This document shows positions 1-64,000 of a stretch of 64,000 nt of DNA, piece after piece; positions within the stretch are counted from its first letter, which is position 1; each line of letters begins with the position of its first letter. The position numbers and the translations under genes were made by a program. The notes under the pieces were generated by a model. That model made no database searches, was not told where the DNA came from, and saw nothing but the letters and a program-made list of their open reading frames with translations. Location: contig NZ_LR733556.1 in NCBI RefSeq assembly GCF_902506265.1, positions 1,493,755 through 1,557,754 on the forward strand. Reading direction: 5' to 3'. This DNA comes from Flavobacterium sp. 9AF (GTDB taxonomy: Bacteria; Bacteroidota; Bacteroidia; Flavobacteriales; Flavobacteriaceae).

Positions 1-2
1 CA

Positions 3-2030
3 AAAGAAAAAACCCCCATCACTTTTACCAATATTTCTAAAGAAGAAATTGCAAAGCGAAATTTAGGGCAAGACATTCCGGTTTTATTAAATTACCAACC
101 TTCAGTAGTAACTACAACCGATGCGGGTAATGGTGTAGGTTATACTTATATGAGAGTGAGAGGCTCAGATGGGTCTCGAATAAATGTGACTCTAAATGGT
201 GTTCCTTTTAATGATAGTGAAAGTCATGGTACTTTCTTTGTAAATCTACCTGACTTTGCTTCTTCCATACAAAGTGCTCAGTTGCAAAGAGGTGTTGGAA
301 CATCAACAAATGGAGCAGGTGCTTTTGGAGCAAGTTTAAATATGGAAACCAAATCGCATCAAGAAAAAGCGCATGCCGAAATTGCGAATTCAGCAGGTAG
401 TTTTGGTACTCGAAAACATACGCTTTCTTTTGGTAGTGGTTTGCATAATAACTTCGAAATTAACGGACGTTTGTCTCAAATTGCTTCTGATGGTTATATC
501 GACAGAGCTTCTACAAATATGTTTGGTTATTTCTTTAATGCCAATTATGTAAAAGAAAATACCATTATAAAGTTGATTGCTTTTGGTGGAAAAGAAAAAA
601 CCTATCAAGCTTGGTATGGTTTAGAAGACGAAGAAATGTTAAAGAATAATCCTACCTATAATATTGCAGGAATGTATTATGATGAAAACGGGAATGTACA
701 ATTTTATGATAATGAAACCGATAACTATTGGCAAAATCATTTTCAATTGCATTGGTCCGAAAAATGGAATTCAAAATGGAGTTCTAATGTTTCTTTACAT
801 TATACAGCAGGAAAAGGTTTCTTTGAGCAATACAAAGAAGATGAAGATCTTACTGCATATAATTTACCAGATTTTAATGGGAACGTTATTTCAGATTTAG
901 TAAGACGCAGATGGTTGGATAATGATTTTTTTGGAGCTACCTTTTTCTTAAACTATAACAGTCAAAAAACAGATTTCCAAATTGGAGGAGCGGCTAATAG
1001 ATATTTAGGGAAACACTATGGTGAAGTTATAAAAACGCAATACTATATTCCAAATGCAAATCGATATTATGATAACTTTGGAAATAAAGATGATGTAAAT
1101 GTTTATAGCAAAATAAGTCAGGAAATTATAGATAAAGTAAATGTTTTTGCCGATTTACAATATCGAATGGTGTTTTATCAAGCAGACAGTTTTAAATTTA
1201 ATGATGTAAATGACACGTTTCGTTTCTTTAACCCAAAAGTGGGGTTAAATTATCAATTCAATGCGAATAACATGTTCTATGGATACTTTGGTATCGCTAA
1301 CAAAGAACCTCGAAGAGATGATTATGAAAATGAAAACGCAAAACCAAAATCGGAACGTTTAAATGATTTTGAGTTGGGTTGGAAATACGCTTCTAAGAAA
1401 ATAAAAGTGAATACCAATCTTTTTTACATGAAGTATAAGAACCAATTGGTTTTAACGGGAGCTTTAAATGATGTAGGTGCACCTGTATTTACAAATAGTG
1501 GTAAAAGCTATCGTTATGGAATTGAAATCGATGCCCAAATTCAACTAGTTGAAGGCTTGTTTTTTCAGCCGAATGTGACTTTAAGTCAAAATAAAAACCA
1601 AGATTTCTTTTTTCAAAGAGATGGTGAATTACAAAATTTAGGAGATACCAATATTGCGTATTCTCCAAATATTATCGCTGGAGGAAACATCACATATTTA
1701 CCTTTGAAAGGGTTGCAAATTTCACTATTGTCTAAATACGTTGGAAAACAATACATGGGTAATATTGATGCTGAAAAATCGGAATTAGAAGCTTATTTTG
1801 TTAATGATTTGAATGTAAATTATGAATGGAAAATTAATAAAGGAATTCAATCGATTGTTTTTTCTGGTTTAGTTAATAACATCTTCGATGTAAAATATAT
1901 TTCGAATGGTTATTTTTATACCTATGATGATAATCTTTCAAATCCACCAGCGATTACAACTATTGAAGGAGCAGGTTATTATCCACAAGCAGGCATTAAT
2001 TTTTTAGCAGGAATGACTGTGAAATTTTAG
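3..2030 (+). CDS. TonB-dependent receptor, 5' end cut by window
   Basis: The reading frame is open to the left window edge, so the N-terminus (signal peptide, any carboxypeptidase-like domain, TonB box) lies outside. What remains starts inside the plug domain: 'SKEEIAKRNLGQDIPVLL' and 'GSDGSRINVTLNGVPFND' are typical plug sequences. The rest is a beta-barrel rich in alternating aromatic/polar strands, ending in 'GMTVKF' with the terminal aromatic residue expected for Bam-dependent insertion. The protein should sit in the outer membrane and import a ligand using TonB/ExbBD energy. The substrate cannot be told from sequence; there is no SusD partner downstream, which argues against a classical SusCD glycan system and leaves siderophore, metal-chelate or cofactor uptake open. 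A strong hairpin terminator follows the stop codon. An internal ATG at 150 is not the true start. Confidence 0.93.
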   Translation, partial: KEKTPITFTNISKEEIAKRNLGQDIPVLLNYQPSVVTTTDAGNGVGYTYMRVRGSDGSRINVTLNGVPFNDSESHGTFFVNLPDFASSIQSAQLQRGVGTSTNGAGAFGASLNMETKSHQEKAHAEIANSAGSFGTRKHTLSFGSGLHNNFEINGRLSQIASDGYIDRASTNMFGYFFNANYVKENTIIKLIAFGGKEKTYQAWYGLEDEEMLKNNPTYNIAGMYYDENGNVQFYDNETDNYWQNHFQLHWSEKWNSKWSSNVSLHYTAGKGFFEQYKEDEDLTAYNLPDFNGNVISDLVRRRWLDNDFFGATFFLNYNSQKTDFQIGGAANRYLGKHYGEVIKTQYYIPNANRYYDNFGNKDDVNVYSKISQEIIDKVNVFADLQYRMVFYQADSFKFNDVNDTFRFFNPKVGLNYQFNANNMFYGYFGIANKEPRRDDYENENAKPKSERLNDFELGWKYASKKIKVNTNLFYMKYKNQLVLTGALNDVGAPVFTNSGKSYRYGIEIDAQIQLVEGLFFQPNVTLSQNKNQDFFFQRDGELQNLGDTNIAYSPNIIAGGNITYLPLKGLQISLLSKYVGKQYMGNIDAEKSELEAYFVNDLNVNYEWKINKGIQSIVFSGLVNNIFDVKYISNGYFYTYDDNLSNPPAITTIEGAGYYPQAGINFLAGMTVKF

Positions 2031-2053
2031 GCAAAATAAAAAATAATTTATAG

Positions 2054-2083
2054 AAGCTAGTTAATAATTAACTAGCTTTTTTG
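2054..2083 (+). terminator. Rho-independent terminator after the TonB receptor
   Basis: A perfect 11-bp stem (AAGCTAGTTAA at 2054-2064 pairing with TTAACTAGCTT at 2068-2078) with a 3-nt loop is followed by a T-rich run. It begins 24 nt after the receptor stop codon and separates that gene from the island promoter at 2096-2140. Confidence 0.88.
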
Positions 2084-2095
2084 TTTTTTGAAAAT

Positions 2096-2140
2096 CACTA
2101 TTTATAATGATTTTCTGAACGATAATTGAACCTAGTTTTG
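2096..2140 (+). promoter_or_regulatory. Island promoter with palindromic operator, copy 1
   Basis: CACTATTTATAATG (2096-2109) is a near-perfect inverted repeat. Exactly 23 nt later comes TAGTTTTG (2133-2140), a perfect match to the Bacteroidota -7 consensus TAnnTTTG. The same arrangement occurs twice at 13638-13713. If transcription starts about 12 nt after the first base of the -7 box, the palindrome is centred near -42, the usual position for an activator touching RNA polymerase. This promoter drives the 2163-7990 operon and supports the ATG at 2163 as start, because an upstream TTG at 2142 would lie at or before the expected transcript start. Confidence 0.72.
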
Positions 2141-2162
2141 TTTGAAATTAAAAATTAAAATT

Positions 2163-2558
2163 ATGGGACTAGCAGAAAAACGTTTAGCAGAACAAATTAA
2201 AACAGATTCATTACCAAGATTTGAATCTGATCTTCAAGAAATAACAGGATATTCGGTTAAAGTAGACATAGACTGGAATACTTTTACAGCATTTGATTCT
2301 TATCCTTTAAGTCGATTAGAAAATTATGTTTTTAGTGATGTAAAAGACGCTATAAAAAAGATTTGTCAAGACGAGATGGGCAAAGAAGCTTTGAAAGAAA
2401 AGTTAACAGCTATTCATATCACTAACACAGATAAAGATGAAGAATTCAAAATGGAATTGAAAGATTCAACTTTGTTTCTTACTGAACGATTATATGGTGA
2501 CACCTTTAGTAACCACATGGGCAATATGATAGTAGATTATATTGAGCCACAATTGTAA
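2163..2558 (+). CDS. Conserved-looking hypothetical protein, 131 aa
   Basis: I do not recognise a family. The product is a small, soluble, acidic protein (131 aa) with no signal peptide or membrane segment; it opens with an amphipathic helix (GLAEKRLAEQIKTDSL) and is predicted mixed alpha/beta. The ATG at 2163 is chosen over an in-frame TTG at 2142, because the latter adds only a low-complexity lysine-rich stretch and lies too close to the predicted -7 element. It is the first gene of the 2163-7990 unit, and its stop codon overlaps the next start by one base (TAATG), so the two products are probably made together in similar amounts and may form a complex. Function unknown. Confidence 0.75.
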   Translation: MGLAEKRLAEQIKTDSLPRFESDLQEITGYSVKVDIDWNTFTAFDSYPLSRLENYVFSDVKDAIKKICQDEMGKEALKEKLTAIHITNTDKDEEFKMELKDSTLFLTERLYGDTFSNHMGNMIVDYIEPQL

Positions 2559-3235
2559 TGGAATTGTCATTAATAAAAGAATTGCCAGCTATTTCTATTT
2601 CAGATATATGCAAGCAATTGACTAATTTTTCAAAGACAACAGTTGATAGCTCCGGTCTACCCAGTCTGGAGCTGTTATTACATAATGGAACATTCATTAT
2701 TGGAAAAATTGTAGATTTTCAAGAAAATTCTGGTAAACAATATATTTGGATTGAAAATAATATAGATTTTCCCGAAAAAACAAGTGTGCTCTTTTTAGAG
2801 GTTAATCAAATTATAGGAATTAACATTGTAGATTTTGAGTCTTATCTTAGATATAAAGAATTAAGTAAACCTGCTGAAATTATTGGTGCTTTGGAATTAA
2901 AAAGAACAAAGAAAAGTACAGAGGAACTGATTGAAGATCTTTTGGGTAAAACGATAACGATAAATCTTGATATAGATAATTTAATGGAAGAAGAACGTGC
3001 TGTAATTTATAAAGGACTTCATTTAATAACAACTGTCTTTCAACAGATTTTAAGTGAAGAAATCAATAAGTTAATTATTAGTCAAAATTTAAGCACCATA
3101 GACCTCACAATTTCAGATTCTTTAGAAGTAACTCTAAATAAAGAGCTACTTTCTATTTCATTGCAAAATAAAACTTTTGAAACAACTGTAAATCAAATTA
3201 AAATATTAAAAGAAAAAATAGAAAGTATCTTTTAG
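2558..3235 (+). CDS. Hypothetical cytoplasmic protein, 225 aa
   Basis: Family not recognised. Residues 40-90 have alternating beta-strand patterning around 'LLLHNGTFIIGKIVDFQ', which recalls a small beta-barrel of the Sm or PRC-barrel kind, but this is only a resemblance. The C-terminal 130 residues are mostly helical (EELIEDLLGKTITINLDIDN onwards), with no signal peptide or membrane helix. It overlaps the preceding gene by one base and is followed after 12 nt by the propeller-like protein gene, so it belongs to the same operon. The start is fixed by the TAATG junction. Function unknown. Confidence 0.72.
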   Translation: MELSLIKELPAISISDICKQLTNFSKTTVDSSGLPSLELLLHNGTFIIGKIVDFQENSGKQYIWIENNIDFPEKTSVLFLEVNQIIGINIVDFESYLRYKELSKPAEIIGALELKRTKKSTEELIEDLLGKTITINLDIDNLMEEERAVIYKGLHLITTVFQQILSEEINKLIISQNLSTIDLTISDSLEVTLNKELLSISLQNKTFETTVNQIKILKEKIESIF

Positions 3236-3247
3236 TTATATAAAAAC

Positions 3248-4930
3248 ATGAAGTATAAGTTAATAATAGAAAGAGAAGGCATAAATCAAGTAAAAGTATT
3301 TGAAAAACAAAAAGAGGGCTTTTATGCTAATAATTGGAATTTCCCTTTAAAAGGTGATGACGAACCTATTATTTTAAGTGAATTTTATAATGAAAATCAA
3401 TTTGTAATTATAAATTGGAAAGGTTGGATACGCTTATTTGATGCCAATTCGAAAACAGTATTATTAGACTATAATTTAAATGGAAATATCGATGCAAAAG
3501 CTGTTTTTTCGATTGATAATTCAAAAGTTTATATTGCTTTAAACGATAAAGAATACAAAACATTTTTAGCTACCCTATGTTTAGCTACTCATAAAATTCA
3601 ATTGCAAGAGTTAGGAAATTTTTTTAGTTCCTATTTGCAAATAAGAAATGATGGTTGTTTGCTTTTCTATAAACAAGATTGGAAATTTGAAAATAATAAA
3701 AAAATATATAGTCACGGTTTTACGGTTTATGATCCCTTAACTCAAAAAGAAAGCTATTATAATTTACCTCATGTTCCTCATTCTTCTTACGATATCGTTA
3801 AACCTTTTATCGGTACTCAAAAAAACATAGGCATAATGCCTTTCTATGGAAATGTAGCAGTTAAAAAAGGAGTGAATAAAAGTACTCTATTTGAATATAA
3901 AATAATACTTTTCGATTTACATTCTTTTGAAATAGAGCTCTTAAACGTAAGAGATTTTGAAGAAAGCCAATTAGGATGTTTTGATTATAATTCTAAAGAA
4001 TTAGCGAATCAATTTTTAAATCCGAAAGACGATGAAGAATATCAAGAAGCTTTAACCGAATTTTGTGACAATCTAAATGCTGTATTGTTTTTAAATGATG
4101 GTTTTTGGTTGTGCTGGAGAAGTGGTATTATGAGAAAAGTATATGAAGACAAAACGCTTTCCCCTTTATTAGTAACATCTTCAATGTCCAATATGTCTAT
4201 TGTAGGTATGCACGAGTTTACTACATTTCATTCTTATTTACATAAAATAGAAGATAAAAAAGTAGTCCTTTATGAACATTCAGATTATCATATTTTTGAT
4301 CTTCCAGAGATTGCAAATGTAAAAAGTGAAGTATCAATACCTATCCAATTAAAAAAAGTTACGATAGAAGAAATTGAAGAACTAAGTTATAGTAAAGAAA
4401 AAAGTAAAGAAATTGCTAATCTTGGAAAAATAATAATTCAAGCAGATGACTTATTTGATGAGGAAAATCTTATTTACATCTTAAAACAAATTGAAAGTAA
4501 GGTTGCTAATATAGCAGAATTAGGAATGGGAACTAAACTCGTTTTCCATATTGAAGATAAAAAAGGTAAGATTTTAAAAGAACAAGATTTCTTTGAAAAG
4601 GTAATAATACTAAAAAATGCACCTAAAACAGTTCAATCAATAATAGAAAAATTTTGTCAATATCCTAAAGCCAAGTATGTTTATAGAAATGACGAACAAA
4701 CAGCGCTCTGTTTTGCCGTTTTAGAATTAGCAAAACAAGGAGAAGCCTATTTAGAAACCGTATTATTTTATTTAACCACAATCGATTTAGATCATGATGT
4801 TTTTAATAGAGAAAACTTAATTCCTTATCTAGATGAAAAATATCCTAGAGATTTTTTATTAAAAAAGGTAAAATCTGTTTCAGAAGATTTATTAGAATGG
4901 TTAGAATATTACTGGGATGAAATGGATTAA
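3248..4930 (+). CDS. Beta-propeller-like hypothetical protein, 560 aa
   Basis: No signal peptide. The N-terminal 350 residues consist of repeated short beta-strand blocks ('FVIINWKGWIRLFDANSKTV', 'GCLLFYKQDW', 'GFTVYDPLTQK', 'DGFWLCWRSGIMRKVYE') like an irregular beta-propeller. From about residue 365 the protein turns into a charged helical domain (EEIEELSYSKEKSKEIANLG), ending with a short acidic tail. A cytoplasmic protein-binding or scaffold role is a guess from the fold pattern. It is the third gene of the operon, 12 nt after the previous stop, with 52 nt before the next gene. Catalytic motifs were not seen. Confidence 0.7.
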   Translation: MKYKLIIEREGINQVKVFEKQKEGFYANNWNFPLKGDDEPIILSEFYNENQFVIINWKGWIRLFDANSKTVLLDYNLNGNIDAKAVFSIDNSKVYIALNDKEYKTFLATLCLATHKIQLQELGNFFSSYLQIRNDGCLLFYKQDWKFENNKKIYSHGFTVYDPLTQKESYYNLPHVPHSSYDIVKPFIGTQKNIGIMPFYGNVAVKKGVNKSTLFEYKIILFDLHSFEIELLNVRDFEESQLGCFDYNSKELANQFLNPKDDEEYQEALTEFCDNLNAVLFLNDGFWLCWRSGIMRKVYEDKTLSPLLVTSSMSNMSIVGMHEFTTFHSYLHKIEDKKVVLYEHSDYHIFDLPEIANVKSEVSIPIQLKKVTIEEIEELSYSKEKSKEIANLGKIIIQADDLFDEENLIYILKQIESKVANIAELGMGTKLVFHIEDKKGKILKEQDFFEKVIILKNAPKTVQSIIEKFCQYPKAKYVYRNDEQTALCFAVLELAKQGEAYLETVLFYLTTIDLDHDVFNRENLIPYLDEKYPRDFLLKKVKSVSEDLLEWLEYYWDEMD

Positions 4931-4982
4931 TGATTATTTAATGGTTGATATAAGCGTTCTATGAAATACAAATTAGAGAAAT

Positions 4983-5624
4983 ATGAATCAATCTAATTAT
5001 ACAATTGAAAAAGTATTTAAAAATGCTATAAATCAAATAAATGAATTTACAAAACATCATAAAGAAGAGCATTTTTATGCCTTTGCGATAGATAGTGGTA
5101 TGTTATGTTTAAGTAGCGAAGAAGGATTTCAAAAAATTGTTGAACAATATAGTAAAGATTGGTTAGAATCAAATAAAAAGGCAAAATCAAGAGAACATCT
5201 ACTAGATGATGAAATTGAAATTATAAAAGACGAATATGAATTTTGTAAAAAAAGTACCATTGGTAAAAATCAATTAGATAGTAATAAAATTACTAACCTA
5301 GAGGAGTATATTGAATATTGGCTAAAAATTGAAAATAAAGTAAGAGAACGTAATCTAAGAAAAGGAAATCCATATATTAATGAAGAGCGTATTGAAGCAA
5401 TAAAATATAATACAGGAAATTGGCCTTATCAAGGTTTTGGAAATTTGAATTTTGAAAGTGATGAAACCTCTTATGAAACAAAAGAAAAAACTTTTAATTA
5501 TCAATCCTATAGAGAATTTACAGATAAACTTCTTGACCTTTTTGATAAAAATAAAGATATGGCTTTTTCACAGCTAAAACGAACACCTGATTTTAAAATA
5601 ATTAAAACGAGGCATATTTATTAA
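4983..5624 (+). CDS. DUF4303-like protein, 213 aa
   Basis: The N-terminal segment 'HFYAFAIDSGMLCLSSEEGF' and the later 'NTGNWPYQGFG' resemble the conserved strands of DUF4303 proteins, a family often found beside polymorphic-toxin immunity genes. This is recalled by pattern, not by search. The protein is soluble, 213 aa, with a lysine/glutamate-rich helical middle and no signal peptide. It is the fourth gene of the 2163-7990 unit. If the family assignment holds, an immunity-like or sensing role is plausible, yet no toxin gene is visible nearby, so a function should not be assumed. Confidence 0.62.
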   Translation: MNQSNYTIEKVFKNAINQINEFTKHHKEEHFYAFAIDSGMLCLSSEEGFQKIVEQYSKDWLESNKKAKSREHLLDDEIEIIKDEYEFCKKSTIGKNQLDSNKITNLEEYIEYWLKIENKVRERNLRKGNPYINEERIEAIKYNTGNWPYQGFGNLNFESDETSYETKEKTFNYQSYREFTDKLLDLFDKNKDMAFSQLKRTPDFKIIKTRHIY

Positions 5625-5636
5625 TACTTTAATAGG

Positions 5637-6800
5637 ATGAAAAAAAATATTTTAGAAATTGAAAATGAAGTAAAGAAATATAGTTCTCAAAATAAAGGAA
5701 AATACAATCTTATTTTTGAAAAGATTAGATCCTATAAATCTTCTGATTATACTGAAGATTATTATGAGTTCCAATCTTATATGCGTGGAATAACTAACAG
5801 CTATTTTGAGCAAATGATTCATGAATATAATGAATCTAAAAATATCGAGTTAAAGAAGGATTGTATTGCTATTGCTGATTATTTCTTAGATAGAAGGTAT
5901 GATGTTTTGATTCGTTTAGATGACGAGGAAGCCTTTGAAATTGTTTTGCAATACGCAGAAGACTTTTTAAAAGGAGAAACTTTTTTATTTGATCAACAAA
6001 AATATGTTAATGGTCAGTCTTTATTGGCATTAGCACAAGCCTATTATAACCCAAAATTCAAAGAGCGTGTTGTCGCTTTCTTTATAAATGCATTTGAAGT
6101 TGCCAAAAAATATGCTAAAGATAAAGATAAATATGGACTAAGTAGGACTAGAGAAGAGCCTGATGGTACAACTCTTTTAGAACTAGTTTCTGCCATTTCA
6201 TCTTTAAACCATAAGGATAGAAATCAATTTTCTGATTTAGTTTTTGAAATCTATTCATTTAGTTGTAAAGAAGAAAGAACTTATGAAATGAATCAAGCAT
6301 CAGGTTTTATAGCGCTTTTATTGCCTTTTTATAAAGCTTCATTTGATATGAAAATTATTGATGAAGCAATAAACGTAACAGGAAAGTTTTATAAAGAAAA
6401 TACTTTTGTACATCAAACACTATATACAAAATGGATTTTAGAAAAAAATGCAGCAGAAGCATTGGATTATTATTTGAATAAAGAAAATGAAAAATGGCCA
6501 AATTTTGCAATAATGGCATTAACCGATCTCTCTTGTAAAGAAGCTTTACCATATTTTATAGAAAAGCAAAAGGAAACAAAAGATCCACTACTTTGGGAAA
6601 TCTATGAAGAAGCTATACAAAGATTAAAAAACAACTACAAACCTTTACAAGTTGAAGACAGAATGATTCTATTAAATGGAAATGTAACCCCAACGCAACG
6701 TGCATTAGGTGCAGAATCGAATAATGTTTTTGTACAACGAGTAAAAAAGAAAATCAGTTATGATGATACTGTTTATGAAACCGATGATGATTCCAATTGA
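5637..6800 (+). CDS. Helical-repeat hypothetical protein, 387 aa
   Basis: The product is almost entirely alpha-helical, with paired helices of about 35 residues (for example 'EEAFEIVLQYAEDFLKG', 'SLLALAQAYYNPKFKERVV', 'NFAIMALTDLSCKEALPYFIEKQ'), like a HEAT/ARM-type solenoid, and no membrane segment. The last 50 residues are less ordered and end in an acidic tail (YETDDDSN). The gene starts 12 nt after the DUF4303-like gene in the same operon. Such solenoids usually bind other proteins; nothing shows a catalytic role. Function unknown. Confidence 0.68.
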   Translation: MKKNILEIENEVKKYSSQNKGKYNLIFEKIRSYKSSDYTEDYYEFQSYMRGITNSYFEQMIHEYNESKNIELKKDCIAIADYFLDRRYDVLIRLDDEEAFEIVLQYAEDFLKGETFLFDQQKYVNGQSLLALAQAYYNPKFKERVVAFFINAFEVAKKYAKDKDKYGLSRTREEPDGTTLLELVSAISSLNHKDRNQFSDLVFEIYSFSCKEERTYEMNQASGFIALLLPFYKASFDMKIIDEAINVTGKFYKENTFVHQTLYTKWILEKNAAEALDYYLNKENEKWPNFAIMALTDLSCKEALPYFIEKQKETKDPLLWEIYEEAIQRLKNNYKPLQVEDRMILLNGNVTPTQRALGAESNNVFVQRVKKKISYDDTVYETDDDSN

Positions 6801-6820
6801 ACTCTAGAAGATGAAACTAA

Positions 6821-7990
6821 ATGAAAACCAACGGGCTACTTTTAATACTATTCTTAACAACAATATATTCTCAAAATAAAAATATGGAAAATTATCAATA
6901 CGATAGAGAATTACTAAATGAAAAAGGTCAACGACATGGTACACTAGTATCGACAAGTTATTTGTTTGATGGTTTGGCTTACAGTCATATTTATGAAAAT
7001 GGTGTCTTGATGCAAACAACCGATTCTCGTTTTCAGATTGGGAATGAAAAAGAATTAGTAGGCAAGTATAAAGAGGGTATGCCATTTGAAGGTTATTTCG
7101 TTTCTGAAAATGAGCTTGAAATTCCAGAAATAACCTATTATGAAAAAGGAGTTTTTCAAACAAAATATACGACTACAATAATGGCATTAATGGAAGTAGA
7201 AATGACAGGAATAAAGCCAAAAATGATTAAATCTACTTATAAAGACCAAAAACTTTGGCAAGGAATACATCATAAAGGTTTTAAAATGGATGGTTCAAGT
7301 CTTCTAGCAACCGAATACTATGAAAACGGAGTAATTACAAATGTTGATCTTTGGATCTTAGCCATGCATTATGCCGAACTTATAAAAATTAAGTTTTTAC
7401 CCAATGGTTACGAAATTTATAGTGAAGGTAAAGATGACCCTGAAGGTGATCCAGAAACAGATACAAGACCTGCGAGTATTGCAGTACAATTTACTGATAC
7501 AAATAATGATAATGGAAACGTAAGTTTTAGTATAGCTAATAAATTGGTAGCAAAGTATCAATTTAGTAAGCAAGATCTTTTAAGTAAAATAGATTGGGTT
7601 CAAAAAATGATAATTTATTCTTTATCAGAAGATGATACTATTTTACTAACTAACAAATTTAATTTTGAAGGCGATGATAAATTCGAGAAAGAATATCCCT
7701 ATTCCAATAAAAATATGATGCTTGGGTTTTATACCAACTTAATCTATAAACCCATTCCTATCTTTACTCCTAAAAAGGATAATGATTATTTGAAAATTTT
7801 TGATTTTAAAGAAGAAACGATTGAAAATACTTTTTTAATTATCAATGAAGAAGGAAAACCATTTATGGGCACTTTTATTGAAAAAGAGACAGTCACTTAT
7901 AAGCTTTCCAAATATGAAAATTATAAAGTTGTAGAAACAAAAGATCAATTATCATTTGAAGATATTAAAAGAATATGGTTTGTTGAATAA
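6821..7990 (+). CDS. Exported MORN-like hypothetical protein, 389 aa
   Basis: The N-terminus 'MKTNGLLLILFLTTIYS' is a short signal peptide, so the product is probably exported to the periplasm or surface. The first 170 residues contain short strand repeats built around 'Y.NG' or 'Y.KG' ('YENGVLMQT', 'YKEGMPFEGYF', 'YEKGVFQTKY', 'YYENGVITN'), a MORN/antitoxin-YwqK-like pattern. No lipobox is seen. It is the last gene of the rightward operon; its stop is followed by a convergent hairpin (7989-8011) shared with the end of the leftward operon. It is the only clearly exported product of this unit. Function unknown. Confidence 0.66.
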   Translation: MKTNGLLLILFLTTIYSQNKNMENYQYDRELLNEKGQRHGTLVSTSYLFDGLAYSHIYENGVLMQTTDSRFQIGNEKELVGKYKEGMPFEGYFVSENELEIPEITYYEKGVFQTKYTTTIMALMEVEMTGIKPKMIKSTYKDQKLWQGIHHKGFKMDGSSLLATEYYENGVITNVDLWILAMHYAELIKIKFLPNGYEIYSEGKDDPEGDPETDTRPASIAVQFTDTNNDNGNVSFSIANKLVAKYQFSKQDLLSKIDWVQKMIIYSLSEDDTILLTNKFNFEGDDKFEKEYPYSNKNMMLGFYTNLIYKPIPIFTPKKDNDYLKIFDFKEETIENTFLIINEEGKPFMGTFIEKETVTYKLSKYENYKVVETKDQLSFEDIKRIWFVE

Positions 7991-8011
7991 CTATTTTCCA
8001 ACGAAATAGTT
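7989..8011. terminator. Hairpin between convergent island operons
   Basis: AACTATTT (7989-7996) pairs with AAATAGTT (8004-8011) around a 7-nt loop, exactly between the stop codons at 7990 and 8010. There is no clear T-run on either side, so termination efficiency is uncertain. Position and symmetry suggest a shared bidirectional transcript end. Confidence 0.45.
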
Positions 8012-10181
8012 ACTCAACTTCTTTAGTATATTGATTTTTGTTTATAAAAAAATCAATATACTCTTTTGGCATTACGTTATCTGGCAATTCGGCATCTGGA
8101 TCCAAAGCAAAAATTTCTTTTTCTATTTTCACCATTTTATAAAAGATTTTATGATAGTGTGCTATAATATTTTTTGTCGCATTTTCATCAGATTCTGAAC
8201 GATACATCACTGCGAGCCGACCTAGTTGTGTTTCTAAAAAATCTACTTCATTAATTTTACCCTTGTTCATTAAAATCTCTTGAACTATCTTTGAATTATC
8301 GCCTTTTTCTTGTGCTTCTTTAGCAAATGAAATAGCTTTTTTTCTATTTTTTAATTTGTAATGAATTTCAGCTTTATTAGCCACATAAATTGCCATTTCA
8401 GGAACTAATCGATTGGCTTTTTCAAAATAGGGCAATGATGCCTTGTATTCTAAATCATCATCAAGCATGCAGCCATAGCAGTTGTAAATGTGAGCCAAAG
8501 CGCTAGAATCATGAGATGTTTTTTGAATAAAATAGGCTTCTTTATCGTAACAAACTTTTTTGCCATGAAGGTAGAATAGTAATCGCACTTTGTAGAAATA
8601 AAGCATGCTTTCAGTTGGGTTTTCTGCAATAGCTTTATTGCATAATTCTTCTGCTTTAGAATATTCCTTTTTTTGCATTAATTCATAAATATCTTTATAA
8701 ATGCTATTTCTCTCAAATGATTTTTTCTTTTCTTTAATCTTATTTTGAATTTCAAGAAGAGTCTCCTTAAATATGTCTTTTTGCCAAAAGTCAAATTCGA
8801 TAGATTGGTCTTCAATTTTTAGAGTTAAAGCAATTGTCCCATCTTCAATATTTACGGTCAACAAGAGTTCAAAAGTAGAACTCTTGTTTTTGCATATAAT
8901 CTCGTATAATTTTTCAGTATCTATCGCTATTTCTAGCCATTTTGTTCTATCAAAAGCATCACAATAGAAGAGCATTTCTTTTGGTAAACTATTTTGAAAG
9001 ATGTAATGCTCTGTTTTTGCAGCATCAAATCTATTTCGCAACGATTCATTATTATTACAATCATAAATACATACTAAATGATTGTGTGATAAATCTAAGT
9101 GTAATGTCCAATTAAAAAGTGTTTCTTTTATTTTTTCTCTTATCTGTATTCTTTCTCGGGTTTGATTGTCTAGAAGTAATGTAGAAAAAGCTTCTTTTTT
9201 TTCAGAAGAAGTCATTATTTCATAATATTCATTATTGTTTTCCGTTTTTTCAAAGTTTGTTTTCAACTTCTTTTGCAATAGTAATTTTGTACCCGAAAAA
9301 ATTTTAATTTCTCCTTTTTCATGAAAATTAATAGACAAAGGGTTTGTTGTTTTACCTCTAAGTATTTTGGATTTATTTAACGGATATCTGTTTTGCTCAA
9401 AAATGAGTTGCTTATAAGGAAAAACAATTTCATCTTGATAATATAGGTCTTCAGAAATAGAATAATAGGCAATCCTTACTAAACTTGTATTTACAGGAAC
9501 AGACATTCTTTCGTTAAAAGCTGGAGAATAAAGTATTCTATTTCTTTCAGTAATATTTAGAGATGCTAGTGTTTTTTGAGACTCAAATTCTCTACCTTTT
9601 TTAAAAGTACACTTTGCTATTCTTTTTTTAGTACAATTAATAAAATGGATTTCATCTATTTTAATTAAAAATTCTGGATCAAATTTAATGTGCAACGAAA
9701 TTTCAGTATAATTCAATGCTTGAGAATACACCAAATAATAGTATTTCGTATATCTAAACACATAATAAAAAATTGGTAATCCAAACATAATAGAAGCCCA
9801 AATATAAAAGACTGTATGATTAAAAACAGCTGTCTTTTGATACTGGACTATTAAATAGACACCTACATTAGCGATAGTTAGTATGGAAAGGATAGCTAAA
9901 TAACTAGGTAATAAAGACAATAAGACTAAGAATCCAGGCATACCTGTAGAGCGGCCATAATTATTCCCGTTAGGTGTAGCTCTTTTTAAACCATGATATA
10001 TAGCGTTAATAAAGAGTACTCCTACTCCAATAAACAAACAAGTAAATGTAAATCCTAAAAATAACAAGCTAAAATAGGCTAGTATCATACTCACTAGAAT
10101 AGGCGCAATAGGAAAGACAAGAAATTCCGATAAATTGAAGTAAGGAGCTTCAACTTTTATATACTGCTTATAAGTATTCAT
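8010..10181 (-). CDS. Membrane protein with C-terminal TPR domain, 723 aa
   Basis: Residues 20-150 hold four or five hydrophobic segments ('FLVFPIAPILVSMILAYF', 'FTCLFIGVGVLFINAIY', 'LAILSILTIANVGVYLIV', 'IWASIMFGLPIFYYVF'). A beta-rich soluble part follows (150-470), then TPR-type helical pairs at about 490-650 ('EYSKAEELCNKAIAENPTE', 'YKASLPYFEKANRLVPEMA', 'NRKKAISFAKEAQEKG'). The protein is likely anchored in the inner membrane with a cytoplasmic TPR scaffold. It is the last gene of the leftward unit 13619-8010 and begins 3 nt after the preceding stop, so is translationally linked to it. No enzyme motif seen. It may be the membrane dock for the soluble scaffold proteins of the island, but that is inference. 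Confidence 0.7.
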   Translation of the reverse strand: MNTYKQYIKVEAPYFNLSEFLVFPIAPILVSMILAYFSLLFLGFTFTCLFIGVGVLFINAIYHGLKRATPNGNNYGRSTGMPGFLVLLSLLPSYLAILSILTIANVGVYLIVQYQKTAVFNHTVFYIWASIMFGLPIFYYVFRYTKYYYLVYSQALNYTEISLHIKFDPEFLIKIDEIHFINCTKKRIAKCTFKKGREFESQKTLASLNITERNRILYSPAFNERMSVPVNTSLVRIAYYSISEDLYYQDEIVFPYKQLIFEQNRYPLNKSKILRGKTTNPLSINFHEKGEIKIFSGTKLLLQKKLKTNFEKTENNNEYYEIMTSSEKKEAFSTLLLDNQTRERIQIREKIKETLFNWTLHLDLSHNHLVCIYDCNNNESLRNRFDAAKTEHYIFQNSLPKEMLFYCDAFDRTKWLEIAIDTEKLYEIICKNKSSTFELLLTVNIEDGTIALTLKIEDQSIEFDFWQKDIFKETLLEIQNKIKEKKKSFERNSIYKDIYELMQKKEYSKAEELCNKAIAENPTESMLYFYKVRLLFYLHGKKVCYDKEAYFIQKTSHDSSALAHIYNCYGCMLDDDLEYKASLPYFEKANRLVPEMAIYVANKAEIHYKLKNRKKAISFAKEAQEKGDNSKIVQEILMNKGKINEVDFLETQLGRLAVMYRSESDENATKNIIAHYHKIFYKMVKIEKEIFALDPDAELPDNVMPKEYIDFFINKNQYTKEVE

Positions 10182-10184
10182 ATA

Positions 10185-10775
10185 TTAGAATATTTCAATT
10201 ACTGAATTTTCATCATCAGAACAAGGCTTTTGAGTTGGCAAATATGAAGTTTCCAATTTTGAAATTACTTCTCCCGTTTTTTTATTTAAAGTATAAATCC
10301 CAAAAGAATATGCATTAGTGCGTTCTATATGATATTCATTTTCTGTTTCAGTTATGGTATGTATAAAATCAGGATTAAAAGTACCAAAATGCTTTTTCAC
10401 AAATGCGATTGCTTTTAAATCATATACTGAAGGTTTGTAAAGTTGACCTAACAATGAACTAACGTAAGAAACACTTTGCTTTGTAACTAGATTTACAGTA
10501 ATCTCAAAGATAGCACTTTCTTTTTTCGATGAAATAAACCTTACAATTCTTTCAAATTTGACAATTACTTCTTTCGAGTTTTTATAAGCACTAATTTTAT
10601 AATCAGCTTTATTTATTTTAAAAGTTGGATTTTTTTCTTTTGCCAAGTTAAAAACAAGTTCAACTAATTCTGATTTATTTTTTATTTCCAATTCTTTTAG
10701 CGTGAAATTCATCGTTTTTTGTGCATAACTTAAAAGCATAATAAGGATAAATGTATAGGATAGTCGGTTTTTCAT
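10185..10775 (-). CDS. Exported hypothetical protein, 196 aa
   Basis: An N-terminal signal peptide ('YTFILIMLLSYAQ') precedes a 175-residue soluble domain with mixed strands and helices. The pattern 'VYDLKAIAFVKKHFGTFNPDFIHTITETENEYHIE' followed by 'SFGIYTLNKKTGEVISK' ends in a beta-hairpin typical of small periplasmic domains. The family is not recognised. It lies between the LRR gene (30-nt gap) and the TPR membrane protein gene (3-nt gap) in one operon, so a periplasmic partner of that membrane protein is plausible. Confidence 0.66.
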   Translation of the reverse strand: MKNRLSYTFILIMLLSYAQKTMNFTLKELEIKNKSELVELVFNLAKEKNPTFKINKADYKISAYKNSKEVIVKFERIVRFISSKKESAIFEITVNLVTKQSVSYVSSLLGQLYKPSVYDLKAIAFVKKHFGTFNPDFIHTITETENEYHIERTNAYSFGIYTLNKKTGEVISKLETSYLPTQKPCSDDENSVIEIF

Positions 10776-10805
10776 AAAAAAATTTCGTACTGAATTATAA
10801 ATGAT

Positions 10806-13619
10806 TTACTCTTCCTCAATAGCTTTTAAAAAATCCTCATCTTTCCAGTATTTTTTAAAATCGGTATCGTCTAAGAATTGTTGTTTTGTTTTTCCTAAAC
10901 GAATGGATTCTTTTATGTATAGTAACATTTCTTCTTTTCTATCAAAATGAGCATAACCACAAGCGAGATTGAATGCTAGCAAAACTTGTGTAATTTCTTC
11001 TAGTTTTCCTATTTCTTTTAGAAGCAGATTAAAATAAGTTTCATCATTCAATTTGATTGCCGCAATTACGTTCAAATACAAAATATCTTCATCGAGATAA
11101 TTTTTAATTCTTGGAGATAAAGTATAAAATAATGTACGACACCTTTCATTTTCGCCATTATTAACTAAGTAATAGATGTCATAATATAAATTGTCGTATG
11201 AAAATTGGTTTTCCGAGCGATCGAAAATTGCTGTTATTTTTTCTAAAACCCAATCAGAATTGTTTTTGTCTTGATGATTTGATAATCTGTTAAAATAGAA
11301 AGAAAGTAAATTTCTGATTTCTCCAGAATATATCTTACTCCTTTCCTCTTTACAAATGGTTATCGCATAGTTTCTATAAATTTGTAAATCTTCAAATGTA
11401 TAATTTTCATTTCTATTTAAATGTAGTAGTAACAATCGTATAACTTCAGAAATAAGATCGATTGTCTTTTCAGAATTGTTTTCAGCAAGCCAATTGTCAA
11501 AATATAAAATTATTTTTTCAGGATTTGTTTTATGAAATTTTGATTCTAAAATTTGTGCCATATAAGAGGCTTCTTCTTTGTTTCTTAAATAAGAAACACA
11601 TTGAGTTATCCACTTTTCATCGAGCGTATTTTTTTGTATTGCTTTTACAACATTATAAAGGTATTCGTCTTCTAATTTCTTCGAAATTCCATTACCTAAC
11701 ATCGCAATTATTTTTGGAAGATTTTCAGTATTTAGATTCTCTAAATCAGAAATTAAGGCTTCTTGTAGTTTGTTTTTTTCTTTTGTTTCAGTAAGGAATG
11801 TATTCAATTCAGGTAAAGCCACAGCTTGAATTTGGGTTAAAATAGTATCAAAATATTCTTTCCCAAAGTAAGTTCGTGCTTCTTCTTCATACTTAAAGAA
11901 TACTTTCAGTAATTTTTTCTGTAAATCCACATCAGTAGTATTTTCGAAAGCTGGAATAAATAATTCTTCCATTTGATCACCACCTTCACTATTTAATAGG
12001 TCAGTAGATGCTTTTTTAAGGAGTTGGTACAATGCTTCTGAAGTAAATTGAGGGAAAAAATTATCTATTAACTGATCCTGAACTGTGTATCCCCAATAGC
12101 GATGTCCTGCATCATAATATTCACATGCCTTGTAGAATTGTTTAACAATCTTTTTTTGAGTGGTACAATTTTTTCTTGAAATAATTTCTTCCAAAACTAG
12201 CAAAGTTGCATTATAATTATCGTATACCGATTTAAAAGCCATCTTAAAAAGCGCAATTAATGTTGCGTCAGAAAGATTATTGATATGCCTTTGAATGGCT
12301 TGATCTAGTAGTTCAATTTCGGTAATTTCTTCTCCTTTGACTTTTAGGTTAAAATAACTCGCAAGTGGATTTTCTTTGTTATTATAATTGAGCTTTATAT
12401 GTTTTGATAGTTGTAAAATAGCTTCCTCAAATTTTAAAATGTCTTTTAATTCTAATTGCTTTTTAATTAAATCAATAGATGGAAGAGTTTTAAATCGATT
12501 TCTTTTTTCCCAGTTTCTTAAAATTTTATAATCTGCTTCTAATTCTTTAAGTGTTGGATGATTGTAAATAGGGTTAAAGTCGTTAATATAGCGGCAATTT
12601 TCGATATCTAAAGTTTCTAAAAAATTTAAAGTAGCAATTACTTCAATGGATTTCATATAATTTGAAGAAAGATCTAGTTTTTTTAAATGTAAATCTTTTA
12701 ACCCTTCCAAGTCTTTTAATTCATAAGAGGTTGATAAGTTTAAATCTTCTAAACAAGAAAAGCTAGAAAAAGCATCACAATTTTTTAAAGTTGAATATCG
12801 TAAACTAAGTTTTTTTAATTTTTTAAGAGAAGTGATAGGAGTAATATCAAAAACACCACAGGAATTCAAACTTAATTCTTCTAAATGCTCAAATGTTCCA
12901 ATAATTTCAGGAATTGGTTTTAAATACTTGGACTCTTGTTTATCTCCATGATTTAAAGAGTTGTCTAGATTGAGTTTTTTTAATTTTTTTAAATTACCAA
13001 AACTATTGGGTAATTTTATTAAGGAGTTACTAATTTCTAAAACTTCTAAATTTTCTAATTGTGTAATAACCTCAGGAAAAGATTGTAAGTCAAGACCTCT
13101 TAAATTCAATTCTTTAAGTCCTTTTAAATTGGATATAGAATTAGGTATATTGCGCAATCCACACTCAACTAAATTTATAGATTCTAATGAAATAAGAGTC
13201 TCTATTTCATTAGGTAATGTTTGTTTTTTTAAGAAGTTACCCCAAATTTTAATCTTTTTCAAATTAGGAAAACAAGTAATTATTTGTTTAGTTTCTGTTT
13301 CTACGTTTCTTACACTTACATATAGTTCTTCTATCTGAGGCATTGGCTTCATTTTTGTAAAATCGCAATTTCCCCATAGACATAAATCTTGAATATGGAT
13401 AAGTTGTTCTAAATTATTTGGAGTTTCAAATAGATTTTCTTTAGATAGACCATGAAAACTTAATTTTTTAATATTAGGGTATTCATTTATGATTAAAGGC
13501 AATTCTATTTTTTGATTGTAATTATCAAAACGAATGGCAGTGATATTTTCAGGATGATTTATTTCAGAAAAGGTAAACTGATTTTCTGCTAAGTCGATTC
13601 TTATTTCTGTTGTGTTCAT
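10806..13619 (-). CDS. Leucine-rich-repeat protein with helical C-terminal half, 937 aa
   Basis: Residues about 65-360 form more than ten leucine-rich repeats of 22-24 residues ('LESINLVECGLRNIPNSISN', 'LKELNLRGLDLQSFPEVITQ', 'LKKLNLDNSL'). The remaining 560 residues are alpha-helical solenoid-like, with TPR-like pairs near the end ('LAFNLACGYAHFDRKEEMLLYIKESIRLG'). There is no signal peptide, so it is probably cytoplasmic. I place the start at the ATG at 13619 (MNTTEIRIDL); the longer version from 13640 would put its first codons inside the predicted -7 element at 13638-13645. It is the first gene of the leftward island unit. Likely a protein-binding scaffold; function unknown. Confidence 0.82.
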   Translation of the reverse strand: MNTTEIRIDLAENQFTFSEINHPENITAIRFDNYNQKIELPLIINEYPNIKKLSFHGLSKENLFETPNNLEQLIHIQDLCLWGNCDFTKMKPMPQIEELYVSVRNVETETKQIITCFPNLKKIKIWGNFLKKQTLPNEIETLISLESINLVECGLRNIPNSISNLKGLKELNLRGLDLQSFPEVITQLENLEVLEISNSLIKLPNSFGNLKKLKKLNLDNSLNHGDKQESKYLKPIPEIIGTFEHLEELSLNSCGVFDITPITSLKKLKKLSLRYSTLKNCDAFSSFSCLEDLNLSTSYELKDLEGLKDLHLKKLDLSSNYMKSIEVIATLNFLETLDIENCRYINDFNPIYNHPTLKELEADYKILRNWEKRNRFKTLPSIDLIKKQLELKDILKFEEAILQLSKHIKLNYNNKENPLASYFNLKVKGEEITEIELLDQAIQRHINNLSDATLIALFKMAFKSVYDNYNATLLVLEEIISRKNCTTQKKIVKQFYKACEYYDAGHRYWGYTVQDQLIDNFFPQFTSEALYQLLKKASTDLLNSEGGDQMEELFIPAFENTTDVDLQKKLLKVFFKYEEEARTYFGKEYFDTILTQIQAVALPELNTFLTETKEKNKLQEALISDLENLNTENLPKIIAMLGNGISKKLEDEYLYNVVKAIQKNTLDEKWITQCVSYLRNKEEASYMAQILESKFHKTNPEKIILYFDNWLAENNSEKTIDLISEVIRLLLLHLNRNENYTFEDLQIYRNYAITICKEERSKIYSGEIRNLLSFYFNRLSNHQDKNNSDWVLEKITAIFDRSENQFSYDNLYYDIYYLVNNGENERCRTLFYTLSPRIKNYLDEDILYLNVIAAIKLNDETYFNLLLKEIGKLEEITQVLLAFNLACGYAHFDRKEEMLLYIKESIRLGKTKQQFLDDTDFKKYWKDEDFLKAIEEE

Positions 13620-13637
13620 AATATACTTGTTTAGATA

Positions 13638-13682
13638 CAAAAATAAGTGCTCTAAAAATGTAGACTTTCACTATTTATAGTG
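13638..13682 (-). promoter_or_regulatory. Leftward island promoter using the shared palindrome
   Basis: On the minus strand the palindrome at 13669-13682 is followed after exactly 23 nt by TATTTTTG (13645 down to 13638), a perfect TAnnTTTG box. Transcription would start near 13633, giving a leader of about 14 nt to the ATG at 13619. This geometry matches the copy at 2096-2140 and the rightward promoter on the other side of the same palindrome. Confidence 0.7.
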
Positions 13683-13713
13683 ATTTTAAATTTTTTGAAC
13701 GATAGTATCTTTA
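13669..13713 (+). promoter_or_regulatory. Rightward island promoter with perfect palindrome, copy 2
   Basis: CACTATTTATAGTG (13669-13682) is a perfect 14-bp inverted repeat. Exactly 23 nt to the right lies TATCTTTA (13706-13713), one base off TAnnTTTG, and exactly 23 nt to the left lies the leftward -7 box. One regulator dimer on this site could therefore act on both divergent genes. TGAACGATA also occurs in both rightward copies (2116-2124 and 13696-13704), but at a different distance from the palindrome. Confidence 0.72.
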
Positions 13714-13749
13714 CAGAAGTTGTAAAATGGAAATTTAATTTTTTTTAAG

Positions 13750-14754
13750 ATGAATAAAAACGACGAATTATCAATTGAGCTTTTTAATTTATTAGATACT
13801 TATAAATACACTCTTGATTTAGTTGAAAAGGCCGTTGAATTAGTGAAAAAAGGAGCCGATGTAAATTATAAGCAAAAAGAGTATCCGTATGAGACAAGTT
13901 TATATAGGTGTTTGTCTTCCGGTAAAAATGAATATAAACTAAATATGGTTGAACTTTTGATAGCAAACGGAGCTGATGTTAACTTAGTAGCTGATATTTT
14001 TTCTCCATTAAGTCAGGCTGTAACGAAAAGTGATGTTGAGATTATTCAACTTTTACTAAAAAATGGAGCAAATGACTTTAGTTATTCTTTAAAAAATGCA
14101 ATTGAACAAGATAAAATTGAAATAGTACAATTGTTAATTAATTATGGTGCAAAATGTAATTGTTTTGAAGACTATAATTGTTCATTCTTGGAATTTTGCA
14201 ATGAACCATTTAGAGTTAAAAAAGAGGATTACCATTATGAAAAGACACCAGGATTAGCAATAGCAGAATTGTTAATTAAAAACGGTGCAAATCCTAATGG
14301 AGTTGAAAATGCCTCATCGAGTCCTATATCAGAAGCGATAAGGCATGATTTTATTGAATTAGTAAATTTATTACTACAAAACGGAGCAGATTTTACAGAT
14401 GAATTGATTTTTTGTTGCAACACAGTAGAAATGACCAACTTCTTATTGGAAAAAGACATATTTGATAATACGTTTTGTAAAAACCATATAGGGCAAAATG
14501 TACTTATCTATAATGTAATGCAATCCAATTATGAATTAGTGCACTATTGGATAAATTCTGGAATTGATTTGTATGATTTTGACAAACAGGGTTTTACTGC
14601 TTTTCATTATTTGATTATGAAAGAAAACAGGGATGTTTTTGAACATTTTTTACCGTATTTCGATATTAAGAAATGTAATACAATACAACCCATCTTAGAT
14701 TTAATCGACCATAAAAAAATGAAAGCACAAATAGAAGAAATGTTAATTGATTGA
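13750..14754 (+). CDS. Ankyrin-repeat protein, 334 aa
   Basis: The protein has at least five ankyrin repeats, with the signature 'VELLIANGADVNL', 'EIIQLLLKNGAN', 'EIVQLLINYGAK', 'IAELLIKNGANPNG' and 'ELVNLLLQNGADF' between residues 20 and 220, followed by degenerate repeats to the end. No signal peptide or membrane helix, so it is predicted to be cytoplasmic. The gene stands alone on the plus strand, divergent from the LRR gene and sharing its palindromic operator. It converges with the response-regulator gene, whose stop codon is only 10 nt away. It probably mediates protein-protein contact; no catalytic domain is attached. Confidence 0.85.
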   Translation: MNKNDELSIELFNLLDTYKYTLDLVEKAVELVKKGADVNYKQKEYPYETSLYRCLSSGKNEYKLNMVELLIANGADVNLVADIFSPLSQAVTKSDVEIIQLLLKNGANDFSYSLKNAIEQDKIEIVQLLINYGAKCNCFEDYNCSFLEFCNEPFRVKKEDYHYEKTPGLAIAELLIKNGANPNGVENASSSPISEAIRHDFIELVNLLLQNGADFTDELIFCCNTVEMTNFLLEKDIFDNTFCKNHIGQNVLIYNVMQSNYELVHYWINSGIDLYDFDKQGFTAFHYLIMKENRDVFEHFLPYFDIKKCNTIQPILDLIDHKKMKAQIEEMLID

Positions 14755-14764
14755 AAAACAAAGA

Positions 14765-15400
14765 CTAATCTAATAAGCCAAGTTCAATAGCAAACTTTAC
14801 TAAACCTGCTGTATTCTTTACATTGAGTTTAGATAATAAATTTCTTTTGTGCGTATTTACCGTATTCAAGCTGATAAAGGTTTTTTCAGCAATTTCAGCA
14901 GCCGTTAATTGTTTGGCAATTAGCACCAGAATTTCTTTTTCTCGATTGCTTAATTCGGTGGTTGATGAAAGATTTTTTTTCAGGTTGGTTTCATATTCTT
15001 TATGAATAGCAGCGACTTCTTTAGAAAAATAATGTTCTCCTGATTGTACTTTTTTAATAGCATATAAAAGTTCATCTTTTTCTGCATTTTTTAAAAGATA
15101 ACCATCTACGCCTAAACGATTTAACTTAGCGATAATGTGTGCGTTGCTGTGTGTAGTTAGAATGATAATCTTTAAATCGGGATAATTTTTTTTAAGAATT
15201 TTTGTTGCATCAACACCATCCATTTCGGGCATACTAATGTCTAATAAGAGTACATCGGCTGTATTCTCTTCGAGTAATTTTAGCAGTTCTTTTCCATTGG
15301 AAGCTTTTCCTGTTACAGTAATTTCAGGAACGTTTCTTAATAAAGAAATCAATCCTTCTAGAAACATAGTGTGGTCGTCGGCTATGATAATGTTTGTCAT
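14765..15400 (-). CDS. NarL/FixJ-family response regulator
   Basis: Residues 1-120 are a receiver domain with acidic pair D8-D9, phospho-acceptor D54 ('LLLLDISMPEMDG'), T82 and K104 ('GYLLKNA'). Residues 148-211 are a LuxR-type helix-turn-helix ('LSNREKEILVLIAKQLTAAE', 'SLNTVNTHKRNLLSKL'). It is a DNA-binding transcription factor activated by phosphorylation. It lies 6 nt downstream of the histidine kinase gene 15407-17533 and is cotranscribed with it. NarL-type dimers bind short inverted repeats, and this pair borders the island whose three promoters carry such a repeat, so it is a reasonable candidate regulator of the island (inference only). Confidence 0.93.
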   Translation of the reverse strand: MTNIIIADDHTMFLEGLISLLRNVPEITVTGKASNGKELLKLLEENTADVLLLDISMPEMDGVDATKILKKNYPDLKIIILTTHSNAHIIAKLNRLGVDGYLLKNAEKDELLYAIKKVQSGEHYFSKEVAAIHKEYETNLKKNLSSTTELSNREKEILVLIAKQLTAAEIAEKTFISLNTVNTHKRNLLSKLNVKNTAGLVKFAIELGLLD

Positions 15401-15406
15401 GTTTGC

Positions 15407-17533
15407 TTATATTATAGGTATTTCAATGTTAAAAATGGCACCTCTATTAGGTGTGGAATCAATTTGTAAATTACCATTGAGTTGCTGGATTCGGTTTTTA
15501 ATATTGGTTAAACCAATGCCTTCTTTATTATTTTCCACAGCAAATCCTTTTCCATTATCTTCAAAAATAATATTAAATAGGTTTTCAATCAAATTGAGTT
15601 GTAATTCAATACTATTAGCTTGAGAATGCTTAATAGTATTTGTAATTAATTCTTGAATAATATGGTACACTTCATTAAGAATGGGTTCTTCAATTTTATT
15701 GATTTCATTTCTTGGGTGTGCCGAAAAATAAGATTGTAGATGACTGGCTTCTGCTAATTTGTTTTGGTATTCTTCTACAAATTCACAAAAATTATCTTGG
15801 TGAAAACGTTTGGGCAATAAGTTGTGAGAAATGCTTCTTATTTGATTATAAGTATCATTAATTTGGGCATTTATACGTTTAATTTCATTTTCTTTACCAT
15901 AAGTTGAATTGTTTAATTGGAGCTTAATGGCTGCTAAATTTCCTCCTACGGCATCGTGTAATTCTTGTGCTATGCGAATGCGTTCTTTATCCTGACCTTC
16001 AATTTCAGCTTTCACTAATTTTAATTCCTGATCTTTTAAAAGCGCTTTGTTTTTTTGTTCGCTAATCTCTTTTTGCTTTTTGTTAATTAAGATTTGCGCT
16101 TTTTGTTTTTGATAATATACAAATGAGAGTGCAATCACAGGAATAAGAAGTACTAGAAAACCTATAATAATGATGTTACGAACTTGTTTTTCTCTTAAAA
16201 TTTCAGATTCTTTCAACTGTTTGTCTTTCTGCAACAAAGTAATCTGGTTGGCTTTATTTTGGGTTACTTCTTGTAATTTTAAGACTTCATTTTCACTCTG
16301 TTTTTTCTCAATTGCTTTCTGTAAATTAAGGTTTTCAATGGCTCTTTCTTGGTTTTTCAATAAGAGCATTTTATTATTGTTTTTTAACGTCAAATCTTTG
16401 ATTTCGTTTTCTTTTTGTAAGGTTTTAAACTTAATGTCCAATTCGTTTATATCTTGATCATTTTGTCTTTTGGAAATCGAATCACTAATTTCTGCATAGC
16501 GAGTCATAAGTGCATAAGCATTTTTATAATTGCCTTGTGCTACGGCTATTTCTTTTAATTTAAGATAAATGCTTTTTTGTTGGTCTAAAAAATGATATTC
16601 TAAAGCGACATGTAACGCGTTTAAGTAATGGAGTTCCGCTTCTTGAAGTTTATTCTGAGAATATAAGATTTCACCAATATTTTGATTCACAATAACTTCG
16701 ATATTGTATAGTTTTCCTTTTTTAGAAATCGCTAAACATTCCTTATAATACTTTAATGCTTCTGGGATATTATCGATATAAACATAGTTTACACCAATAT
16801 TCAATGCACTTATGGCCTGACATTGCCAATTATTTTTTTCTTGGCATATACTTTTTACTTTTTTGGAGTAGTTGTTTGAGGTTTCATAATCTTTATTTTG
16901 AACATAAATAGAGCCCAAATTAATATAACTACCTATAACAATTTCTTCATCTTCTGTATATTTTAAGCATTGATTGAAGTATTTCTCAGCATTTTTATAA
17001 TCTGATAACTTATTATAGATATTAGCTAATCCATGAAGATTCGAATAATAAGGATATGCTTTTTTTTGATTTTCAACAATTTCAATTCCTTTTAAGTGGC
17101 ATTTTTTGCTGATTTCAAAAAGTCCTTGTTTGTTATTCGCTAATCCTAATAAGTTATAACCACCAGAGGCTAATACTCTTCTAATGGAATCGTTTTTAAT
17201 AGATTCGGAGCCTTTTAATGCTTTGTTCGCATAAAACTTCACCGAATCGAGTATCATTTTTTTATTGTAATAATGAGAGAGCAAGAGTTGTATTCTTACA
17301 TAAGATTCTTTGGTTTTTAATGTTTGAAGCAATTTTTGCGCTCCTTCTTTGGCTTCTTTTGCTTGATTGTTATTTAATAAGTCAAATAAGGGATTGATTT
17401 CTTGTTTTTCTAATTCCGCTAAGTTGTCATGACTAAGCGTAAATGATTTCTTTCCTATTTCTTGACCTGTAACAGGAATAAAAAAAAGAAGGAAACAATA
17501 AAAACAAAAAAATCTTAGTAATAATTGTATCAT
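15407..17533 (-). CDS. TPR-containing sensor histidine kinase (HisKA_3 type)
   Basis: Order of parts: signal peptide (1-23), a periplasmic TPR array (about 50-340, for example 'NAEKYFNQCLKYTEDEEI', 'EALKYYKECLAISKKGK'), a coiled coil, one membrane helix ('NIIIIGFLVLLIPVIALSF', about 450-470), a second coiled coil, then the dimerisation/phospho-acceptor region with H526 ('RIAQELHDAVGGNLAAIKL') and a HATPase with 'IIQELITNTIKHSQA' and 'DNGKGF'. This is the NarX/DegS-like class that phosphorylates NarL-type regulators, matching the gene directly downstream. The periplasmic TPRs probably sense a peptide or protein state; the signal is unknown. Confidence 0.92.
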   Translation of the reverse strand: MIQLLLRFFCFYCFLLFFIPVTGQEIGKKSFTLSHDNLAELEKQEINPLFDLLNNNQAKEAKEGAQKLLQTLKTKESYVRIQLLLSHYYNKKMILDSVKFYANKALKGSESIKNDSIRRVLASGGYNLLGLANNKQGLFEISKKCHLKGIEIVENQKKAYPYYSNLHGLANIYNKLSDYKNAEKYFNQCLKYTEDEEIVIGSYINLGSIYVQNKDYETSNNYSKKVKSICQEKNNWQCQAISALNIGVNYVYIDNIPEALKYYKECLAISKKGKLYNIEVIVNQNIGEILYSQNKLQEAELHYLNALHVALEYHFLDQQKSIYLKLKEIAVAQGNYKNAYALMTRYAEISDSISKRQNDQDINELDIKFKTLQKENEIKDLTLKNNNKMLLLKNQERAIENLNLQKAIEKKQSENEVLKLQEVTQNKANQITLLQKDKQLKESEILREKQVRNIIIIGFLVLLIPVIALSFVYYQKQKAQILINKKQKEISEQKNKALLKDQELKLVKAEIEGQDKERIRIAQELHDAVGGNLAAIKLQLNNSTYGKENEIKRINAQINDTYNQIRSISHNLLPKRFHQDNFCEFVEEYQNKLAEASHLQSYFSAHPRNEINKIEEPILNEVYHIIQELITNTIKHSQANSIELQLNLIENLFNIIFEDNGKGFAVENNKEGIGLTNIKNRIQQLNGNLQIDSTPNRGAIFNIEIPII

Positions 17534-17595
17534 TAAAGTGGTAGTAATTTGTACTTTGTGATAAATGAAAAGTAAATATAATATTTATTACCAAA

Positions 17596-18039
17596 TTAAT
17601 AGTTCATTTTTTTAATAACATAGGTAACAATACCCCAAATCATAAATTCGTTTTCTTCAATGACCTCAATCGGTTTGTAAGAATCATTTTCAGGGTAGAG
17701 AAATAATTTTTGATCGATTATTTTTATTCTTTTTACGGTAAATTCCCCATCGATAAAACAAATAGCAATTTTATTATTGCTAGGCTCTAAACTTCGGTCT
17801 ATTACTAAAATGTCTCCATCATCAATACCAGCACCTATCATAGAATTGCCACTGGCTTTAGCATAGAATGTAGCTTCTTTATTTTTTATTAAAAAAGCAT
17901 CTAAGCTAATTCGGGTGCCTTCAAAATCGGCAGCAGGAGAAGGAAAGCCTGCTTTTATACCTGCAGCAATATAGGGTAACTCGATGTTTGAATCGGTTTT
18001 TGGAATAAAAAAATGAAGTTTTTTATTATGTTCTAACAT
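17596..18039 (-). CDS. umuD: UmuD-like S24 autoprotease (Pol V subunit)
   Basis: The 147-aa protein has the LexA/UmuD layout: cleavage site A30-G31 in 'IKAGFPSPA', catalytic serine S66 in 'GNSMIGAGI', and catalytic lysine K103 in 'FTVKRIK'. There is no DNA-binding domain, so it is UmuD and not LexA. RecA-stimulated self-cleavage should give UmuD', which joins UmuC in error-prone translesion polymerase V. The gene follows umuC and overlaps its 3' end by 7 nt. The order umuC-umuD is the reverse of the E. coli umuDC operon, so UmuD is translated second here. Confidence 0.92.
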   Translation of the reverse strand: MLEHNKKLHFFIPKTDSNIELPYIAAGIKAGFPSPAADFEGTRISLDAFLIKNKEATFYAKASGNSMIGAGIDDGDILVIDRSLEPSNNKIAICFIDGEFTVKRIKIIDQKLFLYPENDSYKPIEVIEENEFMIWGIVTYVIKKMNY

Positions 18040-19295
18040 TTTACTGTAAGTATTTCTTTAATATCGGTAGTGTATTTTCTTGACAAATGATTTTGTTTCA
18101 TCTTCCAAGTTTTTTCTAAATCTTGATTCCCCAATTTTATTTTTCTTTCACCTGTTTTCACTAGAAAATCATCCATTACTTTCATTATGGCTTGATGTTT
18201 TGGATTTTCTTCTTCAAACAAATGAAATTGCTTTGTTTCTTCAGGAATAATTTGGGTTACAATAACGCCTGCTTTTTTATAAATAGTATTTTCTTCAAAT
18301 ATTTCGTTAAGCATTTTTATAGCTGTAGTACTAATGGTTATACCCGAATTGGTCGCAAAAGGTAAAGTATACATACGAGAAAAATTATAACGTGCATTTT
18401 CTTCAATATATTTATCTTTTCGGAGGTAAATTATAACATTATAACAACACGATTTTTGTTTGCGTAATTTTTCTGCACAAACCATAGAAAATGTAGAAAC
18501 TCGCTCTTTTAGTTCGTTGTAATCGGTAATGTTTTTTTCAAAACTTCGAGTAATCGCGATGCTTTTTTTATTTTTTGGTTCTTCAATGTCAATAACCGAT
18601 TTTCCTTCTAATTCATATTTTAAACGAAGTCCAGTAACACCCATTTCTTTTTTAATGAAAGCTTCATGGTAGGGTTGAATAAAATCATACGCTGTCAAAA
18701 TATTTTTGGCTTTCATTTTTTTACTTAAACGAAAACCAATGCCCCAAATATCTTCAATTTTTGTCCACTTTAAAGCTTTGATTCTTTTTTCATCGGTATC
18801 AATTACATATACTCCATTAGTATGTTCTGGAAATTTTCTAGCAATTTTATTAGCTACTTTCGAAAGTGCTTTACTGGGTGCAAAACCAATACTTGTAGGA
18901 ATACTGGTCCATTTCTTAATTCTATTCCTAATTTGGAAACCATACTCTTGGTAGTTAGCAATCTGCATGCCATCAAAATTCATAAAAGCTTCATCAATAC
19001 TGTACACTTCTACACAAGGAGTAAATTCTTCTAATATTTTCATTACGCGATGGCTTAAATCACCATATAAAGAATAATTGGAAGAAAATACTTGTACTTG
19101 ATGTTCTTTTAATAATGCTCTTACTTTAAATTCAGGAACACCCATAGGAATACCTAATTTTTTAGCTTCATCACTACGCGAAATGATACAACCGTCATTA
19201 TTAGATAAGATGGCAATAGGTTTTCCGTTAAACTGTGGTTGAAAAACACGTTCGCAAGAAGCATAAAAATTGTTACAATCAATTAAAGCATACAT
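18033..19295 (-). CDS. umuC: Y-family translesion DNA polymerase UmuC
   Basis: The 420-aa product carries the Y-family palm motifs 'ALIDCNNFYASCERVF' (metal-binding D6) and 'VYSIDEAFM' (D101, E102), the thumb helix-hairpin-helix region 'KIEDIWGIGFRLSKKMKAKN', and the little-finger domain with UmuC-type C-terminus. It copies past damaged bases when associated with UmuD' and RecA. It is the first gene of the umuC-umuD pair. A 13-bp palindrome lies 22 nt upstream of the ATG and may be the damage-response operator. Confidence 0.95.
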   Translation of the reverse strand: MYALIDCNNFYASCERVFQPQFNGKPIAILSNNDGCIISRSDEAKKLGIPMGVPEFKVRALLKEHQVQVFSSNYSLYGDLSHRVMKILEEFTPCVEVYSIDEAFMNFDGMQIANYQEYGFQIRNRIKKWTSIPTSIGFAPSKALSKVANKIARKFPEHTNGVYVIDTDEKRIKALKWTKIEDIWGIGFRLSKKMKAKNILTAYDFIQPYHEAFIKKEMGVTGLRLKYELEGKSVIDIEEPKNKKSIAITRSFEKNITDYNELKERVSTFSMVCAEKLRKQKSCCYNVIIYLRKDKYIEENARYNFSRMYTLPFATNSGITISTTAIKMLNEIFEENTIYKKAGVIVTQIIPEETKQFHLFEEENPKHQAIMKVMDDFLVKTGERKIKLGNQDLEKTWKMKQNHLSRKYTTDIKEILTVKC

Positions 19296-19317
19296 ACAGT
19301 AAATTTACCTTATAATT

Positions 19318-19330
19318 TTTATACTATAAA
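19318..19330. promoter_or_regulatory. Palindrome upstream of umuC
   Basis: TTTATACTATAAA is a perfect inverted repeat with one central base, ending 22 nt before the umuC start codon and so overlapping the expected promoter. An SOS-type or other repressor operator is possible; it does not look like E. coli or Gram-positive LexA boxes. Its AT-rich composition means it could also be chance. Confidence 0.35.
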
Positions 19331-19361
19331 GGAATCAAAAGTTAATGTTGATAAATTAGTT

Positions 19362-20306
19362 TTAAAAGCTATAAACTAATCCAACACCTAAAATTTGTTT
19401 TAATTGCATTTTTGGACCTACAATAACTTGTTCGCCATCGATTTCTTCTTTTGCTTTGATGTCGTCGTCATAAATAATATGGGTACCAATATTGGCTCTT
19501 ACATATTCATTAATGGTCATATTAAGTTGTAGTTGCCAATCCACATCAATATTTCCAAAATTGTTAAGGTAATCCGTATATAAACTAATGCGGTGTTCTA
19601 AATTGATATTTTTATAAATTTCTTTTTCCCATTGATTGGTAATTAAGATACCTATTTCAGTACGTGATCTTTTTCCATTTTCAAGTATTTCTCCTGTAAC
19701 TTCGTCAATAATTGCTTTATCCACACCAAAAGCACCTTGATTTGCTAACCGTTCGTCTAAAACTAAAGTTGTTTTTTGTGTTAATGGCGAAAGGTATAAA
19801 TTTAAATTCAGGTCTTTTCTAGAATACTCGGCACCTATCCCAAGGAAAATATAGGCAGGAGCAAAAGGTTTTGATATCGCTAATTCGGTATTTGGATAAG
19901 CATAACCATTTGCAAATTGGGTATTAAAATTAAATTTACCACCATAAAACCAATTAGAAATTGTGTCTTTTCTAAAACCAATTGTGGAATTAATTTGCAA
20001 TTGATCATCTGTTTTTCGCACTTCTTGACCTTCTTGTTTGTTTATCCCATATCGGAAAATTAATTCGTTTTTCCAGTTTAATGTCTTTTTAGAATACTCT
20101 CGTACAAAGTTTCCCTTCAATAAACCTGAAATGGAATTATTTCCACCCGCATTCCAGTTTACAAACGTAATTTGGGAAATATCTAAACCCACTTTATTGG
20201 TTTTGTTCCAATACGAAATCGTATCTGGTATTTCTGTTCTAATAATTTGAGCAAAATTGGTTTGAATAATAAAAAATAAAAACCCTAGTAGGAAGGCTTT
20301 TTTCAT
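19362..20306 (-). CDS. DUF3078 domain-containing outer-membrane-type protein
   Basis: A signal peptide ('AFLLGFLFFIIQTNFAQ') precedes a beta-rich sequence with 'QITFVNWNAGGNNSISGLL' and 'TDDQLQINSTIGF', hallmarks of DUF3078 proteins of Bacteroidota. The alternating strand pattern through to the C-terminal 'GVGLVYSF' with terminal phenylalanine suggests a small outer-membrane beta-barrel. Its ATG lies 2 nt after the dxs stop codon, so the two are translationally coupled, although no known biochemical link between DXS and DUF3078 explains this. Molecular role unknown. Confidence 0.83.
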   Translation of the reverse strand: MKKAFLLGFLFFIIQTNFAQIIRTEIPDTISYWNKTNKVGLDISQITFVNWNAGGNNSISGLLKGNFVREYSKKTLNWKNELIFRYGINKQEGQEVRKTDDQLQINSTIGFRKDTISNWFYGGKFNFNTQFANGYAYPNTELAISKPFAPAYIFLGIGAEYSRKDLNLNLYLSPLTQKTTLVLDERLANQGAFGVDKAIIDEVTGEILENGKRSRTEIGILITNQWEKEIYKNINLEHRISLYTDYLNNFGNIDVDWQLQLNMTINEYVRANIGTHIIYDDDIKAKEEIDGEQVIVGPKMQLKQILGVGLVYSF

Positions 20307-20308
20307 AA

Positions 20309-22081
20309 TTAAAGTAATAAATTGATTTGGTTAATAATATAAGTAACGTCTAATTTACTAATATGTTGTAATTCTGGAATACTCCCCTGTTCTATAAAAG
20401 CATCAGGAATGCCAAGATTTACAACTGTTATAGCATGTTTCTTTTCTAAAATATGTTGATTTACAAGAGAACCGAAACCACCAATGATAGTTCCGTCTTC
20501 TATTGTTATTATTTTTTCATATTCTTTACAAATGGCATTTAAAGTAGCATAATCTAATGGTTTTATAAATGGAAAATGAAAATGCCCCACAGTTTCTGGT
20601 TGTTTGCATAATGAAATAGCTTTTGTCACATTAGTTCCAATAGTTCCAATAGAGAGAAAGGCAATTTTTGAGCCCTCTTTTAATACTTTGGCTTTACCAA
20701 TTTCAATTTTTTCAAAAGGTTGTTGCCAATCGATAATTTCTCCACGTCCTCTGGGGTAACGAATACTGATGGGATGCTCTAATCCTAATTGTGCAGTGTA
20801 CATCAAATTGCGCAATTCTATTTCATTTAAAGGTGCAGCAATGATTAAATTGGGAACGCAACTCAAATATGCAATATCAAATACACCATGATGCGTTGCG
20901 CCATCTTCACCTACCAAACCCGCCCGATCTAAGCAAAAAATAACTGGAAGGTTTTGTAGAGCAACATCATGAATTACTTGATCATAAGCACGCTGTAAAA
21001 AAGTTGAATAGATATTGCAAAACACAATCATACCTTGCGTAGCCATTCCAGCAGATAAGGTAACGGCATGTTGCTCTGCGATACCCACATCAAACGCTCT
21101 TTCAGGAATGGCTTCCATCATATATTTCATAGAAGAGCCTGAAGGCATAGCAGGTGTTATACCAATTATCCTTGAATTTTCTTTAGCTAATGTTACCAAA
21201 GTATGTCCGAATACATCTTGAAATTTGGGAGGTAATCCTTCTTCATTTTTAGGATGAATTTTACCTGTTTTAGCTTCAAACTTACCAGGAGCGTGATATT
21301 TTACTTGGTCTTCTTCTGCTAACTGTAATCCTTTTCCTTTCGTAGTAATAATGTGTAAAAATTTAGGGCCTTTTACTTTTTGTAGTCGCCTTAATTCTGA
21401 AAGCAATTTGGGTAAATCATGTCCGTCTATAGGACCAGAATAGTCAAAATTCAATGACTTTATAATGTTGTTTTGTTTTGGATTTCTTCCTTCTTTTACC
21501 GATGTTAAATAGTTTTTTAAAGCACCCACACTTGGATCAATCCCTATAGCATTGTCATTTAAAATAACTAATAAATTCGCATCAGTTACACCAGCATGAT
21601 TTAAGCCCTCAAAAGCCATTCCGCTAGCAATGGATGCATCACCTATCACGGCGATATGTTGTTTCTCGGTTTCGTTTTTTAATAAGGAAGCCATAGCCAT
21701 TCCTAAAGCAGCAGAAATAGATGTAGAGGAATGTCCCACACCAAAAGTATCATAAATACTTTCACTTCTTTTTGGAAAACCAGAAATTCCATTTAAATCT
21801 CTATTCGTATGAAAAAGTGTCCTTCTTTCGGTTAAGATTTTATGACCGTAGGCTTGGTGACCAACGTCCCAAACTAATAAATCTTCAGGTGTATTGAAAA
21901 CATAATGCAAAGCAATGGTTAATTCAATAACGCCCAAACTAGCACCTAAATGACCTTCTTTCCGAGAAATAATATCAATAATAAATTCGCGCAACTCTTT
22001 GGCGAGCTGCGGTAATTGATTTTCAGAAAGCTTTCTTAAATCGGATGGGTTATTTATAGCGCTAAGAAGATTATTTTCCAT
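20309..22081 (-). CDS. dxs: 1-deoxy-D-xylulose-5-phosphate synthase
   Basis: This 590-aa thiamine-diphosphate transketolase-like enzyme condenses pyruvate and glyceraldehyde 3-phosphate to DXP, the first step of the MEP isoprenoid pathway. Visible features are 'HLGASLGVIELTIALHYVF', the 'DVGHQAYGHKILT' substrate region, the ThDP/Mg site 'GDASIASGMAFEGLNHAG...NDN', and the pyrimidine/transketolase domain 'FDVGIAEQHAVTLSAGMA' with 'DRAGLVGEDGATHHGVFD'. Length is slightly below the 620 aa of E. coli. I use the ATG at 22081; the frame extends 9 nt further to a TTG at 22090 without adding conserved sequence. The DUF3078 gene follows after 2 nt. Confidence 0.97.
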   Translation of the reverse strand: MENNLLSAINNPSDLRKLSENQLPQLAKELREFIIDIISRKEGHLGASLGVIELTIALHYVFNTPEDLLVWDVGHQAYGHKILTERRTLFHTNRDLNGISGFPKRSESIYDTFGVGHSSTSISAALGMAMASLLKNETEKQHIAVIGDASIASGMAFEGLNHAGVTDANLLVILNDNAIGIDPSVGALKNYLTSVKEGRNPKQNNIIKSLNFDYSGPIDGHDLPKLLSELRRLQKVKGPKFLHIITTKGKGLQLAEEDQVKYHAPGKFEAKTGKIHPKNEEGLPPKFQDVFGHTLVTLAKENSRIIGITPAMPSGSSMKYMMEAIPERAFDVGIAEQHAVTLSAGMATQGMIVFCNIYSTFLQRAYDQVIHDVALQNLPVIFCLDRAGLVGEDGATHHGVFDIAYLSCVPNLIIAAPLNEIELRNLMYTAQLGLEHPISIRYPRGRGEIIDWQQPFEKIEIGKAKVLKEGSKIAFLSIGTIGTNVTKAISLCKQPETVGHFHFPFIKPLDYATLNAICKEYEKIITIEDGTIIGGFGSLVNQHILEKKHAITVVNLGIPDAFIEQGSIPELQHISKLDVTYIINQINLLL

Positions 22082-22117
22082 TAACAACAAAATGCAAATT
22101 TAAGCTTTTGTTTTAAC

Positions 22118-22996
22118 TTATTGTAGTTTTATTCTAAAGGGATAATACATTTTAACATTAACTTTTTTATTGTTAATTTCTCCAGGATTCCATTTTGGAG
22201 AACGTTTTAAAACGCTGACAATTTCATTATTTAAATCGTTGTTTTTTCCTCTATGAATAGTAATGTCTTTTATAAAACCTAAGGAATCAACTATGAAGGA
22301 ACTTAAAACAACTTCGCTATTGTTTAAACTATCAGGCAATGTAACATTATTTTGAATAAAGTGTGAAAAATCGGTGTTATTATCTTGGAAAATGGGCTTT
22401 TTAGTCACTTCATGTAAGTCATAATAAGATCTGCTTTGTTCAAGTAGCGTTTCATACTCAGGTAAAGCAGGTTTTCCCATAATAATATCACCAGTCACTG
22501 TTGGCGGTTCAATTGCATCTGGTTCATTTAAAAGATTATCCTTATTAGAAAAACTGCATTTCTTTTGTTTGATAGTATCGTTGTTTTGTTTACCGTTTTT
22601 TTGTGTAGTATCATCTTTTGAATACATAGTATCTTCTACAACAACTACTTCTCCTAAAGTTTGATAATTGTTATTGTAATTTTTACAACTAAATAAAGTA
22701 GTTCCCATGACTACAAATAAAGCTAATAAAAAAATCTTTCGAAAAGATGTTTGGTTATATAAAACTGTTTCTGGAATTTCAATTTTTAGATTTTCTAATT
22801 GATCTGTTCTAAAACGACCGCAGATCTTTTCTGTTCTATTATTTTCAAATACAGTAGTAATTTCTTCAGTATTACTTTTAGTAAAATCAAATACAATTTT
22901 TGAACAGGATTGACAAAATTTACCTTTTTCATCTGGAAGCATTTTTTCCCAATTTTCATGACAAGGTTTTGGAATAGAAATGTTTAATTTTTGCAT
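22118..22996 (-). CDS. Membrane protein with Cys motif and TonB-C-like domain
   Basis: The N-terminus 'ISIPKPCHENWEKMLPDEKG' plus 'FCQSCSKIVFDFT' gives a CxxC-containing cytoplasmic module known from several Bacteroidota membrane proteins. One membrane helix follows (about 87-105, 'IFLLALFVVMGTTLFSC'), then a charged linker. The C-terminal 80 residues ('NNVTLPDSLNNSEVVLSSFIVDSLGFIKDI', ending 'YYPFRIKLQ') match the TonB C-terminal fold used by energy transducers. A TonB-like role at an outer-membrane receptor is plausible but the proline-rich spacer is short. The gene lies 36 nt upstream of dxs on the same strand and is divergent from tadA. Confidence 0.7.
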   Translation of the reverse strand: MQKLNISIPKPCHENWEKMLPDEKGKFCQSCSKIVFDFTKSNTEEITTVFENNRTEKICGRFRTDQLENLKIEIPETVLYNQTSFRKIFLLALFVVMGTTLFSCKNYNNNYQTLGEVVVVEDTMYSKDDTTQKNGKQNNDTIKQKKCSFSNKDNLLNEPDAIEPPTVTGDIIMGKPALPEYETLLEQSRSYYDLHEVTKKPIFQDNNTDFSHFIQNNVTLPDSLNNSEVVLSSFIVDSLGFIKDITIHRGKNNDLNNEIVSVLKRSPKWNPGEINNKKVNVKMYYPFRIKLQ

Positions 22997-23044
22997 ACTA
23001 AAAGCTTTTTGAAAATGACATCAAGAATTGTTCCAAAGAAATTG

Positions 23045-23052
23045 TAATTTTG
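23045..23052 (+). promoter_or_regulatory. Predicted -7 element of tadA
   Basis: TAATTTTG is a perfect TAnnTTTG match ending 4 nt before the tadA ATG, which would give a nearly leaderless mRNA. No good -33 TTTG lies at the expected spacing, and AT-rich DNA yields chance matches. Confidence 0.35.
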
Positions 23053-23056
23053 ACAA

Positions 23057-23497
23057 ATGGAAAATATTTTTACCGACGAATATTTTATGAAAAAAGCGCT
23101 ATTAGAAGCAGAAATTGCTTTTGAAAAGGGCGAAATACCTGTAGGTGCCGTAATTGTAGTCGATAATAAAATCATTGCAAGAACACATAATTTAACAGAA
23201 TTACTTCATGATGTTACAGCTCATGCCGAAATGCAAGCTATTACAAGTGCGGCTAATTATTTAGGAGCAAAATATTTAAAAGATTGTACGTTATATGTAA
23301 CCTTAGAGCCTTGTCAAATGTGTGCTGGAGCATTATACTGGAGTCAAATTTCTAAAATAGTGTATGGTGCTTCTGATGAAAATAGAGGTTTTGTAAAAAT
23401 GAGAACGCAATTACATCCAAAAACCAAAATAATATCAGGTGTATTGGAAAAAGAATGCTCCTTACTTATGCGTGCTTTTTTTCGTTTAAAAAGATAG
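23057..23497 (+). CDS. tadA: tRNA adenosine(34) deaminase
   Basis: The protein is a 146-aa zinc-dependent cytidine/adenosine deaminase with the active-site 'HAE' (H56, E58 as proton shuttle) and 'PCQMC' (zinc ligands C86 and C89), plus N45 in 'RTHN'. Length and the 'GALYWSQISKIVYGASDENRG' segment fit TadA, which makes inosine at the wobble position of tRNA-Arg(ACG). It is divergent from the TonB-C-like protein gene across 60 nt and is apparently monocistronic. A guanine or cytosine deaminase is less likely given the motif context. Confidence 0.93.
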   Translation: MENIFTDEYFMKKALLEAEIAFEKGEIPVGAVIVVDNKIIARTHNLTELLHDVTAHAEMQAITSAANYLGAKYLKDCTLYVTLEPCQMCAGALYWSQISKIVYGASDENRGFVKMRTQLHPKTKIISGVLEKECSLLMRAFFRLKR

Positions 23498-23563
23498 TTT
23501 TTTGTCGGATTTTTTTTATCTTTAAAACAAAAATTCTTTTACTTTTCCAAAACACTTATTTCT

Positions 23564-26500
23564 ATGAAGATTTATCGTATTTTGAAACTTTTTTTAGTTT
23601 TAATTCTGCTTTTTTCATGTTCTAAAGACAGCAAAAATTTTAATTCTGATCCTTCTCTCTTTAAAGAATACATCTTGAATTTTAGTTCTGGACTAGTATC
23701 TGCCAAAAGCGATATTAGAATAGTTTTGGCTTTTGACAATGCAAATTGGACTCCGAATAAACAGTTGGACAACGATCTTTTTACCATAAATCCTAAAGTA
23801 GACGGAAAAGTAATTGCTCTTTCTACTAATACACTTGCTTTTGTACCTAATGAAGCATTAGATTCTGACAAGGAATATCAAATCACTTTTCATTTATCTG
23901 AGGTAAAAGATGTAAAAGATGAATTGGAAGAATTTAATTTCACAATAAAAACAATCAAACAAGATTTTATTGTATCTACACTAGACCTACAGTCTTACAG
24001 TAAAGATTATATGTATCTAAATGCTGTTTTAGCAACTAGTGACGTTTTAGATTTAGAAAAAGCAAAAAAACTGATTAAAGTTACTCAAAATGGAAAAGAT
24101 ATTCCAGTAAAATTTGATAAAGAATTGAGTAATAGTAAAGAATTTAAATTTGTAATAGACAGCATTCAACGTTTCGTAGAAGACAGCAAGATTATTATAA
24201 ATTGGGATGGCAAAGAAGAAGGGATCGAACAGAAAGGAAGTTTAGAATATGATATTCCTGGAAAGAATAACTTTAAAATAATTAATGTAGAAGTCCAAGA
24301 GGATGACAATCAAGTGTTATGGATTAATTTTTCTGATCCTCTAAAAAAAGGACAAGATTTTGATGGATTAGTAGAAGTTGAATCTACATCAGATTTAAAA
24401 TTTTCTACTGCGGGCAATCTTTTAAAAGTGTTTTTTAATGAACCTCTAAAAGGTGAATTATTAATAGAAGTGTTTCAGGGAATTCAAAGTGAGGATGGCT
24501 ACAAAATGAAACAAAATTTCTCACAAAAGGTCTCTTTTGAACAAATCAAACCTGCTGTACGTTTTATAAAAAGCGGAACTATTTTACCTAGTTCTAATAA
24601 TTTAAAGATCAATTTTGAGGCGGTTAACCTAAGTGCTGTTGATGTTAAAGTATATAAAATTTTTAAAAACAATATCCTTCAATTCCTTCAAGATAATGAG
24701 ATTAATGGAAATAGAAATCTCCAAAAAGTTGCAGCGCCAATAGCAAAACAAAAAATACTTTTAAAAACTAACAATCTAACTAATTATAGTAAATGGGGTG
24801 CCTATGCTTTAGATTTAGCTAAAATTATTTCTCCTGAACCAGGCGCTATTTATCGTGTAGAAATAGGATTTAATAAAAAATATTCCTTATATAAATGTAC
24901 CTCTTCCGACGACGAAGAAGCAATTGAAGATGATGAACAAGAAGATGAGGGGGAAGTAAGAAGTGCTAATAATTATTATTACGATGATTATTATTATGAC
25001 GATTATGATTGGTATGAAAGAGAAAATCCTTGTGATAATTCCTATTATTATAGAAACAATATTGCTACTAATGTTATTGCAACTGACCTTGGTGTAATTG
25101 CAAAAAGAGGAGAAAATGGTTCTTATGTATTTGCTGTTAATGATATTATTTCCACTAATCCTATTTCAGGCGCAAATATTGATTTATATGATTATCAACA
25201 ACAAAAACTAGCTTCAATTTCTACTAATGGAGATGGAATTGCAACCACTGAAATTAAAAGATATGCTTATTTTGCTATCATTACTAAAGATAATAACACG
25301 ACTTATATAAAACTAGATGAAGGCCAATCTCTATCGGTAAGTAACTTTGAAGTAAGTGGTGAAGCATTACAAAAAGGATTAAAAGGCTATATATATGGAG
25401 AAAGAGGTGTTTGGCGACCAGGAGACACCTTGCATATTGCCTTTATGTTGAATGATAATGAAAATAAATTACAGAATACACATCCAATAAAGTTTAAACT
25501 GTCTGATCCAAGAGGAAAACTAATGTATCAAGCAGTTCAAAAATATAATGAAAACAATCATTATAAATTTAAAGTTGTAACAAAAGAAACGGATATTACT
25601 GGAAATTGGGAAGCAAAAATAAGTGTTGGAGGAGCGCAATTTTTTAAATCCATTAAGATTGAAACTATTAAACCAAATAGACTAAAAATCAAAAATAGTT
25701 TTGCAGATGCTCAAATATCGGGAAGTAGTCCAAATAAAGGGAACTTGCAAGTTAATTGGCTTCATGGTGCAGTTGCTAAAAATTTAAAAGTAGAAATGCA
25801 AGCTAAGTTTATGAAAGAGCAAACTAGCTTTAAAGGATATAGTAATTTTGATTTTGATGATGAAGTAAGAGATTTTTACACAGAAGAAGTAAATGTTTTT
25901 TCTGGCAAAGTTGATGAAAATGGTAAGACAGAAGTAGTTTTAAAACCAGAAATTACCAGTCAAGCTCCAGGAAAACTAAAAATAGTAATGCAAACTAAAG
26001 CTTATGAAAACGGAGGCGATTTTAGTACGGATGTAGTAACAGCTAGTTTTTCACCCTATCAAACTTATGTTGGATTAAAAAGCCCTGAAGCAAATAAATA
26101 TGGAATGCTGGAAACAGATAAAATAAATCGTTTTGAAATAGTTACTCTTTCAGAAAATGGAAAACCTAAAGCTGTAAAAAATTTAGAGATTAGAGTGTAT
26201 AAAGTGGAATGGAGATGGTGGTGGAATAACGATGGAGATAACTTGTCACGATATAATTCTGACAATGTTACAACTGCTTACAAAAACTTTACGGTTTCTA
26301 CAAATAGTAGTGGAAAAGGAAGTTTTCAATTTCTAGTTCCTGAAGAAGATTGGGGAAGATATTTAATTAGAGTGGTAGATCCAAATGATGGTCACGCAAC
26401 AAGCACTACTGAATTGATAGATTGGCCTTATTGGTCTGGAAAAACAAAATCTGGTCAAGGTGATATGGCCAATATGTTAGTATTTACATCTGACAAAGAA

Positions 26501-29068
26501 AAATATGCAGTTGGCGAAAAAGCAATTGTTTCATTCCCGTCTAGTGAAGGAGGAAGAGCTTTAATTTCTTTAGAAAATGGTTCAAAAGTAGTACAAACAC
26601 TTTGGACAAATACCACAAAAGGAGAAACAAAAGTTGAAATACCTGTTACACCTGAAATGGCTCCAAATGTATATGTAAATATTACTTTATTAAAGCCTCA
26701 TGCTTCAACTATTAATGATACACCTATCAGAATGTATGGGATCATACCTATTGAAGTGGTTGATAAAAATACAATTTTAGAACCACAAGTAGTGATGCCA
26801 GAAGTTTTACGCCCTGAACAAAAAGCAACCTTGAAAATTAGTGAGAAAAATGGCAAACCTATGACTTATACTGTCGCCATTGTAGATGAAGGCTTATTGG
26901 ATCTAACCCGATTTAAAACACCAAATGCTTGGGATAAATTTTATTCTAAGCAAGCATTAGGAGTTAAAACTTGGGACATATATGATGATGTAATAGGCGC
27001 TTATGGCGGAAAAATAAATCAAATTTTTAGTATTGGTGGTGACGAAGATTTGGGAGGAGGAAAAGCGAAAAAAGCCAACCGTTTTAAACCTGTTGTAATC
27101 TATTTAGGACCTTTCAAATTAGAAAAAGGACAAACTAAGTCTCACACAATTGAAATGCCAAATTATGTAGGATCCGTTCGTACTATGGTCGTTGCTGGAG
27201 ATATTACTGCAAATGCTTATGGTAGTACTGAAAAAACAACACCAGTTAGAAGTCCTTTAATGGTTTTAGCTTCTGTACCAAGAAAAATATCTCCTAACGA
27301 GAAAATCACTTTACCAGTGACCGTTTTTGCGATGGAAAAGAATGTGAAAAACGTGACGGTTCAAGTGAAAACGAATAACGGAATTCGAATTTTAGAGTCA
27401 GCAAAACAACAAATAAACTTTAGTTCACCTGATGAAAAAATGGTATATTTTAACTTAGAAGTTGGAGATATCACGGGAATAAGTAAAATTGAAGTAGTGG
27501 CTACTTCGGGCTCAGAAAAAGCATCTTTTCCAGTAGAATTAGATATAACTAATCCTAACCCAGAAACAACAGATTTCAAGGATTTAATTTTAGAACCAAA
27601 CACAACAAAATCTGTTAGTTGGGAAACCTTTGGCGTTACTGGGACAAATAATGCTAGAATTGAAATTTCTTCTTTCCCAACTATCGATTTTAATAGACGA
27701 TTAAAATATTTAATCCAATATCCTCATGGTTGTGTAGAACAAACTACATCTAGTGTCTTTCCACAATTGTATTTAGCTGATGTTGTTGCTATAGACGATG
27801 AACGAAAACAAAAAATACAATATAACATTAATCAAGGCATTCAAAGATTAGGTAGGTTTCAAGTTTCAAATGGTGGTCTTTCCTATTGGCAAGGCGATGG
27901 CTCACCAGATGATTGGGGAACTTCATATGCTGGTCATTTTATGATTGAAGCAGAGAAAAAAGGATATGTACTACCTTCTGGATTTAAACAAAAATGGGTG
28001 GCTTATCAACAAAGACAAGCTAAACAATGGAGATATAATGTAAGCTATTACAATGATTTTGCTCAGGCCTATCGTTTATATACATTGGCTTTAGCAGGTG
28101 CTGCCGATTTAGGCTCTATGAACAGATTAAGAGAAACTGTTGGAATTTCAAATGAATCTAAATTACGTTTAGCAGCTTGTTACGCCATTGTAGGACAAAA
28201 TACCGCTGCACAAAAATTAATTACTTCAGTAGGCACATTGGATTATAATTCTAAAAATTATTATTACTATTATGGTTCTGAAGACAGAAGCAGAGCCATG
28301 TTGTTAGAAACCTATCTTTTAATGGATAACAAAACAAAGGCTTTTGAAATTGCTAATATCTTAGCTAAAAATCTTTCTTCTGAACAATACATGAGTACAC
28401 AAACAACTGCTTATTCGCTTTATGCTATGTCAAAATTTGCTATTAAGAATGGTGAAAAAGGAGTGAATGTTGGTATAAATTTTGGTGGAAAATCCGAAAA
28501 TTTAGCTACTCAAAAATCGGTTATAGATAAGAAATTAGAAGTCAATAAAGGAAAATATGCGGTAACAATAAAAAATAATAACAAAGGAACTGTGTATGTT
28601 AGAGTTTTAAATAGTGGAGTGCTACCTATTGGAGAAGAAAAAGAAATTCAAAAGAATTTAACAGTGGTTGTGTCTTACAAATACAAGACAGGAGGAACTA
28701 TTAATTTTAATGCTATTGAACAAGGATCTGAGATTATGGCACAAATTACGATAAGAAATAATGGTTCTGAAAGAATGGATAATATTGCTTTAACTCAAAT
28801 AGTTCCTTCTGGGTTTGAAATTATGAATTCTCGTTATACCGATTTTGGTAGTCAAACTGACAATAAAGCAGATTATATTGATATTCGCGATGATAGAACT
28901 AATTTTTACTTTAGTCTTGGAATAAATGAAGCCAGAACGTTTACTATTTTATTAAACGCTTCATTCTTAGGGAACTATTATTTACCAGGAATCCAATGTG
29001 AGGCAATGTATGATGATAATTATATCGTGAGAAATAAAGGACAGTGGATAAATATCATAAAAGACTAA
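23564..29068 (+). CDS. Alpha-2-macroglobulin family lipoprotein (YfhM-like)
   Basis: This 1834-aa protein begins with a lipoprotein signal peptide ('LVLILLFSCSKDSKN', lipobox cysteine). It carries MG domains throughout, the MG2 region 'GYIYGERGVWRPGDTLHIAF', the bait-like region, and the thioester motif C1390-V-E-Q1393 in 'YPHGCVEQTT', followed by the alpha-helical toroid ('GGLSYWQGDGSPDDWGTSYA'). Bacterial A2Ms trap foreign proteases in the periplasm and usually pair with PbpC, as here: the pbpC start overlaps this gene by 25 nt. Unusual is an Asp/Glu- and Tyr-rich low-complexity insert at about residues 446-497, bracketed by C445 and C490. Confidence 0.94.
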   Translation: MKIYRILKLFLVLILLFSCSKDSKNFNSDPSLFKEYILNFSSGLVSAKSDIRIVLAFDNANWTPNKQLDNDLFTINPKVDGKVIALSTNTLAFVPNEALDSDKEYQITFHLSEVKDVKDELEEFNFTIKTIKQDFIVSTLDLQSYSKDYMYLNAVLATSDVLDLEKAKKLIKVTQNGKDIPVKFDKELSNSKEFKFVIDSIQRFVEDSKIIINWDGKEEGIEQKGSLEYDIPGKNNFKIINVEVQEDDNQVLWINFSDPLKKGQDFDGLVEVESTSDLKFSTAGNLLKVFFNEPLKGELLIEVFQGIQSEDGYKMKQNFSQKVSFEQIKPAVRFIKSGTILPSSNNLKINFEAVNLSAVDVKVYKIFKNNILQFLQDNEINGNRNLQKVAAPIAKQKILLKTNNLTNYSKWGAYALDLAKIISPEPGAIYRVEIGFNKKYSLYKCTSSDDEEAIEDDEQEDEGEVRSANNYYYDDYYYDDYDWYERENPCDNSYYYRNNIATNVIATDLGVIAKRGENGSYVFAVNDIISTNPISGANIDLYDYQQQKLASISTNGDGIATTEIKRYAYFAIITKDNNTTYIKLDEGQSLSVSNFEVSGEALQKGLKGYIYGERGVWRPGDTLHIAFMLNDNENKLQNTHPIKFKLSDPRGKLMYQAVQKYNENNHYKFKVVTKETDITGNWEAKISVGGAQFFKSIKIETIKPNRLKIKNSFADAQISGSSPNKGNLQVNWLHGAVAKNLKVEMQAKFMKEQTSFKGYSNFDFDDEVRDFYTEEVNVFSGKVDENGKTEVVLKPEITSQAPGKLKIVMQTKAYENGGDFSTDVVTASFSPYQTYVGLKSPEANKYGMLETDKINRFEIVTLSENGKPKAVKNLEIRVYKVEWRWWWNNDGDNLSRYNSDNVTTAYKNFTVSTNSSGKGSFQFLVPEEDWGRYLIRVVDPNDGHATSTTELIDWPYWSGKTKSGQGDMANMLVFTSDKEKYAVGEKAIVSFPSSEGGRALISLENGSKVVQTLWTNTTKGETKVEIPVTPEMAPNVYVNITLLKPHASTINDTPIRMYGIIPIEVVDKNTILEPQVVMPEVLRPEQKATLKISEKNGKPMTYTVAIVDEGLLDLTRFKTPNAWDKFYSKQALGVKTWDIYDDVIGAYGGKINQIFSIGGDEDLGGGKAKKANRFKPVVIYLGPFKLEKGQTKSHTIEMPNYVGSVRTMVVAGDITANAYGSTEKTTPVRSPLMVLASVPRKISPNEKITLPVTVFAMEKNVKNVTVQVKTNNGIRILESAKQQINFSSPDEKMVYFNLEVGDITGISKIEVVATSGSEKASFPVELDITNPNPETTDFKDLILEPNTTKSVSWETFGVTGTNNARIEISSFPTIDFNRRLKYLIQYPHGCVEQTTSSVFPQLYLADVVAIDDERKQKIQYNINQGIQRLGRFQVSNGGLSYWQGDGSPDDWGTSYAGHFMIEAEKKGYVLPSGFKQKWVAYQQRQAKQWRYNVSYYNDFAQAYRLYTLALAGAADLGSMNRLRETVGISNESKLRLAACYAIVGQNTAAQKLITSVGTLDYNSKNYYYYYGSEDRSRAMLLETYLLMDNKTKAFEIANILAKNLSSEQYMSTQTTAYSLYAMSKFAIKNGEKGVNVGINFGGKSENLATQKSVIDKKLEVNKGKYAVTIKNNNKGTVYVRVLNSGVLPIGEEKEIQKNLTVVVSYKYKTGGTINFNAIEQGSEIMAQITIRNNGSERMDNIALTQIVPSGFEIMNSRYTDFGSQTDNKADYIDIRDDRTNFYFSLGINEARTFTILLNASFLGNYYLPGIQCEAMYDDNYIVRNKGQWINIIKD

Positions 29069-31452
29069 TCTTTAAACCAAAAAGGTTTTTGAAACTAGTT
29101 AAACATTTAATAACATTTCTAAAAAAGCATAAAATTAAAACAACCATAGGAGTACTTCTTATGGTTGTTTATTATTTTTCTTTGCCCAAAGTTCTATTTG
29201 CCTCTAATTATACAACTGTCATAGAAAGTAAAGAAGGGCAATTTATAGGTGCTAAAATCGCAGATGATGGTCAGTGGCGATTTCCTGAAAGTGATAGTGT
29301 ACCAAAAAAGTTTAAAGAATGCATAATTGCATTTGAAGATCAACATTTTTATAATCATTTTGGGTTTAACCCAATTTCAATGTACCATGCTTTTCAGCAA
29401 AATAGAAAAGCAAATAAAGTTGTTAGAGGAGGCAGTACTTTAACCCAACAAGTCATTCGTTTACATAGAGAAGGCAAAAAAAGATCTTATTTTGAAAAAG
29501 TTCTCGAAATTATTTTAGCAACTCGTTTGGAATTTCGACACTCAAAAGACAAAATTTTGCAATTATACGCTGCTCATGCTCCTTTTGGAAGTAATGTAGT
29601 AGGATTAGAAATGGCTTCTTGGCGCTATTTTGGTTTGCAATCCCATCAACTTTCTTGGGCTGAAGCTGCAACATTAGCGGTACTTCCTAATGCTCCTAGC
29701 TTAATTTATCCTGGTAAAAATCAAAAGAAATTATTAGCTAAAAGAAATCGTCTATTGAAAAAGTTGTTTCAGAATAAAATTATAGATAAGGAAACCTATG
29801 AATTAGCTTTATTGGAATCATTACCTCAAAAACCTTTTGCAGTTCCTCAAATTGCACCCCATTTATTGCAAAAAATTGCAAAAGAGCATCATGGAAAGAA
29901 AATCAAAACAACTTTACAATTAAATATTCAAGAACGTGTAAATGAAATTGTTACACAATATTACAATTTGTACAAACAAAATCAAGTGTACAACATTGCT
30001 GTTTTAGTAGTTGATGTAAAAACGAGAAATATAGTTTCCTATGTTGGAAATAGTCCAACAGATAGTAATCATCAAAAAGATGTCGACATTATTGAAGCAC
30101 CTCGGAGTACGGGCAGTATTCTAAAACCCCTTTTGTATGCTTCTATGTTAGATGATGGCGAAATTTTACCTAAAACATTAATTCCAGATATTCCAACACA
30201 AATCTCTGGGTATACACCCCAAAATTATGATTTGTCATATGACGGAGCAGTAGAAGCCAATAGAGCCTTAGCAAGATCTTTAAATATTCCTGCCGTTTTG
30301 ATGCTACAAGATTATTCTGTAACTAAATTTTATGAGCAACTACAGAAATTAAAATTACGTAATGTGAATAGACATCCCTCTAATTACGGACTTTCTTTAA
30401 TTTTAGGTGGTGCCGAGACCAATCTTTGGGATCTATGTCGTGCTTATTCTTATATGTCTAGTACACTAACGCATTATACAAAAACGCAAGATGAATTTCG
30501 AACAAATGAATTAGCCAATTTGAATTATAATGATGATTTGCAAATTGATTTTGGAAAACCGAAAACAAATAAAAATGTTTTTAGTGCAGGTGCTATTTGG
30601 CACACATTAAATGCAATGAAAGAAGTGAATCGTCCTGAAGGAGATGAGGCATGGCGATTTTATGATTCATCTATTGAATTAGCATGGAAAACAGGCACTA
30701 GTTTTGGAGGAAGAGATGCATGGGCTGTAGGAGTAACCCAAGATTATGTAGTAGGTGTTTGGGTAGGAAATGCAACAGGTGAAGGACGCCCTCTTCTTAC
30801 AGGAGTTGAAAGTGCAGCACCTATCTTATTTGATGTTTTTCGATTGTTCCCAAAATCAAATTGGTTTACAATTCCTTATAATGATTTAGAGGAAAAACTA
30901 GTTTGCAAACAATCCGGTTACTTGGCACTAGAAAATTGTGATGGGCAAAAACAATGGATACCTAAAAATGATAAAAAAACACAAAATTGCCCGTTTCATC
31001 AATTAGTTCATTTAGATAAAACCGAACAATTTAGAGTGAATAGCACCTGTGAAAACATAGATGAAATACATAATAAATCATGGTTTGTACTACCTCCTGT
31101 TATGGAATGGTATTATAAAAGTAAGCATATTAATTATAAAACACTTCCTCCATATCGAAGTGATTGTTTAGAAGGAACATTAGAAAAGAAGATGGATTTT
31201 ATCTATCCTAATGCAAATGCTAAAATTATATTAACCAAAAATTTTAGTGGTGAAATACAACCTGTCATTTTAAAAATTGCTCATACAAATCCTGATACAG
31301 AAGTATTTTGGTATTTAAATGAAACTTATTTAGGGAGTACTAAGACTTTTCATGAAAAACAAGTAATTGCGCCAACTGGAGATTACATTCTTACTGTTGT
31401 AGACGAATTTGGAACAGAAATTAAAAGAAAAATCACTATAGAAAAAGAATAG
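29044..31452 (+). CDS. pbpC: Penicillin-binding protein 1C
   Basis: This is a bifunctional peptidoglycan synthase anchored by one membrane helix ('TTIGVLLMVVYYFSLP'). The glycosyltransferase 51 domain has 'FEDQHFYNHFG' (E98) and 'RGGSTLTQQVIRL'. The transpeptidase has S358-I-L-K361 ('RSTGSILKPLLY'), an SxN motif in 'ARSLNIPAVL', and K549-T-G-T in 'AWKTGTSFGG'. A C-terminal BiPBP_C domain follows. It repairs or extends the sacculus and is the usual partner of A2M lipoproteins. The start is uncertain: GTG at 29044 overlaps the A2M gene by 25 nt, while an in-frame TTG at 29089, preceded by AAAGG, is an alternative. Numbering uses 29044. Confidence 0.95.
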   Translation: MDKYHKRLIFKPKRFLKLVKHLITFLKKHKIKTTIGVLLMVVYYFSLPKVLFASNYTTVIESKEGQFIGAKIADDGQWRFPESDSVPKKFKECIIAFEDQHFYNHFGFNPISMYHAFQQNRKANKVVRGGSTLTQQVIRLHREGKKRSYFEKVLEIILATRLEFRHSKDKILQLYAAHAPFGSNVVGLEMASWRYFGLQSHQLSWAEAATLAVLPNAPSLIYPGKNQKKLLAKRNRLLKKLFQNKIIDKETYELALLESLPQKPFAVPQIAPHLLQKIAKEHHGKKIKTTLQLNIQERVNEIVTQYYNLYKQNQVYNIAVLVVDVKTRNIVSYVGNSPTDSNHQKDVDIIEAPRSTGSILKPLLYASMLDDGEILPKTLIPDIPTQISGYTPQNYDLSYDGAVEANRALARSLNIPAVLMLQDYSVTKFYEQLQKLKLRNVNRHPSNYGLSLILGGAETNLWDLCRAYSYMSSTLTHYTKTQDEFRTNELANLNYNDDLQIDFGKPKTNKNVFSAGAIWHTLNAMKEVNRPEGDEAWRFYDSSIELAWKTGTSFGGRDAWAVGVTQDYVVGVWVGNATGEGRPLLTGVESAAPILFDVFRLFPKSNWFTIPYNDLEEKLVCKQSGYLALENCDGQKQWIPKNDKKTQNCPFHQLVHLDKTEQFRVNSTCENIDEIHNKSWFVLPPVMEWYYKSKHINYKTLPPYRSDCLEGTLEKKMDFIYPNANAKIILTKNFSGEIQPVILKIAHTNPDTEVFWYLNETYLGSTKTFHEKQVIAPTGDYILTVVDEFGTEIKRKITIEKE

Positions 31453-31455
31453 TTT

Positions 31456-31464
31456 AGAAAGTCG
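31456..31464 (+). promoter_or_regulatory. AGAAAGTCG site, copy 1
   Basis: AGAAAGTCG lies 60 nt before the start codon of the LytS-type kinase gene. The same nonamer occurs 59 nt before the LamG/T9SS gene at 35220-35228. A shared site for the LytTR regulator encoded between them is possible; the distances to the presumed -7 boxes differ, which weakens this. Confidence 0.28.
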
Positions 31465-31511
31465 GAAACTGTTTTCAGAAATAGTTTATCATTTTGTCTG
31501 TCCAAAAGTTT

Positions 31512-31519
31512 TATTTTTG
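31512..31519 (+). promoter_or_regulatory. Predicted -7 element of the LytS-type kinase gene
   Basis: TATTTTTG matches TAnnTTTG exactly and ends 5 nt before the TTG start codon, so the mRNA would be almost leaderless. This position supports starting translation at 31525. Confidence 0.45.
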
Positions 31520-31524
31520 AATAA

Positions 31525-34437
31525 TTGAAAACAAGATTCCTATATAGTATTTTACTTTCTTTTGTAGTAAGCTTTTTGTTTGCTCAAGATCCTATTGCTT
31601 TAAAACTCTCCGAAAAAGAAGATCTTCCAGATGTGGAATTTTATGACATAATTGAAGATAACAAAGGCTTCATTTGGTTAGCAGCAGATAAAGGTCTCTA
31701 TCGATTTGATGGCAAGCGTTATTTATCTTATGAACACACCGATAAACGTGGCTTATCCGTTTTTGGGTTAAAGTTAGACACAAAAAATCAACTGTGGTGC
31801 AATAATATTTCTGGGCAATTTTTTTATATAAAAGAGAATAAACTTACCCTATTCTTAGATTTAAAAAACGAACTTAAAGGAGAATTAGCAGAGTTTTTCA
31901 TTATTGAAAATAAGTTATTCATTTTTTCTACAAGTGTTATTTTTTCAGTTGATTTAGTTACCAAAAAAAGAGAGAAAATTGATTTAACAATGCTACCAAA
32001 ATATCCTATAATTAGAGCTCCTTTTCAATCTAATAATAACATTTTTTTTACAGCTAACAATTCTGTTTGTAGCGTTTCTAAATCAAATAAAGTAGAAGTT
32101 TTAAATTTTAAATTAAAAAAATATGGAAATAATGTTTTCCCCAAATTTTTTAAGCTACAAACCAAGAACTACATTGTCCTATATGATAATCTCACTAATA
32201 TTAATGATTTTTATCTAATTAAAGACAATGAACTTATCAAAACTTCGTTTCCTGAAGAATTACAAAATGTAAAAATCATTAAAATCCTAAATTACCAAGA
32301 TAATTTATGGTTTTGCACTTCAAATGGTATTATTTTAGTAAACCAAAAACAGCAAAAATTAGAATTAAAACAAGAGTATTTTAAGAAAAATTTTATAACA
32401 AATGCCATTCTTGATACTAATCAAACATTATGGGTATCAACTCTAACTAATGGAGTTTTTATCGTCCCTAGTTTACAAATTAAAAAATATGAAAGTATTG
32501 TTTCTGATGAAGTAATCTCTTCATCAATAAAAATCAAACCGAACAATTTACTACTTGGCACTACTAAGGGACATCTTTTTCTGTTAAATTTAAAAACAGG
32601 CAACCGAGAAGAAATTAAAATAAATAGCAATAGAAAAATTGCTTCATTATTATTTTTATCAGAATATAATACCGTATTAATTAGTATAGAAAATGATTCT
32701 TACACTTACAATTTAGACAACCACAAGCTTAAAAAAAATTCTAATTTTAACAATGCTAAAAATTTGCATTATATAAAAGATTCAAATCAAATTATTTACT
32801 CAGGATTTGATAGAGCATCTATATATGATTTTAAAAATGATGCTTTTTTAGAATACAAACAACTCAACACAAGTAGAGCTTATGCCTCTTTTTTTGATAA
32901 AAAAAACAAAGAGATTTACGTTTCGTATGTTGATAATTTAATAGTGTACGATAGCATTTTTAATCCAACAGTTTTAAAATTCAAAGATAGAAGCATAACG
33001 GCTAAAGATATAAAGCAAACATCCGATGGAATAGTATGGATAGCAACTTTTACGGATGGCGTTTTAGGGTACAAAAAAAATAAAATAGTAAAAATAATAA
33101 ATCAAAAAAAAGGCTTAAAATCAAATATTATTCAGAAAATAGAGTCAGATGAAGATGATTTATGGATAGTTACAGATAAAGGAATTCAAATATATAATTC
33201 AAAAAAACAAAAAGTAAATCCTAATCATATTAATTCTAGCAATTTAGGCAAAAACATTAAAGATATTATTATAAACAAAAGAAATGCTTTTTTGATTAGC
33301 CCACAGGATATTTTTGAAATAGAAAAAGATATATTGTTTAAAAAGTATTACCCAAAGGAAATTTCAATCACATCTGTATCCATAAATGAAAAAGACACCC
33401 TTGTTCAAAACACCTATGATTTACCCTATGATAAAAATAGAATTAAATTTACTTTTCATACCAATGGCTATTTTCCAGATGATGAATTGCATTTTTCTTA
33501 TCGATTGCAAGGTTTAAGTGATGAGTGGATCCCTATAGATTCAAAAGTAGATTTTGTTAGTTTTACTAGCTTACCTTCAAAATCCTATGTCTTTGAAGTA
33601 AGAGCTCAAAATTCAAATCAAAAACAATTCTTTTCAAAAAAAATACTTTTTCAAATTAATCTTCCCTATTGGAAAAAGTGGTGGTTTGTATTATCTATCT
33701 TTTTATTATTATTTGGTTTAATAATAATTTTTTACAAAAATAAATTGGCCATACAAGAAAAGGAAAAAGAATTAGCTTTAAAAAATGCAAAATTTGAGAG
33801 TGAGCTAGCTACTTTAAAATTAGAAAATCTAAAATCTCAAATGAACCCTCATTTTATCTTTAATGCCTTAAATTCTATTCAAGAATATATTATCTTAAAT
33901 CAAAAACAATTAGCCAGTTCTTATTTGGCAAAATTTGCCGATTTAATCAGAACTTATTTAGAGCACAGTTCAAAAGGGTATATTTCAATAAAAGAAGAAA
34001 TGGATTGTTTAAGTATTTATTTAGAATTGGAAAAATTACGTTTTGAAGATAAATTCTGCTATCATATTGAGAACGACAATATAAATGAAGAGTTAAAAAT
34101 TCCAACTATGCTTATACAGCCTTATGTTGAGAATGCTATTAAACATGGATTACTGCATAAAAAAACAGATAGACATTTACATATTTGCTTTTCTTTATTC
34201 CAAAATAATGAAATGATCCAATGTGTAATTGTTGATAATGGTGTGGGAAGACAAAAAGCTGCACTGTTGAGAGATAAAAAATATACTTCTTTTGCTACCA
34301 AAGCCAATCAAAACCGACTTGAATTGTTGAATTTTGGAAAAGAAAAAAAAATCGGAGTAACCATAGAAGATTTATATAATGAATATAACAAAGCAAATGG
34401 AACACGAGTAACATTGCTAATCCCAATAATAAAATAG
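31525..34437 (+). CDS. Propeller-type LytS-family sensor histidine kinase
   Basis: The 970-aa protein starts at a TTG. An in-frame stop lies directly before it, and a signal peptide ('FLYSILLSFVVSFLFAQ') begins at this codon, so the rare start is well supported. A periplasmic two-component-regulator propeller follows ('FIWLAADKGLYRFDGKRY', 'WIATFTDGVLGYKKN'), then a Y_Y_Y domain ('FSYRLQGLSDEWIPID'), one membrane helix (about 728-746), a coiled coil, the His_kinase domain with H776 ('QMNPHFIFNALNSIQEYI'), and a HATPase ('IQPYVENAIKHGLL'). It probably senses an extracellular ligand, perhaps a glycan as related proteins do, and signals to the LytTR regulator 2 nt downstream. Confidence 0.93.
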   Translation: MKTRFLYSILLSFVVSFLFAQDPIALKLSEKEDLPDVEFYDIIEDNKGFIWLAADKGLYRFDGKRYLSYEHTDKRGLSVFGLKLDTKNQLWCNNISGQFFYIKENKLTLFLDLKNELKGELAEFFIIENKLFIFSTSVIFSVDLVTKKREKIDLTMLPKYPIIRAPFQSNNNIFFTANNSVCSVSKSNKVEVLNFKLKKYGNNVFPKFFKLQTKNYIVLYDNLTNINDFYLIKDNELIKTSFPEELQNVKIIKILNYQDNLWFCTSNGIILVNQKQQKLELKQEYFKKNFITNAILDTNQTLWVSTLTNGVFIVPSLQIKKYESIVSDEVISSSIKIKPNNLLLGTTKGHLFLLNLKTGNREEIKINSNRKIASLLFLSEYNTVLISIENDSYTYNLDNHKLKKNSNFNNAKNLHYIKDSNQIIYSGFDRASIYDFKNDAFLEYKQLNTSRAYASFFDKKNKEIYVSYVDNLIVYDSIFNPTVLKFKDRSITAKDIKQTSDGIVWIATFTDGVLGYKKNKIVKIINQKKGLKSNIIQKIESDEDDLWIVTDKGIQIYNSKKQKVNPNHINSSNLGKNIKDIIINKRNAFLISPQDIFEIEKDILFKKYYPKEISITSVSINEKDTLVQNTYDLPYDKNRIKFTFHTNGYFPDDELHFSYRLQGLSDEWIPIDSKVDFVSFTSLPSKSYVFEVRAQNSNQKQFFSKKILFQINLPYWKKWWFVLSIFLLLFGLIIIFYKNKLAIQEKEKELALKNAKFESELATLKLENLKSQMNPHFIFNALNSIQEYIILNQKQLASSYLAKFADLIRTYLEHSSKGYISIKEEMDCLSIYLELEKLRFEDKFCYHIENDNINEELKIPTMLIQPYVENAIKHGLLHKKTDRHLHICFSLFQNNEMIQCVIVDNGVGRQKAALLRDKKYTSFATKANQNRLELLNFGKEKKIGVTIEDLYNEYNKANGTRVTLLIPIIK

Positions 34438-34439
34438 AA

Positions 34440-35192
34440 ATGAAAGCAATAATAATTGATGATGAACCTAAAGCAAGAAATCTTTTGGAAATCTTAATTC
34501 AAGAGAATAATTCAAAAATCACGACCATTTATCAAGCAGAAGATTTAGTAACTGGTGTTCAGTTAATAAAAGAAAAACAACCTCAAATAGTATTTCTAGA
34601 CATCGAAATGCCAGAACATTCCGGTTTAGAAATAGTAGATTTTATAAATAAGGAAGAATTCAATTTTGAAATTATTTTTACTACAGCATATAGTGAATAT
34701 GCAATTAAAGCATTTCAACTTTCGGCAATAGATTATCTTTTAAAACCCTTACATGCAGAAAGTGTTAAAGAAGCTATTGAAAAAGCAATTTTGCAAATTG
34801 GCAAATCAGAAATCAGTACAAAATTGGAACAATTGAGAAAAAGTTTAAAATCGGCTAATTTTAATAAAATTGGCTTGCCATTTGCTGACGGCTTTAAATT
34901 TGTAAATTTTGAAGATATCATTCTTTTTGAAGCGGACGGTATGTATACAAAAGTAAGCACCACAAAAGAAACAGAGTTGTTAGTATGTAAGCCTCTAAAA
35001 CATTTTGTTGAAGTTTTAGAGTCTCAAACTAATTTTTATAAGCCACATCGTTCTTACCTAATTAATTTAAAATACATTAAAGAATATATAAAAAAAGATG
35101 GCGGTTATATCATAATGGATAATGATAAAACAGTTTCAATTTCAAATGATAAAAAAGAAGAATTTTTGACCATAGTTCAAAATATAGGTTAG
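34440..35192 (+). CDS. LytTR-family response regulator
   Basis: Receiver domain at 1-120 with D7-D8, phospho-acceptor D54 ('IVFLDIEMPEHSG') and K-P ('DYLLKPLHAES'), followed by a LytTR DNA-binding domain (about 145-250) with 'DIILFEADGMYTKVSTTKE' and 'FYKPHRSYLINLKYIKEYIK'. It starts 2 nt after the kinase stop, a standard LytS-LytTR pair. The gene directly downstream encodes a secreted LamG/T9SS protein and is the likeliest target. The nonamer AGAAAGTCG before both that gene and the kinase gene may be its binding site. Confidence 0.94.
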   Translation: MKAIIIDDEPKARNLLEILIQENNSKITTIYQAEDLVTGVQLIKEKQPQIVFLDIEMPEHSGLEIVDFINKEEFNFEIIFTTAYSEYAIKAFQLSAIDYLLKPLHAESVKEAIEKAILQIGKSEISTKLEQLRKSLKSANFNKIGLPFADGFKFVNFEDIILFEADGMYTKVSTTKETELLVCKPLKHFVEVLESQTNFYKPHRSYLINLKYIKEYIKKDGGYIIMDNDKTVSISNDKKEEFLTIVQNIG

Positions 35193-35219
35193 GGTTTTAG
35201 CAAGTCAAAACCCAATTTC

Positions 35220-35228
35220 AGAAAGTCG
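35220..35228 (+). promoter_or_regulatory. AGAAAGTCG site, copy 2
   Basis: Second copy of the nonamer seen at 31456-31464, here 59 nt before the ATG of the LamG/T9SS gene. A possible -7 element (GAATTTTG, 35253-35260, one mismatch) follows after 24 nt. Confidence 0.28.
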
Positions 35229-35287
35229 TTTTATAAAGAAAATACAAATTGTAGAATTTTGTTCCTATAAACTATAAAAGATTTATT

Positions 35288-37861
35288 ATGAGAACAAAAT
35301 TACTTTTTTTAACTTTCCTATTGGCATCAATAGTTTCGGCTCAATATCCAACTAATGGACTTGTAGCACAGTATGGATTTGAAAATGGAAATGTTTTAAT
35401 TGACGGAGCTAATGGAACAAATTTTACGCAAACGGGTATGGCTTTAATTGAAGTTAATAATCGCTTTGATATGCCTCCAACAAGTGCTGTTAATTTAAAT
35501 GGAGATTATTTAACCCGTCCAGATATTAATTTTCCTGCAACTGGTTCATTAGGGGATTATATCTCTTTAAGTTTTTGGATTAAAACTACCACAGACGACA
35601 ATAACACAAGGATTATCCTAGACGATAGTAATCGACCAGATTTTTCAACATCTACTTGGGCAGGTTATTATATTTATTTACAAAATGGTAAAATAGGTGC
35701 AACATTAGGAGTGCAATATAATGGAGCCTTTTCATATAAAAGTGGTGGTTTATTAGCTAATAGATTCATTAGCGATGGAAATTGGCATCATGTTGTAGTT
35801 ACGTTATCTCGTTCAGATAGTTTTGGAGGCTGTTGTACTTATACTTTGATTAATAGTTTGTCTATTTATATAGATGGTGTAAACTATGGTAGTGGAGGCA
35901 ATAGTGAATCTACTGCGAGTGGAAGTTTGAGTTTATTACAATCTCATGATACTACTGGTAATATTACTATCGCTAATAATAGATCAAATTCCCTAGCTAA
36001 TATAAACAGGTATTCAGATATTATAGATGACGTTTTAATTTATAATCGAATTCTTACTCCTGCTGAAATAACTAGTATAGCTTATGAAAATAGTTTTTGT
36101 TTTGTACCACAGTCTTCAGTTATATCCACTTCAGCAATTACTGAAACTAGTGCAATGGTGAGTATTTCAAATATTGGAACGTATAACTTAGCCTATCATA
36201 AAACTTCTGAACCTTTTGCAAATGCGATTATTATAAATGGAATTAACTCTGGATCAGTAAGTTTATCCAATTTAGATGTATTCACAGATTATAATGTATA
36301 TATAAGTGAACAATGTGTAAATAATTTAACGGGCTGGTCTTTACCTATTACCTTTAAAACGACTAGAACATTTGGATATATATATGTTAATGCTAATGCA
36401 ACTGGAAACAATAACGGAATATCTTGGATAAATGCGTATACAAATTTAAATGATGCTCTTGCTATAGCTCAAAACAATGAAGAGATTTGGATTGCAGGAG
36501 GAATTTATACTCCTAGTGTTTCAGACAGAAATGCTACATTTACTCTTACAGCTTCAAATTTGAAACTTTATGGTGGTTTTATTGGTACTGAAACGCAGCT
36601 TTCTGATCGCGTTGTAGGTTCAAATGAAACCATTTTATCTGGAGATTTATTAGGGAATGACAATACTTCTATTTCTTTTGTCAATCCTACTCGATCAGAT
36701 AATAGTTACACTGTTGTATCATTAATTGGAGAAAATCCATTATTAGATGGATTGACAATTACAGGTGGACATGCTAATGCTACTTCTGGAGCAACTGAAA
36801 CGAGATATGGTGGCGGAATCAATAAAAATTCAAGTATTAGAAACGTAAGTCTAAACAATTGCAAATTGACTAAAAACATTGCTACTGAAGCTTCAGGTGC
36901 TATTGCTGGAGGTTATAATGTTTTTGGAGGAACAGGCAGTATGGTAATCAGTAATTGCGAGTTCTCAGAGAATTTATCAGCTATTGGTGCCGCTATTTAT
37001 TCTGCTAATTTAAGTACAGCTGTAATAAGTTATACTATTTCAAATACGTTATTTAGTAAAAATAAAGCGACTAACACCAGTAGTGCCACTAATGGATATG
37101 CAGGAAGTTCTATGTGGTTACGTTCTTATGGTTCAGGAGCAAATATTGTAACGACTATTTCGAATTGTACCTTTGTAGATAATGTAGATGATGGAGCCAA
37201 TGCGGCAATGAATAACTTGAACCGTGTAACTTTGGCTTTAACCAAAAATACCAATTCCAACCATACAGCTACTATTTCCAATTGTTTGTTTTGGAATAAT
37301 AAAGCAGCGTCAGGAACTACAGCAAGACCTATAGGTGGTTTTATAGAAAGCGGAATTCCTTCAGCAACTGTAATTAATTCTACTGACGAGACCAACTTTA
37401 CAGGAATTACTCTTTCTGGCACATCAACAAATAATAACAATTCCGATCCCTTATTTACAAATTCAGCTAGTGGAGACTATACTTTAAGTTTGGGTTCACC
37501 TGCTATAGATTCTGGAGATAATGCAAGTGTATTTGGTACAACTGATTTATTGGGTAATCAAAGAATTTTTAATACAACAGTCGATCGTGGTGTTTATGAG
37601 TTTGGCTCTTCTGTATTAAATTCTACTGCCTTTCAAGAGTTTACTAGTTTTCAAATTTACCCTAACCCAGCAACAAATAACTTAAATGTTGCAAGTTCAC
37701 AAAAAATAAACGTATTAGAAGTATATACTTTGGATGGAAAATTAATATTAAAAGCAAATGGAAATGAAGTGGATGTAACACCTTTGCAAAATGGATTGTA
37801 CCTTATTAAAGTAATAACGCTTCAAAATGAATTTGGAGTGAAGAAATTTGTAAAACAGTAA
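35288..37861 (+). CDS. Secreted LamG / beta-helix protein with T9SS sorting domain
   Basis: Domains in order: signal peptide ('LLFLTFLLASIVSAQ'), a laminin-G-like concanavalin fold (about 20-270, 'GLVAQYGFENGN', 'GNWHHVVVTLSR', 'IDDVLIYNRILTPAEI'), a fibronectin-III-like linker, a right-handed parallel beta-helix (about 365-740, 'AYTNLNDALAIAQNNEEIWI', 'GGGINKNSSIRNVSLNNC'), and a type A T9SS C-terminal domain ('FQIYPNPATNNLNV' to 'FVKQ'). It should be exported by the type IX system and attached to or released from the cell surface, probably binding carbohydrate. It follows a LytS/LytTR pair and is closed by a strong terminator. Confidence 0.92.
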   Translation: MRTKLLFLTFLLASIVSAQYPTNGLVAQYGFENGNVLIDGANGTNFTQTGMALIEVNNRFDMPPTSAVNLNGDYLTRPDINFPATGSLGDYISLSFWIKTTTDDNNTRIILDDSNRPDFSTSTWAGYYIYLQNGKIGATLGVQYNGAFSYKSGGLLANRFISDGNWHHVVVTLSRSDSFGGCCTYTLINSLSIYIDGVNYGSGGNSESTASGSLSLLQSHDTTGNITIANNRSNSLANINRYSDIIDDVLIYNRILTPAEITSIAYENSFCFVPQSSVISTSAITETSAMVSISNIGTYNLAYHKTSEPFANAIIINGINSGSVSLSNLDVFTDYNVYISEQCVNNLTGWSLPITFKTTRTFGYIYVNANATGNNNGISWINAYTNLNDALAIAQNNEEIWIAGGIYTPSVSDRNATFTLTASNLKLYGGFIGTETQLSDRVVGSNETILSGDLLGNDNTSISFVNPTRSDNSYTVVSLIGENPLLDGLTITGGHANATSGATETRYGGGINKNSSIRNVSLNNCKLTKNIATEASGAIAGGYNVFGGTGSMVISNCEFSENLSAIGAAIYSANLSTAVISYTISNTLFSKNKATNTSSATNGYAGSSMWLRSYGSGANIVTTISNCTFVDNVDDGANAAMNNLNRVTLALTKNTNSNHTATISNCLFWNNKAASGTTARPIGGFIESGIPSATVINSTDETNFTGITLSGTSTNNNNSDPLFTNSASGDYTLSLGSPAIDSGDNASVFGTTDLLGNQRIFNTTVDRGVYEFGSSVLNSTAFQEFTSFQIYPNPATNNLNVASSQKINVLEVYTLDGKLILKANGNEVDVTPLQNGLYLIKVITLQNEFGVKKFVKQ

Positions 37862-37886
37862 TGTTGTTTTTTATAGTTTTTTAAAT

Positions 37887-37928
37887 ATAAGACCATTATT
37901 TTAATAAAATAATGGTCTTATTTCTTTT
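37887..37928 (+). terminator. Rho-independent terminator after the LamG/T9SS gene
   Basis: A perfect 16-bp stem (37887-37902 with 37906-37921, core AAGACCATTATTTT) with a 3-nt loop is followed by a T-rich tail. It begins 26 nt after the stop codon. Confidence 0.92.
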
Positions 37929-38092
37929 ACACAAGGATTTTTAATTATGTACACATTCTATATTTATCAAAAAAGAAATACTATTTGATGAGTTTGAGTA
38001 TTAAATAATAATTAGTTCTAAAAAGATATCAATCTATAACTAAATTACAATTACTAAATACTCGTATGAACTCTCTTGAAAAAGTTTACATT

Positions 38093-38227
38093 AGGCGTTA
38101 CCTTATTGCACTACAAAAAATATAAAAACAAAAATACAATTACAACAAGGTCAGGCTGTCCACTATATCTTTTAATTTGCTTAAAATCCAAGCAAATTAA
38201 AAGGATGCCGTTCCCATCCTTAACGCT
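38093..38227. repeat. Structured intergenic hairpin element
   Basis: The block is bounded by AGGCGTTA (38093-38100) and its inverse TTAACGCT (38220-38227). It contains GGTCAGGCTGTCC, a perfect 14-bp hairpin (CTTTTAATTTGCTT, 38169-38182, with its complement at 38190-38203, loop 7 nt), then GGATGCCGTTCCCATCC. From memory, intergenic blocks of similar layout (GGGCTATCC, hairpin with variable stem, ATCCCTAACGC) recur in flavobacterial genomes, so this is probably a dispersed REP-like or RNA element. Only one copy is in the window, so the repeat status is not shown here. Confidence 0.5.
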
Positions 38228-38298
38228 AAAAAAATGAAAATAAAACACTTACACTCTTATTTTTTAACTTTTTAACACTATTGTGAAACATTTGGCGT

Positions 38299-38306
38299 TA
38301 TATTTG
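38299..38306 (+). promoter_or_regulatory. Predicted -7 element of the DUF4407 gene
   Basis: TATATTTG matches TAnnTTTG exactly, about 74 nt before the ATG. The predicted transcript would begin close to 38311, at the first copy of the 12-nt leader repeat. Confidence 0.5.
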
Positions 38307-38310
38307 TACT

Positions 38311-38380
38311 AATCAATCATCACCCGAGGTGTAGGCAAATTTTTGTAACGCATCGGAGAAAATCAAAAAATCAATCATCA
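38311..38380 (+). promoter_or_regulatory. DUF4407 leader with 12-nt direct repeat
   Basis: AATCAATCATCA occurs at 38311-38322, near the predicted transcript start, and again at 38369-38380, where its last A is the first base of the start codon. Between them is CACC-CGA-GGTG, a short hairpin. The duplicated ribosome-entry sequence could compete for ribosomes or for an RNA-binding factor. Confidence 0.4.
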
Positions 38381-39480
38381 TGTTAAAAGACTTTTTTATC
38401 CTTTGTTCTGGTGCCGACAAAGATATTATTCAATCCTCCTCAAATGGCGAACAAAACAAGTATGCAGGCATTGGTGCTACAGTATTCTTTACTGCTGTAA
38501 TGGCATTTATAGCAGGTTCGTATGCACTTTATACCGTTTTTGATAACATTTTTACTGCTATAGGTTTTGGTTTAGTTTGGGGATTACTTATTTTTAATCT
38601 TGATCGTTTTATTGTTTCTACTATTAAAAAGAGAGACAGTTTCTTAGACGAATTACTTCAGGCTTCGCCCCGAATTATATTGGCCATTATTATTGCTATT
38701 GTAATTTCAAAACCCTTGGAAATCAAAATTTTTGAAAAAGAAATCAATACCGTTTTATTAAAAGAAAAAAATGCCATGGCTTTAAACAATAAAAAAGAGG
38801 TGGCTAATTATTTTCAAAGTGATTTGGATAAAAACAAAGCTCAAATAGACAGTTTAAAAAGCGATATTCTAAAAAAAGAAAAAGAAGTTAACGATTTATA
38901 TTCGGTTTATATTACCGAAGCAGAAGGAACAACAGGAACTAAAAAATTAGGAAAAGGACCCGTTTACAAAGAAAAAAGAGACAAGCATGATGCCGCTTTG
39001 CAAGAACTTACCTCATTAAAAGCAATTAATCAGACTAAAATTACCGAATTAGAAAATAAAGCGAAAACTATCCAAACGGATTTGGATAAAAAAATTACAG
39101 AAACACAACCCATAATTGAAGGTTTTGATGGCTTAATGGCTCGTATCAATGCTTTAGACAAATTACCATGGTTACCTTCGTTTTTCATTATGTTATTATT
39201 TTTAGCCATAGAAACCTCTCCTATAATTGCAAAATTATTGTCTCCAAAAGGAGAATATGATTTCAAGCAAGAAGACAATGAATTAGCACTTAAAAGTGTT
39301 TTGGCTCAAAATAAATATCAAAGTGAGTTACAACGAAAAACGGATGCTGAAATTTATGATAAAGTTTATGCAGATATTAAAGAAGATCAAGAGTTGTATA
39401 AATATAAAAAACAAAAAGCTACAGAATTACTTCAATTACAAGCTGACGGTTTTGTAGAAAAACAAAAAAAATCTATGTAA
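38380..39480 (+). CDS. DUF4407 domain-containing membrane protein
   Basis: The 366-aa protein matches DUF4407 in layout: 'DFFILCSGADKDII' at the N-terminus, two membrane helices (about 30-75), 'GLLIFNLDRFIVSTIKK', a third helix ('IILAIIIAIVISKPLEIKIF'), a long coiled-coil periplasmic or cytoplasmic hairpin (about 130-245, Lys/Glu-rich), a fourth helix ('LPSFFIMLLFLAIETSPIIA') and a charged helical tail. It is an inner-membrane protein of unknown function. The gene is apparently monocistronic with its own promoter and a repeat-bearing leader, and ends before a bidirectional terminator at 39545-39573. Confidence 0.9.
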   Translation: MLKDFFILCSGADKDIIQSSSNGEQNKYAGIGATVFFTAVMAFIAGSYALYTVFDNIFTAIGFGLVWGLLIFNLDRFIVSTIKKRDSFLDELLQASPRIILAIIIAIVISKPLEIKIFEKEINTVLLKEKNAMALNNKKEVANYFQSDLDKNKAQIDSLKSDILKKEKEVNDLYSVYITEAEGTTGTKKLGKGPVYKEKRDKHDAALQELTSLKAINQTKITELENKAKTIQTDLDKKITETQPIIEGFDGLMARINALDKLPWLPSFFIMLLFLAIETSPIIAKLLSPKGEYDFKQEDNELALKSVLAQNKYQSELQRKTDAEIYDKVYADIKEDQELYKYKKQKATELLQLQADGFVEKQKKSM

Positions 39481-39544
39481 TCAAAAAGCTTTACTATAAA
39501 ACATGAGTAAGAAAACTGTTATAAATTATAAAATCATATTCCAT

Positions 39545-39573
39545 AAAAAAAGCCCAATCAAGGGCTTTTTTTT
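39545..39573. terminator. Bidirectional terminator
   Basis: AAAAAAAGCCC (39545-39555) pairs with GGGCTTTTTTT (39562-39572) around a 6-nt loop. It ends transcripts from the DUF4407 gene on the plus strand and from the 71-aa protein gene on the minus strand. Confidence 0.92.
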
Positions 39574-39787
39574 ATAAATCTCTTTGCGTATTTTTAAGTT
39601 TACTAATTTGCTTTATTCTTATGTATCCTAAACAAACTGCCACACAAGTTGCTATTACTAAATGGTTGTTTATTGGTGCAGCTGGAGTTCCCACATCATC
39701 AACATCATCATCAAAACCAGTTTGCGCAGTTACTTCTAAGATAGAGAAAAAAAACACTAAGAGTAGCACGATAGTTTTTCTTGCCAT
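39572..39787 (-). CDS. Small exported protein with 'PAAPIN' C-terminal anchor, 71 aa
   Basis: The product has a signal peptide ('TIVLLLVFFFSILEVTAQ'), a very short acidic mature part ('TGFDDDVDDVG'), the motif 'TPAAPINNH', a membrane helix ('LVIATCVAVCLGYI') and a basic tail ('RIKQISKLKNTQRDL'). This motif-helix-basic layout resembles the tripartite C-terminal sorting signals of Bacteroidota (PID/PEP-type). The whole protein is hardly more than a signal peptide plus a sorting tail. It starts 7 nt after the stop of the giant T9SS gene and is cotranscribed with it. I recall similar small proteins beside large Ig-like T9SS proteins in flavobacteria. Function unknown. Confidence 0.78.
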   Translation of the reverse strand: MARKTIVLLLVFFFSILEVTAQTGFDDDVDDVGTPAAPINNHLVIATCVAVCLGYIRIKQISKLKNTQRDL

Positions 39788-39794
39788 TATATTT

Positions 39795-42700
39795 TTATTT
39801 TATTATTAATTTTTGAATACTTGTTTTTCCATCAGCTTTTAAAGTTACATAATAGATTCCTGAAGCTAATTTATTTTCAGTTTTTATACTTATATGTTTA
39901 CCTGCATTTGTAAATAATTTACTAAACGTTTTTTGTCCTAAAGCATTGTAAATCTCTACCATTGCATTACTCATTGAGAATGAAGTTGTAATCGAAAATG
40001 CATCATCAAATTTCAAAGGATTTGGAAACAGAAAGAATCCGTTATCATTTTGAGAATTAGGAATTGATAAAATAGTGTTTTGGAATACAATTTTAAACCT
40101 ATCACTATTCATACTGCCCGTATTTGATGTAGAAACCGAATAATTATATGCTATTGATTGATTGGCAGGAATGAGTGTGTAGGTTTGATTATACATATCA
40201 TACAAATAAGCATCCAACCCATTGTCTAAAGTAGATTCTGCAACAATAGTATAATTAATATTTCTATATTGATTTACGTGAATAGGTAATTCTTCCATAT
40301 CTAATGGATAATTACGATTTTCTATACTTAAAATTTTTGTGTTATTTTTTAATCCAAAATTTTCATCTTGATTGATTGGTTTCTCAGCATCATATTCATC
40401 TACAGCGTTGGAAAAAGAGTTATCAAAATTAAGTAAAAAAGCATCTGTTTCCGATTCAGCATTTAGAAAAGCTTGGCTTTCAAATAAAGACAATTTTAAT
40501 TGTGCTACTGTTGAAGCATTTTTAAAAACATTAGATGAAGAAGTATTTACTATTTTATCCGTTTCTTTAAACAGCATCTGACTAGTTCCATTCGTTAAAG
40601 TTTGCACAAAAAATGCTTGTCCAGGTTGTACATACTTATCTGCGGTAGAACTTGGAAAATTATTAATATTATTAACAACATCAACTGTTACATATGCACC
40701 TCTAGTATTTCTTGTTGGATCCCATAAATAATAAAAGTTTTTATTCAAATTTGTAGAACCTTGTAAAACAACATTCATATCTACTGGACATTGATAAGGA
40801 TTACCAACAAAACTATAGCCATTTGCAACTGTGCTTAAATTTGATATAGGATAATTTCCAGTTACCAAACTTCCTTTTACTCTCAATGTCGTATTGGTAG
40901 GCGTTGGCGTATTTGTAGCTAAACTAATGGTTCGATCACCTCGCACTAAAATTCGATAAGGTGTTCCTGCGGCAATCGTTGAAGACGTATTGGAAACCGA
41001 ATTCCAAATTTGATTACTATTATCATAAGTAAATAAAGACGGATTTCCTGTATTAGTAACATCAAAACCACCCGCAATCTGATTGGCACTTATATTTCCT
41101 CCTCCAGTTATATGTGTACCCCATCCAGCAACATTAACACCGTTTTCTTGCCAATTTTCTTTAATAGATGTCGTAGAAGTAACAGGAGAACTTAAAAATC
41201 TAAAAGCCCTTCTTCCTGGAATAAATCTTTCTACTTCAACAATTCCTGAAATAATACATCCATCAACTACAGGAGCAACTACAGCAGTATTCAATGCGTT
41301 TGATTTCATGATTAATTTTTTACCTGAATCTATAGTTAATTGACCTAAAGTCATAGTAAGAACTCCGCTTATATTGGTATCTTGTGTTAAAACCACTTCA
41401 CTTTTTGAATTTATTTCTAAACCATAAAGAAGGTTGTTAACTAATTTATTTGCATCAATCGATTGAGTTGTTAATCCTTTCATTATTAAAGTTGATCCAT
41501 TTACTGTAGCATCTATTAACCCATCGGTTATACCACCTGTTAATAATAATTGGTCATTTATCGTAATCTTATATCCATTCAATTTTAATTGTTTTGCAGA
41601 TGCATTTCTTAATGATCCAATTGTTCTATTGGAAAGTAATATGCAATCGTTTAAAGGAGTAGTTGCAAATTGTATGTCAGCCCCAGAAGCAGGAACTATA
41701 TTTCCAACCCAATTAGTTGCTACATTAAAATCTGTGCTAGCTACGGCTCCCATCCAAATAGAAGAGGTAACATCAATTGTAGCTGAACCAAAAGCGGTTG
41801 GGTCGAGTGGATTAATGACATTAATTTTTATTCCTGTACCTATTGTACCTAATGTAAGTGTATGTGATGTTACTATTCCATTTACAAACGAAATGGTTTC
41901 TCCTCCTCCAGACAATATAGATGTAGAACTACTAACTACAACCTTACCTGTAAAAGTAGTTACTACAGCACCTGTACCGTTTAAGCCATCCATCGCACTT
42001 ATTTTAATATTAAAAGGCACTCCAGAAATTTGATTACCAAGTACTCCATCTGAAGTGGTAGTAATTTTAAAACTAGCCACTCCAGTTACAATTACATCTG
42101 CTGACCGTAAAGAAGTTACCCCACTAACTGTATTGGTTGCAGATATTCTTGCTCCTCTATATATTTCGGAAGTACTATAACCTGTTAAACCTACTGCACT
42201 ATTCCAATTTGTTGCTGTTGTTGTCAATACCGTTGTTCCTGCTAAGTTCCTTAAAGGTGTCCCGTCCACATAAACAGTAACATCACCTTGTCCCAAAGTT
42301 CCTTTTATTAAAGGAGCATAAGCATTTATTGGAGCAGAAACAGTTGGCGCAGCGGGTAAACTAGCTGCTACAGTGACTGAATTAGATACAGCACTTATCA
42401 ACTTACCTTCTGCTTCCGCTTTAGCCGTTAAAATATCACCTGCAACCAATGTAAGTCCAGAAATGCTCCAATTCCCAAATGAATTTACCACAGCTGTACC
42501 TATTTGAATTGTTCCTGCTTTAAACAATGTTATTACAGTTCCTGCTACTTCTGTAGATGTTCCTGTTACTGTTTTATTTGTACCTGCAATATAGTTTCCT
42601 GTTATTACAGGACTATTAGAAGGTGTTACAGTATTAACAGTAACTTTAATAGTATTTGAATTATCAGATAAAACAAAACTTCCAGTTGTGGCTACAGCTC

Positions 42701-44354
42701 TAGCTTTAACAATATCACCTTGTATTAAACCTGTTACACTAATGTTTGCTGTTGCACCAGCTGCAAATGTAGTACCTGCTAAAGGCGCGACTATTTTCCC
42801 GTTAACATAAAAATAAATTTTTGCAGTTGCGCTATGATTATTAGTCACACTAATATTTTGACTTCCGGTCGAGGCATAAATTGGATTTGTGTTCACCGTT
42901 GGAGCAGTTGTTGTAGGTGATCCATTTTTAACGGAAGCATTAGAATAATCGGAAGTACAACTCACCGATTCAACCGTCGCAAAATAATCTGAATTATTAA
43001 ATGTATTTTGTGGAGCATCTACATCAAAACTCCAAGTCCCATCGAGACCTACATAAGAAATGGCTCCACCTAATGCAAAAAACTCGGTAGCCACTAAGCC
43101 ATTATTAGCTAAAGCATATAATCTCACACGATAAGTAGTTGCTGTAGGAATAGGACTTCCATTTGACCAAGTTCCATTTATTAATTGTGTTCCATTGGTA
43201 CGAGAAGTAATAATAGGCTCAGGTAAATAACAACTTTGGACTCCAGTTACTATTTTAATATTTGAAGATGCAGATTCTGATTTTCCAATAGCAGTTGCTT
43301 TAGCTGTTATTACATCGCCCACAATTAATCCAGTAACACCCGTTAAATTCCAAGTTCCTGATGTAACTGTTGTTGAACCCATTTGAATGCCTCCCTTGTA
43401 AACTTTAATTATCGTTCCATCAATTTCATTTGAAGTACCAGAAATTGTGCTACTGGCAATAGTAATGGAGCCTAAAATACTAGGTGCAGTTGAGATACTG
43501 GGTCCAAAACTAGCTCCTTCAACCAATGTTGACAAATCTGTAGGAGGAAAACTACTTATTAATGCATTATACATGGCAAGAGCGTTGCCACCAAATACAT
43601 TTCCATCTACTCCATTCACATCAGAAGGTGTGGTTGTTGCGCCATTTTGGGTATTCGAATTTGTAGTGGCAACAAAACGTACTGGTCCAGTAAAGCCTAA
43701 ATCGTCTAAATTAACAAAAAAATCATAAAAATAATCCGCATCACCATTATTGGTACTTAATGCTACCTCTTTTTGATGGCGTTCCTCCACATCATAAGTA
43801 ATCGTATTTGTAATTGTGCCTAATGCCACATCATGAGTATGAATTTTAACTCCTACACCTGTTTCTAAAGTAATTTCTTTTTCAAAACCTGGATTAGCAG
43901 AAGTAGTAGAGCCAAATTGATTATTGGTATCTATTAACAAAGAATAACTCTTACGAGCTGTAGATGATTTATCTAGTCGAAAACGAACTATAAAATAGTT
44001 AATCCCGCCTACATTTTTTGTAAGTACAAAAACGGAGTTTCCACCATTAAAACTAACAACATCTAAGTATCCACTACTCCCACCAGAAATTAAATCTAAG
44101 CTAGCATCACCTGTAATTTGAGGGACTGGTATCATTTGCAATTCACTATTAACTCCATAATCGGTTACAGAAAAACCAGATGTAGTTAATGAGGCAAAGC
44201 CATCTGCATTGGGGTCTAAAACTGTTTTTCCAAAAACGGTTGAAGAAGGTTTATAAATTAGACCAGGGGTTTGTGCATTAAGGTTTATTAGATTTCCTAA
44301 AATAAGAAATAAAAAAATGCATTTTTTAATCATAAATAAAGTATTAGTTCTCAT
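39795..44354 (-). CDS. Giant Ig-like surface protein with T9SS sorting domain
   Basis: About 1519 aa. After a signal peptide ('IFLFLILGNLINLNAQ') comes a choice-of-anchor-like N-terminal domain ('KTVLDPNADGFASLTTSGF'), at least three Ig-like repeats of about 85 residues ('GTSNEIDGTIIKVYKGGIQM', 'GTSTEVAGTVITLFKAGTIQ' with 'GDILTAKAEAEGK'), a filamin-like segment, a region with 'SIWMGAVASTDFNVATNWVG', and a type A T9SS domain ('FFLFPNPLKFDDAF' to 'IQKLIIK'). It is likely a surface adhesin or matrix protein. Translation may start at 44354 or at a second ATG at 44333, which directly precedes the signal peptide; both lie downstream of the -7 box at 44393-44400. Confidence 0.9.
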   Translation of the reverse strand: MRTNTLFMIKKCIFLFLILGNLINLNAQTPGLIYKPSSTVFGKTVLDPNADGFASLTTSGFSVTDYGVNSELQMIPVPQITGDASLDLISGGSSGYLDVVSFNGGNSVFVLTKNVGGINYFIVRFRLDKSSTARKSYSLLIDTNNQFGSTTSANPGFEKEITLETGVGVKIHTHDVALGTITNTITYDVEERHQKEVALSTNNGDADYFYDFFVNLDDLGFTGPVRFVATTNSNTQNGATTTPSDVNGVDGNVFGGNALAMYNALISSFPPTDLSTLVEGASFGPSISTAPSILGSITIASSTISGTSNEIDGTIIKVYKGGIQMGSTTVTSGTWNLTGVTGLIVGDVITAKATAIGKSESASSNIKIVTGVQSCYLPEPIITSRTNGTQLINGTWSNGSPIPTATTYRVRLYALANNGLVATEFFALGGAISYVGLDGTWSFDVDAPQNTFNNSDYFATVESVSCTSDYSNASVKNGSPTTTAPTVNTNPIYASTGSQNISVTNNHSATAKIYFYVNGKIVAPLAGTTFAAGATANISVTGLIQGDIVKARAVATTGSFVLSDNSNTIKVTVNTVTPSNSPVITGNYIAGTNKTVTGTSTEVAGTVITLFKAGTIQIGTAVVNSFGNWSISGLTLVAGDILTAKAEAEGKLISAVSNSVTVAASLPAAPTVSAPINAYAPLIKGTLGQGDVTVYVDGTPLRNLAGTTVLTTTATNWNSAVGLTGYSTSEIYRGARISATNTVSGVTSLRSADVIVTGVASFKITTTSDGVLGNQISGVPFNIKISAMDGLNGTGAVVTTFTGKVVVSSSTSILSGGGETISFVNGIVTSHTLTLGTIGTGIKINVINPLDPTAFGSATIDVTSSIWMGAVASTDFNVATNWVGNIVPASGADIQFATTPLNDCILLSNRTIGSLRNASAKQLKLNGYKITINDQLLLTGGITDGLIDATVNGSTLIMKGLTTQSIDANKLVNNLLYGLEINSKSEVVLTQDTNISGVLTMTLGQLTIDSGKKLIMKSNALNTAVVAPVVDGCIISGIVEVERFIPGRRAFRFLSSPVTSTTSIKENWQENGVNVAGWGTHITGGGNISANQIAGGFDVTNTGNPSLFTYDNSNQIWNSVSNTSSTIAAGTPYRILVRGDRTISLATNTPTPTNTTLRVKGSLVTGNYPISNLSTVANGYSFVGNPYQCPVDMNVVLQGSTNLNKNFYYLWDPTRNTRGAYVTVDVVNNINNFPSSTADKYVQPGQAFFVQTLTNGTSQMLFKETDKIVNTSSSNVFKNASTVAQLKLSLFESQAFLNAESETDAFLLNFDNSFSNAVDEYDAEKPINQDENFGLKNNTKILSIENRNYPLDMEELPIHVNQYRNINYTIVAESTLDNGLDAYLYDMYNQTYTLIPANQSIAYNYSVSTSNTGSMNSDRFKIVFQNTILSIPNSQNDNGFFLFPNPLKFDDAFSITTSFSMSNAMVEIYNALGQKTFSKLFTNAGKHISIKTENKLASGIYYVTLKADGKTSIQKLIIK

Positions 44355-44392
44355 ACATGAATCCGCTATTAAAATAAATCAATACAATTTCT

Positions 44393-44400
44393 CAAAGATA
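44393..44400 (-). promoter_or_regulatory. Predicted -7 element of the giant T9SS gene
   Basis: On the minus strand TATCTTTG matches TAnnTTTG exactly. The leader to the ATG at 44354 would be about 34 nt. Confidence 0.42.
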
Positions 44401-44482
44401 CTATGTATTTTAGATTTATCATAAGTTTTAATTATTTAATTTTGCTTTAATAATCTAATTGTCAATTTGTTACAAAAAATTA

Positions 44483-45658
44483 TTATCGATACTTAAGTGC
44501 AATTTGTCCTATTTGCCCTATTATTTTAAATGAATCTTTCATACTTAGTTTAGAACCATCTGCATGAATCCATCGGTTCAAAGGTTTTTCAAGAATTAAT
44601 GCTTGTGTTTCTTTTGAACCGTATATTTTTTTCATTCGCATAAAAATTTCAACATCAAAAAGCCATTTGGTAATAAATTTCTCTTGAAAAGTCTTTTCAA
44701 TAATTTCTTTGGTCATAATTTTAGCTCCACATTGCGTATCGTTGATCTCCATTCCTAACGTTTTTCTAATAATAAAATTAATTGTTTTGCTAATAATTGC
44801 TCTAGCCGATTGTTTGGTTATGTCTGCTCCCATCCTGGCCATTCTAGAACCAAAAACTAATTTATATTTTGAATTATAAATGGTTTCTGCCAATCCTTGA
44901 AAATCTTCAAAATTGGTAGATAAATCTGCATCTAAAAAACCTATATAATCAAACTGACTACTTTCAGATAAATGCAACATACCTAATCTTACCGCTTCTG
45001 CTTTTCCTCCATTTTTTTCACAATCATAAATACTAATATAATCTTCTTTTCCTTTTCGCAATTCTTGTAAAACTTCTAATGTTCTATCTTTACTTCCATC
45101 ATTTACAAAACATAAATGGTAGCCTAAATTTTTATGCACAAAGTTTTTAAAATCCTCTCCTAATAATCTTTTTTCCTCATTATAACAAGGGATAACAATC
45201 CCTACACATTTATTTTGTATATATTGCTCTTTGGTAACAGAACTTGCATTTATTTCTTTTTCAGTAGGTACACCGATTAATCTTTTTACTCTTGCGGCAA
45301 TTTCACTTAAACTCAGAGGCTTTTTCATGTAATCATCAATTCCCAAATCATAACTTCTCACGATGACTTCTTCATCTGTATTTCCAGACAAAACCATAAT
45401 TGGCGTTTTTGTGTCCATTTTAGTCTGCCTTATATATTGCACCACTTCTAAGCCTGAAGATATTTCAACGGCCTCTTGTAAATTGAGATTTCCGGTTAAA
45501 TTAATATCTACAATCGTTAGATTTGGTTTAATATCTTCATACAAAGCAATACCGTTTTCCACATTTTCTGCTTTTTGCACCTCATATCCTAAATCGGTTA
45601 GTGCTTTTTCCAGCGACAACAAAACCAGTTGTTGGTCATCAATAATTAAAATTTTCAT
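44483..45658 (-). CDS. Response-regulator receiver fused to family 2 glycosyltransferase (copy 1)
   Basis: The 391-aa protein joins two domains seldom found together. Residues 1-128 are a receiver with D7-D8, phospho-acceptor D51 ('LTIVDINL'), S91 and K113-P114. The loop after D51 is about ten residues longer than usual (D51 to G69). Residues 150-391 are a GT-A glycosyltransferase with 'VGIVIPCYNEEKRL', D187-G-S, D243-A-D245 ('GFLDADLSTNF') and 'DTQCGAKIMTKE', closest to dolichyl/undecaprenyl-phosphate glucosyltransferase-like GT2 enzymes. There are no membrane helices. Phosphorylation may switch transferase activity. The ATG at 45658 is preferred to the TTG at 45664. It is the last gene of the flippase-GT4-GT2 operon. 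Confidence 0.92.
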   Translation of the reverse strand: MKILIIDDQQLVLLSLEKALTDLGYEVQKAENVENGIALYEDIKPNLTIVDINLTGNLNLQEAVEISSGLEVVQYIRQTKMDTKTPIMVLSGNTDEEVIVRSYDLGIDDYMKKPLSLSEIAARVKRLIGVPTEKEINASSVTKEQYIQNKCVGIVIPCYNEEKRLLGEDFKNFVHKNLGYHLCFVNDGSKDRTLEVLQELRKGKEDYISIYDCEKNGGKAEAVRLGMLHLSESSQFDYIGFLDADLSTNFEDFQGLAETIYNSKYKLVFGSRMARMGADITKQSARAIISKTINFIIRKTLGMEINDTQCGAKIMTKEIIEKTFQEKFITKWLFDVEIFMRMKKIYGSKETQALILEKPLNRWIHADGSKLSMKDSFKIIGQIGQIALKYR

Positions 45659-45672
45659 AGTCAATTGGGGAA

Positions 45673-46836
45673 TTAAATCGATTTAAAACAAGCTATATAT
45701 TGATCAATAATTTTATCCATTGAAAGTGCATTAGCTGCTTCAAAATTAGCAATGGCCAATTCTTTTCTGTAAGCATTATTAGATAAAATTTTAGAAATTG
45801 CCTGAGCTAAGGATTCTTTGCTTTCTGGATTAAAAAATTCACCTCGATAACCTTCATCTTTAATCAATAGAGCTAAATCACCTAAATCGGGTAAAACAAC
45901 GGCTTTTCCATAACTACCCGCTTGATGCAACACTCCTGAGCTTCCAGTGGTGGATGTATAAGGAAAAACAACTATTGTACTTTCGGTAAAAATACGTTCT
46001 ACATCATTTTCTTCTACATAACCTGTAAAAATAAGGTTCGGAACTTCTTTATATTTTTCTGCCACACTTTCCAAATAACCTGGTGTATTTGGGCTATCTG
46101 TTCCTGCAATAATTACCTCAATAGTTTCGGAAGTAGTTTTTCTAACCATTTCGACTGCTTCAATAAGAATTTCTACTTTTTTATACGTTCCAAATTTCCC
46201 AAAAGCCATTACTTTTTTTGATCCTGATTTGTCTTCAAAATCTGGATTTTTTATAGACTCAAAGCTACCATGAGGAATTTGTATTATATTTTTTGATTTG
46301 TATTTATCTTGTAAGACCTCAACATACTTTTGAATTGTTACTACTAATTTATTTGATTTTAACAAGCACCGTGTAAGATTGGTACCAATAAAATTATAAA
46401 TTTTTTGCATTGTTTTACTTGAAGTAAAACCTGCCTTTTCTAAATCTACTTGTTCTAAAATATTATGTAATAATACCACATTTTTGTAACCCATAAGACG
46501 CAAAAACATGGGTAATAATAATCCCATCGCTGAAGGAATTTTTTTATCGCCAAATTTTACAAACTGAAGGTTAAATAAAATATAATCTGGCTTTACTTGA
46601 CGAACAGCATTTATAACTGTAAAAAAAGAAAAATAACTATTAAATTTCCAACATTCTTTAATTTGAATTTTTTCCTTATTAGGAAAATCTAATTGTTTTG
46701 GCTCTTTTGTTTTATCAGTTAATAATGTTAGTTGTGAAATTGATTCATGTAGAACAAAATTTTTTGCTAAATGATAACCATATTCGTTCAGTGTAACTTT
46801 GCTTGGTGGATAAGCAGTGAGTAGCGCTAACTTCAT
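45673..46836 (-). CDS. Family 4 glycosyltransferase (copy 1)
   Basis: A GT-B fold enzyme of 387 aa. The N-terminal acceptor domain starts 'KLALLTAYPPSKVTLNEYGY'. The C-terminal donor domain has 'KVMAFGKFGTYKKVEILIEA', 'LIFTGYVEENDVERIF' and the EX7E-like region 'STIVVFPYTSTTGSSGVLHQ'. It probably transfers a sugar from a nucleotide donor to a lipid-linked or polysaccharide acceptor on the cytoplasmic side. It is a paralogue of 55477-56685, sharing most motifs over the full length. The ATG at 46836 is chosen over the TTG at 46842. A TAAATTTG box at 46847-46840 just upstream may be an internal promoter. It is the middle gene of the 48117-44483 operon. Confidence 0.9.
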   Translation of the reverse strand: MKLALLTAYPPSKVTLNEYGYHLAKNFVLHESISQLTLLTDKTKEPKQLDFPNKEKIQIKECWKFNSYFSFFTVINAVRQVKPDYILFNLQFVKFGDKKIPSAMGLLLPMFLRLMGYKNVVLLHNILEQVDLEKAGFTSSKTMQKIYNFIGTNLTRCLLKSNKLVVTIQKYVEVLQDKYKSKNIIQIPHGSFESIKNPDFEDKSGSKKVMAFGKFGTYKKVEILIEAVEMVRKTTSETIEVIIAGTDSPNTPGYLESVAEKYKEVPNLIFTGYVEENDVERIFTESTIVVFPYTSTTGSSGVLHQAGSYGKAVVLPDLGDLALLIKDEGYRGEFFNPESKESLAQAISKILSNNAYRKELAIANFEAANALSMDKIIDQYIACFKSI

Positions 46837-46869
46837 ATTCAAATTTAATATTTCGTTTTATAACAAACA

Positions 46870-48117
46870 TTAGACTTTCTTTAAATGGTTAATAGCAAAA
46901 AAAGTAATTTGAAATAGCAACAAAACGAGCATTGCAATAATTTGCATTAGTACAACTTGCTCTAACGACTCGTGAAAAAATACAATTAAAATAACTTGTG
47001 TTAATCCTAAAACACCTGAAATAATAACTGGGATATATTTACTAATTGATAAAAAATAATAGGCAAAAATATTAGCTATAGCAAAGATTGAGGTTGCTAA
47101 AGCGTATTTCCATAATAAAAAAGCAATAGGCAAATATTTTTCTCCAAACATTAATTTCACGACTAAATTAGGAAATAAATAAGTTACTAACACTATAAAA
47201 GTAGATAAAAATGAAATATACAACACATATTTAGCCAAAATTGGAAATGTATCAAATCCATCTTTTTTTAACTGTATTACTTTAGGCAAAAGCAACATTA
47301 CAAACATCCAAGCGACAAAATAGACTACCCTACCAATTAATGCTAAAGAGGCATACAAACCAGCTTCATGGTTTTCAAAATAATGCTTCACTAATAATAC
47401 ATCACTGTTATTTATTATAATTTGTGTAAGTTCATAGAAAGCAGTTAAAGCAAAAAATTGAATGATGGATTTTGTATTTAAAATCTTATCTTCATTATTC
47501 TCCATCTCAATTTTAGAAATAATTTTTTTCTGAAAAGGAAACAATCCAAAAATGAATGAAATTAAAATACCAATAGCAATAACTACAGATGATTCTAAAC
47601 TAGGAATACAATATAGAATTGAAAAAGTTAAAATTAATCGACAAAGCATTTCAAAATAATAAGTCTTCGAAAGCCCAATTAACTCATTTTTTCCTTGATA
47701 CAAGCCTCTATTAATACTCATTGTAATGTAAAGAGGCAATCCTAAGCCAAAAATAACAAACATGGAACTGGTTTGAGTATGAAATATATCTTGTAGATTT
47801 TTACTAAAAGTCACAATAGCAACTGCAAATAAAACACCTATATACAAAGCGTTTTTATAAATAAAGTTCAAAAATAATTGTAATAGACTCTTTTCATAAA
47901 GAACAGCATATTTGGCTGTTACTATTTGGAAGGTCATTCCTATGAAAGAAAGCACTAAAAGTAAAGTAATTAATATAGCGGCATCTGCAAATTGTGAAGG
48001 CCCTAAGATTCTTCCTAAAAGTAAATTATAAACATAATTCCCTCCATTAACAAGAAGAATGGAAAGCATAAAAAAATGTTCTTTGGTTAGATTTTTGGGG
48101 CTAAACTTTAAACTCAT
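46870..48117 (-). CDS. Wzx-like polysaccharide flippase (MATE/MOP superfamily)
   Basis: The 415-aa protein is hydrophobic throughout with about 12 predicted membrane helices. It has the opening motif of the oligosaccharide flippase family: 'GGNYVYNLLLGRILGPSQFADAA', here quoted in part as GGNYVYNLLLGRILGP. It likely moves lipid-linked oligosaccharide across the inner membrane. It is the first gene of the flippase-GT4-receiver/GT2 operon, and is separated from the second receiver-GT2 gene by a terminator at 48201-48232. No Wzy-like polymerase is evident, so either the polymer is made elsewhere or the large membrane protein at 49535 supplies that role. Confidence 0.82.
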   Translation of the reverse strand: MSLKFSPKNLTKEHFFMLSILLVNGGNYVYNLLLGRILGPSQFADAAILITLLLVLSFIGMTFQIVTAKYAVLYEKSLLQLFLNFIYKNALYIGVLFAVAIVTFSKNLQDIFHTQTSSMFVIFGLGLPLYITMSINRGLYQGKNELIGLSKTYYFEMLCRLILTFSILYCIPSLESSVVIAIGILISFIFGLFPFQKKIISKIEMENNEDKILNTKSIIQFFALTAFYELTQIIINNSDVLLVKHYFENHEAGLYASLALIGRVVYFVAWMFVMLLLPKVIQLKKDGFDTFPILAKYVLYISFLSTFIVLVTYLFPNLVVKLMFGEKYLPIAFLLWKYALATSIFAIANIFAYYFLSISKYIPVIISGVLGLTQVILIVFFHESLEQVVLMQIIAMLVLLLFQITFFAINHLKKV

Positions 48118-48200
48118 TGCTCATCAATTGCAAACCTAATTTACTTATATTTTTTTAATTGAAAAACTTTTATGGTTTAATTCTTAAAAAAATGTTAAAA

Positions 48201-48232
48201 ATAAAAAAGGATGGTATTTTATAACCATCCTT
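48201..48232 (-). terminator. Terminator of receiver-GT2 copy 2
   Basis: On the minus strand AAGGATGGT (48232-48224) pairs with ACCATCCTT (48215-48207) around an 8-nt loop and runs into six T residues (48206-48201, with one A). It isolates 48260-49435 as a single-gene transcript. Confidence 0.88.
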
Positions 48233-48259
48233 CTTAAAACAAATAAACAAAAAAAAACA

Positions 48260-49435
48260 CTATTTATAATTCAATGCTATTTGACCAATTTGGCCGATTA
48301 TTTTCACAGAATCTTTCATACTAAGCTTAGAACCATCTGCATGAATCCATCTTTTTAAAGGCATTTCACATATTAACTCTTTAGCTTTTTGAGTGCCATA
48401 TGCTTTTTTCATTCGCATAAAAATCTCCACATCAAAAAGCCATTTGGTCAAGAATTTGGTCTGAAAGGTATTTTGAATAATTTCTCTCGTCATTATTTTG
48501 GCTCCACATTGTGTATCATTAATTTCCATCATTACTGTTTTTCTAATGATATAATTAACGGTTTTACTTATAATTGCTCTTGAAGATTGTTTTGTAATAT
48601 TTGCCCCCATTCTTCTCATCCTCGAACCACTCACTAGTTGAAAGTTAGAATTAGAGATGGTGTTTACTAAATCCTGAAAATCATCGAAATTTGTTGATAA
48701 ATCAGCATCTAGAAATCCTATGTAGTCATATTGATTATTTTTTGCAAGATGCACCATTCCTAATCGAACGGCTTCCGCTTTTCCTACATTTTTTTCACAA
48801 TTCAAAACACTTATTCTATCTTCATGGTCTTTGGCTAATTGATTCACAATATCTAAAGTAGAATCATTACTCCCATCATTTACAAAACACAAATGATATC
48901 CTAAATTTTTTTCAACAAACTTTTTATAGATTTCGGTTTGCAATCTTTTTTCTTCATTATAACAAGGTATGACTACTCCTACAACCATTTTCTGCAAAAT
49001 TTTATCACTTTGTTCTACCTTATAAATACTTCCAGAACCTATTAAATGTTTTACACGCAAACCTATTTCAGTTAAACTAATAGGTTTTTTCATATAATCT
49101 TCAACTCCTAAAACAAACCCTTTCTGAATTATGCTTTCATCGGTATTACCTGATAAAATCATCACGGGAGTTGAAGCTCCTCTTATTACTTTAATATGTT
49201 CAACAACATCTAACCCTGAAACAGTAAAATCAAGTCCATGGTTTGTAGTTAAAATTTCATTTTCATTTTCAGGAATATTAATATCGACAATAACTAAATC
49301 TGGCAAATGATTTTCATATTTTAAAATTCCGTTGTTGACACTTTTAGCGGTTATCACTTCGTAGCCTAAATCTATAAGACATTTTTCTAACGATAACAAT
49401 ACCAATTCTTGATCGTCTATTATTAAAATTTTCAT
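48260..49435 (-). CDS. Response-regulator receiver fused to family 2 glycosyltransferase (copy 2)
   Basis: A 391-aa paralogue of 44483-45658 with exactly the same total length. The receiver has D7-D8, D51 ('LVIVDINIPENENE'), an S-G-N in 'MILSGNTDES' and 'YMKKPISLTEIG'. The loop after D51 is longer still (D51 to G74, about 15 extra residues). The GT2 part has 'VVGVVIPCYNEEKRL', 'NDGSNDSTLD', D-A-D in 'GFLDADLSTNF', and the conserved tail 'RWIHADGSKLSMKDS'. It is transcribed alone: its own promoter (49474-49481) and terminator (48201-48232) flank it. Likely role: phosphorylation-controlled sugar transfer, perhaps with different input from copy 1. The ATG at 49435 is chosen over the TTG at 49444. 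Confidence 0.92.
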   Translation of the reverse strand: MKILIIDDQELVLLSLEKCLIDLGYEVITAKSVNNGILKYENHLPDLVIVDINIPENENEILTTNHGLDFTVSGLDVVEHIKVIRGASTPVMILSGNTDESIIQKGFVLGVEDYMKKPISLTEIGLRVKHLIGSGSIYKVEQSDKILQKMVVGVVIPCYNEEKRLQTEIYKKFVEKNLGYHLCFVNDGSNDSTLDIVNQLAKDHEDRISVLNCEKNVGKAEAVRLGMVHLAKNNQYDYIGFLDADLSTNFDDFQDLVNTISNSNFQLVSGSRMRRMGANITKQSSRAIISKTVNYIIRKTVMMEINDTQCGAKIMTREIIQNTFQTKFLTKWLFDVEIFMRMKKAYGTQKAKELICEMPLKRWIHADGSKLSMKDSVKIIGQIGQIALNYK

Positions 49436-49473
49436 AGTTAACACATTTTAATTGTTTGCTTGTAATTCTATAT

Positions 49474-49481
49474 CAAAATTA
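49474..49481 (-). promoter_or_regulatory. Predicted -7 element of receiver-GT2 copy 2
   Basis: On the minus strand TAATTTTG matches TAnnTTTG exactly, 38 nt upstream of the ATG at 49435. The divergent operon starts at 49535 with a weaker TAGTTTTA at 49505-49512 on the plus strand. Confidence 0.45.
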
Positions 49482-49534
49482 GACATAGGAAAAAAGAAAA
49501 AAATTAGTTTTAGATTAATGGATACTATCTATCG

Positions 49535-52500
49535 ATGAAAAAACCATTTCTTGAGACGGTAAAAATTCATCGATATTATCTTTATTCTTATATTTACAAT
49601 AGAAAGATTACAAAATTTTTGAAAGAAAGATCAAACAAATACCTAATTGTTGCATTACTATTTGGAATAACCTTCCATGGAAGCGCTATTTTCTTTACTT
49701 TAGAAAATACCTATGATGCATTAATTCATCTCTTTTTTGGAAATCATTATGCTACAAGTTGGTTTGAACCATGGAATTATAGTTGGTACACTGGTTTTAC
49801 CGTTATGGGTTATCCTCCATTAGTGCATCAAACCATAGGCATCTTATCTTATATAGGAGGATTAAAATTTGGATTATTTACAGTAGCGATTGTAGCAACC
49901 ATTCTCTTTACTACAGGTGTTTTTAGATACACCGTTTTAATTACTGGAAATAGAACTGTAGCAGGATATGCCTCAATTGTAGCCATATTATCTTCGTCTT
50001 TTGTTGAAACCCTTCATGTTTTTGGACAATTACCCAGCATTGTTGGAATTTCTGTCTTAATGCATGCTTTACCAGAAATTTATCTGTACATTAAAACAGG
50101 AAAATGGAAATATTTTTTCACCTCTTGTTCTTTAATTGCAGTAACTGTTTGTTCGCATCATGTTACGCCATTATTTGGAATGGTCTTTTTTATTTCTCCA
50201 TTAATAGGAATGACCATTATGGATGTTTCTAGAGAAAAAGTTAATTCGGAAAAAGAAATAACTTTTATTGTTTTTTTTAAAAGTTTTATATCATTAGTAA
50301 AGCGAATTGTTCTCTTTTGTGGAACGGCAGTTTTCTTAATTGTGTTTTGTATTCTGCCTTATTGGATAAATTCGAAAGCTAACCCTATTAACCAAGTACC
50401 TATTCCTCATGGGAGTAGAGATAATTTCCTAGAAACTACTTCTTCTGGATTGGTTTTTTTCTTAATTCCTTGGGGCATTCTATTATTTATTTTACCTTAT
50501 ATTTTCTATCGTTATTTTTCTAAAAGATACATTTTTTTCGGCTTATCTCTAACCTTATTAACCATTTTAGGAACAGGAGGAACAACTCCAATACCCATAA
50601 AAATATTAGGAAATAATGCTTTTAATATTCTTACTTTAGACCGTTTCACTTTATGGGCATCCATTATGAGTTTACCCATTTTTGGTGAGTTTGTTTATCG
50701 ATTTGTAGAAGGAGATTTAAAAGTAGCTTTACAAGAAAAATATGGAACTGTTTATCATCGCATTTTAGGCGGTATATTTGCAGGTTGCTTTTTATTTTTT
50801 TCGATTTTTACCATCACATTAGGCTATTTTAGACCTTTACAACCCGATAAAATTAACTTTTTACCTATCGTAAATTTTTTGAACCAAGACCAGCACGATC
50901 AATGGCGTTTTTTACCATTAGGTTTTGGAGATCAAATGGCATTTCTATCTACGCAAACAAAAGCCATGACTGTTGATGGAAATTATCATTCTGCTCGAAG
51001 ATTACCAGAACTAACTTCAAGAGCAGTTGAACGATTAGAAAATTCAAAATTTAGAGGAATTGAAGGAATTGGTTCTCTTCAACAGTTTTTGACCGTTCCT
51101 GAAAAATACAATTTAAAATATGTTTTTTCTAATGATAAATTTTATGATCCTATTCTTTATTTCTGTGGTTGGCATAGATTATCTCAATTAGAAAATGGCA
51201 TTATGGTGTGGGAAAAATTAAATGTTCCTCCCATCTCTAAAATTTTACCTAAAGAAGACGTTTCAATTGTATTAAAATTAATGTGGGGAATTGTTCCTTT
51301 ACTCACAGTATTAATTGCTTTTATTCTAAATATTCAAATGATATGGTACCAAGCTTTAAAAATAAAACCAATTGAAAGACCCGCTTTTCAATATCATGGA
51401 ATTGGTTATATTAATTTTAAAAATGGGCTTATTAAATTATTACACATTTGGGCCATATTTATGACGCTACTTTTTTTGTATGGAATTTATAGAGCCTACA
51501 TTAAACATGCCTATCAAATCAGTCCAGAAAATGTAGTAAAATCCTATTACGATGCGCTAGACTATAAGCATTTTGAAAAAGCACATTCCTTTGTTGTCCC
51601 AGATAAGCATTATCCTTTATCGCAATTTATGCTAGAGGTTTCAGTATCCGATGGAATTTTAAATTCATATGGAAAATTAGACGCAATTAAAACAGAAATA
51701 AAATATATTTCTAAAAATAAAGCAGTAGTAATTGCAGAAACAAAATGGATAACACCTTTAGAAATTATCGAAAGAAAATATAGTCATGAAGTTGTAAAAA
51801 TAAAAGGAAAATGGTATCTCATCCCAGAAAAGAAAGATACCGATATACCACCTGACGAATTTATGTCTAAAAACAATACTTTCTATTACAAGCAAGGTAG
51901 AAGAAAAATTACTACACAGCAAACCTATCATGAAGATGTGCTTCGTCAACCCGATTTAGAAATAATTAAAGCTAATTTAATCTATTTTGAAAACCAATAT
52001 ATGCTTATAGGAGAAGTACAAAACATAGACAATGTACCCGCAGATGTAGTATTAAAAGCTACATTATATGACAAAAACGACAAAACTTTAGCTTCCTTCA
52101 ACTCAAAATATGTTATCAAACATAAATTAATGCCTAAAGAAACTACAAGTTTTAAAGTGAATTTTGAAGATATTGCATGGTTGAAAAATACAGAAACTAA
52201 ACCTACCAGTTTTAATCCAAATGAATTTACAAATAAAGCATTAAAGACTACACCTGTTACCTTTGATATTCAAAGTGCTGGAAATGTAGTAACAACCGAT
52301 TTATATACTTCTGTAGCACTTTCAGAATTAGCAATAGATAAAAAAAGAATTCAAGGCACCTTATTTAATTATGGTATTCAAGAAGTTACTGTTCCTGAAA
52401 TTTTAATCTCTTATTATAATTCTAAAAAAGAACTAATTTATGTAGATCATAAATTTATAAAAGAAGGTATTCGCATTCAAAGAAAACAATACTTTACATA

Positions 52501-52708
52501 TGAATTCTTAGACCTTTCAAAGTTACTAAGTATAAAATATAATGTAGAAAATTGTTTTGTAAATGGCATTTCTAACCAAGCAATTGCAAGAGACGTGATA
52601 CCAAAAAGAAATACTATATTAGAGGATAATTATTTGCAAAAAATAGACGGCAAAGGCTTTTCATATATAAAAATTGAATTAAACAACTATATAGGTAACC
52701 CAAAATGA
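49535..52708 (+). CDS. Large GT-C-like (PTPS-related) membrane protein with NTF2-like and FxLYD-like domains
   Basis: The 1057-aa protein has an N-terminal half with about ten membrane helices. The periplasmic loop after the first helix ('NTYDALIHLFFGNHY', 'WFEPWNYSWYTGFTVMGYPP') is the pattern of 6-pyruvoyl-tetrahydropterin-synthase-related membrane proteins, a GT-C-like group. After a further helix near residue 650 comes an NTF2/DUF4878-like domain ('ENVVKSYYDALDYKHFEKAH', to about 770), then Ig-like segments of the FxLYD kind ('YMLIGEVQNIDNVPADVVLK'). It probably uses a lipid-linked sugar to build or modify an exported glycan. It heads a three-gene operon, overlapping the next gene by 4 nt (ATGA). 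Confidence 0.8.
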   Translation: MKKPFLETVKIHRYYLYSYIYNRKITKFLKERSNKYLIVALLFGITFHGSAIFFTLENTYDALIHLFFGNHYATSWFEPWNYSWYTGFTVMGYPPLVHQTIGILSYIGGLKFGLFTVAIVATILFTTGVFRYTVLITGNRTVAGYASIVAILSSSFVETLHVFGQLPSIVGISVLMHALPEIYLYIKTGKWKYFFTSCSLIAVTVCSHHVTPLFGMVFFISPLIGMTIMDVSREKVNSEKEITFIVFFKSFISLVKRIVLFCGTAVFLIVFCILPYWINSKANPINQVPIPHGSRDNFLETTSSGLVFFLIPWGILLFILPYIFYRYFSKRYIFFGLSLTLLTILGTGGTTPIPIKILGNNAFNILTLDRFTLWASIMSLPIFGEFVYRFVEGDLKVALQEKYGTVYHRILGGIFAGCFLFFSIFTITLGYFRPLQPDKINFLPIVNFLNQDQHDQWRFLPLGFGDQMAFLSTQTKAMTVDGNYHSARRLPELTSRAVERLENSKFRGIEGIGSLQQFLTVPEKYNLKYVFSNDKFYDPILYFCGWHRLSQLENGIMVWEKLNVPPISKILPKEDVSIVLKLMWGIVPLLTVLIAFILNIQMIWYQALKIKPIERPAFQYHGIGYINFKNGLIKLLHIWAIFMTLLFLYGIYRAYIKHAYQISPENVVKSYYDALDYKHFEKAHSFVVPDKHYPLSQFMLEVSVSDGILNSYGKLDAIKTEIKYISKNKAVVIAETKWITPLEIIERKYSHEVVKIKGKWYLIPEKKDTDIPPDEFMSKNNTFYYKQGRRKITTQQTYHEDVLRQPDLEIIKANLIYFENQYMLIGEVQNIDNVPADVVLKATLYDKNDKTLASFNSKYVIKHKLMPKETTSFKVNFEDIAWLKNTETKPTSFNPNEFTNKALKTTPVTFDIQSAGNVVTTDLYTSVALSELAIDKKRIQGTLFNYGIQEVTVPEILISYYNSKKELIYVDHKFIKEGIRIQRKQYFTYEFLDLSKLLSIKYNVENCFVNGISNQAIARDVIPKRNTILEDNYLQKIDGKGFSYIKIELNNYIGNPK

Positions 52709-53943
52709 AACTGAAATACAGTTATATTACTTTTTGTTTATTCTTTTTGTTGTTCTTTGTTTCAGCAACAGAACAAGGTATTTCTTTTGCAAAAAATGAA
52801 AAATTTACGTGCCTCACTTCGCAAAAGCAATTTATTGCAGGAAAACCTATAATACTCGAATTTACAAACAACCATTACAAACAAATGCAACTTGTCGTTT
52901 TACATTCGTATGGAAAAACTTTAGTTAACGGAATTGCAACAAACAATAAAATTCAGTTCGCACTACCCAAAAATTATTATAACAAAACCGGATTAGTGAG
53001 CTGGTTTTTACTTATTGGAAAAGAAGAAAAAGCAAAAGGAACATTTCAAATCCTTCCAAATGATCAATCATCCACTCAACTAGAAACCTATCTTGGACCA
53101 CCAAGTACATTAGTAGGTGATGGGCATTTTGTAATGTTTGTAACCATTCCTACTGATATTTTAGACAATCCCAAATTACCCAATACGGAAGTAACTATAA
53201 AAGACCAATTTTTAAGCAATATTCGTTCTGAAAACACTAAAACTAAAGATTTTATTGCTTGGAAAAACATCTATTCTCCCACTAAATCGGGGATAGTCTT
53301 AATTTCTGCCAATTGTAATGAAACCCAAACTAAGGAATTTGATGCGGTTATTTATCCCTCAATCGCAACCGATTTTATAATTTCTGCCAAGAGAAATCAT
53401 GAATTTGCAGATGGTAATCAAATAACCCAATTAATTACTTCTGAGATAAAAGATAAATTTGGCAATACAGTAAGCGATGGAACATTTGTTTCTTTTTTAA
53501 TAACTACTAATGAGGGTGCTATACTCAGAACCTTTGGCACAACTCTAAATGGAAGCGCTAAAGGAGAAATTTTACATCCAGATAAAGACGACAGCTATCG
53601 TATTACAGCTTTTGTTAATGGAATATGCCAAAGCAATACTATTCAACTTAATTACAAGCCTATCAATCCAAGTGTGTCTTATTCATTATCTAAAGGAAAC
53701 CGAATTATAGAAGTGGGTCCAATAAAAAGTTTCATGAATCAATTGGTTCCAGATGGTATTAAAGTGAGCTTACGTATTTATCATAAAAACAAATTAATCG
53801 ATACCTTAATTGAGAACAGTTTGAAAGGAAAAGTACGCTTTAAGCTTTCTCCAGATTTTTATCCTGAAAAAGAATACCAATTTGAAATTGAAACCTTAGG
53901 ACGAACCATTAAAACCTCAGAAATACATGTCGCTAATAAATAA
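52705..53943 (+). CDS. Exported Ig-like (Big_1-type) protein, 412 aa
   Basis: The product has a signal peptide ('FCLFFLLFFVSATEQG') and a beta-sandwich mature part. The middle region 'LITSEIKDKFGNTVSDGTFV' and 'SAKGEILHPDKDDSYRITAF' resembles a bacterial Ig-like domain (Big_1, invasin-type). No catalytic motif and no sorting domain. It overlaps the preceding gene by 4 nt and the GH5-like gene by 17 nt, so the three products are translationally coupled and probably act as one periplasmic or envelope complex. It may be a scaffold or glycan-binding subunit; family membership beyond the Ig fold is not clear. Confidence 0.75.
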   Translation: MKLKYSYITFCLFFLLFFVSATEQGISFAKNEKFTCLTSQKQFIAGKPIILEFTNNHYKQMQLVVLHSYGKTLVNGIATNNKIQFALPKNYYNKTGLVSWFLLIGKEEKAKGTFQILPNDQSSTQLETYLGPPSTLVGDGHFVMFVTIPTDILDNPKLPNTEVTIKDQFLSNIRSENTKTKDFIAWKNIYSPTKSGIVLISANCNETQTKEFDAVIYPSIATDFIISAKRNHEFADGNQITQLITSEIKDKFGNTVSDGTFVSFLITTNEGAILRTFGTTLNGSAKGEILHPDKDDSYRITAFVNGICQSNTIQLNYKPINPSVSYSLSKGNRIIEVGPIKSFMNQLVPDGIKVSLRIYHKNKLIDTLIENSLKGKVRFKLSPDFYPEKEYQFEIETLGRTIKTSEIHVANK

Positions 53944-55480
53944 CAAAAATAGTTATCGTATTTTTTTACTCGCATCATTTATTGCAGTAAATATTTTTAT
54001 TTTGTTTGCCCTTAGTGAAATTTTAGGATATCTAAACGAAGGTGCCGATCGAAGCACCATGTTACATTTAGACAAAGTAACCACAAACACATACTTACCT
54101 AAAATACAATGGTCTAGCTTAGAAAACCCAGGTCGTGAAATGGAAAAACAAACTTTAGAAACTATAGAAAAGCATTATTTATTTTCATGGTATGTAAAAA
54201 ATAATGCCTTACAAAATAATTCTTTAGAAGGTATAGAAGACTATTTTACTGATAATCCTAGAAAGACTTTAGATACAATTATCCAAAGTAATAAAGAAAA
54301 AAATATTTCTATTGAAACCACTACTTTAACACATAACCCTAAATTAGAGTTTTATAGTGAAGATGGACAATTAATTGTTTTTACAGATGAAAATGTTATA
54401 GAGTTTCAGAACATTTATGAAAACAAAACATTTATTACTTCTATAAAAGATACAGCAACTTATAAAGTAATGATGTTATTAGAAGATGGCTTTTGGAGAA
54501 TTAGACATTGTGAAAGAATGGAAAAAATGCCAACCCATAAAGAAGAAACAAAAATTGACAGAGCATTTGAAATTAAGAATAAAAATATCTTAAAAAAGGG
54601 AACTCCTTTTATAATAAAAGGTATTAATTATTACCCTAAAAATTCGGCTTGGGATATGTATGGCAACTTATTTAATACAGATACTATTGCTTCTGATTTT
54701 GCTATCATTAAAAAAGCAAAACTAAACACGATTCGAATTTTTGTTCCTTATGAAGATTTTGGTAAAGGAGAGGTAAAAATAGAAAAAATAGAAAAATTAA
54801 AACAAGTTTTAGATTTGGCTAAAGCCAATGATTTAGCAGTAATTGTCACTTTATTTGATTTTTATAGCGATTATACTATAATCAATTGGACGCTTTCACA
54901 AAGACATGCAGAAAGTATTGTTTCTTTATGTAAAGAGTATGATAATATTTTGGCTTGGGATATAAAAAACGAACCTGATTTGGATTTTAAATCTAGAGGA
55001 AAACAAAATGTATTGCCATGGTTAGAAGAAATGATTCATGTAGTAAAACAAACTGACCCTAACCATTTAGTAACTGTTGGCTTTGCAACTATACAGTCGG
55101 GAGAAATTTTACAAGATAAGGTAGATTTTATCTCTTTTCATTATTATGAAGATTTATCATTTTTTAAAGACAAATATAAACATTTAGAAGACATTACAAA
55201 GAAACCAATTGTTATACAAGAGTTTGGATTATCATCCAATAGAGGCTTTTGGAGTTGGTTTGGAAATTCGGAAAAAAATCAAGCGAGTTATCATGAACAA
55301 ATGCAAGCTATATTTAAAGAAAAACAAATTTCATTTTTATCTTGGACGTTATATGATTTCCCTGAAGTTCCAAATCAGGTGGCAGGGAAATGGCCTTGGA
55401 TAAAAAACAAACAGAAAAATTTTGGTTTTATCGATGTTAACGGAAATCCCAAACCCTCTTTTAAATACATATCAAATTAA
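53927..55480 (+). CDS. Membrane-anchored GH5-like glycoside hydrolase
   Basis: The 517-aa protein has one N-terminal membrane helix (about 12-33, 'FLLASFIAVNIFILFALSEI') and no cleavage site, so it is anchored facing the periplasm. Residues about 90-210 form an NTF2-like domain. Residues 225-517 are a TIM barrel of the GH5 type, with 'FIIKGINYYPKNSAWDMY', acid/base E349 in 'WDIKNEPDLD', and nucleophile E432 in 'IVIQEFGLSS'. It should cut or transglycosylate a beta-glycan. Such hydrolases accompany polysaccharide export systems (BcsZ in cellulose, PslG in Psl), trimming the growing polymer. It is the last gene of the 49535-55480 operon and converges with the GT4 gene at 55477, overlapping it by 4 nt. 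Confidence 0.85.
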   Translation: MSLINNKNSYRIFLLASFIAVNIFILFALSEILGYLNEGADRSTMLHLDKVTTNTYLPKIQWSSLENPGREMEKQTLETIEKHYLFSWYVKNNALQNNSLEGIEDYFTDNPRKTLDTIIQSNKEKNISIETTTLTHNPKLEFYSEDGQLIVFTDENVIEFQNIYENKTFITSIKDTATYKVMMLLEDGFWRIRHCERMEKMPTHKEETKIDRAFEIKNKNILKKGTPFIIKGINYYPKNSAWDMYGNLFNTDTIASDFAIIKKAKLNTIRIFVPYEDFGKGEVKIEKIEKLKQVLDLAKANDLAVIVTLFDFYSDYTIINWTLSQRHAESIVSLCKEYDNILAWDIKNEPDLDFKSRGKQNVLPWLEEMIHVVKQTDPNHLVTVGFATIQSGEILQDKVDFISFHYYEDLSFFKDKYKHLEDITKKPIVIQEFGLSSNRGFWSWFGNSEKNQASYHEQMQAIFKEKQISFLSWTLYDFPEVPNQVAGKWPWIKNKQKNFGFIDVNGNPKPSFKYISN

Positions 55481-56685
55481 ATATATTCTGCTAGACGATG
55501 TTTTTCAATAGCTACTTCTGCTTTAATTTGATAAAATTCTTTTAAAAACATGTCTGTAATGCATTCCATAGATAATGCTTTTGCTGCTTTATAATTTGCT
55601 TTTGCAATACTTATCCTATAAACATCATCAACTAATAAATTTGAAATTGCGTTAGCTAAAGAAGATACACTTGTAGGATCAAAAAACGCCCCTTTATATC
55701 CTTCTTCTTCTACTAATAAAGCCAAATCTCCTAAATTTGGCATCACCACTGCTTTGCCATAACTTCCTGCTTGATGTAACACACCCGAACTTCCAGTTGT
55801 AGATGTGTATGGAAAAACAACCATAGCGCTTTCAGAAAAAATTTTTTCAACCTCATCTTCTGGTACATAACCTGTAAAAATTAATCCCTTCACATGAGCG
55901 TATTTCTTTTTAATAGTTTCTAAATAACCAGGAGTATTTGGGCTATCTGTACCTGCGATAACCAATTCAATAGTATCATGACAGGTTTTTCTTGCTGCTT
56001 CTACTGCTTCAATGAGTAATTCTACTTTTTTATAAGTCCCAAATTTGCCAAAAGTCATAATTTTTTTCGGTCCTTCAGCCAATTTAAAATTAGGTTCTTT
56101 GAGAGTTTCAAAACTTCCATGTGGAATTAAAACTACATTTTTAACTTTGTATTTATTATTTAAAATGGCTACATATTTATTAATCGTCACGGAAACTCTA
56201 TGTGCTTTTAAAAGACAGCTCGTTAAAGTAGTTCCTATAAAATTATATATTTTTTGAACCATTCTGTTTTTAGAAAAGCCAGCTTGTTCTAAATCGACTT
56301 GTTCTAAAATATTATGCATTAGAACCATAGTTTTAAAACCAAGAATCCTTAACAATAGAGGAAGTAATAATCCTAAAGCAGCAGGGATTTTCTTATCGCC
56401 AAACTTTACAAATTGCAAATTAAAAAGAATCATTTCGGGTTTCTCTTTAAGTACTTGTTTTATTACATGAAATAAGTTAAAATAATGATTAAAAGACCAA
56501 CACTCTCTCACCGTTACTTTTTCACTTTTATAAAAATCAAGCTGTTTCGGTTGTTCTGTTTTATCACAGAGTAAAATAACTTCGTCAATTTCCTCTTTTT
56601 TAACAAAATTCTTCACTAAATGATAACCATATTCATTTAAAGTAACTTTACTAGGAGGAAAAGCGGTTAAAACTGCTATTCTCAT
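55477..56685 (-). CDS. Family 4 glycosyltransferase (copy 2)
   Basis: This 402-aa GT-B enzyme is a close paralogue of 45673-46836: 'AVLTAFPPSKVTLNEYGYHL', 'ILFNLQFVKFGDKKIPAALG', 'KIMTFGKFGTYKKVELLIEA', and 'MVVFPYTSTTGSSGVLHQAG' recur almost unchanged. It has an extra 15 residues at the C-terminus. It faces the GH5-like gene and their 3' ends overlap by 4 nt, so both coding regions share the stop area. The two GT4 copies bracket the membrane/GH5 operon, which suggests duplication within the locus and stepwise addition of two similar sugars. Confidence 0.9.
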   Translation of the reverse strand: MRIAVLTAFPPSKVTLNEYGYHLVKNFVKKEEIDEVILLCDKTEQPKQLDFYKSEKVTVRECWSFNHYFNLFHVIKQVLKEKPEMILFNLQFVKFGDKKIPAALGLLLPLLLRILGFKTMVLMHNILEQVDLEQAGFSKNRMVQKIYNFIGTTLTSCLLKAHRVSVTINKYVAILNNKYKVKNVVLIPHGSFETLKEPNFKLAEGPKKIMTFGKFGTYKKVELLIEAVEAARKTCHDTIELVIAGTDSPNTPGYLETIKKKYAHVKGLIFTGYVPEDEVEKIFSESAMVVFPYTSTTGSSGVLHQAGSYGKAVVMPNLGDLALLVEEEGYKGAFFDPTSVSSLANAISNLLVDDVYRISIAKANYKAAKALSMECITDMFLKEFYQIKAEVAIEKHRLAEYI

Positions 56686-56723
56686 GATTTGTGTATTTTA
56701 GTTCAACAAAAAAATTAGATAGT

Positions 56724-57026
56724 TTAGGCTGCTCTATTTTGTAACATATAATTTAACTTTTGTGTTTGAAACAGCTTAGTAATTTTTTTATTCTTATCAC
56801 TAACGATGTAAAAAACTTTATTTTTTGCCAAAGCAATTTTATACAATTGAATTAAGGTATCAAAACTAGATTTATCCATCTCTACCACTTTGTTAAGAGA
56901 AACAATAATAAAACTAGATTGCATTAATAAGGCTTCGAAAAAGTTCTTTAAAGATTTAGCATTTTCTAAGGTTAAGTTCCCATTGATTTCTAAAATGCCT
57001 GCATTGTCTTGTATTTGTAGTGCCAT
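56724..57026 (-). CDS. STAS-domain protein (copy 1)
   Basis: A 100-aa protein consisting of a single STAS domain of the anti-sigma-factor-antagonist type: 'AGILEINGNLTLENAKSLKN' strands and helix, then 'VVEMDKSSFDTLIQLYKIAL'. The position equal to the phosphorylated serine of SpoIIAA (just after the Asp) is Lys, but two serines follow it. It may bind a partner switch or an anti-sigma-like kinase. It lies 39 nt downstream of its tandem paralogue at 57066 and shares a nearly identical leader with it. It is followed by the GT4 gene on the same strand, so the three may be one transcript. Confidence 0.82.
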   Translation of the reverse strand: MALQIQDNAGILEINGNLTLENAKSLKNFFEALLMQSSFIIVSLNKVVEMDKSSFDTLIQLYKIALAKNKVFYIVSDKNKKITKLFQTQKLNYMLQNRAA

Positions 57027-57065
57027 GATTATTTGTTTTTAAGTTAATTTTATTTCTTTCGATTA

Positions 57066-57368
57066 TTAAAAAATATCTCTACGTAATGCATAGAACATTT
57101 TTTGTTCTCTAAATAAATCTCTTACTTTTTTGTTTTCTGAACCGATAATATAAAAAAACTGATTTTTTGACATTGCCTTTTTATATAAGCATCCTAAACA
57201 ATTTACCGCTTGTTTATCAATATCTTTAATTTTATCCAATGAAAGGGTTACTGGTTTATTATTATCAATTAGAGCTTCAAAGTAACTCTTCATTGATTCT
57301 GCATTTTGAGCATTTAATAAGCCATTAATTTCATAAATACCTGAATTGTTTGTAATTTTAAGTGCCAT
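57066..57368 (-). CDS. STAS-domain protein (copy 2, no serine)
   Basis: A 100-aa paralogue of 56724-57026 with the same start 'MAL' and the same STAS layout ('SGIYEINGLLNAQNAESMKS', 'DIDKQAVNCLGCLYKKAM'). Here both serines of copy 1 are replaced (DKQA in place of DKSS), so phosphorylation at that loop is not possible. One STAS with and one without acceptor serines next to each other is a pattern expected if one is regulated and the other constitutive. It is divergent from the outer-membrane export gene at 57518. Confidence 0.82.
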   Translation of the reverse strand: MALKITNNSGIYEINGLLNAQNAESMKSYFEALIDNNKPVTLSLDKIKDIDKQAVNCLGCLYKKAMSKNQFFYIIGSENKKVRDLFREQKMFYALRRDIF

Positions 57369-57517
57369 GATTTCTTGTTTTTAATGTTATTGTTGATTCA
57401 AATTTCTTTCATTTCCTTTTAAAAGAGATTCATTTTTCGACGAACAACACTTTTGTGTAGATGAATATTAGGTAGTTTATGATTAACTTGCAGTAACAAC
57501 AAAATCATTTTAGACCT

Positions 57518-59590
57518 ATGAACATTAGTATTCCAAAAGCGGTTTTATTCTCATTATTTTTTTACATCACAAGTTTTGCTCAAAACATGCAAGAAGGTTT
57601 TTCTTATTTAGAAAATGGAGATTTTGAGAAAGCAGAAGTTTTCTTTGAAAATACCCTAAAGGAGTTTCCAACTAATAAAACCGCACGTTTGTGTTATGCT
57701 CGTGCCATAGGTTTAAATAAACAACCTGAAAATGCGCTATCCCTTTTCGTTCAATTACTTAAAGAATACCCTGAGGATTTAGAAATCCAACTCAATTATG
57801 CTGAAGCATTACTTTGGAACAAAAAATTTGAAGAGGCGAAAAGCTTTTATGAAAAATTGATAACTAATAATCCAGAAAATTTTGTTGCGCATTTAGGATA
57901 TGCAAATACACTTTCCAATTTAAAAATCTATGATAGTGCTTTATATCATGTAAATAAGGCATTAACCATTTCAAATCAAAATTCTGGTGCATTGCTTTCT
58001 AGGAAATATATAAAGTTAGGTCTTGCTAATGAAAAAATAAGTTCAAAAAACTATGAAGAAGCAGAAAGACTGTATGATGAAATTTTAATTGATTTTCCAA
58101 ATGATAAAGAAACACTACTTAACAAAGCCAATCTGTTTTTAATTTCAAAACAAATTAAAAAAGGAGAAGCAGTTTACCAATTGTTAGCACAGGAAAATCC
58201 TAATCTTTCGCTAAACGGACTTTCTCTTTTAGCTCATTTAGAAAATAAAGACAAAAAAGCTTTAGCAATAGCCACAACATCTTTAAAACAAAGTGATACA
58301 ATTTCTGAAAAAACTATTGTAAAACAAACCCAAGAAAGATATGTACAAGCGTTGATTTGGAATCGTAAATATAAGGAAGCAAGCCAAGAAATTGATACGT
58401 TGTCTCAAAAATATCCCAATGAAAATTGGGTAATGGCACTATCAGCCACATTAGCAATTTATCAAAGTAATTTTAACCAAAGTATTCAAGATTATGAAAC
58501 CATTTTAAAAAATGACGATCATTCTTTTGATGGGAATTTAGGTATTGCAAATGCTTATTATGCTTCAAGAAAAGTGCATAAAGCTTACGAAGCGGTTTAT
58601 AAAACATTAGAAATTTTCCCTAATCAAAATGATGCGATGCAGTTTTTAAAAAAACTAAACGCAGAACACACTCCTTTTGTAGAAGAAAAAATGAGTTATT
58701 CCTTTGACAATGGAAATAATATTGCTTTTGCATCTTTAACTCAATTAACCATACCTACTTCATTAAAGTGGTCATTTTACTCTTCTTATCAATATAGAAA
58801 AACAGAAAACTCGGTTACAAAAGTATTTGCCACTACAAATGATTTTATGATTGGAACAACTTACAAGTTTCATCCCAAAGCAAGTTTTACATTACATTCT
58901 GGCATTTCAAACGCAAGTAGTTTTACAAATTCATACAGTCAATTGCTATTACATTCTTTTTTTAAAGTTAAACCCATGCCTTTACAGGACTTAGAAGTAG
59001 GTTATAAAAGAGAAATGCAAAATTTTAATTCCGATTTGATTGATAAAGAAATTATTAGCAATCATTTCTATACAAATTATAATATTAGTACAAACTTTAA
59101 ATTAGGCTGGTTTACCCAATATTTTTACACTACACAATCCGATTCGAATACACGAAATTTATTATTTACTTCTTTATACTATAATTTTTTAGTTAAACCC
59201 GTTTTAAAAGGCGGAATTAATTATCAATATATAAGCTTTAAAAATCAAGTTCCTACCGATTATTTTAGTCCGAAAAAATTTCATGCTTATGAAGTTTTCA
59301 TTGATTTTTTGAAAGATGAAAATAGTACCGAAGTGAAACGTTTTTTTTACAACCTAAATGGAGCTACTGGTTTTCAATTTATTGAGGAGAATGACAAGCA
59401 ATGGACATATCGTGTACAAGGGAAATTAGGTTATAAATTTTCTGATCGATTAATAGCTAATGTATATGGTTTACGTAGTAATATAGCTTCTACTACTGCA
59501 GCAGGTTTTACTTATAATGAATTAGGCATACGTTTAAAATGGTACATTTGTAAAGAACCTATTTTTAAAACTAAAAAAACCGAAGAGTAA
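57518..59590 (+). CDS. TPR / outer-membrane beta-barrel exopolysaccharide export protein
   Basis: The 690-aa protein has a signal peptide ('ALFSLFFYITSFAQ') and TPR repeats over about residues 20-380 ('GDFEKAEVFFENTLKEFPTN', 'KKFEEAKSFYEKLITNNPEN', 'KKGEAVYQLLAQENPNL'). A beta-barrel of alternating strands follows to the end ('FHPKASFTLHSGISNASSFT', 'ANVYGLRSNIASTTAAGFTY'). This is the arrangement of PgaA and BcsC, which guide polymer through the periplasm and outer membrane. It probably exports the glycan made by the neighbouring enzymes. It is divergent from the STAS genes and ends in a bidirectional terminator. Confidence 0.85.
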   Translation: MNISIPKAVLFSLFFYITSFAQNMQEGFSYLENGDFEKAEVFFENTLKEFPTNKTARLCYARAIGLNKQPENALSLFVQLLKEYPEDLEIQLNYAEALLWNKKFEEAKSFYEKLITNNPENFVAHLGYANTLSNLKIYDSALYHVNKALTISNQNSGALLSRKYIKLGLANEKISSKNYEEAERLYDEILIDFPNDKETLLNKANLFLISKQIKKGEAVYQLLAQENPNLSLNGLSLLAHLENKDKKALAIATTSLKQSDTISEKTIVKQTQERYVQALIWNRKYKEASQEIDTLSQKYPNENWVMALSATLAIYQSNFNQSIQDYETILKNDDHSFDGNLGIANAYYASRKVHKAYEAVYKTLEIFPNQNDAMQFLKKLNAEHTPFVEEKMSYSFDNGNNIAFASLTQLTIPTSLKWSFYSSYQYRKTENSVTKVFATTNDFMIGTTYKFHPKASFTLHSGISNASSFTNSYSQLLLHSFFKVKPMPLQDLEVGYKREMQNFNSDLIDKEIISNHFYTNYNISTNFKLGWFTQYFYTTQSDSNTRNLLFTSLYYNFLVKPVLKGGINYQYISFKNQVPTDYFSPKKFHAYEVFIDFLKDENSTEVKRFFYNLNGATGFQFIEENDKQWTYRVQGKLGYKFSDRLIANVYGLRSNIASTTAAGFTYNELGIRLKWYICKEPIFKTKKTEE

Positions 59591-59605
59591 CTTCGGTTTT
59601 TCTTG
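59576..59605. terminator. Bidirectional terminator overlapping the export gene stop
   Basis: AAAACCGAAG (59576-59585) pairs with CTTCGGTTTT (59591-59600) around a 5-nt loop containing the TAA stop of the TPR/beta-barrel gene. A-runs on the left and T-runs on the right make it active on both strands, so it may also end the leftward transcript of the LytTR gene. Confidence 0.88.
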
Positions 59606-59753
59606 GTTAACAACATCATTTAATCCATTATATTGATGTATTCAAAAATCATTCTTTTTAAAAATAAGTAGATAGCTTAATTGTGTCTTATTTTCTATTG
59701 TAAAAATACTCATAAGTAAATTATATTCAACATTTTATTCGGCAAAAAATAAA

Positions 59754-59788
59754 AAAGCATCGACAAATAGTAAGAAAGTATCGATAAA
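59754..59788. repeat. Pair of 14-nt direct repeats with 21-bp period
   Basis: AAAGCATCGACAAA (59754-59767) and AAAGTATCGATAAA (59775-59788) match at 12 of 14 bases and start exactly 21 bp apart, two helical turns. Paired direct repeats at this period are the geometry bound by LytTR regulators, and one such regulator gene ends 5 nt away. However the site is downstream of both neighbouring genes, not at a promoter. Confidence 0.4.
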
Positions 59789-59792
59789 GCAA

Positions 59793-60506
59793 TTAAAGTA
59801 AATTTAAGCGTTTCATTAGTTCGGGTCTATTGCTTCGACTAACTGGAATCACTTCTTTTCCAATTAAAACGCTATTATCTTCAATATCAATAATTTTATG
59901 CGTATTAATTATAAAAGAGCGATGTACTTTTAAAAATAAATTATGAGGTAATTTATCTTCAATTTTTTTAAGTGTAGAATGTACGATATAGTTTTTCTGA
60001 TCTGTTTTAATATGTATATAATCTCCTTTAGCTTCCACAATACTAACCGATTCAAATTCTATTTTAATAAGTCTCCTATCTATATTTACATAAAACTCGG
60101 TAGCACTGTCTTCAGGCATATTGGTTTCTGTAGTTATTTGTTTTGAAACAATATGACTACTACTTGCTTTATGGATGGCTTTTTGAAAACGTTCTTCCGT
60201 TAAAGGTTTAACTAAATAATCGACAATACAATCATATTCAAAAGCTTCAATTGCAAAATTTTTATCTGAGGTAATTAATATTATTTTAGGCGGATTTTTT
60301 ATGGTTTGAATAAAATCAAATCCAGTAAAATCTGGCATATGAATATCTAAAAAAATTAAATCTATTTCATTTTGATTTAGAAATTTTATGGCTTGCATGG
60401 CATTGGAAAAATCGCCCACTAAACTTAATTCTTTATACTTAGATATCATTTGAGCAATAATTGCTCTTGCCATTTCTTCATCATCAATGATAATACAGTT
60501 CATCAT
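59793..60506 (-). CDS. LytTR-family response regulator
   Basis: The receiver domain (1-118) has D8-D9, phospho-acceptor D54 ('DLIFLDIHMPDFTG') and K-P ('DYLVKPLTEERF'). The LytTR domain (about 140-237) has 'VSIVEAKGDYIHIKTDQKNY' and 'LFLKVHRSFIINTHKIIDIE'. It is a transcription factor that should end the phosphorelay encoded upstream; the Hpt gene stops 10 nt before its start. The start could be at 60506 or at the second ATG, 60503. Targets probably include the polysaccharide genes, but no operator was proven. Confidence 0.94.
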   Translation of the reverse strand: MMNCIIIDDEEMARAIIAQMISKYKELSLVGDFSNAMQAIKFLNQNEIDLIFLDIHMPDFTGFDFIQTIKNPPKIILITSDKNFAIEAFEYDCIVDYLVKPLTEERFQKAIHKASSSHIVSKQITTETNMPEDSATEFYVNIDRRLIKIEFESVSIVEAKGDYIHIKTDQKNYIVHSTLKKIEDKLPHNLFLKVHRSFIINTHKIIDIEDNSVLIGKEVIPVSRSNRPELMKRLNLL

Positions 60507-60516
60507 GTTTTACAAT

Positions 60517-60834
60517 TTATAAAGCGTTCACAAAATCGGTTATATTTTTTAAAATGAGTTCAAAATCATTTTTTAAATCTTCCCTATTTTGTTTTAAATT
60601 TTCTTCAAATGTTTCAGCAAGATAATAACTTTTTTCAAGACCTAAAATAGATATTTTATGTTTTAATTTATGAACCGCTTGTGCGGCAGCTAGAAAATTA
60701 GCGTTGTACATTTGTCTTTCGTAATTTTCGATTTCTTCTGGCAATTCTTTTTTAAGAATAGCGATCATTTTGTTTTTAAATTCTAAACTATCTCCCGATA
60801 ATTCATTAATATATGTAAGATTAGGCTGTTCCAT
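60517..60834 (-). CDS. Histidine phosphotransfer (Hpt) protein, 105 aa
   Basis: A four-helix Hpt domain with the phospho-acceptor H55 in 'AQAVHKLKHKISILGL', the usual HxLKG motif with H in place of G. It shuttles phosphate between receivers. I start it at the ATG at 60834, one base after the histidine kinase stop codon; a longer frame to 60906 lies wholly inside the kinase gene and adds no Hpt sequence. Hpt proteins normally work with hybrid kinases or several receivers. No hybrid kinase is present, so its partners here may be the LytTR regulator and the receivers of the two receiver-GT2 proteins. Confidence 0.88.
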   Translation of the reverse strand: MEQPNLTYINELSGDSLEFKNKMIAILKKELPEEIENYERQMYNANFLAAAQAVHKLKHKISILGLEKSYYLAETFEENLKQNREDLKNDFELILKNITDFVNAL

Positions 60835-60835
60835 T

Positions 60836-61867
60836 TTACTTAGAAATTGTGAAGAAGAAAGTAGAACCAAGACCTTCTTGGCTTTCGAGCCATATTTCTC
60901 CATCATAATAATTAACTATTTTTTTTACTATCGAAAGACCTATCCCAGAAGAAGGCGTGTTGCTTTGCAACTTAGTAAATACGTTAAAAATTTTATGAAA
61001 ATAATTTTCAGCGATTCCTATTCCGTTATCTTTCACAAAAAATTCAAAAGAATCTTTATTCTCTTTGGAACCAATTTCAATAATAATTTCTTCCTTATCA
61101 CTATATTTAATTGCATTTTGTATTAAATTTTGAAAAACTTGCTTAAATCGCCAAGCATTACCATATAATTTAGGTAAATTTTCTTGAATTTTAAAGTTAA
61201 CATTCTTAGGTATATTCATTATCCTTAAAACTTCTTCAATAATATGGTTTATATTAAGCCATCGATCCTCAGATTCTAGTTTGTCAATAGTAGAATAATC
61301 TAGAATACCTTTAATCAATAAATCCATTTTTTCTACATTTGACAACACTAGATTTAATGAATTTAAACAATTTTCACCCATTCGTTCTTTGTTATCTTCA
61401 ATAACCCAATTAATCAACGTATCAATATTTCGTAAAGGTGCTTTTAAATCGTGTGAAACCACATGTGCATATTCATTTAATTCTTGATTTTGAGTTTCTA
61501 GATTTTTCAATAATTCTTCCCGTTGATTGGTCATCAAAATGATTTCTTCCGCTTGCTTTTTCAAATATTCTGTTTGATTAAACTCTTTTTCATCGGCTAA
61601 CTTAGTGGCATCTAAATTGATTGATTTTAAAATATTTGATAAATTTTCATTTACTTCTTTTAAACTGTTGGCCTCTTCTCTAAGCTTTTTATTCGCTTCA
61701 AAAAGTTCGTCTGAACTTATTTTCATAGCGCGTTGTAACATACTCAACTGATCCTCATAATTTCCATACGATTCATTAACCGCATTAAAAAATGGCTGTA
61801 AGCTTTGTAGAACTTCAGGATTCGTTTTTATTAGTTTGTTTATTTGTCTGTTTAGGAGTGATTTCAT
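60836..61867 (-). CDS. Soluble histidine kinase with coiled-coil N-terminus
   Basis: The 343-aa kinase lacks any signal peptide, membrane helix or recognisable sensor domain. Residues 1-125 are a long coiled coil ('SSDELFEANKKLREEANSLK'). H139 lies in 'VVSHDLKAPLRNID' (HisKA), and the HATPase has 'NLIQNAIKYSDKEE', 'VKDNGIGIAENYFHKIF' and 'SGIGLSIVKKIV'. It probably takes its input from the FIST protein, whose stop codon overlaps its start by one base. Its phosphate likely goes to the LytTR regulator, directly or through the Hpt, which it precedes by one base. Confidence 0.93.
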   Translation of the reverse strand: MKSLLNRQINKLIKTNPEVLQSLQPFFNAVNESYGNYEDQLSMLQRAMKISSDELFEANKKLREEANSLKEVNENLSNILKSINLDATKLADEKEFNQTEYLKKQAEEIILMTNQREELLKNLETQNQELNEYAHVVSHDLKAPLRNIDTLINWVIEDNKERMGENCLNSLNLVLSNVEKMDLLIKGILDYSTIDKLESEDRWLNINHIIEEVLRIMNIPKNVNFKIQENLPKLYGNAWRFKQVFQNLIQNAIKYSDKEEIIIEIGSKENKDSFEFFVKDNGIGIAENYFHKIFNVFTKLQSNTPSSGIGLSIVKKIVNYYDGEIWLESQEGLGSTFFFTISK

Positions 61868-62997
61868 TATTCACTTATAAGAGTTAATGTCATAGTTTGA
61901 TTGTGTAAATCACAAAAGGTATTATTAGAAAATGGAGCCATTTCACCATACGAGTAAAAACCAGTGATAGCAGTTGTATCGCCTATTACTTCTTGCACTC
62001 TCTCGATTTCCTCCTCCACTCGCTGATTCATGACAAGTTTTCTTCCTACACAGCTTACTAATAAAGCTAATTGAGGTAATTCTTTTCTATTTTCCATGGC
62101 CTTTTTAGCGGCTTCATTGGCACCTTCTGCAATTTCGTCTACAGAAGCCATCATTAATTGTACTTTTGAATTTTCTGGCACATCTCCTGCAAGTGTCATT
62201 GATTTTTCTTCATTATCAATTCCTAAAATAGTTCTTACAACCGCTCCATTTTTCCCTTGAGGTGTAACATTTAAAGGGTATAATAAAGAGGCTTGAGGCA
62301 GTTGTTGTGCTTTATCACCTAAATATTTTTTATACAAATCGAGTGCGGGTTGACCATCAATCTCATATAATACATTCGCATTAGATTTAGTAATAATCCG
62401 TTCGGGTCCAAATGAAGACCAACCTCCAAAACTAGCAAATGAAATTTCTAAGGTTTCTCCATAAAAACCAATCAATATAACTTCTCCTTCTTTAGGATTT
62501 TCTTTATAAGAAGCTAAAGTTTTTTCAAACTTGGCATCATCACCACACATACCTCCAGAAATAGGAATAGTACTTTGAATGTTTTTCTCTAGTCCTTCTA
62601 TCAGAGAACTTCCATTTACGAAACTTCCTTCAGATAAAACAAACAAGTGTTTTAATTTGTCTTTTGGAATTGAATTATATAAAGATTCACCTAATTTTTT
62701 TGCGTCTTTATTGTGATTAAAAATATTATCTGTACAAATATGAAAAGTACTTTTTTCAAATTCGATAGCTGTAACCACTATTGAATTATCAAATACATTA
62801 TTGTCCATTATTTCCCCTGAAGTAGAACCAAAAACCAAATGCTCATAAGGAAATTCCTTCCTAATGTCTTCAATTACTTCTTCTTTTTCTAATAACATTC
62901 TGTTGCCAAAAATTAACACTAATGGATTTTTTAGTGTAATTTTATCTTGAAGATAATTCCAATTTTCATTTATTTTATATGCTTGATTAACTCTCAT
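61867..62997 (-). CDS. FIST-domain sensory protein
   Basis: The 376-aa protein comprises FIST_N and FIST_C domains: 'HLVFGSTSGEIMDN' , 'FVLSEGSFVNGSSLIEGLEK', 'IPISGGMCGDDAKF', then 'LYEIDGQPALDLYKKYLGDK' and 'ALLVSCVGRKLVMNQRVEEE'. FIST domains are thought to bind small ligands such as amino acids and feed histidine kinases or chemotaxis proteins. The protein has no membrane segment, so it is a cytoplasmic sensor. It overlaps the kinase gene by one base (TAATG) and is 3 nt after the PAS kinase gene, forming one leftward operon with the Hpt and LytTR genes. Confidence 0.93.
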   Translation of the reverse strand: MRVNQAYKINENWNYLQDKITLKNPLVLIFGNRMLLEKEEVIEDIRKEFPYEHLVFGSTSGEIMDNNVFDNSIVVTAIEFEKSTFHICTDNIFNHNKDAKKLGESLYNSIPKDKLKHLFVLSEGSFVNGSSLIEGLEKNIQSTIPISGGMCGDDAKFEKTLASYKENPKEGEVILIGFYGETLEISFASFGGWSSFGPERIITKSNANVLYEIDGQPALDLYKKYLGDKAQQLPQASLLYPLNVTPQGKNGAVVRTILGIDNEEKSMTLAGDVPENSKVQLMMASVDEIAEGANEAAKKAMENRKELPQLALLVSCVGRKLVMNQRVEEEIERVQEVIGDTTAITGFYSYGEMAPFSNNTFCDLHNQTMTLTLISE

Positions 62998-63000
62998 AGT

Positions 63001-64000
63001 TTAGTTTTTTGGTAATTTAATAAAAAAAGTAGTTCCTATATTTATCTCGCTTTCTATCCATATACTGCCTCCATAATTTTCTACTACTCTTTTAACGATA
63101 GATAATCCAATACCTGTTGACTGCTGATTATTAGTAAACGATTGAAAAATTTTAAATATTTTTTCCTGATTTTCTTTTTCTATTCCAGGCCCATTGTCTT
63201 TAATAGAGAAAATATAATTTGTTGCTTCTTCTTCAAAATCAATTTCTACCCATCCTTCAGACTTGTCTATATAAGTAACCGCATTACTAATGATGTTTTG
63301 AAACAATTGTTGCATTCTATATTTATCTGCTTGTATGACAGGTAATTTATTTTTAATACTAATTTTTATGTTTTCAGGCACATGAATAATATTGATACAG
63401 TTTTCAACTACATCGTTTAGATTTACATTCTCATCAACTATTATTTCAGAATTAACTTTGGAATAGGTTAAAATACCTTGGATTAAATGATCCATTTTTT
63501 CTACTTTATTCTCAATCAGGTTAAGATATTGCGTGGTTTGTTCGCTAAATTCTTTGCCATTATCTTCTTTTATCCAAGTTATTAAAGAATGAATACTTCT
63601 TAAGGGAGATTTTAAATCATGAGAAACTATTTGCGCATATTCATTAAGTTTTTCGTTTTGTCTTTCTAATTTGCGTAGTAACTCCTCTTTTTGTAATTCC
63701 AATTTTTTTTGATCTGTTATGTCAAGGTGAATACCAATAGAACCAATAACTTTACCATTAAGACTATAATTTGGAGCACCACTAATAAGCCAATGTCTTA
63801 TTTCTCCAGATTTATTTTTTGCTGTAATTTCATATGAATCTGAAATTCCCATTTTTCTTTTCTCATTTTTAACTTCTACAATTTTTTTACTTTCTGAAGT
63901 TAAAATATATTCGGAAGCGTTTTTTCCTAAAAGTTCTGTGACTTCATAACCAGACATTTCACAAAACGATTGATTGGCAAACAAAATCAAATCATTATTG
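63001..64000 (-). CDS. PAS-domain histidine kinase, 5' end outside window
   Basis: The frame runs open to the right window edge, and the first visible residues ('NNDLILFANQSFCEMSGYEV') are already inside a PAS domain, so the true start lies beyond. The PAS domain and PAC motif ('NGKVIGSIGIHLDITDQKK') are followed by a coiled coil, HisKA with 'IVSHDLKSPLRSIHSL', and HATPase with 'NIISNAVTYIDKSE', 'IKDNGPGIEKENQEKIF' and 'TGIGLSIVKRVV'. It is a sibling of the soluble kinase at 60836 (same 'SHDLK.PLR.I' arrangement) and stops 3 nt before the FIST gene. It may be another input into the same Hpt/LytTR relay. Confidence 0.92.
   Translation of the reverse strand, partial: NNDLILFANQSFCEMSGYEVTELLGKNASEYILTSESKKIVEVKNEKRKMGISDSYEITAKNKSGEIRHWLISGAPNYSLNGKVIGSIGIHLDITDQKKLELQKEELLRKLERQNEKLNEYAQIVSHDLKSPLRSIHSLITWIKEDNGKEFSEQTTQYLNLIENKVEKMDHLIQGILTYSKVNSEIIVDENVNLNDVVENCINIIHVPENIKISIKNKLPVIQADKYRMQQLFQNIISNAVTYIDKSEGWVEIDFEEEATNYIFSIKDNGPGIEKENQEKIFKIFQSFTNNQQSTGIGLSIVKRVVENYGGSIWIESEINIGTTFFIKLPKN

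What the first reader, a model, noticed from the sequence alone, without database searches (positions are those of the whole stretch)
2163..14754. Uncharacterised island of repeat-scaffold proteins
Ten genes encode mostly unknown proteins built from protein-binding folds: LRR (937 aa), ankyrin (334 aa), TPR with membrane anchor (723 aa), propeller-like (560 aa), helical solenoid (387 aa), MORN-like exported (389 aa), a DUF4303-like protein, and three others. There are no enzymes, transposases or toxins that I can recognise. Tight overlaps in each operon suggest a multi-protein assembly. The DUF4303-like gene hints at a conflict or immunity setting, but that is weak.
Basis: partly seen in the sequence, partly recalled or inferred. 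Interest (0 to 1): 0.7.

Follow-up and report, generated by a model that had tools for sequence, protein, structure and literature searches.

The report
Co-regulated, swappable island of scaffold proteins
Ten uncharacterised Flavobacterium genes prove to be one copy of a recurring, fast-swapping gene island that shares a conserved DNA control site and, most likely, a neighbouring sensor-regulator pair; it most resembles a stock of immunity proteins against rival bacteria, but no function has been tested.

Summary
The ten genes are real (2163-14754). LRR, ankyrin and membrane-TPR folds are confirmed; propeller and solenoid are not; MORN and DUF4303 fall below Pfam cut-offs. The island is a unit. 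Homologues of g1, g2, g5-g9 recluster in other Flavobacterium and in other Bacteroidota (Niastella, Cytophaga, Fulvivirga, Sporocytophaga). All 9 congeners with g7 also carry g1. A palindrome, TCACTATTTATARTGA, lies upstream of g1 (2095-2110) and between g9 and g10 (13668-13683). It sits 70-90 bp upstream of g1 in 25 of 26 Flavobacterium loci (reversed control 0), and before g7, g9, g10 and other island genes elsewhere. The HK-RR pair just outside the finding (14765-17533) is its probable regulator: its RR orthologue co-occurs with g1 (9/11 versus 7/187 genomes), and the site stands near that RR in genomes lacking g1, there preceding giant type IX surface proteins. The island is swapped between species at a fixed site: synonymous divergence inside is far above flanks against F. 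profundi, below flanks against F. jejuense. Content varies; sibling islands carry Imm11 and UPF0167. Best reading: a sensor-controlled polyimmunity-like defence island, not a fixed complex. Function is inferred, untested.

The parts
2095..2110 (+). Palindromic operator TCACTATTTATAATGA, about 50 bp before the g1 start codon
   Evidence: Exact consensus; conserved at -70 to -90 of g1 in 25/26 Flavobacterium loci and at -112 in Fulvivirga kasyanovii, reversed control 0 of 74; 3 exact copies in the 4.2 Mb genome, two of them in this island
2133..2140 (+). Probable -7 promoter element TAGTTTTG of the g1-g6 operon (Bacteroidota consensus TAnnTTTG, own knowledge)
   Evidence: Invariant in five species in the upstream alignment
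2163..2558 (+). g1, 131 aa, small alpha/beta protein (MGLAEKR... family), core of the island family
   Evidence: AlphaFold2 pLDDT 93.5; 80 loci across Bacteroidota and other phyla; no significant PDB match
2558..3235 (+). g2, 225 aa, N-terminal small beta domain (Sm/SH3-like by eye) plus C-terminal g1-like domain
   Evidence: hhalign g1 versus g2 C-terminus probability 96.8, E 2e-10; found next to or near g1
3248..4930 (+). g3, 560 aa, unknown; propeller not confirmed
   Evidence: Found only in the five same-site species: 73% identical in F. jejuense, 53-55% in the other three; beta-propeller E 0.08
4983..5624 (+). g4, 213 aa, DUF4303/DUF4241-like, immunity-like
   Evidence: Pfam below cut-off; a relative lies among small genes near a reverse transcriptase and a transposase in another genus
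5637..6800 (+). g5, 387 aa, unknown; solenoid not tested
   Evidence: 55-57% homologues in islands of three congeners, 38% in Cytophaga
6821..7990 (+). g6, 389 aa, apparently exported, weakly MORN-like
   Evidence: MORN_2 E 0.011, below cut-off; hydrophobic N-terminus; homologues in sibling islands
8010..10181 (-). g7, 723 aa, membrane-anchored beta-domain plus TPR protein; C-terminal part variable among paralogues
   Evidence: AlphaFold2 pLDDT 80, TPR 488-642; paralogues of 260-320 and about 640 aa in sibling islands
10185..10775 (-). g8, 196 aa, apparently exported, unknown
   Evidence: Homologues next to g7 in sibling islands, some about twice as long with the domain repeated
10806..13619 (-). 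g9, 937 aa, LRR protein with TPR-like C-terminal end
   Evidence: Pfam LRR_14, NCBIfam TPR_END_plus; two tandem copies in F. jejuense, shorter version in G105, deletion scar in F. profundi
13638..13645 (-). Probable -7 element TATTTTTG of the g9-g8-g7 operon
   Evidence: Pattern match between the operator and the g9 start
13668..13683 (+). Palindromic operator TCACTATTTATAGTGA between the divergent g9 and g10
   Evidence: Exact consensus; site before g9 and/or g10 also in J27, F. jejuense and F. profundi
13750..14754 (+). g10, 334 aa, ankyrin-repeat protein
   Evidence: Pfam Ank_4 E 1e-23
14765..15400 (-). Response regulator (receiver plus LuxR HTH), probable binder of the operator
   Evidence: Pfam; orthologue co-occurs with g1 in 9/11 versus 7/187 congeners; best-matching RR of Niastella, UBA5867, Aureivirga and L127 genomes lies at their g1 loci
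15407..17533 (-). Sensor histidine kinase: N-terminal hydrophobic segment, TPR region, one TM, HisKA_3, HATPase
   Evidence: Pfam, hydropathy; conserved next to the RR

Best explanation
This is one allele of a recurrent Bacteroidota gene island that forms a single regulon. Shown by sequence: a shared 16-bp palindrome stands before its transcription units, and the island is physically or phylogenetically linked to a TPR histidine kinase and LuxR-type response regulator. Inferred: the kinase senses an envelope or contact signal; the response regulator binds the palindrome (centred about 45 bp before the predicted start sites, an activator-like position) and switches on g1-g6, g9-g8-g7 and g10 together. 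Inferred: the cargo (LRR, ankyrin, TPR and membrane or exported proteins) works like a heterogeneous polyimmunity locus, different proteins binding and neutralising different incoming toxins, while g1 and g2 are the constant core. Shown by divergence: whole blocks of cargo have been replaced between species at fixed flanks. In related genomes the same operator precedes giant type IX surface proteins and, in this clade, an L,D-transpeptidase, so the response probably combines immunity with reinforcement of wall and surface (inferred).
For: Regulon: site upstream of g1 in 25/26 Flavobacterium loci, control 0; 73 of 83 sites within 250 bp before a gene start, control 2 sites in all. RR link: RR orthologue versus g1 Fisher p 5e-10; exact site versus RR orthologue p 8e-10 across 198 congeners; site near the RR orthologue in g1-less genomes. 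Unit: g1 present in all 9 congeners with g7. Swapping: window-F. profundi dS 0.25-0.42 in TonB, g10, RR and HK but 1.3-1.7 in g1, g3, g6, g8; window-F. jejuense island dS 0.27-0.83 against 0.99 or more in flanks. Immunity character: Imm11 (27.6 bits, cut-off 22.1), UPF0167, ankyrin and LRR families in sibling islands; Imm11, Imm-Ank and LRR are listed immunity families in PMC3482391. Other regulon members: HYR/FG-GAP/CHU_C giants, YkuD transpeptidase.
Against: Apart from generic LRR and ankyrin repeats, no island protein here passes a curated immunity-family cut-off, and none has been seen beside a toxin. No recombinase flanks the island. Genes lie in opposed operons, whereas typical polyimmunity loci are co-oriented. 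Proteins of 560-937 aa are large for immunity proteins. g1 also occurs alone, without island or operator, in Acidobacteria and other phyla, which suggests a more general role. RR binding to the operator is not shown; no site was seen upstream of HK in the window; one g1 genome with the operator (G130) lacks the RR at the threshold used. T6SS-iii co-occurs only weakly with g1 (5/11 versus 29/187, p 0.02, not corrected for genome size or relatedness). Species are related, so p values overstate independence.
Confidence: 0.45

Rival explanations
1. Envelope-stress or surface-remodelling regulon: the kinase senses periplasmic stress, and island proteins serve as accessory scaffolds for the cell wall and for display of giant type IX adhesins, with no role in antagonism.
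For: Other operator-controlled genes are an L,D-transpeptidase, giant CHU_C-tagged HYR/FG-GAP proteins next to PorP/SprF, and a Por_Secre_tail protein; several island proteins are membrane-bound or apparently exported.
Against: Variable content, side-by-side paralogues, allelic replacement and Imm11/UPF0167 genes are not expected of a housekeeping response. g7-g1 pairs occur where the giant protein is elsewhere.
Confidence: 0.25
2. Kin or self-recognition locus: divergent island alleles specify compatibility between neighbouring cells, with giant surface proteins as the contact partner.
For: Two divergent allele classes exchanged at a fixed site; giant surface proteins in the same regulon, adjacent to the island in several genomes.
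Against: No operator-controlled giant protein lies at the window site; only one genome per species was available, so polymorphism within a species was not tested.
Confidence: 0.12
3. A fixed multi-protein assembly.
For: Tight operons, shared operator and protein-binding folds.
Against: Minimal version with three island genes, missing and duplicated members, and paralogous side-by-side genes.
Confidence: 0.08
4. Anti-phage defence island.
For: Patchy distribution and fast turnover.
Against: No nuclease, NTPase or other effector domain; the only strong PADLOC match is to the ankyrin repeats of PDC-M72A.
Confidence: 0.05

Closest known systems
Heterogeneous polyimmunity loci (Zhang et al. 2012, PMC3482391)
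   Same: Array of structurally unrelated genes, no toxin genes among them, small intergenic gaps, strong content variation between relatives, LRR and ankyrin proteins, Imm11 in sibling islands
   Different: Most families have no known toxin partner; genes in opposed operons; constant g1/g2 core; shared operator and linked two-component system; large proteins; no recombinase
rAID orphan-immunity arrays of Bacteroidales (PMC12247911)
   Same: Bacteroidota, array of putative orphan immunity genes without effectors, conserved intergenic sequence, horizontal turnover
   Different: No tyrosine recombinase, genes not co-oriented and mostly longer than 100-300 codons; the intergenic element here is a promoter-positioned palindrome
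Type IX adhesin plus PorP/SprF loci of Flavobacterium (SprB/SprF type)
   Same: In relatives the same operator precedes giant type IX proteins with PorP/SprF genes next to the orthologous HK-RR pair
   Different: No Pfam type IX signal was found in the island's own ten proteins

Membership tests
Heterogeneous polyimmunity locus | No toxin or toxin cassette interrupts the array | tested here: met
   Pfam, NCBIfam, PADLOC, PHROGs
Heterogeneous polyimmunity locus | Several genes belong to recognised immunity families | tested here: inconclusive
   Only generic LRR and ankyrin pass in the window; DUF4303 below cut-off; Imm11 above cut-off in a sibling island
Heterogeneous polyimmunity locus | Small intergenic distances, same orientation | tested here: inconclusive
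   Distances small, but two opposed operons plus a single gene
Heterogeneous polyimmunity locus | Number and type of genes vary between close relatives | tested here: met
   Five species at one site with different complements
Heterogeneous polyimmunity locus | Proteins neutralise toxins | not testable with these tools
   Needs competition or co-expression assays
rAID system | Adjacent tyrosine recombinase | tested here: not met
   None recognised by eye among the window ORFs or the same-site loci; no profile search of all flanking ORFs was run
rAID system | Co-oriented genes of about 100-300 codons | tested here: not met
   131-937 codons on both strands
rAID system | Conserved intergenic motif | tested here: inconclusive
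   A conserved intergenic palindrome exists, but the rAID motif itself was not available for comparison
Fixed multi-protein complex operon | Constant gene set across genomes | tested here: not met
   Complements differ widely, from three island genes up

The most novel reading that the evidence does not exclude
An undescribed Bacteroidota social or defence regulon: a TPR kinase and LuxR regulator act through one palindrome to switch on both giant type IX surface proteins and a swappable intracellular repertoire of repeat-scaffold proteins built around the unassigned g1/g2 proteins, linking contact sensing to an exchangeable immunity or recognition repertoire.
Probability: 0.25. Interest if true: 0.82.

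Novelty: new variant of a known kind. Interest (0 to 1): 0.62.

Why it matters
It turns an anonymous cluster into a defined, testable regulon with a named operator, a candidate regulator and a comparative set of alleles. If the immunity reading holds, it would be a polyimmunity-type repertoire under dedicated two-component control, co-regulated with type IX surface proteins; I know of no such description, but the literature search was limited. The g1/g2 family, widespread and with no significant match to a solved structure, would also gain its first functional setting.

Tried and rejected
g1 fold searches gave only weak, scattered matches, some zincin-like (best VIA Z 7.2, Foldseek E above 0.2), not used. 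A profile search of g1 against PDB sequences gave nothing significant. The g7 fold search is filled by TPRs and says nothing on its beta domains. The VipB model finds no T6SS-iii in the genus; the Bacteroidota TssC model (PF17541) does. Dependence on an own T6SS-iii rejected: large islands occur in genomes without it (G060, G151). A g4 search of 397 family genomes found one distant relative, among small genes near a contig end, so no toxin link could be shown. No paper was found on DUF4303 or linking DUF1266 to immunity. UPF0167 includes E. coli CbrC, which I recall as linked to colicin E2 tolerance; not verified here.

Full report
Observation. The ten genes are present at 2163-14754 (starts refined): g1-g6 on the plus strand, g9-g8-g7 on the minus strand, g10 on the plus strand. 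Pfam confirms the LRR and ankyrin assignments and gives weak TPR matches in g7. AlphaFold2 of g7 gives N-terminal helices, beta domains and a TPR array at 488-642. The propeller (g3) is not confirmed and the helical solenoid (g5) was not tested. The MORN (g6) and DUF4303 (g4) labels are below Pfam's cut-offs. NCBIfam, PADLOC and PHROGs add no toxin, enzyme or mobile element.

Is it a unit? In 199 Flavobacterium genomes, g1 is in 11 others, g5 in 3 and a near-full-length g7 homologue in 9; all other genomes with g5 or such a g7 also have g1, on the same contig and usually within about 25 kb (hypergeometric p 5e-14 for g1 and g7). The fetched neighbourhoods hold g1, g2, g5, g6, g7, g8 and g9 homologues in varying combinations, together with further families of the same character, such as LRR, TPR, DUF1266 and Imm11-like proteins. 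A scan of GTDB genomes extended g1 to 80 loci. Islands recur in Niastella, Cytophaga, Fulvivirga, Sporocytophaga and a Flammeovirgaceae genome, while g1 alone or with g2 occurs elsewhere, including Acidobacteria and Planctomycetes. The C-terminal half of g2 is homologous to g1 (hhalign probability 96.8). g1 has a confident model (pLDDT 93.5) without a significant PDB match.

A shared operator. Aligning the DNA upstream of g1 from five species showed one conserved block, TCACTATTTATAATGA in the window, and the g9/g10 intergenic region of the window holds TCACTATTTATAGTGA. With pattern TCACTATTTWTARTGA the 4.2 Mb genome has three exact copies: these two and one other. Upstream of g1 the site (up to 2 mismatches) lies at -70 to -90 in 25 of 26 Flavobacterium loci and at -112 in Fulvivirga kasyanovii; the reversed control gives none in 74 loci. 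Across the fetched loci, 73 of 83 sites with at most one mismatch lie within 250 bp before a gene start, against two control sites in all. Downstream genes include g1 (25), g7-like (11), g9 (4), g10 (3) and several other island families. Some of these loci are the same genome fetched twice, so the counts are not all independent. The sites are centred about 45 bp before the predicted start sites of g1 and g9, as expected of an activator (inference).

The regulator. The finding stopped 11 bp before a LuxR-type response regulator and its TPR histidine kinase (14765-17533; domains). In Niastella, the Flammeovirgaceae genome UBA5867, Aureivirga and the genome of L127, the best match to this RR, among 5 to 18 candidates, is the one at the g1 locus; in Sporocytophaga it is not (placement read from contig coordinates). 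Among 198 congeners an RR orthologue (E at most 1e-60) is in 9 of 11 genomes with g1 and 7 of 187 without (p 5e-10), and the exact operator co-occurs with that RR (p 8e-10). In several genomes without g1 the operator still lies close to this RR, in some of them upstream of giant HYR/FG-GAP proteins that are followed by a PorP/SprF gene; the one scanned carries a CHU_C type IX signal. In this genome the third exact site is upstream of an L,D-transpeptidase lipoprotein (YkuD, scaffold and PG-binding domains), and so it is in F. profundi and F. jejuense. I infer that this RR binds the operator; binding is not shown. Shared ancestry makes all these p values optimistic.

Turnover. Five species carry an island between the same TonB-receptor gene and the RR-HK pair, with different contents: window g1-g2-g3-g4-g5-g6 / g7 g8 g9 / g10; F. 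jejuense g1-g6 / g7, g5-like, Imm11-like, g9, g9 / g10; J27 g1-g3-g6 / g8, unknown, g9 / UPF0167, g10; F. profundi g1-g3-g6 / g8 / g10; NRK F7 g1-g3-g6. Against F. profundi, synonymous divergence is 0.25-0.42 for TonB, g10, RR and HK but 1.3-1.7 for g1, g3, g6 and g8. Against F. jejuense, island genes (0.27-0.83) are less diverged than the flanks (0.99 or more). The simplest explanation is that the block has been replaced by recombination between lineages, with two allele classes. In F. profundi the ends of g9 remain as a deletion scar. Island genes have dN/dS of 0.16-0.37 against 0.07-0.10 for the flanks in the F. jejuense comparison, so they are less constrained, though not demonstrably under positive selection.

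Interpretation. Variable content, side-by-side paralogues, absence of toxins, LRR and ankyrin proteins, and Imm11 and UPF0167 in sibling islands fit the description of heterogeneous polyimmunity loci (PMC3482391) better than a fixed complex. The linked two-component system, the operator, the constant g1/g2 core and the size of the proteins do not belong to that description, and the recombinase of rAID systems (PMC12247911) was not seen. I therefore say it works like a polyimmunity island, without filing it as one. The main rival is an envelope or surface programme, supported by the transpeptidase and giant surface proteins in the same regulon. T6SS-iii presence is only weakly associated. An island deletion with competition and surface assays would decide.

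Noticed in passing
44483-45664 (-) and 48260-49444 (-): Two paralogous proteins look like a response-regulator receiver domain fused to a family 2 glycosyltransferase, each near a similar second glycosyltransferase (45673-46842, 55477-56685). Read by eye from the translations, no profile search.
   Followed up: no
L088:8819-9982 and L091:8825-9982: In Flammeovirga and Saccharicrinis, g1 is fused to a second domain and sits with g2, another g1, an HK-RR pair, an M48-like protease and a BspA-type LRR protein (families read by eye).
   Followed up: partly
L149:3903-5147: F. jejuense has a second g1 locus with a shortened g2 remnant and two operator-like sites beside an 1167-aa unknown ORF.
   Followed up: partly
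L146:15421-15640: F. profundi keeps only the two ends of g9, a deletion scar.
   Followed up: yes
L047:12193-13899, L045:14381-16084, L037:687-1982: A membrane-anchored family (F5) occurs with and without a C-terminal LRR module, and the last part of g7 occurs as a separate small gene (L037:5431-5706): C-terminal module shuffling.
   Followed up: partly
L087-L128: The g1 family occurs outside islands in Acidobacteria, Planctomycetes, Gemmatimonadetes and Bdellovibrionia, with varied neighbours and no operator found; general role unknown.
   Followed up: partly
17596-19295 (-): A UmuDC-like pair (small S24-type peptidase and Y-family polymerase, by eye) flanks the HK-RR pair in the same-site species.
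   Followed up: no

Follow-up and report, generated by a model that had tools for sequence, protein, structure and literature searches.

A flavobacterial receiver–glycosyltransferase fusion genomically paired with a haem-sensor phosphorelay: a candidate phosphorylatable output in exopolysaccharide production

Bacteroidota produce abundant biofilm and capsule polysaccharides and, to our knowledge, the post-translational control of polymer synthesis in this group is largely open. The window analysed here, a stretch of 64,000 nucleotides from Flavobacterium sp. 9AF, encodes two proteins in which a receiver domain precedes a GT2 glycosyltransferase domain (REC-GT2, Table 1). A glycosyltransferase with its own receiver, genomically paired with an Hpt relay, makes post-translational control of a polymer testable on purified proteins.

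Table 1. Features of the exopolysaccharide locus and the adjoining relay (window positions unless marked L139).
Feature	Position	Strand	Remarks
REC-GT2 fusion a	44483..45658	-	391 aa; receiver 1-129, linker ~130-150, GT2 ~151-391
GT4 glycosyltransferase	45673..46842	-	between the two fusions
Wzx-like polysaccharide flippase	46870..48117	-	
REC-GT2 fusion b	48260..49435	-	391 aa; paralogue of fusion a
TM1057	49535..52708	+	divergent 1057-aa membrane protein, GT-C-like
Exported Ig-like protein	52705..53943	+	412 aa
GH5-family glycoside hydrolase-like protein	53927..55480	+	
Second GT4 glycosyltransferase	55477..56685	-	
STAS-domain small protein	56724..57026	-	
STAS-domain small protein	57066..57368	-	
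TPR protein	57518..59590	+	partial, below-cutoff resemblance to PgaA export porin
LytTR response regulator	59793..60506	-	transcriptional arm of the relay
Hpt phosphotransfer protein	60517..60906	-	proposed phosphodonor of REC-GT2
Histidine kinase	60836..61867	-	
FIST (NosP-like) sensor	61867..62997	-	
PAS/HNOBA histidine kinase	63001..64000	-	896 aa; C-terminal part
H-NOX	L139:6450-6992		beyond the window
Lone receiver	L139:6994-7407		beyond the window

The initial annotation described two 391-residue paralogues, each a complete receiver followed by a complete GT2 domain. All of the residues behind that description were found in both proteins, with D7, D8, D51 and K113-P114 in the receiver and the NDGS (D187) and DAD (243-245) motifs in the glycosyltransferase; both genes lie on the minus strand, a detail absent from that annotation. 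Pfam searches agree, with Response_reg matched at 1.9e-19 and 1.2e-16 and Glycos_transf_2 at 2.7e-22 and 6.8e-24 in fusions a and b, respectively. The PF13641 match is below cut-off in fusion a and above it in fusion b, PF00535 being far stronger in both. The identity between the two paralogues is 62% in the receiver and 74% in the GT2 domain. Each gene is a single uninterrupted frame of 391 codons, starting at ATG and ending at a stop, and full-length homologues with 54-66% identity in dozens of other genomes rule out an artefactual fusion by frameshift or assembly error. The two domains are thus not separate genes and, with the site residues of the receiver present and an enzyme domain on the same polypeptide, the fusion has the sequence features of a response regulator with a putative enzymatic output.

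REC-GT2 was found in 46 of 199 sampled genomes of the Flavobacteriaceae, the carriers including many marine and freshwater flavobacteria, and judged from its sequences it is a genuine conserved family. In the alignment of 51 fusion proteins, D7, D51, S91, K113 and P114 are present in every protein and D8 in 50; the phospho-acceptor site is complete in 50 of the 51. That these phosphorylation residues stay invariant in 51 proteins while linker and loop drift makes it very improbable that the receiver is vestigial or works independently of phosphorylation, even though a receiver-free GT2 holds the same locus in other genera. An enlarged loop after D51 had been pointed out in both proteins, and the reported lengths of about 10 and 15 extra residues were exact: the distance from D51 to the next conserved glycine is 17 residues in fusion a and 22 in fusion b, against 7 in most homologues. 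However, the loop, which is variable in sequence and predicted to be disordered, is mostly limited to Flavobacterium-lineage copies. It is not a family-wide feature and, as far as the homologues indicate, is outside any general mechanism.

The fused GT2 domains form one clade in the tree (SH-aLRT 99), with fused and unfused domains as separate lineages, which disfavours an origin of the unfused genes by simple receiver loss. Among the 54 genomes with the locus, 11 have a receiver-free GT2 in place of the fusion. Degenerate receiver-free GT2 remnants often adjoin the fused genes; the small genes of ~160 aa beside the fusion, for which an identity as lone receivers was ruled out, are degenerate N-terminal GT2 halves, nearer to the unfused lineage in 20 of 20 cases. 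These remnants suggest that a receiver-free GT2 was replaced by the receiver-bearing version at the locus. With the naturally receiver-free enzymes at this position, a built-in comparison is available.

REC-GT2, a GT-C-like membrane protein, Ig-like, GH5, GT4, Wzx, STAS and TPR proteins make up a conserved exopolysaccharide locus, in which TM1057 adjoins the GT2 gene at nearly all homologous loci. Pel/PNAG-type synthase-dependent secretion was ruled out, PelG being unmatched and the matches to PgaA and PgaC_IcaA far below cut-off. FpgA of F. psychrophilum, a GT2 with a loss phenotype (PMC4293000), is not the same gene but a different, 319-aa GT2 without a receiver.

The structural neighbours giving the best coverage of the predicted GT2 domain are DPMS (Z 21), GtrB (20.6) and ArnC (19.8) over 212-221 residues, at 21-28% identity over ~215 residues. 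The GT-A fold is common to these enzymes and REC-GT2. DPMS, GtrB and ArnC have C-terminal membrane helices and lack a receiver, whereas REC-GT2 has a receiver and no transmembrane segment was found in it; membrane helices are also absent from some members of the wider polyprenyl-phosphate GT2 class. On the modelled fold, REC-GT2 would work like the polyprenyl-phosphate GT2 enzymes, a likeness in function rather than a claim of membership, since the helices present in the solved structures from bacteria and archaea are absent. GT-C enzymes account for nearly all of the 24 best structural matches to TM1057 (STT3/AglB Z 16.6, DPY19 11.8, AftA 11.2, PMT 11.2), although the model used was weak, with a pLDDT of 58.6. 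Profile searches gave weak PTPS_related matches in 15 of 30 TM1057 proteins, and a sequence search of the PDB with TM1057 matched nothing. Its DPMS/GtrB/ArnC-type fold makes it probable that the GT2 domain supplies the GT-C-like enzyme encoded beside it with a polyprenyl-phosphate sugar. Alternatively, it could act on a lipid-linked oligosaccharide, adding a sugar as an ordinary repeat-unit glycosyltransferase does, with receiver gating retained. This assignment would fit the nearby genes for two GT4 enzymes and a Wzx-like flippase, together with the Pfam matches, which are to generic GT2 families only; we nevertheless consider it unlikely, given that the best-covering structural neighbours are DPMS, GtrB and ArnC and that the divergent gene alongside encodes a GT-C-like partner, the type of enzyme that usually consumes polyprenyl-phosphate sugars. 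The output proposed initially, a polysaccharide glycosyltransferase, is modified here: the resemblance of the GT2 domain to polyprenyl-phosphate-sugar synthases makes control of donor supply more likely than control of polymerisation.

Directly beyond the exopolysaccharide locus is an H-NOX–kinase–FIST/NosP–kinase–Hpt–LytTR relay, with HNOB, HNOBA-HK, FIST and Hpt domains. The proximal-histidine pattern is present in 34 of 34 H-NOX proteins of the set and YxSxR in 32 of 34, so that HNOB with both motifs, FIST, kinase and Hpt, the components of an H-NOX/NosP relay, are all represented. Whether receiver–GT2 architectures track with FIST, Hpt and LytTR genes had been posed as a check of the initial annotation, and the association with Hpt is strong: Hpt was found in 45 of 46 genomes with the fusion, and in 53 of 54 TM1057-positive genomes (43 within 30 kb) compared to 31 of 145 others. 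In one fused genome (G100) the Hpt gene is 2.3 Mb distant. FIST, histidine kinase and LytTR accompany the fusion at most loci. No GGDEF protein was detected in any of 39 carrier genomes, in a search whose controls were positive, and c-di-GMP was rejected as the relay output on this basis.

It is conceivable that Hpt is present only for transcriptional control of the locus by LytTR, REC-GT2 receiving its phosphate from another kinase or from acetyl phosphate. LytTR adjoins Hpt at most loci, and the relay is also found where GT2 is receiver-free; since the 11 genomes of this kind still have Hpt, the receiver is dispensable for the locus, and LytTR by itself may be enough in them. Against this, four Aquimarina genomes have REC-GT2 and a lone Hpt-like gene as a two-gene unit, separated by 11-39 bp, and neither relay kinase, LytTR nor polysaccharide genes were found within the fetched stretch; in four Flavobacterium of the F. 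hydatis group REC-GT2 directly adjoins Hpt, with LytTR not found in the fetched stretch. A role of Hpt confined to LytTR thus appears quite unlikely, and the genomic evidence suggests direct control of the enzyme by the relay, in place of a route via gene expression or c-di-GMP.

We propose that H-NOX and FIST/NosP would set the activity of the two histidine kinases, with nitric oxide as the probable signal from the family membership of the sensors, and that both kinases would charge one Hpt protein. Hpt would pass phosphate to LytTR for transcription and to D51 of REC-GT2. The GT2 domain, by fold and motifs a putative polyprenyl-phosphate glycosyltransferase of the DPMS/GtrB/ArnC type, either soluble or peripheral, would form a sugar linked to a lipid phosphate at the cytoplasmic face. 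The GT-C-like protein would use this sugar on the periplasmic side to build or decorate a polymer whose synthesis presumably depends on the GT4 and Wzx genes and whose export would fall to the TPR protein. Phosphorylation of the receiver could then act as an on/off switch for donor supply that requires neither fresh gene expression nor c-di-GMP. We hold the chances to be even that a haem-sensor phosphorelay controlling exopolysaccharide production has in REC-GT2 an output that can be phosphorylated directly, a reading in which we infer the phosphotransfer, the gating and the nitric oxide signal. Slightly short of even is our confidence in the more specific proposal, that in carriers without detectable GGDEF a haem-sensor (NO) relay ends on a polyprenyl-phosphate-sugar synthase, with receiver phosphorylation metering the GT-C donor, and that lineages have swapped receiver-free and receiver-bearing versions at one locus, thereby adding or removing this control.

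The receiver might instead not gate catalysis: its phosphorylation could alter the binding of GT2 to partners such as the Wzx, GT4 or GT-C machinery, or its localisation, or the receiver could be a phosphate sink that tunes the flow from Hpt to LytTR. In two fusions (L092_9 and L093_11) the GT2 motifs are gone while the receiver is intact, which shows that a receiver can be retained for another role, and lone receivers accompany the relay and, in one genome (L063:4279-4650), the fusion. However, the GT2 catalytic motifs are intact in 48-50 of the 51 fusions, catalysis being normally retained along with the receiver, and we regard a receiver without a gating function as improbable compared with control of the enzyme through D51.

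The initial annotation knew of no characterised example of such a fusion. The REC-glycosyltransferase MTH_548 and its relatives in Methanobacteriaceae are presented without activity data in the passage concerned (PMC5847659), which agrees with that statement as to characterisation; the fusion itself, however, is already known from methanogens, and the flavobacterial REC-GT2 appears to be a new variant. As described in that passage, both types join a receiver to a GT-A-type glycosyltransferase and have a narrow phyletic distribution. The MTH_548 type is archaeal, with one or two REC domains and a BcsA-like PF13641 domain, whereas REC-GT2, compared by domain content, has Glycos_transf_2 as its best family and a DPMS-like fold, and lies in a bacterial exopolysaccharide locus that has an Hpt relay of its own. 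PorX, a Bacteroidota response regulator with REC and an alkaline-phosphatase-superfamily domain, in which Asp54 phosphorylation goes with dimerisation (PMC11320123), is a characterised enzymatic-output regulator of flavobacteria, but its phosphodiesterase output, unlike the glycosyltransferase of REC-GT2, controls type IX secretion. The H-NOX-HahK-SypF(Hpt)-syp system of Vibrio fischeri with SypE/SypA (PMC8738867, PMC4517449) similarly places a haem NO sensor, a kinase and an Hpt domain over an exopolysaccharide locus that includes a STAS protein, and the control is both transcriptional and post-transcriptional. The outputs of that system are SypG for transcription and SypE, a serine kinase/phosphatase whose target is the STAS protein SypA, in place of a receiver–glycosyltransferase fusion. 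The NosP/H-NOX relays of Proteobacteria that regulate c-di-GMP (PMC8738867) have sensor families and relay logic in common with the REC-GT2 relay, although the REC-GT2 carriers are without a GGDEF protein (0 of 39). Nitric oxide, the likely signal, would parallel the NO control of biofilms in Proteobacteria.

The initial annotation had placed two receiver-glycosyltransferase fusions, REC-GT2 a and b, in the window. Both are confirmed, each frame matching Pfam Response_reg and Glycos_transf_2 far over the cut-off (table below). The paralogues share 62% identity in the receiver and 74% in the GT2 domain. On the minus strand, read from position 49435, REC-GT2 b is followed by a Wzx-like gene, GT4 and REC-GT2 a at intervals of 142, 27 and 14 bp; on the other side of REC-GT2 b, 99 bp away, lies the divergent gene of the membrane protein TM1057. 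The layout common to about 50 neighbourhoods comprises REC-GT2 or a receiver-free (unfused) GT2; TM1057, Ig-like and GH5 genes; and GT4 and Wzx, with STAS and TPR genes often coming next. Past TPR lie the relay genes LytTR, Hpt, HK, FIST, HK, H-NOX and a lone receiver, FIST or other members being missing at some loci; in the window's genome the last three extend past the window end. The window Hpt and kinase frames, as listed, overlap; an internal ATG is probably the true start of Hpt. The adjoining 1519-aa protein, which has a type IX secretion sorting tail, is not conserved at other loci, and 14 of the 59 neighbourhoods have a DUF4407 protein close to the locus. In three genomes (L125, L130 and L134 from G024, G087 and G131) a set of five genes for exported proteins stands after an H-NOX-HK-Hpt-LytTR module, in place of the polysaccharide genes; one of these proteins is large and may be usher-like.

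Features of the locus and relay
Feature	Position	Strand	Remarks
DUF4407 protein	38380-39480	+	
1519-aa protein	39795-44354	-	
REC-GT2 a	44483-45658	-	single 391-codon frame
REC-GT2 b	48260-49435	-	single 391-codon frame
TM1057	49535-52708	+	1057 aa, GT-C-like
Hpt	60517-60906		
Kinase	60836-61867		
Kinase, 896 aa	extends past window end		HNOBA and PAS domains
H-NOX protein	past window end		HNOB 2.7e-50
Lone receiver, 137 aa	past window end		

The fusion was found in 46 of 199 genomes of the window's family, sampled at nearly one genome per genus; carriers include Flavobacterium, Maribacter, Cellulophaga, Tenacibaculum, Winogradskyella, Aquimarina, Zunongwangia and Psychroserpens. Full-length fusions are limited to this family in the class sample (295 genomes), and the phylum sample (395 genomes) holds one carrier outside it, G612. 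Across 51 fusions compared, the receiver phosphorylation residues vary little or not at all and the GT2 motifs are whole in 48-50. The loop between the phospho-acceptor D51 and the next conserved Gly has 7 residues in 46 of the 51 and 15 in three others; in the Flavobacterium-lineage copies examined it has 14-24 residues of variable sequence, and in the window copy it is modelled at pLDDT <50. Two fusions, L092 (G113) and L093 (G117), keep a whole receiver and lack the DAD and QCG motifs, making them apparent pseudo-glycosyltransferases. A lone 123-aa receiver (L063:4279-4650, minus strand), 56% identical to the fusion receiver, lies immediately upstream of a fusion gene.

The check proposed initially, whether the fusion tracks with Hpt, was run, and an Hpt homologue is present in 45 of 46 fused genomes. 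Homologues occur in 53/54 TM1057-positive genomes versus 31/145 others; in those 53, 43 lie within 30 kb, 9 on other draft contigs and one 2.3 Mb away. Fisher values are 5e-25 (TM1057-positive) and 4e-20 (fused), which are not exact probabilities since the genomes are related. REC-GT2 and Hpt stay together even without polysaccharide genes: in G113 and G077 REC-GT2 lies near the relay and those genes are absent. Four Aquimarina carry a solitary Hpt-like gene 11-39 bp from REC-GT2; these short proteins fall under the Pfam cut-off (E 0.001-0.04) and share 48-52% identity with the window Hpt. The distance is 210-268 bp in the F. hydatis group, where tblastn of the REC-GT2/Hpt stretches found no LytTR. 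What sequence and computation establish here is the fusion, its conservation, the locus, the link with Hpt, the lack of GGDEF and the predicted folds. We propose that Hpt would pass phosphate to D51, and that receiver phosphorylation may affect GT2 catalysis; the relay signal could be NO. GGDEF domains were found in 0/39 carrier genomes, with control genomes positive, which makes diguanylate cyclases an unlikely output of the relay in these carriers.

The REC-GT2 model (pLDDT 77.6, pTM 0.60) contains a receiver of standard fold (Z about 20). The structure closest to its GT2 domain is dolichyl-phosphate mannose synthase (Z 21, 26-28% identity), followed by GtrB (20.6) and ArnC (19.8). No transmembrane segment was found in REC-GT2. 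Its motif set, DTQCG-K ... W-FDVE, is presumably like that of ALG5/DPMS. TM1057 has no clear Pfam match; weak PTPS_related matches appear in 15 of 30 members (best E 0.0028), and the best 24 structural matches of its low-confidence model (pLDDT 58.6) are almost exclusively GT-C enzymes. Because GT-C enzymes commonly use polyprenyl-phosphate sugars as donors, we propose a pairing in which GT2 would make a lipid-phosphate sugar and TM1057 would use it.

In a quick tree with flagged long branches, the GT2 domains of the fusions form one clade (SH-aLRT 99) and the unfused GT2s of the same locus fall outside it. Unfused loci are dispersed among fused ones in the TM1057 tree (FastTree, topology alone), and 20/20 degenerate GT2 fragments, most adjoining a fused gene, are closer to the unfused lineage. 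Taken together, these observations suggest that the receiver-bearing GT2 displaced the receiver-free one, possibly with exchange back. Degenerate N-terminal halves of receiver-free GT2 (~160 aa, without DxD) recur beside the fusion (e.g. L054, L056, L061, L063, L066), possibly as relics or as pseudoenzymes with a role.

The literature searched, which did not take in key reviews, yielded no account of a bacterial REC-GT2. MTH_548 of Methanobacteriaceae is likewise a REC-glycosyltransferase fusion, its enzyme domain being BcsA-like (PMC5847659). PorX is a well-studied regulator with enzymatic output from the same phylum (PMC11320123). Neighbourhoods of H-NOX and FIST were recorded earlier (PMC8738867), and the wiring nearest to this relay and locus is H-NOX-HahK-SypF-syp of V. 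fischeri (PMC8738867, PMC4517449).
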